This document shows, piece after piece, positions 1 to 64,000 of a stretch of DNA of 64,000 bases; the first letter of the stretch is position 1; every line of letters starts with the position of its first letter. Source of the DNA: Meghimatium bilineatum (lineage: Eukaryota > Mollusca > Gastropoda > Stylommatophora > Philomycidae); contig CM067309.1 of the NCBI GenBank assembly GCA_034231615.1, forward strand, positions 22,625,965-22,689,964, given 5' to 3'. The position numbers and the translations under genes were made by a program. Below the pieces are notes generated by a model. The model searched no databases. It was not told the origin of the DNA and saw nothing but the letters and a program-made list of their open reading frames with translations.

Positions 1-104
1 TATTTACAGCAGGCCGTATTATGTCAAGAAGCAGAAAAAAATATTCTTGAAGTTGATTTTGGGATAAAATTCTTAACAGAATATAATAATTTCCTACAGA
101 ATAA

Positions 105-572
105 CAACATTGCGGCGACTCATAATCATATAGCAACATTGCGGCGACTCATAATCATATAGCAACATTGCGGCGACTCATAATCATATAGCAACATTGC
201 GGCGACTCATAATCATATAGCAACATTGTGGCGACTCATAATCATATAGCAACATTGCGGCGACTCACAATCATATAGCAACATTGCGGCGACTCATAAT
301 CATATAGCAACATTGCGGCGACTCATAATCATATAGCAACATTGTGGCGACTCATAATCATATAGCAACATTGCGGCGACTCACAATCATATAGCAACAT
401 TGCGGCGACTCATAATCATATAGCAACATTGCGGCGACTCATAATCATATAGCAACATTGCGGCGACTCATAATCATATAGCAACATTGCGGCGACTCAT
501 AATCATATAGCAACATTGCGGCGACTCATAATCATATAGCAACATTGCGGTGACTCATAATCATATAGCAAC
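105..572. repeat. 29-bp satellite array, about 16 copies
   Basis: The unit is CAACATTGCGGCGACTCATA plus ATCATATAG. Copies are nearly identical; variants GCGGCG/GTGGCG and CTCATA/CTCACA recur in order, implying multi-unit duplication. There are no spacers, so it is not a CRISPR. The next 230 bp (573-800) hold nothing I recognise. Confidence 0.95.
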
Positions 573-799
573 TATCCTAGAAAGATTATATGTTATTGCT
601 AGAAGAAACCCTTAGTCAAATCACATGTAGATTTCCCTTTGTGAAAGATATCTTTCAAAATTTATCAACGTTTCGTTGCACAGTAATTTTCAATCAGTTT
701 TCTGGAAGCTCATTTTCCGATCTTCCATTTATCCATCTTGTTGAAAACAACATTACTGCAATTGAATAACAATATATAAGGAAGATATATAAATATATA

Positions 800-1010
800 A
801 TGAAGACAACAGATTAAGTGGTTTTTACATGCTTCCAGACTACCATCAGACAGTGCCCCTCAAAAAAGCATTACTATACAGACACGATGGATACAAAGCC
901 AAGGGCAGACCTTGCAAACGATGGATTACAGAAATAAAATAATGAACTAAAATAAATACATATGAAACACACAAAAAAAGCTATCTCCAGAGAACTCTTC
1001 TATCCCTGCT
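800..1010 (+). mobile_element. RTE-like LINE C-terminal fragment
   Basis: Broken frames read as YRHDGYKAKGRPCKRWI, the post-RT tail seen more intactly at 3,079-3,345 (GYKARGRLRKRWIDN). There are several frame breaks. Confidence 0.55.
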
Positions 1011-1084
1011 GCTGCAATGCATAAAGGGGTATCAAGAAGGGGGAAAAGAAGAAAGAAAGAAAGAACAATATAGAAAATTGGTAT

Positions 1085-1345
1085 TTAGGCCTATAGATTG
1101 GAAAGAAGCTCAATTTAAGAAAGATGGTATCCCTACAGATAGTCAACAGGTTTTTATTGGCATACTTCAGCATCCTGTATTTAAGGAACTCGCAACTTTT
1201 GCTCTTGCCTAATTACCCCCAGTTGGTAATGCTAGAGTTGAGAGAACTTTCTCCTTGGTGATCTCAGTGAAGACATAGGCATGGAAAAAGATTCAACTGA
1301 ATTTATTTTTGATGTGATTGCAAGGATGCATCAGAAGATGCGTAT
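1085..1345 (+). pseudogene. hAT transposase C-terminal remnant
   Basis: Reading + gives FRPIDWKEAQFKKDGIPTDS and, after a stop, LPPVGNARVERTFSLV. The NARVERTFSL string matches the dimerisation motif at the end of hAT transposases (xNAxxERxFS). No terminal repeats were found. Confidence 0.5.
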
Positions 1346-1375
1346 TTCCAGTGGCAATATGCTGTTGTGATGCAT

Positions 1376-1485
1376 GTATATTAAATAAAACAATAGCAAA
1401 GAGAATCGCTGCTTTCGAAATGAGATGTTGCAAAAGAATTGTACGTATACCATGGACAGCTAAAAAGACAAATCAAGAAGTGCAA
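1376..1485 (+). mobile_element. LINE fragment
   Basis: It reads LNKTIAKRIAAFEMRCCKRI then VRIPWTAKKTNQEV, the conserved post-RT block (E.RC.RR..I.W..K.TN) of the RTE-like LINEs here. Confidence 0.6.
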
Positions 1486-1559
1486 TGATCAATAAACGCC
1501 GAAGAGTGCTGGCTCCTTAGCAACATCCTAACAAGAAAGCTGTGGGGTTTTTTAATGTT

Positions 1560-1804
1560 GTTGTTGTGTTTTGTCATAAAGGGACATAACAGCATGGAAA
1601 GATTAATAGCTGAAGGCAAAGTTATGGTAATAGGGGAAGAGAGCGCCCAAGACCGCGATGGTGTAGTCATATATCAGATTTCTTAAATATGTCTCTATCT
1701 GCGGCAGGTCAACTCGCCCAGAATCGCGGAGTGTTCAGAGAATATATAAGGAAGACCACGTTCTGGAAAAAATATGTCACATGATGATGATGATGATGAT
1801 GATG
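1560..1804 (+). mobile_element. LINE 3' end with (GAT)n tail
   Basis: It reads as a degraded C-terminus (GREERAQDRDG.., ENI.GRPRSGKNMSH) ending in a pure GATGATGAT run at 1783-1803, the usual 3' tail of RTE-type LINEs. Confidence 0.6.
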
Positions 1805-1859
1805 ACCAGATGCCTTGTTCACGCTGGGGCAAATGAATTAGAGAGCAATATAATACAAC

Positions 1860-3345
1860 AACGAACTAATCGCAATATTTAGAGACCAGGAGAAAGCGTT
1901 TGATAGTCAACAGAGACGTACTATGGGAAACTCTAGTATTGTATTGTATCAAAGGACAATTGTTAGAAAGTATAAGAGCTTTACATAAAAAAATGCCAAT
2001 GTGTGGTAAGAGCATTAGATGATAATAAAAACACATTTGAGACAAAAACGGGAGTGCGTCAGGGTCGCGTCCTTACACCCTGCTTTTGAAAATATACAGA
2101 GATAGAATAATAAAAGAGGTAAAAAGTGCAGAGGGCAATATCACCGACTCAGAACAAGATAACTCAGAGCAACTAAACAATGAAATAAATGAACTGCTTT
2201 TCGCAGACGATCAGAGCCTCATATACGAAACGAAGAACAACTACGAAATCATGTTTACTCATTATCTGCAACATGTAGAAAATACAACATGAAGATCAAT
2301 ACACAAAAGAAGGAAACTATGAAAATATGCAGAGCACCTAGCCCACAAAACATACAGATAGACAACATCATCAGGTGCCATGCCGGCTGGCTTAGGCGGT
2401 CATGGCTCTCCACAGTTCTCTCTCCACAGTATTATGTATCAAGGTCGTTATTATTTCCTTGCCGTGCCAGGCTGTCAAACTGTCTAATATTTTCTCATGT
2501 TGTCGCCCTCTGTCTCTATTGCCTTCAATTTTGCCTGTTGTGACTATGTTCTCCTGCCTGTCTCATGAAGTGGCCAGAAAAAAAAAGAAGATTGCCTTTT
2601 TTTATTAAGATTGCCTATATTGTTGATTAAGGTCAGTTTTGCAGTTGATTCTTTCAATACCTCTACATTAGTTTTTCTGGCAGTCCATGGTATTCTCAGC
2701 ATTCTTCTGATAGACAACATAGGAGTAAAATAAGTATCGGAGTTCAAATATCTCGGTAGCATTTTCATAGAAAATGGAAGCCTCGATAGAGAAATAGAGA
2801 TGAGATGTCAAAAAGCAAATGCAGTAACATACCAACTATCACCACTTCTTCTTCACCCCAAGATCGAGATGGAAGTTAAGAGATAAATGATCTACAGTAT
2901 ATTCCTACCAACACTGTGTTACCAGTGCCAAACCTGGTCTCTCTCATCTTCACATTACAGAAAAATAGTGACACGTGAGATGAAATGCCTGAGGAAGGCT
3001 GCAGGAGTAACCAGGCTTGATAGATTATGAAATGAAGACATCGGGGAAATAATAGGTATAACATCTTGCACAGAATACATGGAGATGCAGCAGATTAAGT
3101 GGTTTGGCCACATTATGAGAATACATCACGACAATTTGCCCGTAAAGGCATATAACCAAATGAGATCAGGGTACAAAGCTAGAGGAAGACTACGAAAAAG
3201 ATGGATAGACAACGTCGGGGACATCCTGAACAAACACGGTCATAGCACAACCGAGGCGACACATCTGGCCTTGGAACACAAACTCGAGCTCCAATCACCC
3301 ATATGCTTAACGGCAATAAACCACCTGGCGAAAGACAATAGACAA
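1860..3345 (+). mobile_element. RTE-like LINE, RT to C-terminus, degraded
   Basis: In order: RDQEKAFD; GVRQGR near 2055; LLFADDQSLIYETKNN (catalytic FADD) at about 2195; EFKYLGSIFIENGSLDREIE at about 2733; then MQQIKWFGHIMR..GRLRKRWIDN at 3,079-3,345. It is broken by at least three frameshifts or stops and by a nested LINE at 2369-2708. Confidence 0.8.
2369..2708 (-). mobile_element. Nested 5'-truncated LINE, 12-bp TSD
   Basis: The C-terminal piece of a related LINE (TNVEVLKESTAKLTLINNI, then ..WPLHETGRR) lies in reverse. It is flanked by GATAGACAACAT at 2357-2368 and 2709-2720. Removing it restores continuity of the + strand LINE. Its 3' end is (TGATGATG). Confidence 0.85.
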
Positions 3346-3409
3346 TGATGATTGTAAGGATAAGGACAGAACTATTAATTTCAAATAAATGTTGAATGCA
3401 CTCAAATTA

Positions 3410-3790
3410 CAAATAAATGTTGTGATGCATGGAAATTAAATAAAACAATAGCAAAGAGAATCAAAGACAAATCAATAAGTGTTAAGATCAATAAACGTCG
3501 AAAAATGTTGGCTCCTTAACAACATCATAACAAGAAAGCTTAACAAGAAAAGCAAGAGAAAAAAGGCCTTACAAGAAAAACATTCTAATATTTCAGCTTT
3601 TTGTAATTTTAGCTGTCCATAATATACGAACAATTCTTTTGTATGATCTCATTTCGAAAGCAGTGATTCTCTTTGCTTTTGTTTTATTTAATGTCCATGC
3701 ATCACAACATTTATTTGTAGTTTGATGTATTTGAATGTTGACTTCCATCCAACGGCAAAAATACTCACGGTTTATGCTGAAGGTCAAGTG
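3410..3790. mobile_element. Two facing LINE fragments
   Basis: 3,415-3,570 (+) and 3,600-3,790 (-) each carry the post-RT block (e.g. KCCDAWTLNKTKAKRITAFE). Together they form an imperfect inverted repeat with the fragment at 1,376. Confidence 0.6.
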
Positions 3791-3839
3791 AGGAGGGCAG
3801 TAGTGAGATGGATGTAGAATTTTTGATCTGATGTAAATT

Positions 3840-4010
3840 TGTTTGTTTGTTTTGTTTGCTATCCCCAGGAATTGTGAGCAGCTTGTTCTTACTTCCTAAG
3901 TGCGGTAGGGTAGTTTATTTGAGCTTTCTTTCATACACAGAAGACTTCAGCTTTTGACTTTGTGTAATGCCTAATGAAGAAGACTTCTACTAGGAGGGGG
4001 TGATTGTTAG
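3840..4010 (+). repeat. Dispersed repeat family S3
   Basis: About 170 bp running from GGAATTGTGAGCAGCT through TCTTTCATAC to GCCTAATGAAGAAGACTTCT. Related copies lie at 13,750-13,920 and 59,500-59,650, all in + orientation. No internal promoter was recognised. Confidence 0.7.
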
Positions 4011-4064
4011 CCATAAATCATTTACTAGGTCTTATCGAGCTCCTGCTGGTGTGTAGAATATTGA

Positions 4065-4240
4065 GAACAGAATGCATTGTGTCATGGTTTATGGTTTGGC
4101 TGTGCCTTTCATATTAAAAGATCTGACATCCCCATGCTTTTGGGTCACTTGAGATGGCACAGCCAACTCGATTCACCAAAACTCCCTTAGTCTCCTCTTA
4201 CAACATGCATTGCAGATCAGTGTTGCTCTTATATGCTCCC
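4065..4240 (-). repeat. SINE-like family S2 copy
   Basis: In reverse it carries the S2 landmarks GTAAGAGG and AAACCATGACACAA and ends in AACAGAATGC-type sequence. It is diverged from the copies near 57 kb and 61 kb. Confidence 0.6.
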
Positions 4241-4452
4241 GTTTTAATCCTAAGTAACAAAACTAGTGTAAATTAGTTTGTCCTTTTTCTGATGAGATTT
4301 GGCCTTTTTGGCTTATTTCTGGTTCGATTTCGCTTTTTTCGAAAATAAATCTGGCAACTATAGCGATTGTTGATAAATGGCTTCTACAAAAATAGTGTTT
4401 GTAACCTCAATCAATATAAGGTAGTATACTGCAGTGAAACGTAACAATAATA

Positions 4453-4945
4453 GTGCATACGTAGAACACGTTTTTGAAAGTCTCACTTGAACACAATAGA
4501 CGGACTAAGACTAAGGGGTTATGAGGTGTAAACAAAAAAAACATACAAATTACAATACACAAGACATTTTTTTCATTTTGAAAATGATTTTCTTCAACGT
4601 TTCGAATCATTAGGTCTTTCTTTCTCAAGAATATATACAATAAACAGTCAAAAACAGATTGACCTTGAACTTTGCATTGTTTACATAATAGTGTACCTCT
4701 GTGGTGGTATCATTGCCGTTACTGCTTTCATTGTTTTTCACTGTGTAATATAATTATAGGCCTATCCCTCTTGAGAAAAACCTACTAAGGAACAGTTCTA
4801 AACGTTGAAAATGTCATGTGTATTGTAATTTGTATGTTTTCTTGTTTACTACACTTTAAAAAACCCATTATTACTATGTATTAGTCTTAGGGATAGTCCA
4901 TTGTGTTCAAGTGAAACTTTCAAAAACCTGCGTTCTATGTAAGTA
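4453..4945. mobile_element. Fold-back (long inverted repeat) element
   Basis: The arm at about 4453-4640 (GAACACGTTTTTGAAAGT onward) is repeated in reverse at about 4770-4945, around a loop of about 130 bp. The arms are about 80% alike by eye, with no coding content. Confidence 0.65.
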
Positions 4946-4984
4946 GTAAAGAACTATTTGAATTTATAGATAACCTATAATTAT

Positions 4985-5635
4985 GATGCAGAAATCCAGG
5001 TAATTAGTGTGGCAGCTAAAAAACTGCTGAACTCCAACTCTGACCTACAGCCTGTGGTATTCCTGACAGATGCAAGGTCATGAACTAACAGACTTGAAAA
5101 AACTACTTAGTGAATTGTCTTACCAGTATAGGGTAACCATGCAGTGGATCCCTCTCACTGTGGAATACCAGGAAATGAAAAAAAGCAGACCAACTGGCTA
5201 AGGAAGGTGCTGCCGAAGATCAACCAGATATACCAATCACCTACCATCAGAAAAAAATATATGATCAAGTCAATAACAAAGCCACAAACACCAACACAAG
5301 ATGACTATCATATTATGAACAGATCAGAACAAGTTATAATTCTCCATCTCAGAACAGGACACAACCGACTCCGCAGTCACATGTATACAAAGTTCAAGAT
5401 TGGCAACACTGCCGTGTGTACAGGCAGCACAGAGTGCCAAACATATACTTCAAGAGTGTTGTGAGCATGAAACGCTGAGGCAGACATATTGGCCAGAGGA
5501 GACAACACTGGCTCTATGGGAATCAAAGCTCTATGGGACACTGTATGAACTACAAAAGACAGTGAGTTTTATTCAGGAGACAGAATTACAGATATAGACA
5601 TGTTTCAAGTGAACGAAAGCAGAAGAAGAAGTAGA
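4985..5635 (+). mobile_element. LINE with RNase H, C-terminal fragment
   Basis: It reads VVFLTDARS (RNase H), QWIPSHCGIPGNE (broken), MIKSITKPQTPTQDDYHIMN, RTGHNRLRSHMYTKFKIGNT, a CxGSTECQ..HILQEC zinc-knuckle remnant, and ends in GCAGAAGAAGAAG. Frameshifts break it. A sister copy lies at 27,169-27,671 in reverse. Confidence 0.8.
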
Positions 5636-5721
5636 TAACCTCACATTCTCTCCCAGTATTATGTATATTTTATATTATTGTTATAATTATCAATTTTTAA
5701 AGCTCTGTGCTAAATGTATTG

Positions 5722-6419
5722 GTAAAAGTAAAGATTAGCTCTTCACTGTGCTATAAATAGCACACTGTTTACATTTTTAAGTAGCTGATATCATAGATTT
5801 TCCTGGAACATCAATTATCCGTAGGGTTGAAAAACTGTAACAATGTGAATAAAACAAAACACTCACCTTATTCAGCATTCTCTGCCGGATACAGTTTTTA
5901 AATTCCAGAAATGAACATAAATATTCCCGCTATTCTATATACTAATAATTTACCCTAATTCTAAATACTAAACACTTATTCTAATCTGTAACCCTAAACG
6001 ATAATTCTAATGCAATTGTATTCAATTAATAATATATCATTCGACCTCACATGTTTTCTTCTCCTTATATGAATTTATAACGAAAGTAAGGTCACATCTA
6101 ATAACACGCGACATGTCTGTTCTTTCCATCAGCTAATGTATACTACTGCGCATGTCCCATATATCTTCCCGCTATTGTATATAATAATAATTTACCATAA
6201 TTCTAAATACTAGAAACTGATTCTAATCTTTAACCCCTAAACACTAATTCTAATGCAATCGTTTTCAATAAATATTACTTAATTTTAAATACTACTTAGT
6301 CCTATATTCCAAACTCAATCATACAACAATAGCGCTCTGCATGGCAATCACAATACAAAGGTTAGGAAATACCTCGAAACTAGAGCAAAGGTCACAGTGA
6401 AGAACTATACTTTACTTGC
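5722..6419. mobile_element. Non-autonomous TIR element
   Basis: The ends read GTAAAAGTAAAG.TTAGCTC and, in reverse at 6391-6418, GCAAGTAAAGTATAGTTCTT, both then CACTGTG. An internal segment of about 100 bp (5933-6030) is repeated at 6168-6270. No transposase or clear target duplication was found. The following 6,420-7,040 holds only AT-rich sequence. Confidence 0.5.
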
Positions 6420-7040
6420 ACCATAATATTTAAAAGAAAAGTTAAGCTTCATCATTGGACGCAAACTAAACTTAAGTAATGAAAGACTAATACTCTGTCT
6501 CTTCTTTGGCCTTTTTAAGTTTAGGGCAAGCTATAAAGTTGTGTAATACCTATATTATTATTTGTAATACTAATAATATTGTGCCTATAGATTAATATTG
6601 ATTCTTTCAGGAACCATGTGTTAGATCTTCAGGTGAAAGAAAGTCTTCATCCAGTATTGTAAGGTCAAATATTTCGGTCGAATAACTTTTCAATTGCGCT
6701 ACACCATTAAAAATACTATAGTTAGATAGACCGTGAAAATTTTAATTCAAGGATACCTCAACCAAGTCTCAACAACAATCATGGAAAAAGTTATGAATTT
6801 TTTGGGAATTAATTTGGCATCAAAATGAGAAAATTTCAGCTAATTATTTTCAAAATGGCGGCTAATTTACATAATGAAAACAGAGTGTTTTAAAAATTAA
6901 CTGATGTTTTCTGCAAAGTCTTGCACTCTTAAAAGTTATATATATATATAAAGAAAAATAGTTACAGAACTTAATAAATCTAGTTGCAAACAATGACATC
7001 TCTAAATGTAAACCCTGGTCAGAAGAAATTTATAGCCTAA

Positions 7041-8220
7041 GGAAAATTGTTGGTTCTTTCCTAGTACGTGGGTGCAGGATGTCACACTTTTCAATATACT
7101 GATTCGTGTTTTAAATAATTTATTCCGGTTTCAAGTTTTTAACGCACCAGTTGCAACAACCTGTTGCCAACCACAACAATAGGCCTAAGCCACGAAATTA
7201 TTGTTGGCAAAAATTTACAGCAAAAATTAAACATGATAAAACTGGTTAAGTTACCTGTAGTAAAATGTAAATATTAGGCCTATGTCGCGAGTGCAACACA
7301 ACATTAGGCCTATGTCGCGAGTGCAACACAACATTAGGCCTATGTCGCGAGTGCAACACAACATTAGGCCTATGCCGCATGTGCAGCAAAACATTAGGCC
7401 AATGTGAATGAATGTCAGGAATGCTGCAAAATGTAAACATTACCAAACTGTTTCCGTTACCTGAAGTACTCATTTTGCGAACTGGTTTTGTTTCTAATGA
7501 CTGATTGATGCACCGACTATTTTAATATGCTTCTGAAATACATCGTCGAAGTGCTGCATTTTGGTGGTATATGCAGCGTATTGTAGTAAAGAACCACATG
7601 AAGTAAATTAGATTAGTTTGTTAATTTCACATTTCGTCGCTTGATATTCAGTAATACTGTGTCCTGTGAGAGTATTAACCATGATACTGTGCCGTCATAG
7701 GCCCCTAATATCTAGAGCAGATTTCCGCGAACATTCAAATCACCTATTGGTTTGCTGAACCCATCGTAGTTTTACCATTGAATGAACATTTAAAATAACA
7801 ATAACATTGATTGCTAGAAATGTATAGTTTATGGTATCAGAAACTTACAACTAATTTTGTCACAGCACGTTGCAGCAGCAAAACACAGCAATCTACATAA
7901 GTGCATAGTTGCCGGAGAAAAGCAACAATGGTTACTAAATTTGATAAAATAAGAAATGAAGAAATTTGGTATATCATGTATTGAGCATAGCGAAAGACAG
8001 CAAGTAAAATGTTTCTGTCAAATTCTACCCCTTCCCACCTAACTCGTATTCATTTACTCCCATTCCACAGCCAGTAGTCATAATCATTGTCTGCTACAAC
8101 TGTTTTCTGGTACCAGTTCTCTCCCCTTACCTAGACATATTTCGCTACACATTTCGTAAAAGTTGGGTTAAATTCATAAAATTACTAGCACCCGCGTACT
8201 AGGAAAGAACCAAATTTTCC
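7041..8220. mobile_element. DNA transposon with ~34-bp TIRs, non-coding
   Basis: GGAAAATTGTTGGTTCTTTC..CTAGTACGTGGGTGC at 7041-7075 is mirrored by 8189-8220 with about three differences. The 1.18-kb interior encodes no recognisable transposase and includes a 30-bp minisatellite. The superfamily is not assigned. Confidence 0.7.
7273..7395. repeat. 30-bp minisatellite, 4 copies
   Basis: The unit is ATTAGGCCTATGTCGCGAGT plus GCAACACAAC. It is in frame on the - strand (RHRPNVVLHS repeated), which explains the open frame there. Confidence 0.85.
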
Positions 8221-8289
8221 AATGATTTTCTTTGATTTCTGTGATCCATCTTTTACATGGTCTGCCTCTGGCTTTATAGTCATTATGTC

Positions 8290-8990
8290 TATGTGTCATG
8301 GCCATCTGTGGCATGCTGTCTGTCGGTAGTCTGGAAACGGGTTTGTTTGTTTTGCGTTTGCTCCATTGTAATCAGCATGGATATTCATGTGATTTCCGCC
8401 GGGAGCATAGACCCTTTGTAGACCCAGCACATCCAATTTCGGCATACCTTGACATTTCGGGTGGGCTACCCTATCCTGTGATAGCCTTCCTATCTGTCAC
8501 CAGACGGCGAATATGTACTGACACTACACCGAGACGGTTTGTCCTTCACATCTATCTTGCACGAGATGGTCCGCTGCCTGTAACTTGTCTCATGTAATTG
8601 GACACACTGTGCCCGTGCCCATCGGGTACTGAACCTTTTCTCATCCTTGAGCCTGGTTCCGGTTTAGGAGGAATGCAATTTAAGAGTTGGGCTCCGACTT
8701 GTTCCCCTCTTAGCCAAAGTGTTGTTCACAAACGTCATGAACCACTTGTCCAAGTATATACACATATTTAGGAGCGTCATGGACTAGTATTTTGTTCTAG
8801 AGCTAAACAGTGCTTGTCACCTCGGATGGCTGTGCTGTGCCCATCAGGTACTGAACCCTTTCTTTCCGCGAGTATGATTCCAGTATAGGAAAAATATTTT
8901 CAAGAAGGCGGACGTGTGTTTCTGTTCTTTATTCCTTTGGATACGTTAATGGGCGATCTAACAAATCGTCATTGTAAAACTCCCAGTGTT
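8290..8990. repeat. Dispersed repeat family S4
   Basis: It holds TGTGATAGCCTTCCT and two copies of GTGCCCATCGGGTACTGAAC-type sequence (8615, 8840). Related stretches occur at 32,270-32,790, 58,670-58,800 and 59,960-60,010. The class is unknown and the open frame at 8298-8597 is not recognised. Confidence 0.55.
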
Positions 8991-9009
8991 TCTGTAATGG
9001 ATGTTATAG

Positions 9010-9538
9010 TTCTAAGACTCTAACAAACTCTCAAACATCTGGAGATCAAAGATCTCAAGTAAACACATCAAACTGCGACTTTTCAATACAAGTGTGGTTC
9101 CATCTTTGACATATGGATGTGAAAGTTGGAAATCTTCCGCAATAATGGATAAGAAGTCAGTTGCCTTCGAGAATAGATGCCTCAGATAAATCACAAATAA
9201 TAATTGGAAAGACTTCAAATCAAACAACATGCTAAGAGAGGAGACAAAACAAGAATACGTGACGAACATCATCAGAAAACGCCGCTGGACATACATCAGC
9301 CACATACTTAGAATGAAGGAAGATAGAATTCCATGACAAACCTTCATGTGGACACCAGACAGGAAAAGAAAACAGGGAAGACCAAAAACAACGCTCAGAA
9401 GAACATTTATGAATGAACTAAAATCAACAGGCATAAATGCACTAGACCTGCAATCCTTGGCAACTGATCGACAGGCATGGAGAACTATGACATCCACACT
9501 ATGTGCCAAACTTGGCAAAAGAGGAATGACTGACTGAT
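9010..9538 (+). mobile_element. RTE-like LINE C-terminal fragment
   Basis: It reads KLRLFNTSVVPSLTYGCESW, then RKRRWTYISHILRMKEDR and WTPDRKRKQGRPKTTLRRTF, then a stop after GKRGMTD. It ends TGACTGACTGATAG. This is the parent-type sequence of the fragment at 62,541-62,696. Confidence 0.8.
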
Positions 9539-9567
9539 AGGAAAAACTCGACAGTAGAGTTGGGCCC

Positions 9568-9715
9568 CGCCGCTGAATGTGTCGGGCCATTGGCGCAAAT
9601 AAAACAGCACATTTCCATTCTCTGGACTACATCCTGCTGGAAATCTAGAATGCATCATGATCCTGCTTCAAGAGAGATCCAGTAGAAGTTTGAGAATGAA
9701 CGCTGAAGAAGAAGA
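9568..9715 (+). repeat. SINE family S1
   Basis: The family consensus is about 150 bp, from CGCCGAAGATGGATGTGTCG to GAGTTTGAGAATGAACGCTG and a (GAA)n tail. It includes a small hairpin, GGACCATTGTCC. It sits directly after the LINE end. Confidence 0.8.
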
Positions 9716-9749
9716 GCTGAACCCAGGCTGGAATCACTAGTAACTAGAA

Positions 9750-10020
9750 ACTTGTCTCAAGCAAACAATACTTTAGTTCCTATTTCCTTGAAAGGATTTC
9801 CGTTCTCTTTGAACATGCCGCTGCCCTCTACCGCTGTGCTTCCCTCTCAGTGTACTCATTGTGTTATTATTCTTATGGTGACTGACTCACCCATTCTTTA
9901 TATTTCTAATAACATCTACCCCCTTGGTAACATCTGCATTGGCTGCCCCACCAATGCTTCTTCCGAACTGACTAGCTTCATTGTGTGTCGTGATGGTAGC
10001 ACAGTGATGGGATAATAATA
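9750..10020 (+). repeat. Dispersed repeat, S4-associated segment
   Basis: It runs from TTAGTTCCTATTTCCTTGAA through CTGCCCTCT to GCCCCACCAATGCTTC. Similar segments occur at 58,820-59,020 and 60,560-60,690. The following 10,020-10,450 holds nothing recognised. Confidence 0.5.
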
Positions 10021-10721
10021 GTCTTGTATAATACAACTTTAGTGTCTATGTTTACATTTTTGTTCTTAAAATACATGTCATCCGTTTTGTTGCATCTATT
10101 TTGTTGTATTTCATTACTGTTTTTCCATTCAAGTGATATAATGCTTCCTAAGTAATTGAATGCCTTTACCTGTTCAAGGTGTTGATTATCGATGGAGATA
10201 GAGTGATATTTCTTTCTTTCTTTGCTATGACCTTATTTTTGTCTTTTCAGTATTAATCTTCATTATGAATTTTTGATATATGTGGAGTCTGTTCATATGT
10301 TCTTGAAATTGTTCTTCTAATGTTGCTATTAGTACTTGGTTGCCTGCAAAGAGTAGTTTGTTCAGCCTACCTTGGATTTTACGTAAGTACTATAACATCT
10401 AGTTAATAACACCAAAGTTTTGGAGTAATAATTTCTTCTTTATCAATGTTTAGTGTCATATAGTTAGTTAGTTAGTTAGTTAGTCGTCGGATCATCATCA
10501 CTGCAAACTGGACACATCCATAGTTGCTCCGATCTCTCCTTGAGTGTATCCGCCATCACACTTCTGCTGACAGTACCGGTCCTATGCTGGTTGACCATCA
10601 TTCTTCTGCGCCCTCCAAAATGTTCACCTCTAGCAACACCGCATCTCAATCCCTGATCTTTAATCCTAGCCATTGAAAAGGAATCATCATCCACATTCTC
10701 TTAATGTATATTAATATATCG

Positions 10722-12881
10722 TCATATATCTCTTAAGGAGTATACCACATATATACCACATATATCTCTTAAGGAGTTCAAAACGTCAGCGCGATCCATT
10801 GCCCCATCGCCCTTTGCCACAATCGCACACGATGCCAGTTGATCCGCTCTTTCATTGCCTCGAACGCCCACATGTCCCGGCACGAAAATAAATGTAACCG
10901 CCTTCAAGCTCGCATTTCTCAAGGCCTCAATCCACTGTTCGCGAACGAGACCCACTTGTACCTTCTTAATCATACTCATAGAGTCACTCAAGATGCAGAC
11001 CTGCGTTACTTTCTGTGTGCGTAGCCACTCAAATCCCTTGGTCACCGCCATAGTCTCCATGGTCATACTACTCGTAGTGACCGCAAAGGCACCACTTTCC
11101 TCCTTGATCGTTTTACCTGCACACTGAGCTGTAAAGGCCCAAGCACTGCGAACATGCCTAATTACAGATCCATCAGTGTATATAATCACATCCCCCTCTT
11201 TGGTATTCTCACTGATTAAAGCCTGCACTTCTTTCTCCACAGCTGTGGGACACCATTCTCTGCATTCCCTGCTAAGTGATATTACTACTCTCAAACAAGT
11301 TTCGAAATCTGTGGGTAGACCTATCCATTCCGAACCAACTGCCACATCCTGTAATCGGCACACGCTTTGTATTACATCTTCAGCACGTCCCATCCACGAC
11401 CTTCCTCTCTTGAGTCTGCTGCCTTTAACTTTCTGTATTTCGGAATGCAACGGGTGTTCCTTATCTGCATGTATTTGAAGGTACGCCCGTGCACGGCAAT
11501 ACTGTAATCTATGCTCAGCTGTTGGGCAGTCAAGTAGGTATCGCATAGCTCTTGTCGATGTGTCTCTTGTGCATCCCAGAATGATATGCATTGCTGCATT
11601 CTGGACTCTATCCAGTCTTTCGATCTGAGTTTGGCTAAGAGTCAGAATTGCCAGTGCATATTCCACCACAGCCACTACCAAACCCTGGTACAAAAGAAAT
11701 AACAATCTTTGCTCACATTGCGCAGCAGCCATAACCTTCATTGCTGCTAAGCCTTTGCCTGCCCTTATGATAATATGGTCAACATGTTCCCTGAAACTCA
11801 GGCTTCTGTCAAAAAACACACCCAGATATCTCATTGTGCTAGTTCTTTCTAAACTTTTCCCGGACAACGAAACTTGTGGCATGGGTGTCTTTACCATGTG
11901 ATTGTTCAAGGAAAACCACGTCACGAATGCCTTAGACGGATTAACCACTGCTCCCGTATCTTGACACCAATTTGTCAGTCTGTCCAGCTCCTTCTGTAGC
12001 TCCACGACGCACTCTTCTCGATTTCTGCCCTGTCTATACACCAGGATATCATCGGCATATGACATCGTTCTGCCAACACCTGTGATTTGATTGCCAGCGA
12101 TATGTACTGTGTATACATTGAAAAGTACAGGAGATAGAGGCGATCCCTGTGGCAGGCCAGGGCTAATAACCGTTGGTGTAGATATCCAGTTACCACACTT
12201 AAGAACTACAACCATGTGCATCAGGGCGGCGCCAACCCAACGCACGACAAACGGATTAACTGCAAGATTTAACAGCTGGTGCATCAAGATATCCAAGGAC
12301 ACCCTATTGTACGCATCCTCAAGGTCTATTGCGACCGCACATGTCTCCATGCGCGAATCGAACCCCTCAAAAACATCCTGCGCAAATATGGCTGCATTTT
12401 GCCATGTCTTCTTTCCTGGACGATATCCTCCTAACAATGTTGGTAAACACTTATTTCTTTCAAGATAACACGATACCTTCCGGGCCACAATTTTTTCCAA
12501 AAGCTTGCCAATCGTATTCTGCATAGTTATTATTCTGTAGCCATGTATCCTGGTGTGGTCCTTCCCAGGTTTGTGTAGTGGAACTAAATAGCTGTGCAAC
12601 CAGTCTTCTTTCACTGTGCCCTTTAGAAGGCTATTATTGAACATGTCCGCCAACTCTCCAAACTCCTCATCCGTTCTTTGACTAATGTCATCGTATCTAA
12701 TGCCATCTGGCCCTGGTGCTGTATTTTTTGTACTTTTCAGTGCCTTCCTGATTTCTTCAACTGTGATTAGCATATGGTTTTCCATGCTCAAGTTCTTACA
12801 CGTGTCTGTGAGCGTTTTCCTGATTTCTTGATATGCCTCCACATTTCTCTGACCAATTTGTGCGGTGTAGTGTGCCAGCAA
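10722..12881 (-). CDS. LINE reverse transcriptase-RNase H
   Basis: This 719-aa open frame belongs to the LINE at 10462-13555. RT spans roughly residues 50-330: APGPDGI, then GYRIITMQNTIGKLLEKIVA, GLPQGSPLSPVLFN, SYADD and MRYLGVFFD. RNase H type I spans roughly 560-690 with candidate D-E-D-D residues in YTDGS, METMAV, LSDS and NERAD. It would copy the element's own RNA by target-primed reverse transcription. A tandem duplication of about 36 bp at 10,722-10,780 adds a stop before the terminal zinc motif, which continues at 10,476-10,694 (CPVCSDDDPTTN). The element lacks its 5' part, so it is a dead copy, but few breaks suggest a fairly young insertion. Confidence 0.88.
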   Translation of the reverse strand: MLAHYTAQIGQRNVEAYQEIRKTLTDTCKNLSMENHMLITVEEIRKALKSTKNTAPGPDGIRYDDISQRTDEEFGELADMFNNSLLKGTVKEDWLHSYLVPLHKPGKDHTRIHGYRIITMQNTIGKLLEKIVARKVSCYLERNKCLPTLLGGYRPGKKTWQNAAIFAQDVFEGFDSRMETCAVAIDLEDAYNRVSLDILMHQLLNLAVNPFVVRWVGAALMHMVVVLKCGNWISTPTVISPGLPQGSPLSPVLFNVYTVHIAGNQITGVGRTMSYADDILVYRQGRNREECVVELQKELDRLTNWCQDTGAVVNPSKAFVTWFSLNNHMVKTPMPQVSLSGKSLERTSTMRYLGVFFDRSLSFREHVDHIIIRAGKGLAAMKVMAAAQCEQRLLFLLYQGLVVAVVEYALAILTLSQTQIERLDRVQNAAMHIILGCTRDTSTRAMRYLLDCPTAEHRLQYCRARAYLQIHADKEHPLHSEIQKVKGSRLKRGRSWMGRAEDVIQSVCRLQDVAVGSEWIGLPTDFETCLRVVISLSRECREWCPTAVEKEVQALISENTKEGDVIIYTDGSVIRHVRSAWAFTAQCAGKTIKEESGAFAVTTSSMTMETMAVTKGFEWLRTQKVTQVCILSDSMSMIKKVQVGLVREQWIEALRNASLKAVTFIFVPGHVGVRGNERADQLASCAIVAKGDGAMDRADVLNSLRDICGIYVVYSLRDI

Positions 12882-13518
12882 TGCCGCACCTTTTGTCTCG
12901 TCCGTCTTCTGCTAGACGGTATCGTCGCTCTGGAAATCGGCAATAGTCACGCGTCTTGTGAGACCATTCATGGATTTGTGTAACCGCCAGAACAATTTTA
13001 GTGACTTTTCGCGTGTTATCTCTTTGCAAAATTCGTCCCATTTTGACGCCTTTGCTGACTTTGCAATATCTTTGAATGTTTGGACTAATATCTTTCTTCC
13101 GTTTCCATTGTGCGACCTCCATGGGCTGAGCCGCAACACGTTTCCGTGCCCTTTGCCATAGTGATACTGCTTTCCGTTTCTCGCTCCATGCCCTTTGAAC
13201 CTCTTCGTTCCACCAGGAGGGCCTATCCCACACCAGATTTCCCACTACTTGAGCCTTACGTTTGTCTTGTCGAATTCTGCTCACAACATCCACTCCTCTT
13301 CGATCATATTTAAAGGATCTTACCTTTGGCCTTATCTGCTTACTTTTGTCATTTTTTAAGAGAACAACACATGGGAGGTGGTCACTGCCATGATGCCCCA
13401 GCACGTCCCATTTGCAGATAGCCACAGCAGCTGATGACACCAATGCCAGGTCGATAGCGCTATCATCATCACCATCCCTGCTTGCCATCCTTGTTATACG
13501 GCCATCGTTAAGGCACAC
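12796..13518 (-). pseudogene. LINE endonuclease C-terminus and linker
   Basis: The open frame carries the end of the APE domain (SDHLP) and a basic linker (NEEVQRAWSEKRKAVSLWQR). It is separated from the RT frame by one frameshift near 12.9-13.1 kb. The endonuclease N-terminus is missing through 5' truncation. Confidence 0.75.
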
Positions 13519-13749
13519 CAGGTCCGTATCTGTCAGGGCCTCCTCAAGTTCTCTATAGTGTCATATTTTACAATTTAGCTGGGATAGCTTTGTGATTTTT
13601 TAGTTTCTGAGTTTACTGGCTTGCACATATACATTAGTAATTTAAAATCAGCGTGGTAGGCCAGTAAAAATGGTTTGCCACGACAGATTGGACCCATGGA
13701 TCATATTTTGCCAACCTGTGGTCTAGTCTAGACTCACGTATGTCATGTC

Positions 13750-13920
13750 AGGGATGTTTGTTTGTATGAGAACCCCGGGAATTGAGAGCGATTAGCTTTT
13801 ACTTCCTATGTACAATGGGGGGGGTGGTTTTTCTAAGATTTCTTTCATACTCAGGCTTCAGCGTTTGGCTTAGAGCTATGCCTATTGAAGGAGCCTTCTA
13901 CTCAGAGGGGGTCTATGTCA
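13750..13920 (+). repeat. Dispersed repeat S3
   Basis: Same family as 3,840-4,010. It lies 240 bp upstream of the SIRT4 coding start. No promoter motif can be named in 13,567-14,164; the transcription start is not visible. Confidence 0.65.
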
Positions 13921-14164
13921 GGAATGAAATTTTAAACATAACCGGTAACTAGCATTCTGTGTAACAACATCACTGACCAGCGATGAATGTTTCTGTGGAA
14001 TGTGGATGTCAGTAATACTATATTTTATACTAATATTTTATTTAATATTTTGCAGACTATAATTCTAATGAGGCTCTACACAGAAACTATATAATATTGA
14101 AAGTTTTTTAAGAACTGAGAAGTTTCTTCCACTGGCACATATTGCCTGCTCCGAAACACAAAAT

Positions 14165-14857
14165 ATGCTTCATTGTTGTAAAATAAAACCGGGCCTAAGA
14201 TCAACAGGTCTGCAAAACGTTTTAATTAATTTAACTACACTGTATACTAAACAATTCTTGCCATGTGGACTTGATGCATTTTCATACTCTATTGACTGTA
14301 AATATGTTCCAGTTAGTGAAAAATTGAGTATACCTGATCTGCAGAAACTCCAGAATTTCATAAACATACATCGTAAGTTATTTGTATTAACTGGTGCAGG
14401 TATTTCTACGGAAAGTGGTATACCTGATTATAGATCAGAGGGGGTGGGGCTGTATGCGACCAGCACTAATCGACCTGTTAATTATTCAGAATTTCTTAAA
14501 AGTGCATCATTGAGGCAGCGTTACTGGGCCAGGAATTTTATCGGTTGGCCTCAGTTCTCGTCAACTCAACCCAATAGATCACATTATATTCTCAGTGATT
14601 GGGAGAGACAAGGTAGAGTTCATTGGTTGGTTACACAAAATGTGGATGCATTGCATTATAAAGCTGGATCGCAGAATGTTACAGAACTACACGGAAGCGC
14701 CCACCGTGTTCACTGTTTATCGTGCTCCTTTCAATTGACGAGACATGAAATGCAAGACATGATCCACGACCTTAATCCAGGATGGTTCGTAGAAGCTGTT
14801 AGCATTGGACCGGATGGGGATGTGGATATCAAATCTGACCTCATAAAAGACTTCAAG
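14165..14857 (+). CDS. SIRT4: SIRT4 coding exon 1
   Basis: It encodes residues 1-231, from the initiator Met through the NAD-binding motifs, catalytic His176 and the first zinc cysteine pair, ending GDVDIKSDLIKDFK. The donor is AAG|GTAATT at 14857/14858, phase 0. The open frame runs on past the donor into the intron, but that part is a 30-bp minisatellite. Confidence 0.93.
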
Positions 14858-17800
14858 GTAATTCTGTTGTTGTCTGTGATGTTTTTCGTGGTCAGAACAT
14901 CTGTGATGTGTTTGATGATGGTAAGGACATGTGTGATGTATTTCATGATGGTCAGGAAATGTGTGATGTGTTTTGTGATGGTCAGGACATTATTGTGATG
15001 TGTTTTGTGATGGTCAGGACATTTGTGATGTGTTTCATGATGGTCAGTACAGACAGTGACCCTGATTTTGCTGTACCTACTTGTGGAGTAGTAGACTTTA
15101 ATGGCTTCTTCTGTGTCTGGTCTCAGATTAACTCCTGCAGATTAACAAAAAAATACATGGAAATACATGGGTGATTTGTATATATCCAGCAGAGGGGACA
15201 AGTGCAGAAAAATCCCAATCTGTCCAGTCCTTGATGTTTGTCCATAATATTCTTTGTCCTCTTTTGCTTCTTCCAACTTCGACCCTTCCCCATAGTATAA
15301 TTTTTTACATGGAATCATGTTGGCATACATGTCCAAACCATGCAAGTTTTTGTCGTTTCGCTATTGAAATTAGTGATTGTTGTGAACCTGTATGCATCTC
15401 TATTTTATTTCTTATGCACACTTTTGTCTTATTCTCTGTAATTAAGAAGCACATACCGGTAATATCTCTAACATTTGTATTCGAAAGCCTGTAACTGCCT
15501 CCCCATGTCTGCAGTGAGTGTCCAACTCTCACAATCATACAACGCAATAGAAAGCGCTAGTGAGTTAGAAAGTGTGATTTTTACTCTAGCACTAGTTCCT
15601 TTTCCAAATTAAGTTTATCCTTGGCATAAAAGTTAAATCCATCTCCAGCCTTATCTTTAATTCAATTTTTGCATTTTCCATCGCTGCATATGCTAAATCT
15701 GAGATATTTTTAATTATTCACTTCCTCATCTTTATACCCATTCATCATGATGTTGGTCTGTACCTTTATGTCTCTTGTTAACCAAGATCTTGCTCTTTTC
15801 TGTGTTTGTTTCCATTCCATACTTGCTGGTCACTTTTACCAACTTTGATGTTAACTCTTATAGTTGTTGTTCTGACCCAGCTATAAGATCAATATTTCAG
15901 CGAAGCACAGGTTTCAAATTTGGTAACCTCCAATTGATATTTTTTTTAAATGGTAGCGTATCCTATTCAGGACGTAGCCATCAACCCAGTATTTTTTGGC
16001 TGTAATGATTTTCTAGGCAATATAAATACATTCAGTAGTTTGTGCTTGCTTTTCTGAACTGTCCAGATGCACAGTTGCCTGTGGCAAGGATCGAACTCGG
16101 TACTAGGCCACCATAGCCTCACTCTGTACCACTCCGCCACAGAGCCGGACATCGATATAGACATGCTGAAATCTTGACAGTTATAAATAACATATTATGG
16201 ACAGGATGTAGCAGTAATCACAAACTTTTGAAATTCCTGCCAAATGTTGAACTAATCTTCCTGTTTTTGTGTCATGTTGGTCTTTGATGTCTTGCGAAAT
16301 ATATATATATATATATACACACAGACACATAATCTGTGGTATATGAAATATTCGAGTGCTAGGATGTTATATTGAGCCAATCCTTCTTTATGGAAGCGAA
16401 GCATGGAGGACAGTAAATAAATTTGCCCAAGATAAGCTGGAGGCAACTGAGATGAGGTTTTGAAGAAGAATGATGAAAATTCTGTGGACAGCCAAGAAAG
16501 CTAATGTAAGGAGTTCTCAGAGATGCTGGAGTAAAACAACAAACTATAGCGAAAATTAGAAACAAAACAATCCAGACTTTTAGGGCATGTGATGAGAAAG
16601 GTAAAGCTTAAATATTTAGTAACCACTGGAAAATCAAGGGGAGAAGAGACAGAGGAAGACAAAAAGAGAAATTTTTGGATGGGTTGTGACAATCCATTTG
16701 TGCCACAAAAAGAAGTCACCAACTGAACTTATTAACAACACAAGACCAGAGAGTTGTGGAGAAGCGTGATCACCTTCGTCACTCTGCATGGCACTTGATT
16801 GATTGATATAAAATATAATAATACAGTGGAATCCTGTATAACATCTTGGTCCAGACTGACAAAATATGTAATAACAGAAATTTGCTATATACAATTTAGA
16901 CTATAAAGAATAAATATAATTGGGGATTTGGAAAAGTAGGTCTATTATATAGGACAATGTGTTATAGGACAATGTGTTATAAAAGGATGCGCTATATAGG
17001 GATTCCAATGTATATTTTTTTAAATGATGATGTTCTTCCTTCGCAAGCGAAGATGAGCATGGCATAAAAAATAATAAAAAATGTGGTGAACAAGTAGAAA
17101 AAAAACACATTTGTGATTGTCTAATTTGGTTTGGGTTTGTGAGTTCGTAGATACCTGATGAGTATAAAAATGTTAATAAGCCGCACATTGAGGCTAAATG
17201 ATCATGTTTCATGCATATTTACAAGGTTCCAAAATGTCCATCTTGTCAAGGTGATCTGAAGCCAGAGATCACATTCTTCGGTGACAATGTGCCGAAGCAA
17301 ACAGTTCACTCTGTCCTTGAACAGATGTTCCAGTCTGATGCTGTTCTGGTTGTTGGATCTTCTCTCGAGGTAAACACTTTCTGAAACTGGTCACATAATA
17401 ATTTCTCACTCCAATAGAAAGTATGACTTAGTTAAGAGATTTAGAATACCTACTGCAGAAGACGGATGTGTCGAGCCATGGTGCACAGAAAACTTCAACA
17501 CAGCACATTTTTTTCTCTCCAGTAACATACTGCAGGAAATCTAGTAGGACCATTGTCCTGCTACAAGAGAGATCCAGCAGGAGTTTGAGAATGAATGATG
17601 AAGTGGTAGAATACCTAGTATACACTTTTGGCATTATTCTCTCACCTGTACTGTATTTAGTTGTATCCTTCTCTCACCTTTACTGTATTTAGTTGTATCC
17701 TCTCACCTGTACTGTATTTAGTTGTATCCTTCTCTCACCTGTACTGTATTTAGTTGTATCCTTCTCTCACCTGTACTGTATTTAGTTGTATCCTTCTCTC

Positions 17801-18604
17801 ACCTGTACTGTATTTAGTTGTATCCTTCTCTCACCTGTACTGTATTTAGTTGTGTCCTTCTCTCACCTGTACTGTATTTAGTTGTGACATCCTTCTCTCA
17901 CCTGTACTGTATTTAGTTGTGGCATCCTTCTCTCACCTGTACTGTATTTAGTTGTGGCATCCTTCTATTACCTGTACTATATTTAGTTGTATCCTTCTCT
18001 CACCTGTACTGTATTTAGTTGCGGTGTCCTCTCACTGTACCATGTTTTGTTGTTGTTTCCTCCTCTTACTGTACCGTATTTACCTGTGACATCATTCTCT
18101 CACCTGTACTGTATTTAGTTGTGGAATCCTTCTCTTGTCTGACTCCGTGCTTGGGAGGTGCAGAGCATTTCTTTAATGGCCATGGTTATGTTTAAACTCT
18201 GACACAGACAATTGTGTATTCTGACCATTCAGAGAGCAATATCAATGTACTGAAAATATCTATATTACCTATATACACGGGTGGATAAGTAGGTAGGTAG
18301 AGAGAAGAGAGAGAGAGATTAGATATACCGGTAGATAATATGTTTCCATTTATCTATATTTCATGACACTATCAATACCCTTTCTTATATTTTCAGTTGA
18401 TGAAATGAATTAACTTTCTCATTTCTCCTAAATCCGTAGGTTTACTCTGGCTATCGCTTCATAAGTAGAGCAAGCAACCATGGCATGAAGATTGCTATTG
18501 TTAACATTGGCCCCACACGAGGAGACAAGCACGCAGATATTAAAATCAATGCCAGATGTGGAGATGTATTACAAGGACTTAGCTTATCTCAACGAAACAC
18601 ATAA
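14165..18604 (+). CDS. SIRT4: SIRT4, mitochondrial sirtuin (gene span, 3 coding exons)
   Basis: The protein is an NAD+-dependent class II sirtuin; family members act in the mitochondrial matrix as ADP-ribosyltransferase, lipoamidase or deacylase. The spliced product is 333 aa (human SIRT4 is 314). In order: an N-terminal stretch of about 55 residues, a candidate targeting region; GAGIS at 77-81 and GIPDYRSE in the NAD pocket; RQRYWARNFIGWPQFSS; QNVDAL at 158-163; catalytic His176 in TELHG; zinc cysteines 184/187 (CLSC) and 235/238 (CPSC); FFGD at 248-251; GSSLEVYSGYRF; NIGPTRGD. The order and the YWARNF.GWPQFSS block are specific to SIRT4. Exons are 14165-14857, 17226-17369 and 18440-18604, all joining in phase 0. 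The start is the only upstream Met. TTTTGCAG at 14048-14055 could be an acceptor opening a 5' UTR exon. The gene looks intact. Its neighbour LRWD1 is convergent, 10.7 kb away. Confidence 0.93.
14874..15046 (+). repeat. 30-bp minisatellite in SIRT4 intron 1
   Basis: The unit is GTGATGTGTTTTGTGATGGT plus CAGGACATTT, about six imperfect copies starting 16 nt past the exon 1 donor. Confidence 0.85.
15150..15900 (-). mobile_element. RTE-like LINE fragment in SIRT4 intron 1
   Basis: It reads LISIAKRQKLAWFGHVCQHD on the - strand. Upstream is DCESWTLTADMGRQLQAFEY, the post-RT YGCESWTL block. It is degraded. Confidence 0.65.
15945..16162 (-). repeat. tRNA-derived SINE (family T)
   Basis: In reverse it starts with a tRNA-like head: A box TGGCGGAGTGG and B box GTTCGATCC (16088-16096 on the + strand). 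The body ends in GTAGCGTATCCT-type sequence. It is shared with 35,580-35,772, and a body fragment is at 23,795-23,855. Confidence 0.8.
16290..16325. repeat. (TA)n(CA)n microsatellite
   Basis: ATATATATAT then ACACACAGACACA, within the SIRT4 intron. Confidence 0.8.
16365..16800 (+). mobile_element. RTE-like LINE C-terminal fragment
   Basis: It reads EPILLYGSEAWRTVNKFAQD, then EATEMRF.RRMMKILWTAKK, LLGHVMRKVKL and VTTGKSRG, then a TTGATTGATT tail. It is broken by stops. Confidence 0.7.
16824..17010. mobile_element. pogo-type MITE, TA target
   Basis: The ends CAGTGGAATCCTGTATA and, in reverse, CATTGGAATCCCTATATA are flanked by TA (16822-23 and 17011-12). The 187-bp body contains no gene. Longer or interrupted members are at 23,068-24,209, 24,485-24,885 and 34,842-35,000. 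Confidence 0.75.
17226..17369 (+). CDS. SIRT4: SIRT4 coding exon 2
   Basis: The 144-nt exon encodes 48 residues, VPKCPSCQGDLKPEITFFGD through VLVVGSSLE, holding the second zinc CxxC and the FFGD and GSS motifs. The acceptor is TTTACAAG before 17226 and the donor is GAG|GTAAAC after 17369. It is phase 0 on both sides. Confidence 0.93.
17452..17605 (+). repeat. SINE family S1 in SIRT4 intron 2
   Basis: A diverged full-length copy beginning 80 bp past the exon 2 donor, including AGGACCATTGTCCTGCTACA and GAGTTTGAGAATGAATG. Confidence 0.75.
17638..18140 (+). repeat. ~33-bp minisatellite in SIRT4 intron 2
   Basis: The unit is CTCTCACCTGTACTGTATTT plus AGTTGTATCCTT, about 14 copies drifting in length toward the distal end. 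Confidence 0.9.
18440..18604 (+). CDS. SIRT4: SIRT4 coding exon 3 (terminal)
   Basis: The exon encodes VYSGYRFISRASNHGMKIAI, then VNIGPTRGDKHADIKINARC and a short tail ending SLSQRNT-stop at 18602-18604. The acceptor is TCCGTAG before 18440. Most of its second half is tandemly duplicated immediately downstream of the stop. Confidence 0.92.
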   Translation, partial: VYSGYRFISRASNHGMKIAIVNIGPTRGDKHADIKINARCGDVLQGLSLSQRNT

Positions 18605-18703
18605 TATTGGCCACACGAGGAGACAAGCACGGCAGATATTAAAATCAATGCCAGATGCAGAGATGCATTACAAGATCGTAGCTTATCTCACTGAAACATG
18701 TAA
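18508..18703 (+). repeat. Tandem duplication of the SIRT4 3' coding end
   Basis: Positions about 18508-18604 (GGCCCCACACGAGGAGACAA onward to the stop) are repeated at about 18609-18703 with roughly 10 substitutions and small indels. The second copy lies in the 3' UTR or flank and is an exon fragment, not a separate gene. A one-base insertion puts it out of the sirtuin frame, and its divergence shows that it is not very recent. Confidence 0.85.
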
Positions 18704-18828
18704 CACACAGTGCAACATAGGCAAATTATTCTCAATGGATTTTATCGCAATAATACGCAAAATACATTGTATGACAAAGGATTATCAACCATCTGTTATT
18801 TCGACACAGAATACTGTGCAAGAGCGGA

Positions 18829-18834
18829 AATAAA
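18829..18834 (+). promoter_or_regulatory. Candidate SIRT4 polyadenylation signal
   Basis: AATAAA lies 225 nt downstream of the SIRT4 stop, past the duplicated exon fragment. The position suits a short 3' UTR, but the hexamer is common in AT-rich DNA. Confidence 0.4.
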
Positions 18835-18839
18835 TGCTC

Positions 18840-20150
18840 TCTGTTTTTAGCAATTATGATGCTGCTCTATTTAGTTTCTTGCATGTTGTTTTGACCGATT
18901 GATGGCAGCATTACAACTCCTGTGCTTTTTTTGTCTTCAAAACTGGGAATCTCTTTGGTCTTCCTTTTTCTCCATATGATATTTATTTTAATGCTTATAA
19001 TAGCAGTCAATTTTCATGAATTCTAAGTAAATGCTCTATACAAGTTCCCCAATTTGTTTGTTAATGTTTGGATGTCCTCTTGATTTTATTTGAATTCTTG
19101 ATTAGAAACTAGCATCACAGCACAAGGGACATTCCCATAAGTGATCCGCTCTCTGTTTCAGCAGCCATTGGAGTGTATGTAGAATCAAAGTCCCAGTCAG
19201 GTGTTGGTTAAATGATCTTCGGTTCTTTCCAAAAAGAGTACATTTTCTTCCCTTTCCTCTTATCACTTCTATTTCTGTTCTTTGCTTGATTCTCTGAGGC
19301 AGTTACGAAGGCTCTAAAATTGATCTCAGAAGTTACGAAAGCTCTAAAATTGATCTCAGAAATAGTAACAATTAGAGCAGTTATTGTGTCAGACTTTCAC
19401 TTCATAATCTGCAAAATTCATAATGGATAACTGCATCATGAATCAATGGAGTATATTGGGGCTCAAAGGAGTATATTGGTGCATCACACCTCCAGGGACT
19501 TATGGGGTGTTTCACAAATTATTACTGCTGCATTTTATGTACACAAACATATTGACGGGCAAACAAAAAAGGGGGGGGGGGATCAGTAATTATTACTAAT
19601 ACTGAAATTTGTATAAGAATGCGGATTTAAATTTTACAAAATACGAATTTATGAAAAATAATTCTTTGCAAGTTGACAGATATGCGAATGTGTCAGGACA
19701 GATGACAATGGACCCGGGGGGAAGGGGGCGGGCATATTGTAAATTCTGCACATACTCATTTGTTTATTGAGGAAACTATGGTTGATGAGACCCTAATCAA
19801 GAGATTGAGGGAGTGGAATTGACCAAGGAGATTGTAGAGGTGGACAATTGACAGGTAGAACTAGGAAAACAAACATGGCAGGAGAAAAACCATCCTCATA
19901 CATAGCCTGCATAAAGGTATACTAGGGCCCTGGCCGTATTTATTTAATAATGTGTACTAACTGCAGTAAAACTTTAGTCCAATAGGCAAAACTTGCAACA
20001 GGGTAATCAGATTTTACTTTATATTTAATTATATGGTCTGGTGTTTTTTTCAGGTTGATCTGGGGTTAATTCTAAAACATCAGTGGATATCACACATCAA
20101 TTAGTTGGATTAATGTTATACAAAATCTATTTGTTGGTTTATTGTTATTA
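18840..20150. other. Intergenic stretch, little recognised
   Basis: It holds a 33-bp direct duplication at about 19,300-19,365 (TTACGAAGGCTCTAAAATTG). The - strand near 19,090-19,170 reads as a possible LINE zinc-motif tail (HLWECPLCCD). The rest shows nothing I can name. Confidence 0.4.
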
Positions 20151-20159
20151 AAGTGAAAA

Positions 20160-21240
20160 GAAAGTCTTGTCCTATCCATGTGTGCCACTAGATGTCATGT
20201 CAGTCTTCTTTCTTTTGCTAACTGTGATGACGCTGCCATAGTGCAGCCTTGGTGTTCTAGTATTTCTCTGATGTCATCTATCCATCTTTATCTGGATCTT
20301 CCCATTTCTCTTTTCAGATGATCTTTTGAAGGCTATTGATTGAATGCGATCTGGTTCCATTCTGATCAAGTGGCCGAACCATTTGATATTTTGTCTGTCT
20401 ATGTATTCTTTGCACGATATTGTTTTCACCAGATTTCTTATAGTGTCATTGTTTATTCTATCTCTTTTTGTTACCCCCAGTGTTGTTCTCAGGTGCTTCA
20501 TTTCACATACTGCGAGTGTTTGTTCTAGTTTCTCTATCAAGAATCCAGGTCTGGTATTCATAACACAGTGTCAGCTAGAACACTGAGTTTATTAACATTC
20601 TTTTGGAGACCATGTTGATGTTCTAGTGTTTTAACAGTGGTGCTAATTGATATAAAACTGTGTTTCCTTTCTGACATCTTGTCTTTATTTTCTCTATCCA
20701 GTCTCCCATCTTCAGAAAATGCACTGCCGCCTGAATTTTACGAGAAAAAGGAAAATTTCTTTACTTTGTTGAGTTTTGTGCCATCTATGTATATTTCTAG
20801 TGGAGATTGATTTCTGCATATCTTAGTGTCTCTGATTTCGGTTTGTAGATTCTCATGTTGTTGATTTCTCAATGGTTATTTAATGCATTTAGGTATTTTT
20901 GCAGCTCAGATGTATCGTATATCAATGCCTTATCTGCGAATAGCAATTCATTTATGATGTTACTGTCTTATTTTTTTCCCTCTCCATTCTTTCGTTTAGG
21001 TTGGTTTTCTTGGGGGTTTTTTTTTGGTATTTGTCTATATAGATGTTGAATAGGAGCAGGGATAATACACATCCCTGTCTGACTCCAGATATTATGAATG
21101 TGGCTGGTATTCCTTCTGCTGTTCTGACATCTTTGCATCTGATTTAGTGCTCTGTGTTTTCTAGCTAGGAGTTCGCTGTGGATCCTGTACTCTTCAAAGA
21201 TGGTCCATAGAATTTTAATGTAATTATTTAAAATGTAATA
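20160..21240 (-). mobile_element. RTE-like LINE fragment, RT to C-terminus
   Basis: On the - strand: SGVRQGCVLSLLLFNIYIDK near 21,060, then MKHLRTTLGVTKRDRINNDT, IDRQNIKWFGHLIRMEPDRI and KRNGKIQIKMDR. It has several stops and a central gap. Confidence 0.75.
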
Positions 21241-21277
21241 ATAAATCTTTAATACACTTTGGAAAGAATTCTTTGTT

Positions 21278-21437
21278 ATTTCTTCTTCTGTGTTCATTCT
21301 CAAACTCACACTGGATCTCTCTTACAGTAAGGACAAATGGTCTTACTAGATTTCCAGCAGGATGTAGTCCACAGAATGGAAATGCGATGTGTCATGGTTT
21401 TACTTGCGCCAATGGCCAGACACATCCATCTTTGTTG
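21278..21437 (-). repeat. SINE family S1
   Basis: Full-length reverse copy with (TTC)n head, CTGGATCTCTCTTACAG and CACATCCATCTTTG end. Confidence 0.75.
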
Positions 21438-21869
21438 TTTCAATTTGCAGGAAATACAATAAATTAGTTCTTGCCAAATCTTACTCTGTGACGGGGTGGC
21501 AAAGAGCTAGTCTGTCATGGCCAGGTACCAGCTTCAGGAAATATATACAATTAGCTCTTACCGTAAGTCTTAAGCGAGAGATGGTGTGTCAAATTTCAAC
21601 ATCTGCACCTCAGAAAACAACTATAGGGCATCATTATTTTACTTTCTCCATTGAATGTTATTACACTGTACTGCCTGGAAGATGAAGACCGTCCTATATA
21701 ATATATCTTTGTCAAACCGTTAAACATATCTGCGCCCCAGAAGACATAGCTCCTGGCGAGGAATAGATACCTATTCCTACGTTCTTTCAAGAAGCAGTCA
21801 AGACTGTCATTACACTCAACAGAGATTGCAAGAAACACAGCCATGTAAGCGTGGATGCTGAGGTCAAGG

Positions 21870-22565
21870 CAATAATGTGAGAATGCTGTAGATTCAGATG
21901 TTGTGATTTACACAGACGGGTCGGTCATCCGTCACCAGTGATGGGCATGGGCCTTTACTGTCCGATCAAAAGGGAAAACAGTACACGAAGCCAATGGTGC
22001 CTTTACCGCAACAACGAGCAGTCTAACTATGGAAGTATTCGCCATAACGCAGGCAATTTACTGGCTAGAGTCGCAAACCTATTCCCATGCTTGCATACTA
22101 AATGATTCACTGAATATGATTCAGAAAGTCAAAACAGGTGACGTACGTAGGGAATGGGCGTAGTCATTGGAGAGAGCTAAAATGCGGGCATCACTACGAA
22201 AACTCACTTATTTTTGTCCCCGGACATGCGGGCGTGGAAGGAAACGAACTTGCCGACAAATTAGCTAGTCTCGCCACCACAACAGACGGTCAGTCTATGG
22301 ACAGAGCAGACATACTTACTGCTCTTCGTGAGTCCTCACGTTCAGAGGATTTTGAGATGAATAAGCATGAGTCAATATCAAGAATGCAAGAATTGGGAGT
22401 GAGGATGGACGTGGCCCGAAAATAACCCTTAACAAAGATTTCAAAAAGAGTAATGAACCAACAAAAAATTGGAACCATCAGCCGTTATACCCTGATTTAC
22501 TGAAGCGGAGATCGGAGCACCTATGGACGTGTCCGGTGTGCGAAGATGATAATCAACATACCTAA
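21870..22565 (+). mobile_element. LINE RNase H-terminal fragment
   Basis: It reads VIYTDGSVIRH, LTMEVFAITQAIYWLES, FVPGHAGVEGNELADKLASL, and finally LWTCPVCEDDN. It is the same family as the 10,462-13,555 LINE and broken at several places. 22,566-22,940 shows nothing further. Confidence 0.8.
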
Positions 22566-22942
22566 TATCTATGTCAATTGTATTATTTATTTAAACAACT
22601 TCATCCAGAAAGCAGTTATTAACACTTTGTTGATCAGGAATCTGGATTCACCTAAGGGTGTCCACATATTTTTGAGACATTAATCTCTTAAGAAATGTGT
22701 ATAAAATCGAACTTGTGATGTAAATATTAGAAGTTTTCTGTCATAATAAATTTTTGCATTTTCTAAATGAATTTGGAAGTTCCAGTTGTTTCAAGAGCTA
22801 AATTGTATTTATTATAATATTTGGTGATGTTTACTTTCAAGGAATCGTACACTAACTAATCTAAAATTATGAATTTTGAAATAGTTCACTCATAAACCAC
22901 CTCAAATGATTGACTGTGTTGTGGGTGCAGCCATTTTGGAAT

Positions 22943-23060
22943 ATTATAGTGGAATACCTCTATAGCATTCTTTTATAACAAATTTCCATATATAACACTT
23001 TTCAAATCTTCAATTATATTTATTCTATATTGTGTGTACTGTATATAGTCAATTCTGTTA
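22943..23060. mobile_element. Partial pogo-type MITE end
   Basis: TAGTGGAATACCTCTATAGC and TTATAACAAATTTCCATATA match the terminal part of the family at 23,068. The other end is absent. Confidence 0.5.
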
Positions 23061-23067
23061 TACCATA

Positions 23068-24209
23068 CAGTGGAATCCTGTTATAACAAATTTGTTGGGT
23101 CTGACAGAATATGTGCGTTTATAACCGAAATTTGTTATATATGGTTATGACAACATACGACTACAGTATGCCCCTTTCAATTATTGTTTCCCTTGTGCAT
23201 TGTTTTTCCATGATGTAATCACTGTCTGTCAACTAAGAGAATGGGTATCAACTTTCTGTGACTCACTTCTCCTCCAAGTATGAGTTGTTTCTTGTGGCGA
23301 AGATCCGGTCTCACTATACTTTCATGTATATTTAATATTTCTCTTTCAACTAGGCAAGACTTTATTTGAGGTCAGTATGGCCAAGGCTTTGAGTGTACCA
23401 TCTTCCTTTTTTTCAATAACGATAGATCATATTTTCCGACACCAGAGTTTTAACATGCATTGTATGTGTGCTTCAAGTGAGTAGAATGCAAGGTCACTTG
23501 CCTATATCAACCACCTCTCCAATTTCTGCATGTTTAGTTGTGCATGACCAAATGACCATGGACAATATCACATCCAGGTTTCATGTGAACACGCCTATAA
23601 GACATGGGATAAATTAGAAATCATCCTTCTAACTTGACACATTTGATTTTTCTTTTGACTGTCATTGGCTTTTGATACAAAGTGACCAATTAAATTACTG
23701 GAAAAGACAAATGCCTCACTTTGAAAGGATGGGCCTGATAGAACAGCGAGACGATATTCAACACATTACCCTTGGCATATCTGTTTTAAACAGTTGGTAG
23801 TGTATCCTATTCAGGGCATAGCCCTCAATCCAGCATTTTTTGGTGTAGTGATTTTTTTTTCAGGACTGAAAAGGGCTTTGTCTAGGGGCACTGCCAGTAA
23901 ACATGTCATGCTGTTTCTGGGTGAATGCCTCACCAGCACACAGTGTTGGAGTCTATTGTCTACCTTTTCACATACGCACCTGTCAAAAGTTCAGAGACTA
24001 CCCTTTCCCCAAAAACAAATTGTAAATAGTTTGTTATACAGAGATATTTGTGTAAATGCACCAGTTATAAATAGTTTTTTTAAACTAAAACAGTGAAAAT
24101 AATCAGGGATTTTGAAGTGTTTTTAAAGTGTTAAAACTAGATGCGTTGAAACAGGATTTCGCTGTACGTTTTGTCAGTCTGGAACAAGTTGCTATAGCGA
24201 ATTCCACTG
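23068..24209. mobile_element. pogo-type TIR element with nested SINE
   Basis: CAGTGGAATCCTGTTATAAC at the left is matched in reverse at the right by CAGTGGAATTCGCTATAGC, and inner GTCTGACAGAAT by GTCTGACAAAAC. TA flanks both sides (23066-67, 24210-11). Within the 1,142 bp are a piece of the family T SINE (about 23,795-23,855, -) and no transposase. Confidence 0.65.
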
Positions 24210-24331
24210 TATCACGTATGAGCTATTTTTAGTAACATCACTATCTCTATGTTTGCGGTATTACCGAGCATCATTGCACATTAAACTCATCAAATGTGCT
24301 CACCAAGGATATATAGTCAAATCCCATTGCA

Positions 24332-24483
24332 CCGCCGAAGATGGAAGTATTGGGCCATTAGTGTAAACAAAATGACAACATATTTCTATGCTCTGCACTA
24401 CATCCTGCTGGAAATCTAATAGGACCATTGTCCTGCTACAAGAGAAAACCAGTAGTAGTTTGAAAATGAACGCCGAAAGAGAA
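24332..24483 (+). repeat. SINE family S1
   Basis: Full-length, CGCCGAAGATGGAAGTATTG to GAAAATGAACGCCGAA. The next MITE begins immediately. Confidence 0.75.
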
Positions 24484-24484
24484 A

Positions 24485-24885
24485 TCCAATTATAACAACT
24501 TGGTCTGGACCGGCAAAATATGTATGCAATAATAGAAATTTGTTATATACAGTACAAACAATAAATATAACTAGGGATTTTGAAAATTTGTTAGTGTGGC
24601 GCATGGCAGAGAGGTTAGAGCTTTGGTCTCACATGCGTGAGGTCCAGAATTCTATCCCGGGTAAGGACTGGGTTCTTTTTCTGTCTGAGTGTAAATTAAA
24701 AACCAACTCTGAACATGATGTGACGACAACAAGGGAATGCAGCTTTTATCACACGAGCCACTCGAAAACCTCCTGCAACTCCCTAACGGGAAAAATTCAG
24801 TATTGACAGTTTTCTATTTTCTACAGACAGTTATTAATAGGGTTATTTGTTACAAAAGGACATATTACAGAGGGATTCCACTGTA
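24485..24885. mobile_element. pogo-type MITE split by a tRNA-like SINE
   Basis: The left part (TTATAACAACTTGGTCTGG..) runs to about 24,596, the SINE occupies about 24,597-24,815, and the right part resumes at GGGTTATTTGTTAC and ends GGGATTCCACTG. That terminus then continues into the 35-bp array. Confidence 0.6.
24597..24815 (+). repeat. tRNA-derived SINE, second type
   Basis: The head carries GTGGCGCATGGCAGAGAGGT TAGAGC (A box) and GGTCCAGAATTCTATCCCGG (degraded B box), spaced as in a tRNA. The body has AACTCTGAACATGATGTG. Only one copy was noticed. Confidence 0.6.
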
Positions 24886-25143
24886 CCTGAAATAACTAAT
24901 AATTATCAGATTCCACTGTACCTGAAATAACTAATAATTATCAGATTCCACTGTACCTGAAATAACTAATAATTATCAGATTCCACTGTACCTGAAATAA
25001 CTAATAATAATCAGATTCCACTGTACCTGAAATAACTAATAATTATCAGATTCCACTGTACCTGAAATAACTAATAATTATCAGATTCCACTGTACCTGA
25101 AATAACTAATAATTATCAGATTCCACTGTACCTGAAATAACTA
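24874..25143. repeat. 35-bp satellite carrying a MITE terminus
   Basis: The unit is CAGATTCCACTGTACCTGAA plus ATAACTAATAATTAT, about eight near-identical copies. The GATTCCACTG part is the MITE end and the remainder its flank. Confidence 0.9.
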
Positions 25144-25447
25144 TGACTAACATCAAACTTGGCCAGCTAAGTTTTTATGCCCTCAATACATGACAAAAAA
25201 ATGGCAACAGTGGTTCACAAATTGCATCTTCGACATCAACACTAAAACTATCCAAGGGGTATAAAAGAACATAAGACATTGTATAACCAACCAGCTGTAT
25301 TAAATGGCGATAAGATGATGATGTAAAAGATTAGATAAAATCAGATCCTAAGAACATACAGCATCGTTCGCTGTAAAGTCTGTAATATCAATCTGACAAA
25401 TACAATCAAAAGCACATTAATATCTCACACAAGTTAACAAGGACGGC

Positions 25448-25876
25448 CTGACAAGTTACATAAACACAATAACAATGTCTGACAAGTTACATAAACACAA
25501 TAACAATGTCTTACAAGTTACATAACACAATAACAATATCTGACAAGTTACATAAACACAATAACAATGTCTGACAAGTTACATAAACACAATAACAATG
25601 TCTGACAAATTACATAAACACAATAACAATGTCTGACAAGTTACATAAACACAATAACAATGTCTGACAAGTTACATAAACACATTAACAATGTCTGACA
25701 AGTTACATAAACACAACAATGTCTGACAAGTTACATAACACATTAACAATGTCTGACAAGTTACATAACACATTAACAATGTCTGACAAGTTACATAAAC
25801 ACAATAACAATGTCTGACAAGTTACATAAACACAATAACAATGCCTGACAAGTTACATAAACACAATAACAATGTC
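25448..25876. repeat. 31-bp satellite, about 14 copies
   Basis: The unit is CTGACAAGTTACATAAACAC plus AATAACAATGT, with a few 1-4 bp deletions. The 300 bp before it (25,145-25,447) hold nothing recognised. Confidence 0.9.
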
Positions 25877-26090
25877 TTCTGTGTATGCCACACTCAAAGG
25901 CATTCATTATATCATATAAATGATTGTTCAGATTTCAATTCCATGAAAGTAAAAATAGCATTGTTGTTGATATCAATCATGAATGAGCATCATTTTCAAT
26001 TTGTACAATCTAATGAAGAATTTACAAAACTTATTTTCAGACATCAATCAAATCCTTAAGCTTCCCCTTAAAGTGTTTACATGTTACCTG

Positions 26091-26260
26091 CAGGGGTTCT
26101 CAACCTGTGGATCATGACCCCTTTGGGAAATTGTACAACCCTTTCATAGGGATCGCCTAAGACCATCGAGAAAAACACATATTTCTGATGGTCTTAGAAA
26201 TGAGACACAGCTCCTCTATCCATCCCCAGGCGAGTCCACCCACATACGAGTACCTGACGT
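26091..26260 (+). mobile_element. hAT terminus of SPIN/Charlie type
   Basis: It starts CAGGGGTTCTCAACCTGTGG, continues TGACCCC, AGGGATCGCCTAAGACCATC and AAAAACACATATTTCTGATG. From memory this matches the 5' end of SPIN-like hAT elements. CTAAGACCATC (26157-26167) and GATGGTCTTAG (26187-26197) form a hairpin. The matching 3' terminus was not found, so the element is truncated or longer than I could trace. Confidence 0.65.
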
Positions 26261-26414
26261 GATGACATCATTGCGCCAACCCCATCACACACACCCCGTA
26301 CAATTGGCCAAACAAACTGACCTCAGAGTTAATCAATGAAAATAAGGAAAGGTCAACCTGTGTAACAAGATATGTTTTGATAAACCATTTTCATTCTGTA
26401 ACTAACATTTTTGC

Positions 26415-26545
26415 TGCCATCAATGACTTGTGTCATCAAAACACAATGTCACACAATATTCGATGACTTTTGTCATCAAAACACAATGTCCTACAATATT
26501 CGATGACTTTTGTCATTGAAACACAATGTCCAACAATATTTTGGT
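26415..26545. repeat. 47-bp tandem repeat, 3 copies
   Basis: The unit is GATGACTTTTGTCATCAAAA plus CACAATGTCCTACAATATTC. The core GATGACTTTTGTCATC is nearly palindromic. Confidence 0.8.
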
Positions 26546-26747
26546 TGGTTTACAGTGCCACAGATGAAAACAGTCACCCTTCAAATGATTTTGATTTGTG
26601 GGAAATTTTGCAGACTACATAAGTTTTATTCAGTGTGGGACTCCATTCATTACAAATAGCATTCCAAGATGGAGCTGGTTATTTGACAGACTCAGAGTAA
26701 ATAATTGAAAATTTAAAGTATATATTGCGGTTTATAAATAAACACTT

Positions 26748-26935
26748 CAAAATGAACGATGTAGCTGATGATACCTGGCCGAAAGTTATTCCGATTCTGA
26801 CTTTTTAGCATATAATAGCGATAAAATGAACTTAGAATCGGTTACAGAATTGGATTATGATTCAAGTAATAACAATCACAGATTGATACACTGTAGGTCT
26901 ACTAGTACAGAAGCTAAAGGTGAAGGATATGTGCT
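26748..26935 (+). pseudogene. Possible piggyBac-type transposase N-terminus remnant
   Basis: After a frame change it reads SDSDF-stop-AYNSDKMNLESV then TELDYDSSNNN, an acidic serine/aspartate leader like those opening piggyBac transposases. It lies just left of several TTAA-bounded ends. Evidence is compositional only. Confidence 0.3.
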
Positions 26936-27157
26936 TCGGAAACAGAAACATTACTATACAAAATTTACAATATATTTAAAATCATTTATAAAATAATTGA
27001 AAATGAAACCTTTTCAAAAAAGCTTAAGATAAACGTTTCTGGAAAGTTTATTCTTATTTGAACGTCTTCTGTAAATTTCAAAGCCTTGACTGTTGATTTT
27101 ATAATTTCTTAAAATGATAATTCGCAAAATTCATGCAGAAAACAATTTGCGTGACAG

Positions 27158-27682
27158 TTGTAAACACTTCTTCTTTCATTCACTTGAAACATGTCTATAT
27201 CTGTAATTCTGTCTCCTTAATAAAACTCACTGTCTTTTGTAGTTCATACAGTGGCCCATAGAGCTTTGATTCCAGTGTTGTTTCCTCTGGCCAATATGTC
27301 TGCCGCAGCGTTTCATGTTCTGAACACTCTTGAAGTATATTTTTGGCACTCTGTGCTGCCTATACACATGGCCGTGTTGCCAATCTTGAACTTTGTATAC
27401 ATGTGACTGCGGAGTCGGTTGTGTCCTGTTCTGAGACGTAGAATTATAACTTCTGATCTGTTCATAATGTGATAGTCACCTTGTGTTGGTGTTTGTGGCT
27501 TTCTTATTGACTTGATCATCTGTTTTTTCTGGTGGTAAGTGATTGGTATATCTGGTTGGTCTTCGGCAGCACCTTCCTTAGCCAGTTGGTTTGTTTCATT
27601 TCCTGGTATTCCACAGTGAGAGGGTATCCACTGCACGGTTACCCTATACTGGTAAGACAATTCATTAAGTATTGTAAACACT
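27158..27682 (-). mobile_element. LINE RNase H fragment with 11-bp TSD
   Basis: Body 27169-27671 is flanked by TTGTAAACACT at 27158-27168 and 27672-27682. On the - strand it reads YRVTVQWIPSHCGIPGNETN, QLAKEGAAEDQPDIPITYHQ and ILRLRTGHNRLRSHMYTKFK, then a (GAA)-rich 3' end. It is better preserved than its sister at 4,985-5,635. Confidence 0.85.
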
Positions 27683-28735
27683 GATTAAAAAGGTGCAATA
27701 GCAACTGCTAGAAATTCTTTTTAAACTTATTAGACACATACACAAAAACCTGGCTTGTGCTTATAACTAAAACAAGTACAAGGGAGACTATACAATAAAT
27801 ATTAGTCGCGGATTAAAGTAGGCGGTAGGGTGCTAAAGGTTAACTTTTAGCACCCTACAGGTGACTTTTAACCCTTTCAATCCTTTCAAACCCTTTCAAA
27901 ATTATGATTCAGTCCAATTAACAGATAAATGGAAAGGTACTAATCTGTAAACATATCTTTGTGAATGTCATGTAAGGAAAAGTTCACTTGTCATGTAACA
28001 TGCGAGAGAGAAACAAATGAGCTCCAGTTTCCTATTGGCTTCATTTACTTGTGTCAAATTGTTTGCTGATAAATGTTTCAATAACGGCTGCAAAGCAGTC
28101 TCCTATACACAGCATGACATCATTCTGTAAATGTTACTTACTCCAAACATATAGGCCTAGTTCACATAGAGAAAGCCCTAGATATCTTGTGAGACAGGTT
28201 TCCAAAAAAAAAAGGATCTTATTTTTCAGAAAAATTTTGATACTGGCATTGGTTAGCTCTGCACACGAATGACTCAACGTAGAAATCGAAGGTCATATTC
28301 ACAAAGTCACAGTGGCTACACATTATTTATAAACTGTTGTCAAAATTTGGAAAATTACACTGGAAGCCGCCTTTACCAGTAATCGCACCAGTCCTAAATT
28401 TAGCATGTCTATTCGCATGGATAAAGTGAAGATCATCAATCTATACCACCATGTGCATATCGGGTGGATACGAGCAGGTAGGGTACATATATATATAGTT
28501 AGAGGGTAGGGAGAGAAAGGGTTAATCCATGACTAAGATTTATCGTAGTCTCTCTTGTACTTGTTTTAGCTATAAGCACGAGTCAGGTTTTTGTGTATGG
28601 GTCTAACACATCAACAAAATTTTCTAGCACTTGCTACCACCACAATTTTAATAAAAGTGTTTACAACTGTCCGACAAATTGTTTTTCTAACATGAATTTT
28701 GTGAGTAATCATTTTAAAATTATCACTCCCTAATT
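27683..28735. repeat. Large palindrome centred on TTAA
   Basis: The left arm (about 27,683-27,834, including ACAAGTACAAGGGAGACTAT) and the right arm (27,839-27,867 plus 28,526-28,690) are inverted copies meeting at GGGTGCTAAAGGTTAAC.. near 27,836. The right arm is split by a TTAA-bounded MITE at 27,872-28,521. Confidence 0.7.
27872..28521. mobile_element. piggyBac-type MITE, TTAA target
   Basis: The ends CCCTTTCAATCCTTTC and, in reverse, CCCTTTCTCTCCCTACC are flanked by TTAA at 27868-27871 and 28522-28525. It is 650 bp with no transposase. Confidence 0.65.
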
Positions 28736-28751
28736 CATGATACCCAAAACA

Positions 28752-29025
28752 ATGTGTGGGATGGTTGTAAAAACAATGTGTGTGACAGTTTTAAAAACAA
28801 TTTGTTTGACAGTTGTAAAAACAATTTGTGTGACAATTGTAAAAACAATTTGTGTGACAGTTGTAAAAATAATTTGTGTGACAGTTGTAAACACTTTGAT
28901 TAAAAAGACGTGACAGCAAGTGTTAGAACATTTTTTAACTTGTTAGACCCATACACAAAAATCGACTTGTGCTTGTAACTAAAACAAATACAAGGGAGAC
29001 TATACAATTAATCTTAGTCAAAACA
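28752..29025. repeat. 24-bp minisatellite plus third palindrome arm
   Basis: About six copies of GTGTGACAGTTGTAAAAACA plus ATTT (28,752-28,892). They are followed by a direct copy of the left palindrome arm (28,893-29,025, AAATACAAGGGAGACTATAC). Confidence 0.8.
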
Positions 29026-29050
29026 AGTTTATTTCTGTTAATACATAAAA

Positions 29051-29056
29051 TTTATT
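29051..29056 (-). promoter_or_regulatory. Candidate LRWD1 polyadenylation signal
   Basis: AATAAA on the - strand lies about 265 nt past the LRWD1 stop. The interval 29,057-29,319 has no other feature and is probably the 3' UTR. Confidence 0.35.
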
Positions 29057-29319
29057 TACTGAAACAAATATACTTAAAAAAGACATATCCCCGTATTTAT
29101 TTTCACTGATTATTTTTACTCGCTGTCATCAAAATTGTTCTCCAAAAGTATTAACGAAAATTCAACGGAGACTCAGTCTAATTCAAAAAGTGGTCAGCAA
29201 AGTGTTATCAAAATAAACAATGTCTAACTTATCTCTTAATTACATAAAATAGATACATATGGTTTATCAAAACACAGCTCTAACAACACACTTGATTCTT
29301 TCATCATTCATACACTCTG

Positions 29320-29451
29320 TCATTCTCCATCTGTCTGTGTTGTTTCTTCTTTCTCTCCCTCTCTCTTCCAAATGCATACTAGATTGTTGTCAGTCCCACC
29401 AGTAACATACTCATGGCTACTGCTTATAGCCACAGTGTTGACAACAAGTTC
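29320..29451 (-). CDS. LRWD1: LRWD1 terminal exon
   Basis: It encodes ELVVNTVAISSSHEYVTGGT, then DNNLVCIWKREGEKEETTQT and DGE-stop. VNTV...TD.N.V.IW closes the propeller as in vertebrate LRWD1. The acceptor is TATTCACAG. The short acidic tail is not conserved. Confidence 0.88.
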   Translation of the reverse strand, partial: ELVVNTVAISSSHEYVTGGTDNNLVCIWKREGEKEETTQTDGE

Positions 29452-32400
29452 CTGTGAATATACACAAAATAAGATTCTATAAAAAAAATATCAGTACTAT
29501 GATTGCAGTCCAACCTCCGTTTTCGTTCTTGTTTCCCATTAGTGCCTACCTACGTATTTTGTGATTAATTGGTATAAATATTGTATAAATAAATAATCAA
29601 TAATTTAAATATTCATTTTTAGAGTTAGGGGTTAGTTATGTTTTATATAACTAATCCTAACCCTAAATATAATTATATTTAAATTAATACATGCTCTAAA
29701 CATAAACTAATAAATATAGGCAAGGGAAAACACACAGGTAGGCACTCATTGGCACAATGGGGGTTGGATTACAAACATCATCATCAGGTGCCATGCCGGC
29801 TGGCGTAGACGATTATGGCTCTCCACAGCTCTCTATCTCCAGTATTATATAACAAGATCATTATTGTTTCCCTGTTGTGCCAGGTTGTCAAACTGTTTAA
29901 TATTTCTCACGTTCTCGCTATCTGTCTCTGTTGCCTTCAATCTTGCCTGTTGTGACTGTTCTCCAAACCTCCCCGTCTCATGAAGTGGCCAAAAAATGAA
30001 TTTGTCTTTTTCTATTACTGATTAACGTCCGTTTCATATTTGACTCTTTCAACACCTCCACATTAGTTTTTTTGGCAGTCCATGATATTCTCAACATTAT
30101 TCTGTAGAACGAAACACATCTCTACTGCCTCTAATTTCCCACCTTCCTGTTTGTTTATTGTCCAAGACTTGCATCCATACATTAGTATAGGAGTTATATA
30201 GCACTGAAGTACTCTCTTTCTCACTTCTAATGACAAGGTCATATTACACAATATATTTTTCATTTTTCTGAATGTTGTTTTTGCCTGCCCTATTCTGCTT
30301 CTTATTTCTGTTGAACTTCTTCCATCTGCTGTAATTGTTGTACCTAGATATTTGAATTGGTGGACCTGTTTTATTACTATATCATTCAAGGTGTGTTATT
30401 TTGTTTCTTTGAAATAACCATTACTTCTGTTTGTTTTCTTTATATTTAATAAGAGGTCTTTCTCTTTACTTTCTGTGACTACTACATTAATTAAATCTTG
30501 AAGATCTTCCTCACTTTTAGCAATCGGAACAGTGTTGTCCGCATATCTCAAATTATTTATGTTATGTCCTCACACTGATATTCCTGGGATATACCATTGC
30601 ATGCATTGTTTTCACTGTATAAAGAAGAACAGGTCTGGTGAAAGTACACATCCCTGTCTAACTCCTTGTTTTATTTGTTGAAAAGGTCCAAATTGATTTC
30701 CTACTCTTATTGCTGCACATGTTCTTGATGATTCTTAAATTTCATAGTACCTAAATTATTCTTAAATTTCATAGTACCTAAATGATTCTTAAATTGTGAT
30801 CATAGTATCTAAATATCAGTTATTTTTTCTTTAAAAGAAAATATATCTGAAGTGCTAAATGCAAAAAAAAAAAAAAAAGTTATGATAACAGACAAAAAGA
30901 TCAGATCAAAATAGACAATATAGAACTGGAATGTGTAAACAAATTTGAATATCTGGGAGCAAATATAAACATCTGCAGTGAATGTGCAGTTGAGATCAAA
31001 CGAAGACTCGCAATTGCAGCTCACAAACTTACACATATGAGAAAGCTGTGGCAAAGTAGTAATAATGACATACAGAGCAACATACAATAGAATATGTCCT
31101 TCTCTTGTCTGTACGGCTGACATGAGCTACTGTTTTAGTTACAGGACTCTTCTTCTTCTACATTTGTTCTCAGACTTCTGCAGATTAACAGGATGTAACC
31201 CAGAGGTGGAATGTGTTGTGTCATGGTTTACAGCTTAGCTGCGATATCAGCACCTTTTGACCTGATGCATCCGGCTTCAGTATGGCGCCCGAGTCACTTT
31301 GTTTTTTGTTCGTCCATCACAAGTGATGATTACCATTTGTTACATCCATTTTAAAAATTAAGTTAGTCAACCCTGCATGGTATGGGACAGCCAGCTCCAC
31401 CTCATAACCTACTTAGTTGACTCTTACAACATGCATGGAAGGTAAACAGTGTTGTTATTCTATATTCCCCTTTCAAGCCCTGACAACACATGAGCAGCAA
31501 CTCTTATGTGATAGATGGTGCCACCATGAAAGACATTAGGTCTTTTCTTTGCCAGTGTGTAGCTTCATGAAAGATATTAGATATTTTATCTGCTTGTATC
31601 TTGCCTAATGAAATCAATGAGGTCTTTTATTTGCCAGTGAGTTGCTTCCATGAAATAAATAAGTATTTTATTTGCCCGCATGTTGCCTCACAGTAAAACT
31701 TTCAATATTTTTATGCAAGCTCAGTATTCCCTAAAGTTCTTTTACCCCTTACCTTTTATACCCCTTTGATCCTGTATCACTCCCCTCAAGTCTTTCACCG
31801 CCCACCAGGTAGGCGTTTTCATCCATTTTGAGAAACCCTGCATTAACAGTATTTCAGATTCATTAATGCCAACTGCTAATACAAATATATCCATATTCTA
31901 AAATGACAGATGTTTACCTGGCGAAGTGCTAATGGTGTAACAGTGTTTACAATGTTTGGCCACTCCAAAACCTGAAACAGATATGAAAGACAAGTTGAGG
32001 TATGAGACCAGATACAGACCTATATTTACTTACCTGTTTGTCATTTTACAATATCCCACACTACAGGAACTCTCAAACTGGCAGGTATCAATACACTTCA
32101 CACATATCTAACACTCTTTTTCTGTGATGTAGTTCTTTTATTACCATTTAAAGTCATTTACCACTTCCAAGAAATCTCCCTTCATATTTTATCTGCTTTC
32201 CCACTATTTTATATTCTGCTCTGTGCAATACACTTTGGTTTTTTTAGGGAGGTTTTATGTGTCATTTTTATTTTTTAATTCTGGTGAGTTTTCCTAGCAT
32301 GTGATAGCCTTCCTGTCTTCAGATGACTGGTGTGTATCAATTCTACACCACGAAGGTTTATCACCAACTAGTAAAGATGAAAGAAATATTGCAGTAAAAC

Positions 32401-35400
32401 TGTCTATCTTGTGGTAAACGAAAATTTATTATCAACTATGCCACTGAACTTTGCAGGCCAAAAAATATCCCTTGGTGCCAGTTACTGTGTAAACGGTAAG
32501 CAGGGAATTGGACTTGGGTCAACTACATCTATCTCGTATGAGGTGTTCTTCTGCCGGTTAACTTATTTTGTGTAATTAGATGGACCAATGCCCCACATGT
32601 CCTCAGGCATTGAATTATTCTTTATCTGCAAACCTCATTCCGGTATAGGAAATGCTTGCCAGTAGAATTGGACTGGTTGGTTCACCCTCTTAGCCAAACA
32701 TTGTGAAAACCTCATTAAAGTTTGAACTTCCAGACACATTTTTCTGCAGACTGGGATGATTGAACTTTCTTGGGATGATTGAGTTGTTTTGAACAATTAG
32801 GCTTACCACTTTTTTGTTTGTTTTGTATGCTACATTCTTCTGGAAATTGTTTTTCAATATATTTTACCACTAATGTTGTTCCAAGACCTTTGTAATCTTA
32901 TTTCTCACATGATCTCTTCTTGTTCTGGACAGCTTTTTACCAGACTAAAAATGGAAATCTGGCCCACGGGATCAACACATTAAAAATTGTGGATGAACCA
33001 GTGAAGACTGACCTCGTACACAATCCTGTTCATGACATTGAATAGATGAAAAGCAAATACTGATTGTTTAAGAGTAAGCTTGACAGCTTGGAGTGGGTAG
33101 ATGGGGGGGAACAATGGAATTTGCCTTTCACTGCCACAGAGAGGTGGGGGGGGGGAGAGAGTTATGATTACCTTACTTTAACCCTTTCTCCACTATGAGA
33201 TTTCTCAATTATCAATCCCCCATCACTAAGACAAGAGCACAACTCCTCCAAATTATTGATATGATAATGTTAAAAATGCATTTTCTTTCACACTCAGACT
33301 TGGCAGATCAACAGAAAAATGAATAGTCTTACATGAACCTATATCAAAGATAATTTAATGCTTATATATTTTTTTTAATGAACTGTCAAAATCAACATAA
33401 TGTGGGGAAAATTATTTTTTTTACCTTGAGAGTGCTGAGTAGTGGAGTCATATTGAGATTAAAATATTGAGACATAAATATTGAGACAAAAATATAGAGA
33501 TATATTCTCAAATCTTTTCCCCAAACAGGTTGATATACCCAAAATGTTGAATGCAACATCTGTACTCCAGTACATGCCATACTCAAGCAGAATACACAGG
33601 CCCATCACAATACAAATATAAAAGACGTTTTATTTCAATGGCAGTTACAGATATCCAGCATGTGTCTTTTTTCCTTGTTTGTTCTTTGCTTTATGTTACA
33701 TACAAATTTGTCTGATCTGCTGCAAATTGATAAACTCCTCGCTGACAATGATGCTAAAGTATTCATAACGTGTGGCAATCTCATCAAGATTATGCACAGA
33801 CACAATGTTTTGTACAGAATTCTCAACTTCTACTCAAAAAACTACATCACTCCAGCGAAATTCACAATGTCACAATTAGCACCACAAATTTCTTTGTCTT
33901 TGTCGGAAACATTAGGTCTATCTAATAAGGAACTTCACCGTCACTTTCCACATTATATTTGGTACGCAAATTACCTACATTGTGCATATTTCCATCGTAA
34001 CTACTGCGGTCATCATCAGTGTACATAATAGTGTACTAATTATGTAATAGTGATCGCAACGAAACAAGTGAAAAAAGCGACCCCCAGCGAGTGTGTCGAC
34101 CAGTAGAAGCAAAGCACGGCAACTCTAAGGGAGATCTGGTTAAGGAATCTTGAAGAAGAAGAAGAAACACACTAATGAGTGCAGCAATAATCAGATGTGC
34201 ACAATCACACGTCCTCACCTCTTCATTTAATCTAAGCAATCTTAAGAAGAATAAGAACAATTTATTACAAAGTACACTGCCGAAGATGGATGTGTTGGGC
34301 AATTGGTGCAAATAAAATGGCAACACAACGCATTTCCATTCTCTAGACTACATTCATCTGGAAATCTTGTAGGACCACTGTCCTGTTACAAGAGAAATCT
34401 AGCGGGAGTTTGAGAATGAACACTGAAGAAGAAGAATAAGATTACAAAGTACAACAGAAAACATGATGAGATGGAATGACTGTACCACAAGTCTTCAAAC
34501 TGTCTAGCCAGGAGAAGTCACATCATCACAAATAACAGTTTAAGACCATATATTCTTCTTGCAGACTGCACTTGAAATGTTAAAATTCTATAACTGGACT
34601 CTCCTATTGATCTAAAGTAAAGTTAACCCATAGCATTCAACTGCTGTAGGGTTGTGAGATGTTAGCGATCTCATATTTCAGTGGCTCTGCTATATGAGGG
34701 TGGTAGCCATCTCCTCTCCCTCGCAGTCTTTACTTCCTGGACTGATCCAGTGTCCAATTCAGGCTGGGTCAACCCTGGAGCAGTTGCTCTCTGAAAAACA
34801 TTTCTACCTCAACTGGGGAATGACCATTGATATAAAACTGATAGTGAAATCCCATTATAACAACTTGATGAAATATTTAGTATCAGAAATTCATAATATA
34901 CAGTACAACAAATAAAGAAACAAAATAATAGGGGATTTTGGACAAGTATTATTACATAGGAAAATTTGTGATAAATGTATGTGCAATAGAGATTCCAGTA
35001 GTATTTTCTTACATTTGAAGCTTCCCAGACATTTTCTTCATCCTCACTGCGATGTTTGCTGATTACTTCCTTGATGTTGTACAACAGAAGATTGCCTTGG
35101 TCGTCCCCAACTCCAAGAAGACCTACAGCGAATTATTCAAAATTAATTTCTGAAACACAGATGTCAGGCAGAAAAGACAATCTTAAACCTATATTACAGT
35201 GTAGTTTTTCAAACCTAATATCTTGGTCATTTTATGCTCACAATTTTAATGGTTGCTTCCCTTTTAAAGTCAGATGTTTTTAGATGGATCATTGAAACTT
35301 TCAGGATGATACTTGATATGTATGATATTCTGTATGATGATATTCTGTATGATGATATTCTGTATGATGATATTCTGTATGATGATATTCTGTATGATGA

Positions 35401-38400
35401 TATTCTATATGATGATATTCTGTATGTATTTAAATTTGTAAAAACATTTGTTTCTTAAAAATTGTGTAAATAAAAAAATGTTATGCATTTTTACAAGGTA
35501 TATTTTTACAAGGTATATTTTTACAAGGTATATTTTTACAAGGTATATTTTTACAAGGTATATTTTTCTTTGCCCATTCTCTGTGGCGGAATGGTACAGA
35601 GCATGTTTGTGATGGCCAAAGTGCCAAGTTCGATCCCTGCCACAGGCAAATTTACATCTAGACCATTCAGAAAGCAGTGGCAAACTACTAAATGTATTTA
35701 TATTGCCTAGAAAATCATTACAATAAAAAAATGTTGGGTTGATGACTACATCCTGAATAGTATACGCTACCAATATTTTTCTTATTTAGTTTCACATTAG
35801 TTTTCTAAAATGAAATATTATTATTCTTTGTCAGTGTTCATTCTCAAACTCCCGCTTGTAGCAGGACAATGGTCCTATTAGATTTCCAGCAGGATGTAGT
35901 CCAGAGAATTGAAATGCGTCGTCTCCGTTTTATTTGCGCCAATGGCCTAACACATCCGTCTTCAGCTGAAACTTGACATATGAATTGGGAATTATTAGCT
36001 TAGAACTGGTTTCGTTTGACTTCAATATATTCATCTTATTCTGAGCCTGTGTGCTTCCGGACACGAAAGACTGTTAAACATAGCAACTGTTTAACGTCCA
36101 TTCATGTCATCTTAGATTGAGATATCTGACACAACATTCATATCACCATTACTCTATCTTTGAGATATCTGACATAACATTCATCTCACCATTACTCTAT
36201 CTTATATTGAGATATTTGACATAACATTCATCTTACCATTACTCTATCTTAGATTGAGATATTTGACATAACATTCATCTCACCATTACTCTATACTAGA
36301 TGGAGATATTTGACATAACATTCATCTCACCATTACTCTATCTTAGATTGAAATATCTGACACAACATTCATCTCACCATTACTCTATCTTAGATTGAAA
36401 TATCTGACACAACATTCATCTCACCATTACTCTATACTAGATGGAGATATTTAACATAACATTCATCTCACCATTACTCTATCTTAGATTGAAATATCTG
36501 ACACAACATTCATCTCACCATTACTCTATCTTTGAGATATCTGACACAACATTCATCTTACCATTACTCTATACTAGATGGAGATATTTGACACAACATT
36601 CATCTTACCATTACTCTATACTAGATGGAGATATCTGACACAACATTCATCTTACCATTACTCTATACTAGATGGAGATATTTGACATAACATTCATCTT
36701 ACCATTACTCTATACTAGATGGAGATATCTGACACAACATTCATCTTACCATTACTCTATACTAGATGGAGATATTTGACATAACATTCATCTTACCATT
36801 ACTCTATACTAGATGGAGATATTTGACACAACATTCATCTTACCATTACTCTATACTAGATGGAGATATTTGACATAACATTCATCTTACCATTACTCTA
36901 TCTTAGATTGAAATATCTGACACAACATTCATCTCACCATTACTCTATCTTTGAGATATCTGACACAACATTCATCTTACCATTACTCTATACTAGATGG
37001 AGATATTTGACACAACATTCATCTTACCATTACTCTATACTAGATGGAGATATTTGACATAACATTCATCTTACCATTACTCTATACTAGATGGAGATAT
37101 CTGACACAACATTCATCTTACCATTACTCTATACTAGATGGAGATATTTGACATAACATTCATCTTACCATTACTCTATACTAGATGGAGATATTTGACA
37201 TAACATTCATCTTACCATTACTCTATACTAGATGGAGATATTTGACATAACATTCATCTTACCATTACTCTATACTAGATGGAGATATTTGACATAACAT
37301 TCATCTTACCATTACTCTATACTAGATGGAGATATTTGACATAACATTCATCTTACCATTACTCTATACTAGATGGAGATATTTGACACAACATTCATCT
37401 TACCATTACTCTATACTAGATGGAGATATTTGACATAACATTCATCTTACCATTACTCTATACTAGATGGAGATATCTGACACAACATTCATCTTACCAT
37501 TACTCTATACTAGATGGAGATATTTGACATAACATTCATCTTACCATTACTCTATACTAGATGGAGATATTTGACATAACATTCATCTTACCATTACTCT
37601 ATACTAGATGGAGATATTTGACATAACATTCATCTTACCATTACTCTATACTAGATGGAGATATTTGACATAACATTCATCTTACCATTACTCTATACTA
37701 GATGGAGATATTTGACATAACATTCATCTTACCATTACTCTATACTAGATGGAGATATTTGACATAACATTCATCTTACCATTACTCTATACTAGATGGA
37801 GATATTTGACATAACATTCATCTTACCATTACTCTATACTAGATGGAGATATTTGACATAACATTCATCTTACCATTACTCTATACTAGATGGAGATATT
37901 TGACATAACATTCATCTCACCATTACTCTATACTAGATGAAGATATCTGACACAACATTCATCTTACAATTACTCTATACTAGATGGAGATATTTGACAT
38001 AACATTCATCTTACCATTGCTAAATCCCAGATTGAGATATTTTATATTGTGCTGTGGGTACTTCAGCTTTAACAAAGGCTCTATGGGAACTTCCCTCTTC
38101 TGTTTCTCCACATGTTTTCGGAGATCCCAAATGAGAATCTCCCCTGAACCTACTTGCTTGGTTGCTATAAAGAGAGGACAAATATGAACGCAAGTTATAA
38201 TCAAGTGAAGACAGTTGTCCTGCACTTGCTTCTTGTCCCTGTGGTTCAGAGTTTGTTCCACGATTGAGACAAAACATTTCAAGTGGCTTCAGACTGTATA
38301 TAGATCTAGTACTATGGAAGATAGCATCTGTGTTTCACTAGGGTCATTCTAAATCTTCATCTGCGGTGATCATTCTCAAACTCTCGCTGGATCTCTCTTG

Positions 38401-41400
38401 TAGCAGGACAATGGTTCTACTAGGTTTCTGGTAGGATATAGTCAAGAGTAAGAAAATGTGTTGTGTCACTGTTTTATTTGTGCTAATCGCTCAAAACATC
38501 CATCTTCTGCGGTTTACTAGGGTCCATAAGGGAAGAAAATAATAATAATAACACTGCCACCTGTTATGGCATCTGTGACAAAGAAAATTGCATCTGTGTT
38601 TTACTAGGATACAAAAGGGACTCAAAAGACATAGAGGAGTGACTTTATTGTATAAATAACAAAAAAATCGGAAGATAACCGACAAAATCGAGTGCCGCAG
38701 TAATCAAACGAATAAGTAGGAAATACAAAAAGGAAGTAAAATGGTTACTAAAGAATACCTACCTTTCATTAGTAAAAAAAATAATAGCTAACAATAAAAC
38801 ATAGAACAAGGACAATTTTCTACATTGCGGTCCAACTGGGACCTTTTTCAAGAAACAAAAAGACTATCAAAAACACAAAACCATAAATATATTAACAGCT
38901 ATAATGAATTGAACCTGTCACCAAAGAAACACGGTCAAGTGAAAATATGCAACAACAATTTCAGGTATTCTCAGGAATACAGCAAGAGCAGCACGAGAAC
39001 CTTTGCACCCCTACCCACCAGTAACACTCAGCATACACAAAAAAACTGTGTGCCTGTGGGAGAGAATTGGATGAAAAAGATGTGGCTGGCAGCAAAAGTA
39101 TTTAAAGGATATAAAGTGGAATAATTAGATCTATTCACTGATGATGTAATAATTTGTGTCATTCTCTACTAAATTAATATAATTGGTGCGACTGTCTGAT
39201 AAAGTAATATGATTAGTGCTATTCTCCGATAAAATAATACAATTAATACTAATCACAGACACACGAATTATTACTCGGAATACGTCACAACCTAAAGGTC
39301 AAATTCCTTTACACATTACGATTGATAGAACAAAGAGGTCAGCTCATTTATTCACTAATGATTCTGTTGATTTTTTATGCAATACTTCATTCGAACGTTT
39401 ATGGATTATGTTTCGACAATGATTTCTTGGGAATTACAGTAGTTATCATATAAAATATTATTAAAACGTTAATTTTTGAGAATATATCCAGACATTTTGT
39501 CAATTCATATAAGACTAGTACATTGTATGTAATGAGGATTGTGTCCAACAGAAATTTCTTTGAGGTCAAATGTTGGGACCACGTGGCATGGTACATGATC
39601 GTCATGGTAAGTAAGTATTTACATGTTTTTGTTGTTGTTATATTATAAGAATGTTCGTTTCTTAATTGAATAATACAAAAATAATATTTATCAGGGGTGC
39701 CATGGGTCGACATGAAAAATAATTATGTTGCATATCAGCCTAGGCCTAGAACAGATAGACGTATGTGATTTCTTCATGTTTTATTAGCTTATTCAGTCCA
39801 TATTATATTAGTATGAAACAAAATATATACAGCAGGAATAGGTATTTAGGAGGATTTTATCAGTGTTGCCACACATTGCTCAAGTATTAGGTGCATCAAG
39901 AAATTATTTTTGAGATTTTTAAATTGTAGTATTGAGATTTTTCCCCCAATTTTCTACTTCACAACTTACTCACCACTGTAATATCACACATAAACCAAAA
40001 AAAAAAACATGATTATATACATTATTCATTCCTTTATTTACATGTAAAAAAACTATATTGAAATCTATAACAACAAAAAAATTATTGCATTTTCCGAACA
40101 CCAAAAATAATGCACACTGTCAAAAAAGAACCCAGACCCTGGGGGGAAATTGCACACTTGTAATTTGGGGTACTAAAGGTTAACATCCGAAAAGTGTCCA
40201 AAGTCTAATATCCTATTACAGACCGAGGTACAAAGAACATAAGGCCGGTAATAATATTTTGGAATGATGTTTTTATAAAAATTAAGGGACATGCAAAATC
40301 ATGCTAAATGGAAATTAACATGAACTTCAGCCACCGTAAAGACGCAAGGTCATTTCTTTCATTTGCCCCACTCACAGTAAATGAATGAAAAGAATAGCTA
40401 GGAACAATACATTAACCTTTAGCAAGCCAGATTAAAAAATACGAAACGTCTCCCTGCCACCGGATTCTTTTTTGAAAATTTTCATTATTGATGGTGACTG
40501 TTTTGAAAATGTGATAATTTTTTGGTTGTTAGAGATATTTAAATAATATTTGCACATATAAATAAAAAGAATTGAATTATGCATATATTGGTGTAATTTA
40601 TGTACGTGTGTGTGTGATACCAGACGTATGAGAAAGTGGTAAAGACGTTTTTCAGAAAAAAACATATATTTTATAACAAATAAAGAGGGAAAAAATAAGG
40701 AAAAAAAATAACTTACCTTACATATCGAATTCCTTGGCAACACTGTCAACTAAATCACGTAAATCTGTTGTATTTATGTTCTTTCACTGCGAAATTATCA
40801 AAATATAGCCGGGGAACTGTATAAAACATGTAGATTTGCAGTAAAATCGTTCTTTGAGCTTAGGCCTAGAGTTATTTTTTCTGCCACTTCAAAATATTCG
40901 ATATCAAACGTACAAGTCCCCATACCAGCACGGCATTCTGTATATTCACTGCTGTGAAACTAAAGAACCTAATAATCCATGATTCAAGCCACGATTCAAT
41001 GTTATTTTATTCGAAATACGATGAAATAAAGGTCTGTAAAACCGATCCATCATCATGGCATCGTACCGGTGTACAGATGTGGTCAGATTAATTGCTCTTA
41101 AACTTTTACGAATAGCCAGCCATTCTCAAAAACGATCATGTCGGAAGTGGGGGATGTACCGGCTTCGATTGCGCATGTCCCCAGCTATGTGCACGACTGT
41201 GGTACGTGTAAATCTCACGATAATCTCGCTGGGCAGGACGGCCCGCCATCAGCGCGCGCGGCCATTTTGTTTTTCGGCGGCTGGATATCATATCGGCTCG
41301 GTGAAGGTTAAAGATAACACAGCACGACATTCCTGGGCGGCATCCCCAGCCATGACCGCCAGCAATGCAAAAACTGTTGAAGGTCACGCACTAGCGGCCA

Positions 41401-44400
41401 GTAAACAGAAAGTGCAAACACTCACTATAACACATAGAAAGCTTCAATGTTCTTTCGCATGAGTCTGGTTATATACGGACTGAGTATCACTTTTTTTGTT
41501 TCTACAGATATATACACATGCTTAGGCCTAGGCATTTTATTCTGACTTGAATATTATTGTACAAGAGCATGCGTGTCACTGGTTTTTAGGGAAATTCTTT
41601 TTTGCCATAAGTTTTTTCCTCGGTTACCAGTATTTGACGTTATTCTGTGATCTCGTTTTTGTGTGTTTTTATCGGTAATATTTTTAAAGAATTGTACAGT
41701 CCAACAGGCATTTTTCTCAAGAAACAAATAACAAAAATGAAACACACAGAATTATCAAATTATTAAACTATGATTGCATGGAGATGCTTTCTCAACAAAA
41801 ACTCCACACAATGATATGACAAGTAAGTTTAGCAGATGACAATTTAGGTACAAAACAAAAGTGTTCGCATTATTGATAGCCAGAAATAGTAATAGATCAA
41901 GGAAAAAGAGATGCTAAAGATGAAGAAATGATGTTATAAATCAGATCAAGTGAAAGCTTAACATAAAATATGAAAAATGCGAACACAAAAAATGTTCTAT
42001 TTTGTTTTGCTAATTATTTGACACTATAAAGAGACACAACTGTTTAGAAAGACAAATAACGGAGGGCAGAGCACCTGGGCGGAGGAGATAGGGCAGACTA
42101 AGAAGATGATGGACTGACGATATTAAAGATAACATGAATACATCCTTGGAAAATTTAAGCCACATTACCTAAGACAGAGAGGGGCTCATGGAGTTCATTG
42201 GGAAGACAACGATCTGGAGAGAATATGTCACACGACACTCTGTCGAACATCCTCTGACAGTTTGGTTATTTATAAAGTAATATAGCTAGTGCAATTTTCT
42301 GGTCCGTTCATCTGTACAAGGTGGGGAAATTTGGAGATTTCTTCATAATTATTAATATACAGACAAAAAAGTGGTACATAGGAATCAAGCTTTCAACCAA
42401 GAGAGAACTAGAACAGTCAGTCACAATGTGCTGATGGATATAATGATGATCTGGTGACTATTATGCAAAACACATAATGAAAATATCAGTATTTGAAATG
42501 AAATGTTATAGAAAAGTTTTAAGAATATCATGAACAGAAAGATGAACGAAAACAGAGGTCCAGAAAAACCTGAACATAGAAGAAGGATGGCTCCTAAGAA
42601 CTATCAAATAATGCAAGCTAATATGTTTTGGACATAAAATGACACAATGGTTTAGAAAAATTAATCGTGGAGGAAAAAGTACCAGGAAAGAGAACAAGAG
42701 GCAGTCCAAGACTACAATAGATACAGGATATCGAAGACCTGAACATGAGACTAGAATAGGTTTAACAGCTGGCACAGAACCAAGAGGCTTACAGAGTGGC
42801 AGTGAGGACAACATTCTGTAATGGACATGTCACATAGACGACATACTGAAGACATGCAACAAGCTATTATATACAACTTACCAATCAAGTCTCCAGGCAG
42901 ACTGATCAAGCCATCAACTGTCAATGTCTTTGATTTTGGATGTTGGAAAACGATGTCTGCTTTTCTAAAACAACATAGCAAACAATTCAGAGCTGGACTA
43001 GTCTACACAGAGCTAAACAACAAATACAGTTAAAAACTTTGAATTAATTTTTAGTAAGATATATTAACAATTACGTAATTTTTCTCATGCCACCAAATAC
43101 ACTTTTTTTAAATGTGTGTTATTATTGGTGGCTGTTTTGAAAATGTGATAACTATTTTGTTGTTAAAGATATTTAAATAATATTTGTACATATAAAGAAT
43201 TGAATTGTGCATATATTGGTGTAAGTTTTGTTTGTGTGTGTGTGATACAAGATGTGTGAGAAAGTGGTAAAGATGTTTTTCACAAAAAACAAATTATAAC
43301 AAACAAAACAAAACAAAAATAACAAAAACATTGATTACTTAATTTTTAGAATTTCCTGGAGTGGCAACACTATGATACAGACCTAATTCTACAGTATTTA
43401 CACTGTTTTAATATCAAATGATCATAAATTCACTTGAGAAAATAAATAAACCTTATAGATTTGTCATAAAATCGTTCTCTGAAGCTAGATCTAATTCAAA
43501 ACTGAATCGCTCCAAAATAGTTGATTTTTGGCCTCTAAATACAGAAATCAACGTGGTTGACTATATTCTACTTTGAGAACTAACTAACTCCAAAGAATTC
43601 ATCATCTGAATCACAATCCATTATGATGTTATTGAAAATATGATAAAACAAAAGCCTATAAAACCTGATTCACTTTCATGAAGCTGCGCTGGAAAGAAGA
43701 TGTGGATAGATGCTGTTTATTTTGATATTACAACATACAGTCTATCTTGCCGACTAAACCTATAGAAAAAGGAAGTCAAATTGAATAACTAGCCAGATTT
43801 TTCTAATCTGGTAACCAAAATGTTAAAAATTGTGGTTTCTTTATTGATTACAGGGTGTCTAGCAACGGGGGTGAATGCATTTGACAACAGCGATCCGAGC
43901 GCGGAAAAGTTTTGGTGAAACCATTAGCCAAAAGCATGTTTAATGTTAATACATGAAACAATTCAGATCTGAGCTAGTCTACACAGAGCTAAACAACAAT
44001 TAAAAGCTTCCAATTAACACAACAATTCAGAGCTGAGAATTAGCTATAAAGAGATACAACAACAATTATAGTTAAAAGCTTTTAATTAATACATGAAACA
44101 ATTCAGAGGTCATTCCAATCGAATACAATAATTTTAAAAATAAACAGAAAATGAAGTATGCTCTACGACTTTTCAACTTTGCTCTTTTTCTCATTTGCAG
44201 TTTAACATGTCCACACAGCAAGCCCGGGTTTCTTGATAAATGTTGCTGCATTTGAAAACCCTCAGTGCTCCCATACAGTTTAACATGTCTACACAGAAAG
44301 TCTGATTTACTTGATAAATATTTTTCTGTATATGAAAGCTCCTCAAAACTCACCTACAGTTTAACTTGTCTACACAGAAAGTCTGGTTTACTTGATAAAT

Positions 44401-47400
44401 ATTTTTCTGTATATGAAAGCTCCTCAAAACTCACCTACAGTTTAACTTGTCTACACAGAAAGTCTGGTTTACTTGATAAATATTTTTCTGTATATGAAAG
44501 TTCCTCAAGACTCCTATATATTTTAACTTCTTTCACATCAAGTACAGTTTTCTTGATAAATGATATATTTGAAAGCTTTCTGTGGAAGTGGCTCAGTGCT
44601 CAGCCCTGAACTGGTTTAGTGTAATGCAGCATTGCAGGATGTGTTCCGCGGTCTGTTCTGCCTGTCCATATGGATACAGAGATGACAAAACCAATCTTAG
44701 TTTATTTAAGTATATTTAACTAATATCCATTTTTATCATAGTCTTGCATTCATAGTAGTAATATCACTTTCCGTTTTTTCTAGTGATCTCCCTTGCCTTT
44801 GTAGAAGTTGCTGTTAAGTTTTTGTGTTGTCTGCTGGTGCAGAAGATGAAAACTTGCTCAGCACTTTTTGACTTTTACAAGAAAATTACTACAAATATTC
44901 AGAATATCTGATTAATTACTTACTCAAGTACTTTAGCCCTCCTGACAGGTGTCAAAGAGGGACAGTCTGTGACTATCCAGCCCACACAGCCTCGTTCAGC
45001 ACCAGCAATCAGCAGTTGTGAATGCTCACTAAATACAAGATTTAATGCATCACCTACTGTGTCTTGTAGGGATATCTTCAACAGTGGCCTGTTAATATAA
45101 AAGAAATAAGACTGTCTAGTGAGGGTATCTTCAACAATGGCCTGTTAATATAAAAGAAATAAGACTGTCTAGTGAGGGTATCTTCAACAGTGGCCTGTTA
45201 ATATAAAAGAAATAAGACTGTCTAGTGAGGGTATCTTCAACAGTGGCCTGTTAATATAAAAGAAATAAGAATAGACCGTCTAGTGAGGGTATCTTCAAAA
45301 AATACCAATCAGGAATAACATCAATTGAAAAATCTTCACTGTCAATAGTAAAAACAATCAGTCTTACAAGCATGTCTTCAACAGCGCCAAGAATTTGTAG
45401 TTGTGTGATTTTTGGAGCTGAGGTCATCTGCTGGCGTAGGCAATCATATGGCAATCATTAGGCAATCGTCATCTCTCCACAGCTCTCTATCTCCAGCATT
45501 ATATAGTGTTATTATCCAGTGTTATGTATCAATATCGTTGTTGTTTCCCTGCCATGCCAGGTTGTCAAACTGTCTAATATTTTCTCACGATATTTTCTCT
45601 GTCTCTGTTGCCTTCAATCTTGCCTGTTGTGACTATGTTCTCAAAACCTCCCTGTCTCATGAAGTGGCCAAAAAAATAAGGAAGGCTCTGCCTTTCATCT
45701 CATCTAATGTCAGTGTCTGCCTTGAGTCGTTCCTCATGCTTGTATTGGGTTTCATTTCTGTTCTTCGCTTCATTGACCTATGTAGCTTCTAGAACTTGTG
45801 TAATGCTTTGTATATATATACAAATAATAGACTCAATAAATTTTTTCAAACATCTTCTTTGCTTCTTCTGCAACTTGTTTTAAAGCTGCGATTGTCTTCT
45901 TCATTGCACTCTGTGCTTCCCGTCTATCCCTGAGTGTGATGTGTGCATGTTTTCTCTTTCGTTGTCAGTCCTTGATCGCTTGCTTTTTTAGTATCCATGT
46001 TGCCTCTGTCTCTTTGATCCATCATGGGAACTGTTGAATTTTAGGTCTCACCCACTTGTGTTCCCAGGCCTTTTTCCTTAAGACGCTAAGCACTGATTGT
46101 TTCATGTGTGCATATCTAAAAGGATGGTGAATCTTGATCAATCTAACTTGCCACCCTTTTGAGAAACTTATGGCGCATGACAAATGGTTGCTCCCATAGT
46201 ATTTAAGAGCTGCCCATCTCGCATCTGTTGTTCCATGACTTGACACAGTGCGAGGTCGATGTTGGAATCTAAGTCTGTATCTTTGGTAGCTAATCTAGTC
46301 ATTCTCACGCAGTTCAGAAGAGTTAGGTCAATCTCGAGAAATGCTCGATTTAATGCCGGTCCCTGAGGGTTGTTATTTGAGTTTCCCCAAGAGACATTGC
46401 ATGCATTCTTACATTCATAGTATGTAATATCACTTTCTGCATATTCTAGTGATCCCCCTTCCCTTGCCAGAAGATCAACCTTTTCATTTCCAAGTATGTC
46501 ACAGTGACCAAGGATCCACTTTAGTAATGTTTCTTTGGCAGTTGTGCCAAGGTATAGTAAGCAGTACATGAGTTCATTCATGCTCGTGTTCTGTGCAACT
46601 TTTAGACAAGTTAGTTTCCCCTGTTAGAAATCCCTTTCATATCTACTTACATATAATTATTGTTTGGTGACTTGTCTGGGACTCCAATGTCCCAGAGAAA
46701 TACGAACCCATCTCTGGAACCACCTAAAAAAAAAAATTATGTGCATTGAAAGAATTATGTACAGTTAAAATGATATTCAAATCTGTGAACAAAGAGATTT
46801 GGCTGAACAGATAGATGACAAACAATGGCACAGAAATGTACAAATATATGACAAGCTCAAATCGCAAAGACAACATTAAACTTCTGGGAAGGAAAGACCA
46901 GAGCATCATCTTCTGACTTCGCATACAACATGTACAGCTTAACAATCACCTCAACATAACAAAATCCAGAGTGCTGACTCAGCACACATCTCTACAAAAC
47001 TGTCATCACCTTTTTTTAATGTCCAGTGCTGGATGGTGTCAGGAAAATGTTTCTCCCTCCAGGACCAGATAAATGGAACACCTTATATGTAACAAAACAA
47101 TAGTCCACAAACACATGTATTTATCACACTAGGTCACTGCCATAATCTCAATGACTATGCCTGTCCGTGTGCTCCATTGTTTGTATGTCGTGTGTACTAT
47201 AACACTTTAATTTATAAATTTCCACGATATAAGCAAAAATTTCAGTTTTCTGCATCCCTACAGTTGAGGTTAACACACATGACGATGGGCTTTTGCATCT
47301 TTACTGACTGTCATAAAACAGGCCAGTGTAAATTGCAAAGACACAGTCACTACGATATATGTATGGGTTTACTTCCTTAGCCTAAGGCACTCCCATGCTA

Positions 47401-49735
47401 ACCCACAGGCAACGGGTGAGTAAGTAAAACAAACATATAAGCAAGAGATTGAAACAAGACATGTAGTGACAATTATTTCACAGGTGGCAAGTTATCAACC
47501 AATTTTCCTTAGTTCATCCTGCAACATGCCTGGAAAGAAGACAGTGGCCTTATTCTGTGAATCCTGAACTCGAAAAACAGACCCCAGTTGCCACATGGAC
47601 ATAAGCACACAACCATGAAAATTATCATCTAGTAATAACTTTAATCTGTGAGAAAAACATCAAGACTAACATAAAGATAAATTATAATGTAACAAGAATA
47701 ACATAAAGATAAATCATTAAGCAGCAAACTAACGTAACAAGAATAACATAAAGATAAATTATAATGTAGCAAACTAACGTAACAAAAATAACATAAAGAC
47801 AAATCATAATGTAACAAGACTAACATAAAGATAAATCATTATGCAGCAAACTAATGTAACAAGACTGACATAAAGATAAATGATTAAGCAACAAACTAAT
47901 GGAACAAGACTAACATAAATATAAATTATAATGTAGCAAACTAACATAACAAGACTAACATAAAGACAAATCATAATGTAACAAGACTAACATAAAGATA
48001 AATCATTAACCGATTCCCCCTTAGAGCGCAGTAGAGTCGCTTCTACGTGCTGACCCCTAGAGCGCCGCGGAGTCGCTTTTTTTTACTTGTGTGTTTGCGA
48101 TCGATATGACATTTTTGTGTGTGTGCCGAGTTTATTAGAAACCATGACCATTGCGTAGATCCGTGGTTTAGCTTCTGTTTTATGTTTTAATCGGAGCAAT
48201 TGGGCATAAAAATGATTTATTATGATTTATTTTTAAATTAGCGGAGTTTTAACCGATTTTCGAGTCGCTGCAAGCGCTTTCTTTTTACTTATGTCGTTGC
48301 GATCAATATTATATTTTTAGTTTGCGCTGGGTCTATTAGAAACTATGACTATTGCGTAGATCCGTGATTTAGCTTCCTGTTTTATGTTTAATCTAAGAGA
48401 TCGTAAAAAATGGATTTATTACGATTTTTTAAAAATTAGCGAATTATTAGACCTAGTTTTGGAAATGGAAGAGATTATTCATATGTACACTGATGATGAC
48501 AACTGTAGTTATGATGGAAATATGCACGATGTATGTAATTAGCGTATCAAATATAACGTGGAAAGTGACAGTGAAGTTCTTGTTAGATAGGCCTAATGTT
48601 TCCAACAAAGAGATGGACATGAATGGCACTAATTGTGATATCGCAAATTTCGCAGTAGTGATGTAGTTTTTCGAGTAGAAGTTGAGAATTTTGTACAAAA
48701 TGTTGGGTCTGTACATAATCTTGATGAGATTGCCACACATTATAAATACTTTAGCATCATTGTCAACAATGAGTTTATCAATTTGCAGCCGATTGGACAA
48801 ATTTGAATGTAATATAACGCAAAGAACAAGGAAAGAAGACATGCGCTGAACATCTGCAACCGCCAATGAAATAAAACGGCATTTTTTAAATGTATATTAT
48901 GATGGACCTGTGTATTCTGTTTGAGCATGGCATGTACTGGAGTACAGATGACAGGTTCAACATTTTGGGAATCTCACCCTGTTTGGAAAAAGTGGATTTG
49001 AGAATATATCTCAATATTTTCGTCTGAATATGACTCCTCTACTCAACACCCCAAAGGTAAAAAAAAATAATTTTCCCCACATTATGTAGAGTTTGACAGA
49101 TTATAATTTAAAACATATATGTATTAAATTATCTTTGATATAGGTTTATGCAAGACTATTCATTTTTCTGTTGATCTGCCAAGTCTGAGTGTGATATGAT
49201 GAATAGTTTGAAAGAAAATGCAATTTTGTCATCGTCATATCCATATTTTGGAGGAGTTGTGCCTCTTGTGTTAGGGATCATGGATTGACAATTGGGAAAT
49301 CTCATATGGGTGAAAGGGTTAAGCAACAAACTAATGTAACAAGACTAACATAAAGATAAATTATAATGTAGCAAACTAACGTAACAAGACTAGCATAAAG
49401 ACTAATCATAATGTAACAAGACTAACATAAAGATAAATCATTAAGCAACAAACTAATGTAACAAGACTAACATAAAGATAAATTATAATGTAGCAAACTA
49501 ACGTAATAAGACTAGCATAACACGATGTTATGGTACACCAATGGTTACTTACTGAACAGTAGACGTGTAAGCGTAGGATGGAAAAGCAGACAGCTGATAT
49601 ATTTCTTATGTCCACGGATGACAGCATACATAAGAAGTTGGCTGGGGTATATCAGCTTCACCATGGCACCCTCTCCTGTGTTAGAGAAGACAAGCACTGT
49701 ATAGACCGGGAAACTAAGTGCTAACCACTCTAGTG

Positions 49736-49823
<88 letters not shown>

Positions 49824-52800
49824 TATCGTATGCAGTGTTCATTCTCAAACTTGTGCAAATTAACCTTTAGCAAGCCAGATTAAAAAATACAAAACGTCTC
49901 CCTGCCACCGGATTCTTTTTTGAAAATTTGCGTTATTGATGGTGACTGTTTTGAAAATATGATAATTTTTTGGTTGTTAGAGATATTTAAATAATATTTG
50001 CACATATAAATAAAGAATTGAATTATGCATATATTGGTGTAATTTATGTACGTGTGTGTGTGATACCAGACGTATGAGAAAGTGGTAAAGACGTTTTTCA
50101 CAAAAACATATATTTTATAACAAATAAAGAGGAAAAAATAAGAAAAAAAATAACTTACCTTACATATCAAATTCCTTGGCAACACTGTAAACTAAATCAC
50201 GCAAATCTGTTGTATTTATGTTCTTTCACTGCGAAATTATCAAAATATAGCCGGGGGAACTGTATAAAACATGTAGATTTGCAGTAAAATCATTCTTTGA
50301 GCTTAGGCATAGAGTTATTTTTTCTGCCACTTCAAAATATTCGATATCAAATGTACAAGTCCCAAACCAACACAGCATTCTGTATATTCACTGCTGTGAA
50401 ACTAAATAACCTAATAATCCATGATTCAAGTCACGATTCAATGTTATTTTATTCAAAATACGATGAAATAAAGGTCTATAAAACTGATCCATCATCATGG
50501 CATCGTACCGGTGTACAGAAGTGGTCAGATTAATTGCTCTTAAACTTTTACGAATAGTTAGCCATTCTCAAAAACGATCATTTCGGAAGTGGGGGATGTA
50601 CCGGCTTCGATTGCGCATGACCCCAGCTATGTGCACGGACTGTGGTACGTGTAAATCTCTCACGATATTATCGTTGGGTGGGCCGGGCCGCCAAAAGCGT
50701 GCGCGACCATTTTGTTTCTTGGCGGCCGGGATTGATATAGGCTTGGTGAAGGTTAACAGGATGTAGTCTGGAGAACAGAATGTATTGTCATATGGCAACT
50801 TTGCAGCAATATCTGCCACCCCTGAGACTGGACAAACTTTTAGTTTTTAGGAGATATCAATAAACCAGAGGTGGGTGTGTTCACTGTTCACACCCACTGT
50901 CAATTCAATTGCAATTAGAAAATTCAAGGGAAATAAGAGATACCCTTCAATTGTCCCTTGGTGAAATCAGGGGAGGCAAGCCAGAAACTTGGCAGGTAGA
51001 CATCATCTAGTACCATTTCTGCAACAAAGAATGGATGCAACAGATCTCAACATCCCCTGCCTCTTGTTTTGGTGATGCACTCTGCTAGACTTAACCCTGT
51101 CCATCTTGTGATGTTATTATCCCACACGTATCTCTGTCTACCTCTTGCTCGTTTCCCTTTGACTTTACCTTCAAGTAAGGTCTTCAATAAGGTGTCATGT
51201 CTTTTAATGTGTCCAAAATATTTTATTTGTCTAATCTTGATTTCTCTTAGTAATTCTTTCTTCATATTAAGTGTTTTTAGAACCTCTTAACTTTGTTTAG
51301 TTCCTTCTCTTTCCATGATGTTCTCCCTATTCTTCTATACACCCACATTTTAAAAGGCAGCAATTCTGTCCTCTGTTTGTTTAGTGTCCATGTATCTGCT
51401 GAGCCATACGTTAATATAGAATAGATGTAACATTTTATAATTCTCATTTGAAACTTGTTTGTAATTTGTTTAGAGTTTATTATTTTCCTCATGTCATTGA
51501 GGGTACTTTTGGCCATTCCTATTCTCCATTTAACTTCTGTTTTACATCTGCCATCATTTGTGACAATGCATCCAAGAAATTGATGTTTTACTTGTTGAAC
51601 TTTCTGAATTCAGAAACTGTACATGCTGTAACTGCAGGATATATGCTAGATATAGCAGAATCGTGTATGCTATTGGGCGTTGAAGATCTAAAAAATGTGA
51701 GGGTGTGCTGGTATAAAATATGGAAGGTGTGCTGGTATAACTACATTGTGGATATGCAGTTGTTGCAAATGTGGAAAATATTCCATTATTATATTGAAGA
51801 CACCAGCGAGCTGTGGGTACTGTTAAATTTGTTGGATTGCTATTACTATTGGTGAGTTGTGGAGACAATCTTGCCATCACTGGCATTAGAATATCTTCCT
51901 TTGTTTCTGTAGCAGGAAATAACACAGGCACAGATACATCATGATCATGAACATTATCAGAATTATCAAAAACTCTCTTTTTTTTTATGCTGCCACAGTT
52001 CATACTTTGATGATGACTACACACGGAACATTCTAAAACAGTTAGGTTAGGATTAAAATCCATCCAGATATGGGCAATGTTAGTAGCTATCAATTTGGCT
52101 CAAGCTAGAGATTTACTATCCTTGTTGATTTGAGTTTATGATTTCGCATTACACACTTGACACACAATGTGGTTGAATGTTTTGTTTCACTATCGTCCAT
52201 GATATGTATCCCATAAATACTAGCCAGGTCACTTTGATATAAGCTACAGGACCGTGGTTTCTTCTGCATCCTTTTATCTTTCTTAGATAATGTTCTTCCT
52301 ACACAAATTCTGCACAAATCATTCAAAAATCGCATGTGTAGTGAACTGCAGTGATCCATCCTGTTTTGAAATAAATTTTAAAATATTATTAATACATTCG
52401 CACAAAAGAAACGTATAACATATACTTATTATAATAGTAAGCAAATTACTATTCTGTGTATGTGTAGCATGCAACGAACTTATTCGAACGTTTATGGGGA
52501 TCCAACCGCGATTGATAACTATCACACAGAACAAGTTCGTAGCGTTAATGCTACACAAAGAGTGAATTTTTTACATGATCTAATTGCGCAATGTAACTAA
52601 TTTCGATCATATATGCACAAGTAAAAGGAGATCTAACTAGATATACATACTAAACTAGTGTTTGATGGTGGCACAATAAGTTTATTTTGGACTTAATATT
52701 TGCCGACCATGAATTGATAAATTATCATGAAGACACGTTCGTAGCGTTAATGCTACACAAAGAATCTTTTACATGATCTAATTGCGCAATGTAACTAATT

Positions 52801-55800
52801 TCGATCATATTTGCACAAGTAAAATGAGATCTAACTAGATATACATGCTAAACTAGTGTTTGATGGTGGCACAATAGGTTTATTTTGGACTTAATATTTG
52901 CTGACCACGAATTGATAAATTATCATGAAGACAAGTTCGTAGCGGTAATGCTACACAAAGAATGAGTCTTTTACATGATCTAATTGCGCAATGTAACTAA
53001 TTTCGATCATATATGTACACGTAAAAGGAGATCTAACTAGATATGCATGCTAAACTAGTGTTTGATCGTGGCATAATAGGTTTATTTTGCACATTCTTAT
53101 GGTAAATGATGATCTAACAAATTTGACACTGTATGTAAAGTAATGATATTAGGCCTACTAAATTAACATGAAGAATAACGAACTTGACTTACCTGTATAA
53201 ATATTGAATGTGCACTGGTCAACAACAATGAAAATCTAATAGAACTTGTACAAAAATATGACGATGGAAAATGTTGAGTGATGCTTGCAAATGCACAAAC
53301 TCTGGCTGCTGTATAAAATGTGCAAAATTGTAATTGAGAAACGGTATCTTTGAACCAGAAGCGAAATCCAAGCCTCCACACGAATTATTTCATTCATTGC
53401 TGGGTAATAAATATGTCAGGTCTGTAACGCCCCTTCAGGACTACAAAAACTGAAATGCCTCGTGTGTGACCAAACTAAGAGTTAACATTTTGGTAAAGAA
53501 TAACATGTGTGCTGCGCCTTTCTGCCTGACACATTCAATTTCAGCATGGCTTCTGTGTCACTTTGACCCTATATGGGATGAGAAAGCTAACTCTACCCCA
53601 TAACCTCCTTATTCGCCTCTTACGATATGCATGGGTGGTAAACAGTGTTGCCATTCTTTTATATAAAAATTAGTTACCGTTAAGATCCGAATATAAACCC
53701 ATCCGATTGTAGGCCGAGAACCTAATTATCCCTTTCCGAAAGTGGAGAAAGTCTAAGATCCGACTATAGACTGACATCCCCAACTTAACAATGCCGGCAA
53801 TAATGAACTTCATCATCATAAGAAAGAACCAACATGCTAAATGGAAATCTTGAATGAATCAAGGAATGAAACCCTGGTGGCTACTGTATTCTGGATCAAT
53901 ATATCCGAAAATAATGAATACCCGGTAGGCTGACTTCCCTATCCATGGCTATAGACGGTTTATGAGGTGGCGAGACTTTGGGGAACAAAGTCTTTCCTGA
54001 ATGAATTGTCTGTGTTGGGTGTCTGGGCGTTATGACGAAGAACAGCGCTAGTGAATAGTAATAGTAATTACTACGTAACTATTATGTCACCGGGTTCTGA
54101 CAGTGATGTTTAAGCGGAAACGATGAATGGCAAGACAGCAAGATCACGTTTGTTTTTATAATGTTTACCGTGTGGGGAGAATACGGTAATAAAATAAACA
54201 TAACAGAAGATTGTGAAAAATGAGGATTGTAGACTATCAACCTGAGGAAGAGATTTAACTACGATCTATCTCAAATAGGAAACATGGATGAGACACCTGT
54301 TTGCTTTGATATGCCTTCTTATCGCACCGTTGAATGCAAAGTGCGAAGACAACGATGCCGTGAGATGGGGTTGTCGGTTTCTTTCATTCCTGGGGGACTT
54401 ACATCCCTCTTGCAGCCACTAGATGTCTGCCTGAACAAACCATTCAAGGACAGACTCCGAGCAAAATGGAATGACTGGATGGCATCATCTGATTTAGCAG
54501 TGACAAAGGGTGGTAACATCAAAAAAGTTGAAATCACCACAATCGTTACGTGGGTCAAAGAATCGTGGTCTGATATTTCATCCGAAATGATCATATCTTT
54601 CAAAAAGTGTTCAATAAGTAACGCAATGGATGGAAGTGAGGACGACACTATCTTAGAGGCCAATGCCGACGACGACAATGTACCAGAGATTGACAATATC
54701 CACCCTGATGTTTCCATGACAGATGATGGCATTCGTGAGTTATTTCAGACAGTGATTCGGACTTTGAAGGATTTCAATGACTGTTTGGACTGGCACCGGT
54801 AAGTTTTTCCTAAATTTTATCGATATTTGATGTTATTCTGTGTTCTGTTTTTGTGTCTACACTACAGATAATTTTGTTTAAACATTTTGCTGTACGCAAG
54901 CCAAACCTCCTATAATTTAGTCTGTTACTATCAAAACACTACCCAGTAGGGCTAGACTATAAACGCCAGTTACTGTTATATAGACGTCATTATATGCATC
55001 CAGTAACTACCGGTACCTACACTTTACCGTAGTTAGTTTAATAAATAACATCAGATACTGGTATACTTTTCTGACCAATTTCGATGATCAATTGAAACCG
55101 TTATGATAGAAATATATGTACCATAACGGTAAATAAATGGTAATACCCATTGCTAAAAATAGCGTTTCCGGGGAAATTATGCTAAAAAAATGACGGCATG
55201 TCTGAAATAACGATATAGACCTAGTAAGTGAGTTTTTATCAAGAAATATCAGAGATTTCGAAGGAAATATTGTATGATATATAGAAATTAATGTAATTAG
55301 AGGCCTAGCATTATGGTAAGTATGCTCTAGATTGCTGGTGAGTCCTAGTCATTTTATCCTGGCTTAATATATCGGGACATGTTTTTTTTAGTGTTTTTCT
55401 CCTTTTTTACTGTGATTTGGGCGTAATTTTTTTTTAAATTTGATCTTACTCGAATATAAGTCGAGGAGTATGAAGTCATCTCTTTTTTTTGTCCAAAAAT
55501 TCTCGGTTTATAAACGGATCTTAACGGTATATAGGATATAGAACAATAAAAATATATTCGTCCGGCAGCAAATAAATAAACTTGAATGTTACAAAGAATC
55601 AATTTTGGCAGTGGTGAAACTTGTTTGGTTTAGACATGTAACGAGACACAACTCACTTTCTAAAGTTATTTTGCAAGGAACAGTTGAGAGTGGAAGAAGA
55701 GGCAAAGAAAATCCTTGATTGACAACATCAAAGAATGGTCTGAGCATGATTTTTCGACACTCATCAAAATGGCTGAGGCTAGAGATGTTTGAAGGGTTTT

Positions 55801-58800
55801 TTTTGTGCTGTTTTCATTGTGACATCCCTACAACTCTGACTGGTTATGGAAACCTGCGTACACCAGATTCTGACGTATTTTACAGCCATGTATTATTTTC
55901 TTCCACATGCACCTACATTTATATTGAGTTTGCTTATTTGTTTATGATTGAACCAATGCATAGCACCTGAGCTATGTGTGAGCTATAAGTGCTCAGTCTC
56001 CCCTAGCAGACACTGCAGAGTATACATCCGATAATTCCAATGTTTCCCTAGTTAAACACATATATTACTTTGTCAGATATATTTGTACCATATTTGATAC
56101 TGAGTCTAACATAACATAACATACGGTTACCTGCAACAGCCAAGATGTTAACCTTTTTCTTGTTTCCAGTTTCAATTGTCGTCCAAGCCAGAGTATAGAA
56201 ATTCTATCAAAATAAGATATTAAAAATTATGTCAAAATAAATACAAAATAGAAATTTTTTCAAAACAGACTAAGTTTTGCAAAAACAATCTTCATTCTCC
56301 TGTCGAAGTCAAACACCGACATGAATTTCTTCAATGAATTGTACTGTGGTCACCAGCTTGTAAAGGGCTATAGAACTTATCCATCAGATGGCCATCATTT
56401 TCCTTGGTGTGGTACAGTGTGCAGTTCTGTCAAATATGTTCAGTGTTTCTGCAGAATATCTAAAGGAGTACATAACAGTGTCATCAATTCCAAGACTTCT
56501 ATACATGTTCTTTGAGCCTATTGTTACTTGTTCTCAATCTAAAAATGAATATTTGCTCCTTTCTTCCAAGCTTGTGGTGGTATAGAAACTCTGCCAAAAT
56601 AAAGTATAGTGATGTCACTCACTGTTACAGTGAACACCCAACATCATGGTATTTTTGGGTCAATTTTGTCATTTTATGGAATGGGTTGTCAAATCCCAAC
56701 CCTCTTTACCCCTTCTTGTTGCATACATGGCAGGAGTCACAAAGTGTTATAATTTTGTGCATTCCATCAAACCTGGCAATACGTGGACAGCAAATAAGAA
56801 TATATAAAAAACTAATGAGTTTCCAAAACTGTGGAAGCAGATTCTATAAACTTCACAGCAGATCCTAATCACCAAATGCCATGACAACAACACGCCCATT
56901 ATCTTCAAATTTCAGACAGAAGACATGCTCGTGTCTTGTTCGATTCGAAAGGGCAGCAACGAATAGCAACACTGTGAAATGCCATGTTATTTCATAAGAG
57001 ATGACAGACATTTTGGGAGTGGAGTTAGCTGTTTCATTTCATAGATCAAATTGTTTTAAAAGTCATGCTGAAGTCAGATATATCTGGCTAAAGACGCACA
57101 TATCCCAGTCAAGCTGTAAACCATGACACAATGTAATCCGTTCTCCTGAATATATCCTGCTCGTCCGTGAGTTGCCAACCTAAGAGGGTAGCAAAAAATA
57201 GCAGCACTCTTTACCTTCCATGCATGTCGTAAGAGGCAACTAAGGAGATTATTGGGTGGAAGTTGGCTGTCCCATCCCATATAGGTTCAAAGTGAGCAAA
57301 AACCATGCTGAAGTCAGGTGTGTCAGGATGAAAGGCGCAGATATCGCCACAATGCTGTAAACCATGACAACACATTCTGTTCTCCTGACTACATCCTGCT
57401 AATCTGCAGGAGTTTGGGAACGAATGCAGAAGAAAATAAAGTAGAAGCAGGAAACAAAAGACTAGGGCACATACAAAAATCATAAAATTGGTGAGACGGA
57501 CTAGTGTACACTTAAACCTCAGAAACTGTAGAATACATCCATCAAGCAGGTTAGCTCTACAAAAAAGAGCAAAGAAAGTATAGTTTCTAGAAACTGTGCT
57601 GCTACTGAATTTGAGGGGTTCAATAGATGACCTGAGTATGTCACACAGTTCATTAGTGAATGACAAGAACAACAGAGATTATATAGCTTAATAAGTCAAG
57701 TGTAAACTGGTATAGATGTGGGAGAGACTACAGGGCAGCAGCTTAGACCTGGTGATGTCAGTGTGACTGCCATTAAACCATGCTTCTCAGATGACAGGAC
57801 AAAATATGCGCCTAAGAACTGGTATATCCACTAACTTGGTATCTCATGGCATTTTAATCTTAAGGTCCATCATTCCTACATATAAATACCTTATTGTGTA
57901 GTATCAATTTTTCCTTTATTTTTGTTTTGTTCCTCTAGTTTTTACACTATCAGTTGTCATTCATACTATTCCGGATTCCAGGCATGTGTACTCATTAGCT
58001 CTGTTATGTTATTGCCAACAGTACTGTCTATTACTCAGCTTGTGCTTGCTGTGTTCTTGATAAATGCATTTTAGTGGAAATGTCAGTTTTTATGTTTTTC
58101 CTGTGTTTTCAGTAATTAGTAAATCTTCATTAACCTGTTTCCAATTGTCACCTGTTAAACCTGGAGACCTCTGCAGACATTGTCATAGTAACATATTGAA
58201 AGAAAAAAACATCTTAGCATAAATTCCGAAAAAATTAACTCCTTCTCATTCTCAAGATCCTACTTGATCTCTCTTATATATAGTAGGACAATGATCCTAG
58301 TAGATTTCCAGCAAGATCAATTCTCATGATCAATTCAATGAATATGTGTTAAAACTGTAACAAAATATTGAAATACTTACTTCATTTTTGTCTGTGTCTT
58401 GAAAACGTTTTAACACTTGTTGTGTCTCAACATCGATTATACAGATTGTCTTTCCGCCACAAGTGGCCAACAGGTTTGTTGTCTCTTCTGATGATAAAAT
58501 CGTTTTGGTCAAAGCAACAGATATTTTTTTAGAGACATCATAGGTGATCTAACTTTACAGTAATTATAATTACTTCATATCAGGTAAAATGACAAAACAA
58601 TAATCTAAATACAACTTTTTTTATTGTCTATTGTCTTTCCCCAGGTGGTTTGTGATCCACTCTTGCTGTTTTCGCAGAATTAGAGGCATTGTGCCTGTGT
58701 CCATCGAGTACTGAACATTTTCTTTCTGGGCATGGTTCTTGTATGGGACAGCATCGACGGTAGAGATCTGATCTGTTAGGAACACCGAGGACTAGAAGTA

Positions 58801-61800
58801 CGATCTTAAAACTGAGCAGCACTTTAGTTCCGATTTCCTTTTAACGTTTTCCCTTTCTGCTTGCATGTAATGCTGCCCTCTGGCGCAGTGCTGTACTTTC
58901 ATTGTACTTGATACATTGTCTTTTGGACTCATTATTCATTGTGATATCTGCCCATTTCAAGTCAATGCATTGGCCGCCCCTGCAATGCTCGAGCCGGACT
59001 GAGCTGCATTGCCACAGGTATGGGAGATATTGCTTCTTTTGCAATCAATTTTCATTCCATCTGCAGCCTCCATATTCCTGGACATAATCCCAAAAGTGTT
59101 AGCCAGAAGCAGCATGAGCCGCATACTTCTGTTCCAGGGTGCGCCATGAGGAAGTACTTTTGGGATTTTAAATGTCTTAGAAAACTCTTTAAAATTAGTT
59201 GTGAAGAATTCAAGTCAAACAAGAGAAGACATGAAACAGCAAGAATTTTCTATAACAACAATAAGAAAACAATGGACCTATATCAAACATTTATTTATAA
59301 TGAATGAAAACAGGCTGCTACTACAAGCATTAAAATGGCAAAAGAAAGATAGGAAGACCAGAGAGACTCACCGCAGAGCCAATATGGGTCTCAACAACAT
59401 TCAAGAATTACATATAGTAGCATCACATTGCTCAAACTGGTGAGTACTGGTTTCTGTCCTATGCACTATATTCAGCGCTGAAGGAATATGAATTTTCTTC
59501 TTCTCGAACTCCAGGAATTGCAAGCTATTAGCTCTTACTACCTATTTGCAGTTGGGAGATTTCTTCGAGCTTTCTTTCATACCCAGGAGGCTTCAGCTTA
59601 GTGCAATGCCTATTGAAGGAGCTTTCTACTCAGAGGGGGTATTCCGGTATATGTCACGAGACGAGCTGATAATTTGCCTGGGTCACCCATTGTTTGTCTT
59701 TCCTCCGACGAGGCGCTTAGCAGCCAGCGAGCTGTTCCTCATGTAGGAAGACCATTCCATTACACGGAGTTGATACACCTTCGTAGACGAGGTGCTACTT
59801 TGTCAAACACGTCAGGAGTCTGGGATTTAACCTGTGCATTTTTAACGCACTCACCTCGTCCGCTTGAGATGGCCTTTCAATCCATCGCCAGGTGCGGACT
59901 GTGTATTTTGACTCTTCTCCATTGCGTATATCACTCAAAGATGTAGGTAAAATACGAATCTCGGAAAAGGAGCTTCGCAGTGGGTCTTTGGGTACTGAAC
60001 CCAATTCTCTCTGTGTGTGCCGTGTTGGGCAACGCCTGACAGTCAAGTTGGGCTTGGTTTGCCATGTTGTTAGAGACTTGTGCCCTATTCTACATTTCCC
60101 GCAGTGTCCAGAGCTCGAGTCTCACCACTGCTTTGGTCAGACAATTGAACAATGCCCTACCCAACATTTATTTCATTCTTGTCCTGTGTGCAATGGGGAT
60201 CTTCTTCTTCAGCGTTCATTCTCAAACTCCCACTGGATTTGTAACAGGACAATGATCCTACAAGATTTCCAGTTGAATGTAGTCCAGAGAATGGAATAAT
60301 CATTGTGTTGCCGTTTTATTTGTGCCAATGGCCCAACACATCCGTCTTTGGTGGTCAATGGGGATCTGTATTCAAAGCTTTTTCCAATACCCAGAAGTGC
60401 ATGTTCAAGTTGGCATATCCAATACTTAAGTCATGACTCCTACTGTGAATGAGGTCAATTGTGATGGGACATATGAGCTTCTGTGTGTTCTTGAGCATGA
60501 ACAGCACTTCAGCCAATCTGCCTACTGCTGGACTATTGTAGCTTTGTTGTCACTGGATTGATTCACACACTAGCTCTACACTGCCCTCTAGCGTGTTTTC
60601 TTTTCCAGATTCGGTGTGTACTCATAAGATCACCGTCTGTTAGGGACATTGGCATTGGTCGCCCCTCCAATGTTTCTGCTTTTCAAGCCTGCCGAAACAG
60701 AATGCACAGATGTCGTGCATCACTGTGCGCCGACAGTGAAGTTGGATGTAATGGCGTTGAGGTTTCCGAGATATTTCCTGTCTCTTTGCAGGCAAATCTC
60801 ATTCGATCTACAGCATCCACATCCACGAGCCTAAAAGTGTTAGCCAGGAATACAGCAAGAGCAGCTGTATTTCTGTTTCCAGGGTGCACAACGAGGATGT
60901 ACTTTTAGGATCTTGGTTATCTGCTAACCCTCGGTCCACACGAGAGCAATGCGAGACCTTTTGCACCCCAGGAACATAGATAGACATAGAGGTGTACTAA
61001 ATAAGTCATGATAAGTCATACCTGGATTATCCAAAGATGGCTCAAATGCACATTTCCAAATTTTTGTCTCATCGTCATTACCTTTCTGGTTGTGACAACG
61101 TAGGAATAATGTAGGTGCATAGTCTTCTAAGAGTGGCTTGAAAAATAAAATAAACAGTATTCACAAATTGAGTTGATCTTAGCTGCTACATTTCAAGGTG
61201 GTGTTGATGAGGATGATGATGATGGAATCTAATGGAGTGCTTCCAGTTCCAGACTCATACATGTGTTGCCAGGGCCCAAAAAACTGGGAGCAAAGAATAG
61301 TGACAGTTACTTGTCAAGCAAGAAGTAACTAAGGATGTTTTGGAGTGAAGTTAGCTGTCCCAAACCATACAGGATCAAAGTGACCCAGAAGACATGCTGA
61401 AGTTAAGTTGTCAGGCTGAAATGCGCAGCGAAGCTGTAAACCAAGACACAACACATTCTATCCTCTGGACTACATCCTGCCGATCTACAGGAGTTAGAGA
61501 ATGAACACTAAAGTTCCATAGACTGGCGTTTCTTTAACATTCTTTTAATTGGGAGGTTTTTGAAAGCTTTCGCAAGTCTTCAGATAACTGTTTTACTCAA
61601 TGTGACTTCTAAATGAAATGCCACAAGCTGGACAGTCTTCGACTCTAGAGGGAACGTTGCTTAACTTTCTTACTATCACAAGCCATGCTGCAGACCATCT
61701 GCTTCCTCAGCGTTCATTCTCAAACTTCCGCTGGATCTCTCTTGCAGTAGGACCAAACTTCTAAATTTCAAGCAGGATGTAACCCAGAGAATGGAAATGC

Positions 61801-62504
61801 GTTGTATTGCCGTTTTATTTGTACTAATGTACTGATACATCCATCTACGGCAGATAAAAGGATTGATGCCCTCCCAACAGTCAAGCCGTGGGTCCACAGC
61901 AAGCTTCATCACTGCAGAGATCATTAGAATAGGATAGCCCAACTTCATTAATTGCCTCTTACAACATTAATGGCAGGTGGCAGTACAACTAATCTTTACT
62001 CCTCCGGATCCCAACAACACACAAGACATATCAGTCAAATGTACTTGATGAATATTAGCAATAGCTGCTTGAAGACAGTTGGTTTAATGGTATATGCACC
62101 CCTTTTTGATAATGGCAAAATAAGAGCTATTAATAACAATAATATTGTACATAAAAGATTGTATCTGTCCATATTTATTAATATAGAGTGGCCAATTTCA
62201 TGTTTGTACATAAATTACAACTTAAGAGATCTCAACCAAAATTGCGTTGCATCAAGTACGCTCAATCATTTAACAAACATCTGGAAATAAATAACAGTAA
62301 GTAAATATACCAAATTATAACTGTTTAACTCCAATGTATATTAATAATACAGTGTGGCCAGTTTCACATCTTTATATAAATTGTATCCACACCTATTAAT
62401 AATACTAACCAAGCCAAGTTGCTTGTTGGAAACAGATATGTCATCATAGAGAAATTTAATAATGACACATCGTTTTTTAACATATTCTTCTTCACATTCC
62501 TGAT
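29320..62504 (-). CDS. LRWD1: LRWD1 (ORCA), ORC-associated WD40 protein (gene span; 5' part beyond the window)
   Basis: In vertebrates this protein binds the origin recognition complex and repressive histone marks and stabilises ORC on chromatin. Eleven exons (61022-61136 to 29320-29451) join in compatible phases with GT-AG junctions into 394 aa ending at a stop. Signatures matching the LRWD1 C-terminal half, as I recall the family, are KIWKCAFEPS, LLATCGGKTICIIDVET, NFYTLAWT, NILAVAG, VIRGHKKYISCLLFHP, LLFSGSRDGFVFLWDIGVPD, IATKQVGSGEILIWD, VGDDQGNLLLYNI, VLEWP and VNTVAISSSHEYVTGGTDNN. EED shares the FYTxAWT/LAVAG block but not the C-terminus. The leucine-rich-repeat N-terminus is not in the window. 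Introns run from about 1.4 kb to 7.8 kb and are packed with transposons and tandem arrays. No coding damage was seen. Confidence 0.86.
29505..29774. mobile_element. Small inverted-repeat MITE in LRWD1
   Basis: AGTCCAACCTCCG and CCCATTAGTGCCTACCT at the left are mirrored by AGGTAGGCACTCATTGG and GGGGGTTGGATT at the right. An inner hairpin is TTAGGGGTTAGTTAT/ATAACTAATCCTAA. It begins about 55 bp upstream, in the gene's sense, of the terminal exon. Confidence 0.65.
29772..30740 (-). mobile_element. RTE-like LINE, RT fragment to 3' end
   Basis: On the - strand: GVRQGCVLSPDLF near 30,650, then QFKYLGTTITADGRSSTEIR, SRIGQAKTTFRKMKNILCNM and LMYGCKSWTINKQEGGKLEA, and a C-terminus matching the nested LINE at 2369-2708. 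The 3' end is (TGATGATG). It is broken in several places. Confidence 0.82.
30870..31105 (+). mobile_element. LINE fragment
   Basis: It reads IDNIELECVNKFEYLGANIN then AVEIKRRLAIAAHKLTHM, the KFEYLG block after RT. Confidence 0.65.
31143..31465 (-). repeat. SINE-like family S2, near full length
   Basis: In reverse: a head with GTTTACCTTCCATGCATGTT and GTAAGAG, a middle GCTGTCCCATACCATGCAGG, then GCTGTAAACCATGACACAAC and the shared tail with CTGCAG. Degenerate duplications fill 31,500-31,700. Confidence 0.65.
31918..31971 (-). CDS. LRWD1: LRWD1 micro-exon, 54 nt
   Basis: It encodes VLEWPNIVNTVTPLALRQ, matching the ILKWP element near the LRWD1 C-terminus. The acceptor is CTGTTTCAG and the donor CCAG|GTAAAC. 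It is phase 0 on both sides, so skipping it would keep the frame. Confidence 0.83.
32270..32790. repeat. Dispersed repeat S4 copy
   Basis: It shares GTGATAGCCTTCCTGTCTTC and TTCCGGTATAGGAAATG-type stretches with 8,460-8,960. Confidence 0.5.
33182..34139. mobile_element. piggyBac-type element, TTAA target (copy 1)
   Basis: It is bounded by TTAA (33178-33181 and 34140-34143). The left end is CCCTTTCTCCACTATGAGAT; the right end in reverse is CCAGATCTCCCTTAGAG. It is homologous, in opposite orientation, to 48,010-49,318. A conserved open stretch (LLQIDKLLADNDAKVFITCG, then NLIKIMHRHNVLYRILNFYS) is shared with copy 2. I recognise no transposase core. Confidence 0.75.
34279..34436 (+). repeat. SINE family S1
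   Basis: Full-length copy with intact (GAA)n tail, 140 bp past the piggyBac-type element. Confidence 0.78.
34842..35000. mobile_element. pogo-type MITE next to an LRWD1 donor
   Basis: AGTGAAATCCCATTATAACA at the left and GAGATTCCAG at the right, with the family interior (TATACAGTACAACAAATAAA). It ends about 13 nt from the exon 35,013-35,122 donor. Confidence 0.65.
35013..35122 (-). CDS. LRWD1: LRWD1 exon, GDDQGNLLLY blade
   Basis: It encodes LLGVGDDQGNLLLYNIKEVI then SKHRSEDEENVWEASN. This corresponds to the LRWD1 'GDEEGNVWLYDV' blade. The acceptor is CGCTGTAG and the donor CAAAT|GTAAGA. A pogo-type MITE ends about 13 nt past the donor. Confidence 0.88.
35315..35430. repeat. 15-bp satellite A
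   Basis: About eight copies of GATGATATTCTGTAT. The length is a multiple of three, so it reads as an open (YDDIL)n frame, which is not a gene. Confidence 0.9.
35485..35575. repeat. 15-bp satellite B
   Basis: About six copies of TTTTTACAAGGTATA, 55 bp from satellite A but unrelated to it. It abuts the family T SINE head. Confidence 0.9.
35578..35772 (+). repeat. tRNA-derived SINE (family T)
   Basis: A box TGGCGGAATGGTAC at 35584 and B box GTTCGATCC at 35628-35636. The body GAAAATCATTACAATAAAAA and end CATCCTGAATAGTATACGCT match 15,945-16,162 in reverse. Confidence 0.85.
35831..35967 (-). repeat. SINE family S1
   Basis: Reverse copy, CAGTGTTCATTCTCAAACTC to CACATCCGTCTTCAGC. Confidence 0.78.
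36109..38014. repeat. 47-bp satellite (~40 copies) carrying an LRWD1 donor site
   Basis: The + strand unit is ACTAGATGGAGATATTTGAC plus ATAACATTCATCTTACCATTACTCTAT (47 bp). On the gene's sense strand each unit contains TAATG|GTAAGATGAATG, or the GTGAGATG variant, matching the true donor of exon 38,015-38,164. Copies near 36.1-36.5 kb also carry AGATTGAGATAT, found in the exon's last bases. Variants are ordered in blocks. Confidence 0.92.
38015..38164 (-). CDS. LRWD1: LRWD1 exon with amplified 5' splice site
   Basis: It encodes ATKQVGSGEILIWDLRKHVE, then KQKREVPIEPLLKLKYPQHN and IKYLNLGFSNG. The acceptor is TTTATAG. The donor AATG|GTAAGATG lies at the very edge of a roughly 1.9-kb array of 47-bp units, each carrying a near-identical donor. 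Confidence 0.88.
38360..38512 (-). repeat. SINE family S1
   Basis: Reverse copy, ATCATTCTCAAACTCTCGCT to CATCCATCTTCTGCGG. Confidence 0.75.
38515..40180. other. LRWD1 intron stretch, largely unrecognised
   Basis: It is AT-rich. The open stretch at 38,825-39,121 has no recognised domain. Short degenerate repeats of CTGATAAAGTAATATGATTA lie at about 39,135-39,250. GGGGTACTAAAGGTTAAC near 40,165 resembles a piggyBac-type terminus at a TTAA. Confidence 0.35.
40182..41720. mobile_element. pogo/Tigger remnant interrupted by a TTAA MITE
   Basis: 40,182-40,411 (CCAAAGTCTAATATCCTATT, CATGCTAAATGGAAAT) and about 41,600-41,720 (TTATTCTGTG.TCT.GTTTTTGTGT) match the left and right non-coding parts of the Tigger element at 53,677-55,527. 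The transposase is not visible. Confidence 0.5.
40416..41307. mobile_element. piggyBac-type MITE (copy 1), TTAA target
   Basis: 892 bp between TTAA at 40412-40415 and 41308-41311. The ends CCTTTAGC and, in reverse, CCTTCACC form a short TIR. It is near-identical to 49,864-50,752. It contains CAAAATGGCCGCGC (YY1-like, - strand) and a GC-rich 3' part unlike its AT-rich 5' part. Open stretches shared by the copies have no recognised domain. Confidence 0.8.
42050..42255 (+). mobile_element. LINE C-terminal fragment
   Basis: It reads GRAPGRRR-stop-GRLRR, WTDDIKDNMNTSLENLSHIT and GKTTIWREYVTRHS, the end of an RTE-like protein. Confidence 0.6.
42380..42850 (+). mobile_element. LINE C-terminal fragment beside an LRWD1 exon
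   Basis: It reads MKISVFEMKCYRKVLRIS then KLICFGHKMTQWF and RGSPRLQ.., the post-RT tail, ending about 30 bp before the exon at 42,882. Confidence 0.6.
42882..42964 (-). CDS. LRWD1: LRWD1 exon, 83 nt
   Basis: It encodes KADIVFQHPKSKTLTVDGLI then SLPGDLI. The acceptor is TTGTTTTAG and the donor ATTG|GTAAGT. The phases match both neighbours. Confidence 0.85.
43068..43922. mobile_element. Old, diverged copy of the 892-bp TTAA MITE
   Basis: It shares GGTGGCTGTTTTGAAAATGT, GATATTTAAATAATATTTG and GTGTGTGTGTGATAC in order with 40,416-41,307 but is much diverged. It is flanked by duplicated AACAATTCAGAGCTG..TAGTCTACACAGAGC blocks (42,976-43,060 and 43,955-44,110). Confidence 0.6.
44200..44590 (+). 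repeat. 81-bp tandem repeat, ~4-5 copies
   Basis: The unit is CTACAGTTTAACTTGTCTAC plus ACAGAAAGTCTGGTTTACTT and so on, 81 bp, hence a 27-residue open frame. The outer copies are diverged. It lies 330 bp from the LRWD1 exon at 44,924. Confidence 0.88.
44755..44815 (-). mobile_element. Small LINE RNase H fragment
   Basis: It matches the GATCTCCCTTGCC-type stretch of the RNase H fragment at 46,430-46,480. It is too short for more. Confidence 0.35.
44924..45088 (-). CDS. LRWD1: LRWD1 exon with amplified 3' splice site
   Basis: It encodes PLLKISLQDTVGDALNLVFS, then EHSQLLIAGAERGCVGWIVT and DCPSLTPVRRAKVLE. The acceptor TATTAACAG (45089-45090 on the + strand) and the first roughly 20 exon bases are the repeating unit of a 53-bp array lying immediately upstream in the gene. 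The donor is TTGA|GTAAGT. Confidence 0.85.
45067..45297. repeat. 53-bp tandem repeat carrying an LRWD1 acceptor site
   Basis: Four intact copies plus a partial one. Each contains, on the gene's sense strand, TTTTATATTAACAG|GCCA followed by about 18 nt of exon sequence. The AG positions are 45089-90, 45142-43, 45195-96 and 45248-49. Only the first leads into the full exon. Confidence 0.92.
45430..45700 (-). mobile_element. LINE 3' fragment
   Basis: Same segment as 2369-2708 and 29,772-30,050: CCATGCCAGGTTGTCAAACT, TTGCCTTCAATCTTGCCTG and CTGTCTCATGAAGTGGCC on the + strand. Confidence 0.8.
45850..46610 (-). mobile_element. Two abutting I-type LINE fragments (endonuclease and RNase H)
   Basis: About 46,380-46,600 reads KWILGHCDILGNEKVDLLAR (RNase H). 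About 45,850-46,380 reads NRAFLEIDLTLLNCVRMTRL, then SNIDLALC and GSNHLSCAISF (APE endonuclease). On the - strand the C-terminal domain precedes the N-terminal one, so these are two copies or a rearrangement. Confidence 0.7.
46651..46723 (-). CDS. LRWD1: LRWD1 exon, WDIGVP blade
   Basis: It encodes SGSRDGFVFLWDIGVPDKSP then NNNY. LWDIGVP is a near-diagnostic LRWD1 string. The acceptor follows a long T tract (TTTTTTTTTTTAG) and the donor is TATAT|GTAAGT, phase 2 out. Confidence 0.88.
46795..46985 (+). mobile_element. LINE fragment after RNase H
   Basis: It reads KDNIKLLGRKDQSIIF and, after a stop, LRIQHVQLNNHLNITKSR, the RLRT.H..LN.HL block that follows RNase H. 46,990-47,640 shows nothing else recognised. 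Confidence 0.55.
47640..49525. repeat. ~45-bp minisatellite split by a transposon
   Basis: Units of AACAAGACTAACATAAAGAT plus AAATCATTAAGCAACAAACT and so on fill 47,640-48,005 and resume at 49,323-49,525. The intervening 48,010-49,318 is the TTAA-bounded element. Confidence 0.9.
48010..49318. mobile_element. piggyBac-type element, TTAA target (copy 2)
   Basis: 1,309 bp between TTAA at 48006-48009 and 49319-49322. The ends are CCGATTCCCCCTTAGAGCGC and, in reverse, CCCTTTCACCCATATGAG. The interior matches 33,182-34,139 in opposite orientation. Subterminal tandem motifs AGAGCGC..GAGTCGCTT occur at the left. No complete transposase. Confidence 0.78.
49553..49675 (-). CDS. LRWD1: LRWD1 exon, GH-dipeptide blade
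   Basis: It encodes GEGAMVKLIYPSQLLMYAVI then RGHKKYISCLLFHPTLTRLL. The IRGHKK...FHP motif is a canonical WD40 GH element. The acceptor is TAACACAG and the donor TTCA|GTAAGT. A TA-repeat tract and a split minisatellite lie close on either side. Confidence 0.88.
49738..49820. repeat. (TA)n microsatellite
   Basis: About 40 uninterrupted TA units, 60 bp from the LRWD1 exon at 49,553-49,675 on its upstream side. Confidence 0.97.
49831..50826 (-). repeat. S2 SINE interrupted by a TTAA MITE
   Basis: 49,831-49,863 (GTGTTCATTCTCAAACTTGT) and 50,753-50,826 (TTAACAGGATGTAGTCTGGA) are the two parts of one reverse S2 copy. The insertion used the TTAA within GCAGATTAACAGGATG seen in the copy at 31,143. 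Confidence 0.78.
49864..50752. mobile_element. piggyBac-type MITE (copy 2), TTAA target
   Basis: 889 bp, TTAA at 49860-49863 and 50753-50756. It is about 93-95% identical by eye to 40,416-41,307 and in the same orientation, so both are fairly recent. Confidence 0.85.
51010..51605 (-). mobile_element. RTE-like LINE C-terminal fragment
   Basis: On the - strand: MAKSTLNDMRKIINSKQITN, MRIIKCYIYSILTYGSADTW, LREIKIRQIKYFGHIKRHDT and GKRARGRQRYVWDNNITRWT. There is one main frame break. Confidence 0.78.
51600..51856 (+). pseudogene. Possible BTB/BACK-like coding fragment
   Basis: It reads VTAGYMLDIAESCMLLGVED then LKN.., and later QLLQMWKIFHYYIED. The helix pattern resembles the end of a BTB domain and the start of BACK. 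A short duplication (GTGTGCTGGTATAA twice) interrupts it. No start, splice sites or kelch repeats were seen. It could be chance or a retrocopy piece. Confidence 0.25.
51640..52093 (-). pseudogene. RAG1 N-terminal-like protein, continuation in another frame
   Basis: Twelve bases after the previous stop, and in another frame, it reads MIATNIAHIWMDFNPNLTVL then ECSVCSHHQSMNCGSIKKKR. This corresponds to the RAG1 segment MEWHPHTPSCDIC...LKRK: tryptophan, proline, then C-x2-C and a basic run. The following 100 residues are low in similarity (VPVLFPATETKEDILMPVMA). The frame change implies one small indel or an unrecognised splice, so the copy is probably not intact. Confidence 0.55.
52105..52359 (-). 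CDS. RAG1 N-terminal-like zinc-motif protein, first part
   Basis: This 84-residue frame begins at the Met just inside a splice acceptor. Residues 15-19 are LCRIC; residues 36-60 include RSCSLYQSDLASIYGIHIMD; residues 61-73 give HSTTLCVKCVMRNH. The last part matches vertebrate RAG1 non-core sequence (IHPTEFCHNCWSIMH), with the same C-x2-C-x4-H spacing and the same DL....(F/Y).I.......D pattern before it. RAG1 uses this region to bind zinc outside the catalytic core. The Aplysia transposon N-RAG-TP encodes a similar N-terminal region without the core. A ZAD domain is the main alternative, but it lacks the C-x2-C-x4-H ending. The frame stops shortly after. Confidence 0.68.
   Translation of the reverse strand: MDHCSSLHMRFLNDLCRICVGRTLSKKDKRMQKKPRSCSLYQSDLASIYGIHIMDDSETKHSTTLCVKCVMRNHKLKSTRIVNL
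52535..53130. repeat. ~200-bp tandem repeat, 3 copies, in the RAG1-like gene's intron
   Basis: Units start at 52535, 52737 and 52935 with GTTCGTAGCGTTAATGCTAC, a near-perfect palindrome. They continue through TAATTGCGCAATGTAACTAA. An inverted partial copy (GTGTAGCATGCAACGAAC) lies at about 52,460-52,480. Confidence 0.85.
53515..53662 (-). repeat. SINE-like family S2 fragment
   Basis: It shares CAGCATGGCTTCTG.GTCAC, TTTGACCCTATATGGGATG and CTCTTACGATATGCATGG. It ends 15 bp before the Tigger element. Confidence 0.65.
53677..55527 (+). mobile_element. Tigger/pogo DNA transposon, internally deleted
   Basis: The TIRs CCGTTAAGATCCG..TATAAACC are at both ends, flanked by TA (53675-76 and 55528-29). 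The 1,851 bp contain the C-terminal transposase region. Position and TA target are typical of the pogo superfamily. Confidence 0.88.
54284..54802 (+). pseudogene. Tigger/pogo transposase, DDE domain with central deletion
   Basis: It reads NMDETPVCFDMPSYRTVE (first catalytic Asp, with NYDLSQIG just upstream), then jumps to SVSFIPGGLTSLLQPLDVCL, NKPFKDRLRAKWNDWMAS, VKESWSDISSEMI and SFKKCSISNAMDG. The roughly 100 residues normally between, containing the second catalytic Asp (WDSFRAH region), are missing, and so are the N-terminal DNA-binding domains in frame. It cannot be active. Confidence 0.9.
55595..55792 (+). mobile_element. LINE C-terminal fragment
   Basis: It reads VKLVWFRHVTRHNSLSKVIL then QGTVESGRRGKEN, the WFGHVTRHDSL...GRRRGRQ block of RTE-like proteins. 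55,800-56,130 shows nothing else. Confidence 0.65.
56131..56203 (-). CDS. LRWD1: LRWD1 exon, FYTLAWT block
   Basis: It encodes NFYTLAWTTIETGNKKKVNI then LAVA, the core strand shared by LRWD1 and EED. The acceptor is TTTTGATAG and the donor GCAG|GTAACC, phase 1 out. Confidence 0.87.
56930..57435 (+). repeat. Two tandem S2 SINE copies
   Basis: Copy one (56,930-57,170) and copy two (57,171-57,435) each run GTTGGCTGT, CATGCTGAAGTCAG, GCTGTAAACCATGAC, then CTCCTGA.TA.ATCCTGCT. The second ends in the shared SINE tail GAGTTTGGGAACGAATGCAG AAG. 57,436-58,235 holds nothing recognised. Confidence 0.7.
58238..58316 (-). repeat. SINE family S1, partial
   Basis: CTCATTCTCAAGATCCTACT through TAGTAGGACAATGATCCTAG to TTTCCAGCAAGAT; the 5' half is missing. 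It lies 65 bp from the exon 58,381-58,487 donor. Confidence 0.65.
58381..58487 (-). CDS. LRWD1: LRWD1 exon, first WD40 blade
   Basis: It encodes (E)ETTNLLATCGGKTICIIDVE then TQQVLKRFQDTDKNE. The ATCGG...ID.(E/Q)T motif is the LRWD1 blade. The acceptor is TATCATCAG and the donor GAA|GTAAGT, phase 0 out. Confidence 0.87.
58640..59130. repeat. Dispersed repeat S4 copy
   Basis: GTGCCTGTGTCCATCGAGTA, CTGAACATTTTCTTTCTGGG and CATTGGCCGCCCCTGCAATG link it to 8,600, 9,750 and 60,560. Confidence 0.55.
59500..59650 (+). repeat. Dispersed repeat S3
   Basis: GGAATTGCAAGCTATTAGCT, CTTTCTTTCATACCCAGGAG and CCTATTGAAGGAGCTTTCTA match 13,750-13,920. Confidence 0.7.
59955..60720. repeat. Dispersed repeat S4 copy with nested S1 SINE
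   Basis: S4-type stretches (GGGTACTGAACCC near 59,990; CACTGCCCTCTAGCGTG and GGTCGCCCCTCCAATG at 60,575-60,670) surround a reverse S1 copy. Confidence 0.5.
60203..60352 (-). repeat. SINE family S1
   Basis: Reverse copy with TTCTTCTTCAGCGTTCATTC head and CACATCCGTCTTTGG end. It interrupts GTGTGCAATGGGGATCT, repeated as TCAATGGGGATCTGTA on the far side, so CAATGGGGATCT is a likely 12-bp target duplication. Confidence 0.82.
61022..61136 (-). CDS. LRWD1: LRWD1 exon, start of WD40 region
   Basis: It encodes PLLEDYAPTLFLRCHNQKGN then DDETKIWKCAFEPSLDNP. The block LxxLxCHxxx...T(K/Q)(I/L)WxCAFEP is characteristic of LRWD1. The acceptor is TTTTTCAAG and the donor CCAG|GTATGA, phase 1 out. Confidence 0.85.
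61225..61515 (+). repeat. SINE-like family S2
   Basis: GTGAAGTTAGCTGTCCCAAA, CATGCTGAAGTTAAG, GCTGTAAACCAAGACACAAC, then CTCTGGACTACATCCTGCCG and GAGAATGAACACTAAAG, the tail shared with S1. Confidence 0.72.
61702..61858 (-). repeat. SINE family S1
   Basis: Reverse full-length copy, CAGCGTTCATTCTCAAACTT to ATACATCCATCTACGGC. 61,860-62,400 shows nothing else. Confidence 0.75.
62410..62504 (-). CDS. LRWD1 candidate exon upstream of the WD40 region
   Basis: The acceptor is TACTGCAG and the donor TTG|GTTAGT. It has 95 open nt encoding QECEEEYVKKRCVIIKFLYD followed by DISVSNKQLGL. It ends in phase 0, as the next secure exon requires. It would lie in the linker between the LRR and WD40 halves, which is poorly conserved, so homology cannot confirm it. 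Confidence 0.42.
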
Positions 62505-62528
62505 CTGCAGTAGACATTAGCAATCATT

Positions 62529-62708
62529 ACCATCTAATCTGGAAGACCAAAAACAACGCTCAGAAGAACTTTTATGAATGAACTAATCAACAGGCATAAA
62601 TGCACAAGACCTGCAATCCTTGACAACTGATCGACGGGTATGGAGAACTATGACATCCGCCCCATGTGCCAAACTTGACAAATGAGGAACTGACTGACCA
62701 TCTAATCT
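62529..62708 (+). mobile_element. 5'-truncated LINE fragment, 12-bp TSD
   Basis: Body 62541-62696 (156 bp) matches 9,373-9,535 (GAAGACCAAAAACAACGCTC to GACTGACTG). It is flanked by ACCATCTAATCT at 62529-62540 and 62697-62708. It sits between two LRWD1 candidate exons. Confidence 0.9.
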
Positions 62709-62786
62709 TCTCTTCAATCGTCTAATCAGATTAGTGTTGTTGATGTTCTTCCTACAAACAATTTTGTCTTTTTCATACTCATCCAC
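62699..62786 (-). CDS. LRWD1 possible upstream exon (doubtful)
   Basis: An open 88-nt stretch (VDEYEKDKIVCRKN..., then IRRLKRRLD) lies between an acceptor AATATTAG and a weak donor GATG|GTCAGT. Its phase fits the next candidate exon. The donor bases lie in a LINE fragment inserted with a 12-bp target duplication. Without that insertion the gap to the next acceptor would be only 26 nt, which argues against a simple exon. I recognise no domain. Confidence 0.22.
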
Positions 62787-62811
62787 CTAATATTTTCCAA
62801 TATATTTTTTT

Positions 62812-62935
62812 TTACTCATTCTCAAATTCCCATTGGATCTCTCTCTTATATCAGGACAATGGTCCTACAAAATTATCAGCAGGATGTAGTCCAGTGCACC
62901 GCAGTTATATTTGCGCCAATGGCCTGATACATCTT
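62812..62935 (-). repeat. SINE family S1
   Basis: Reverse, shortened copy missing part of the middle; it ends GGCCTGATACATC. Confidence 0.7.
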
Positions 62936-62992
62936 ACTTCACCATTTATGACTGAATTTTCCCTATAAGACTAATTCTTATAATCCTATTCC

Positions 62993-63150
62993 CCGCCGAA
63001 GACAGATGTGTCGGGCCATTGTCGCAAATAAAACGGCAACACAACGCATTTCCATTCTCTGGACTACATCCTTCTGGGAATCTAATAGGACCATGGTCCT
63101 GATACAAGAGATATCCAGTGGGAGTTTGAGAATGAACGTTGAAGAAGAAG
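62993..63150 (+). repeat. SINE family S1, well preserved
   Basis: Close to the family consensus, CGCCGAAGACAGATGTGTCG to GAATGAACGTTGAAGAAGAAG AAG. It faces the preceding copy across 57 bp. 63,150-64,000 holds C-rich and unassigned sequence only. Confidence 0.82.
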
Positions 63151-64000
63151 AAGAAGATAATCCTATTCTTCTACTTACATGTCCTACACATTTCACTTAT
63201 ACTTTCATTACCATTTTGATAATGCAATCTATTAAGGGCCTGAGGACATCAATATCTCAACATCTGAGAAAATTCTTAACACTTGCTCGGTTTAGATTTT
63301 TTTTCTTCTTTCGTTTACTATCCCATTATGTTTTGTGCGTGGCATCCTGATTAATTGTGCGCCTTTTGGCTGGTTGCCTCCGTCTTCAGCACATTGCTTA
63401 CTTGGCAGGACTGTGGTCCTACTCGTGTGGGACTGCCCGATCAGTCTTAGTTTCCAGCCCCTGATGGCTGAACTAATCCCCATCACCACTTCACGGTGCT
63501 GACTTCGATGGGGAGTCTGTAGATGTCCTTCATAGGATATCTCAGGACTGGTTTATGGTTTTTCTAACGAACAAAAAAATATTTTCCCACAACTGACTGC
63601 GTAACAGGATGACATCTTACATTTCTATGTCTTTCTCTCTAGTATTTCAATCCATATCTGACTGAAGCAAGTCAGTAGGTGGGGGGAGAGAGAGGTGTTC
63701 AAACCAACACCCCCCACCCCCTTCCACTTTGCAAATCAGAACATCACTTTTAGTCATCAAATATAGATATTTAAACATGAAAAACACAAATGACCCCCCC
63801 CCTCCTTTTTTTGGTGTGTAAACCACCCCCTTACGGAAACGTGTCTATGGCCCTGGACTGAAGCAATACAAAATATTTAGTGCAAAAATGATACAAGCTT
63901 ATATGAAGAAGAAATAAAACCCAAATCTCTCTAACAAATGTCACATAAAAGAAGGTCAGGAAATTAGATATTTCTTCATAATAACGTACACATGAGAGAA

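Follow-up and report, generated by a model that had tools for sequence, protein, structure and literature searches.

A zinc-motif locus in a probable LRWD1 intron

Within the 64-kb stretch of DNA analysed here (the window), three minus-strand open reading frames (ORFs) match successive parts of the WD_LRWD1 profile (Table 1). Each alone lies below the profile cut-off; when the first two were combined with two further pieces, the match rose above it (E 2.3e-11). The locus described here falls between the second and third, and this bracketing by collinear matches supports, at the level of sequence, the position inside an LRWD1 intron given in a preliminary description of this DNA. Its flanks are rich in transposons. 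A retrotransposon fragment bounds it downstream and a dispersed repeat upstream, the latter resembling sequences at 57,193–57,340 (81%), 61,330–61,429 and 31,370–31,461, and a DDE_1 transposase fragment that belongs to another element lies at 54,233 on the other strand.

Table 1. Features of the locus and of the surrounding LRWD1 matches.
Feature	Position in window	Strand	Basis
LRWD1 WD ORF	60,927–61,160	-	Profile 12–43, E 0.0025
LRWD1 WD ORF upstream of locus	58,333–58,548	-	Profile 47–87, E 0.0002
Dispersed repeat bounding upstream side	53,511–53,659		Similar to other copies in window
Putative 5' exon or leader	53,193–53,510	-	Placed from donor and dispersed repeat
Putative intron	52,361–53,192	-	Donor and acceptor (see text)
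Tandem array inside putative intron	52,531–53,089		TRF, 198 bp x 2.8 copies
84-aa ORF with motifs C1 (LCRIC) and C2 (LCVKCVMRNH)	52,105–52,359	-	Pfam, PDB, BLASTP, shuffles
Open frame offset from the first, with W-x11-CxxC...KKKR (C3-like), then linker	51,610–52,099 (low end approximate)	-	Sequence; C3-like pattern unique among tiles
Retrotransposon fragment bounding downstream side	51,000–51,610 (approximate)	-	Protein similarity to ORF 30,066–30,395
Next LRWD1 WD ORF downstream of locus	49,548–49,838	-	Profile 107–150, E 0.013; below cut-off, collinear

A perfect splice donor, CAG/GTAAGT, opens the putative intron at 53,192 and an acceptor, ...aaaacag/G, closes it at 52,361, precisely the junction proposed previously. 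The window contains the donor 9-mer two times, in both cases on the minus strand. A spliced 5' exon is plausible on these signals, its upper limit being fixed only by the dispersed repeat that starts near 53,511. The intronic repeats of about 200 bp mentioned in the preliminary description were recovered as the tandem array, beyond which a 72% copy of the 198-bp unit extends to 53,161.

Resemblance of the zinc-motif ORF to RAG1

The 84-aa ORF runs from an ATG at 52,359 through DLCRICVGR...TTLCVKCVMRNHK to a TAG stop at 52,107–52,105. The C-x2-C-x4-H spacing that follows LCRIC, earlier called identical to that of vertebrate RAG1, is the same as in mouse RAG1 (CHDCWSIMH in the letters of PDB entry 6oem). 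RAG1_imp_bd (PF12560, RAG1 importin-binding) was the top Pfam match of the ORF (E 0.032), at 14.2 bits against a gathering cut-off of 23.3 bits, which it therefore does not reach. The top match in the PDB was likewise RAG1, namely the fragment 21wb_A (E 0.14), a chain that overlaps the vertebrate RAG1 central non-core domain (residues 87–217; PMC3124419). Pairwise BLASTP against mouse RAG1 gave 2e-5, and identity to it is 24–27%. A Smith–Waterman alignment with mouse RAG1 83–228 scored 64, which none of 20,000 full shuffles equalled and which 11 of 20,000 matched when Cys and His were held fixed. The RAG1 N-terminal resemblance noticed at the outset is thus borne out.

The locus is also the best RAG1 match within the window, searched with mouse RAG1 letters that end at residue 390. 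A scan that allowed for frameshifts, run over 254 overlapping tiles, gave it a score of 63 (mean 31.2, s.d. 5.2), the runner-up locus reaching 45. The open pattern CxxC-x(25-90)-CxxCxxxxH occurs once in the six frames of the window, at this ORF, against a mean of 0.05 in 40 simulated sequences (Markov-1) of the same 64-kb length. Two other matches were set aside as chance: DegT (E 0.15 for the ORF, 0.037 for a 130-aa read-through) and, in the PDB search, tryptophanyl-tRNA synthetase (E 0.24 and 0.33, respectively). An AlphaFold model of the ORF from its single sequence had a mean pLDDT of 56.6.

With the C1 CxxC and the C2 CxxCx4H in order and similarity extending past the ligands (the comparison being with RAG1 only), the zinc domain of the ORF is, judged from its sequence, homologous to the RAG1 central non-core or Chapa domain. 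It shares with vertebrate RAG1 both motifs, the aligned stretch up to C2 and, further downstream, a basic run after a C3-like motif; it differs in the low identity, a gap of 15 residues that falls between the two motifs and a broken frame, and neither RING nor core was found at the locus.

A broken and truncated copy

Downstream of C1 and C2, the C3-like segment lies in another frame, behind both the TAG of the first frame and a TGA of its own, and the copy is therefore broken and frameshifted. The tryptophan, C-x2-C and basic run previously likened to RAG1 are present in this frame, but the spacing of the tryptophan is unlike that in the mouse protein, with 11 residues before CxxC instead of six. 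The pattern was seen in 23 of 18,172 overlapping 250-nt tiles, all from this one locus. A brief second intron was rejected as the cause of the frame change on inspection of the sequence, the gap being too short. The second frame had no Pfam match at E <= 10. When both frames were read through as one protein, the RAG1_imp_bd match disappeared at E <= 10 and RAG1 ranked second in the PDB search (E 0.49), and both results count against the explanation that we favour below.

The lower end of the second frame was set at the start of the retrotransposon fragment, which, as its protein similarity indicates, replaces the downstream end of the copy from about 51,610 down. From the style of its motifs, and with no family match, we take this fragment to be a non-LTR retrotransposon. 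Because it cuts off the 3' side, the lack of a core is uninformative about the parent element and lends no support to the earlier characterization of the element as one without a RAG core.

Among the matches listed for the 114 ORFs of at least 80 aa in the window (25 of 26 families) there were no RAG1-core, RAG2 or Chapaev-named families, nor did any appear among the 11 families listed for the 58 ORFs that lie at 46.9–56.1 kb. RAG-like (RAGL/ProtoRAG) elements have a RAG1 core as their hallmark, together with a RAG2-like gene in convergent orientation; neither part was among the families listed, a result that pertains to a truncated copy and does not describe its parent. Chapaev and Chapaev3 are recognized by a DDE core with C(2)C, LH and H(4)H motifs, and the only core-like family beside the locus was the DDE_1 fragment, the 3' side being lost and the profile set containing no known Chapaev model. 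Their ends are 5'-CAC...GTG-3' terminal inverted repeats with a 3–4 bp target duplication. The single terminal-repeat candidate (11/16 matches) lies inside the ORF, and 4 of 35 control regions reach at least 11, so no transposon ends emerged: neither terminal repeats nor CAC...GTG with a 3–5 bp duplication rose above chance at the locus, from which the ends may have been lost.

No second copy of the zinc-motif element occurs within the 64-kb window. Three scans of viral contigs, with the ORF, mouse RAG1 83–228 and the second frame, yielded no true relatives: matches L001–L003 share a 21-residue match, with an internal stop in the frame of L001 and identical match statistics for L002 and L003, and were rejected, while in the other two scans 0 of 3 and 0 of 26 pattern matches were confirmed. 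An alignment-based scan of prokaryote genomes confirmed 0 of 105.

Origin of the locus

We consider that the locus is probably what is left, in decayed form, of the 5' part of a transposase gene from a DNA transposon in the LRWD1 intron, and that its likeliest source would be of Chapaev type (CMC group, Chapaev or Chapaev3), since profile and single-sequence comparison alike rank RAG1 first and ahead of ZAD, the match is significant pairwise and unique in the window, the flanks are transposon-rich and the Chapa domain has a published occurrence in such elements. According to PMC4411706, this domain is found in Chapaev, Chapaev3, TransibSU and RAG1, is not encoded by other known transposable elements and is joined in Chapaev and Chapaev3 to a Transib-related transposase. 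It is reported there as the RAG1 N-terminal zinc finger, and our likening of the locus to these elements follows that description; the preliminary description had left Chapaev and Chapaev3 out of account. Chapaev3 elements are known from insects, and the transposases of Merrow and Garfield have two exons, comparable with the putative two-exon structure here; most other Chapaev3 transposases are single-exon, which counts against a Chapaev-type source (PMC4079192). Also against it, the locus yielded neither a catalytic core nor CAC...GTG termini nor a TWA duplication, and the profile score stays under the gathering cut-off. If the element were live, splicing would join a short leader exon to the exon beginning at the ATG, and the role of the zinc domain would be to bind DNA or to position the protein for a catalytic core, which the gene would encode further downstream. 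In the present copy no such core is present and the frame is broken, with the retrotransposon fragment lying where the gene should continue.

The preliminary description proposed kinship with N-RAG-TP of Aplysia (described in PMC8355894 and PMC2996935). On this reading the locus would come from a mobile element that encodes the RAG1 N-terminus alone, lacks a core and depends on another element's transposase for its movement. As described in those papers, the RAG1-N-terminus-like protein of N-RAG-TP stands outside a RAG core context, as at this locus, where the window contains the N-terminal domain alone and no RAG1-core, RAG2 or Chapaev-named match was listed. However, truncation by the retrotransposon fragment can explain the core-less state, which makes the missing core uninformative, and neither ends nor a second copy lie in the window. 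While the resemblance on which the proposal was founded persists, we regard such kinship as unlikely, and the stricter version, a genuinely core-less mobile element carrying the zinc domain only and representing a relative of N-RAG-TP in a second lineage, as a shade more so, because the Chapa domain is reported joined to a transposase in Chapaev and Chapaev3. A fossil RAG1-like (RAGL/TransibSU) transposon or solitary RAG1L gene is a slim prospect: motifs C1–C3 do occur in RAG1L proteins (PMC7204232), but core or RAG2-like matches are absent among the families listed, identity to mouse RAG1 is only 24–27%, and the same source places Arthropoda, among others, with the groups for which no RAG-like sequence has been found, a grouping that may not cover the host.

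That the ORF belongs to a decayed zinc-finger gene of the host, whether ZAD-like or of another kind, rather than to a transposon is improbable, though better placed than a RAGL fossil. Zinc fingers commonly carry CxxC motifs, transposon ends were not found at the locus, and DLCRICV by itself matches the Grauzone ZAD, a zinc domain that, like the ORF, has two CxxC pairs. Outside DLCRICV, however, the alignment is near background. Aligned with the ZAD of 1PZW the ORF scored 34, reached by 82 of 5,000 full shuffles and 278 of 5,000 that kept Cys and His in place, whereas RAG1 gave 64, reached by 0 of 5,000 in both designs. The choice between RAG1 and ZAD profiles posed at the outset fell to RAG1_imp_bd, zf-AD being unlisted for the ORF by hmmscan at E <= 10, and we rejected ZAD identity. 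Chance resemblance in non-coding DNA is the least probable explanation. Single profile E-values are weak: chance alone would give the 114-ORF scan some 11 matches at E <= 0.1, where 26 families were listed, and 3 to 4 at E <= 0.032. But the RAG1 family had been named in advance, and neither the 20,000 full shuffles nor the Markov expectation for the motif favours coincidence.

Implications

The locus is probably one more case in which the RAG1 N-terminal (Chapa-type) zinc domain occurs outside RAG1, here within a transposon-rich intron of an animal gene; the domain has already been reported in Chapaev and Chapaev3 transposons (PMC4411706). A single broken copy is compatible with both a core-bearing and a core-less parent and decides neither. 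Should intact copies have a Chapaev-type core, they would agree with the published view of an early joining of domain and core, whereas intact copies that end core-less would revive the idea of an independent transposon. Were the core-less reading true, the domain would have travelled alone before or after joining a Transib-type core.

Resemblance of the locus to the RAG1 N-terminus

The minus-strand frame that carries the first two zinc motifs opens with an ATG, closes with a TAG and would encode MDHCSSLHMRFLNDLCRICVGRTLSKKDKRMQKKPRSCSLYQSDLASIYGIHIMDDSETKHSTTLCVKCVMRNHKLKSTRIVNL. Its homology to RAG1, well spotted in the preliminary description, is real by sequence comparison. The top Pfam family for the 90-aa stop-to-stop frame was RAG1_imp_bd (E 0.032, model positions 92-176, 14.2 bits against the Pfam cut-off of 23.3), and phmmer ranked a RAG1 fragment, 21wb_A, first among 177,635 distinct PDB sequences (E 0.14). 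Taken alone, these values would be weak evidence for RAG1: across the 114 window ORFs of at least 80 aa, 26 families reached E ≤ 0.1, the chance expectation being about 11 (114 × 0.1), and RAG1_imp_bd was matched by one ORF. They still count, since RAG1 had been named in advance of searching.

Stronger tests used mouse RAG1 residues taken from PDB 6oem. BLASTP gave 2e-5 (identity 19/79), and the Smith-Waterman score of 64 was reached by 0 of 20,000 full shuffles and by 11 of 20,000 with Cys and His held. The locus was also the first match in the window to mouse RAG1 83-390 by tblastn with BLOSUM45 and composition adjustment off (E 0.007; runner-up 0.93). When 254 overlapping 1-kb tiles were scanned with frameshifts allowed, the locus scored 63 (mean 31.2, sd 5.2; runner-up locus 45). 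The open pattern CxxC-x(25-90)-CxxCxxxxH occurs once in the window, compared with a mean of 0.05 over 40 Markov-1 sequences.

ZAD, the zinc-finger family named beforehand as the alternative, gave no better match. It was unlisted at E ≤ 10 in the Pfam search of the locus ORF, and the Grauzone ZAD (1PZW) aligned with a score of 34, a value that 82 of 5,000 full shuffles attained, versus 64 and 0 of 5,000 for RAG1; a ZAD identity was rejected on these grounds. Several observations do count against the RAG1 reading. A 130-aa read-through lost the RAG1 Pfam match and placed RAG1 second in the PDB ranking (E 0.49), the frameshift alignment halts at the second zinc motif, never reaching the C3-like part, and W-to-CxxC spacing is 6 in mouse RAG1 but 11 here. 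The W, CxxC and basic run described as RAG1-like is present, with divergent spacing and outside the alignment; its pattern, W-x(4-12)-CxxC-x(3-20)-[KR]3, was found in 23 of 18,172 overlapping 250-nt tiles, all representing this single place. It lies in a second, offset frame whose product begins AKLIATNIAHIWMDFNPNLTVLECSVCSHHQSMNCGSIKKKR. A TAG closes the first frame, and a TGA stands in the second frame ahead of its open stretch, so this copy cannot yield a single product from both.

Genomic setting and splice signals

Three minus-strand ORFs match WD_LRWD1 in the expected profile order, and the two upstream ones, joined with two other pieces, reached E 2.3e-11. The second and third of these ORFs bracket the locus, which places it, as proposed, inside a predicted LRWD1 intron and in the orientation of that gene; the match of the third is below cut-off and is assigned by collinearity. 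The WD_LRWD1 family was not matched by the WD-like ORFs near 38.2 and 35.1 kb.

The splice signals support the putative spliced leader exon of the preliminary description. A perfect donor (CAG/GTAAGT) closes this exon at 53,193, the 9-mer occurring twice on the minus strand of the window and never on the plus strand, and the putative acceptor ends at 52,361, one base from the ATG. Repeats do lie within the putative intron, as had been claimed. Their units contain the palindrome-like AAGTTCGTAGCGTTAATGCTACAC, part of which recurs in inverted orientation near 52,451-52,470, just beyond the array; these palindromes are possibly protein-binding sites of an element.

Features of the locus and of the surrounding window
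Feature	Position	Strand	Remarks
First frame	52,359-52,105	-	ATG to TAG
Second frame	52,099-51,557	-	offset
Putative intron		-	832 nt; contains 198-bp tandem array, 2.8 copies
198-bp repeats and the partial inverted copy beside them	52451-53161
WD_LRWD1 ORF	60,927-61,160	-	profile 12-43, E 0.0025
WD_LRWD1 ORF	58,333-58,548	-	profile 47-87, E 0.0002
WD_LRWD1 ORF	49,548-49,838	-	profile 107-150, E 0.013
Retrotransposon fragment	~51,610 to 51,000	-	downstream of locus; resembles one at 30,066-30,395
Dispersed repeat	from ~53,511		upstream of locus; copies at 57.2, 61.4, 31.4 kb
DDE_1 transposase fragment	54233-54802	+	E 9.1e-13; presumably pogo/Tigger-type
Sir2/SIRT4-like deacetylase ORF	14072-14995	+	picked by eye from translation; Pfam SIR2 (1 of 114 ORFs, E 1.6e-35) assigned by eye
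Tandem array	36109-38042		long, self-similar, offset steps ~47 bp
0.9-kb repeat pair	40411-41311, 49859-50756		94% identical, no family assigned; weaker relative at 43,042-43,482
SINE-like dispersed repeat	62995-63158, 34279-34442, 60200-60362 (examples)		~160 bp, ~10 copies per 64 kb

Limits and likely source of the element

This copy lacks the 3' part of the gene and has a retrotransposon fragment directly downstream, so absence of the transposase core is a property of this copy and no evidence on the element. The bolder proposal, that the transposon itself has no core, draws on a truncated copy. No second copy of the coding part was found in the window by blastn. The proposed search for terminal repeats, run within the window for inverted repeats that are anchored on CAC/GTG and accompanied by a 3-5 bp duplication, returned a lone candidate, inside the ORF and equalled or bettered in 4 of 35 control regions.

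No relatives were found in viral contigs or prokaryote genomes, where few or none are expected. Among the open-literature matches listed, no title or abstract start concerned the locus or a core-less RAG1 N-terminal element. PMC4411706, which we take to be Kapitonov and Koonin, reports the Chapa domain, equated with the RAG1 N-terminal zinc finger, from Chapaev, Chapaev3, TransibSU and RAG1 and from no further known transposable elements. N-RAG-TP, the Aplysia element resembling only the RAG1 N-terminus, is described within PMC8355894 and PMC2996935. It may be related to Chapaev, since a figure legend in PMC4079192 labels three Chapaev elements ACa, which denotes Aplysia californica in a legend of PMC4411706. 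PMC4079192 describes an element of the Chapaev3 group from the silkworm. It is 2,289 bp long, encodes its 556-aa transposase in two exons and has CAC/GTG termini and TWA duplications; other Chapaev3 transposases apparently have a single exon in most cases. On our analysis, the most economical source of the slug locus is most likely an ordinary one, the decayed N-terminus of a Chapaev-type transposase.
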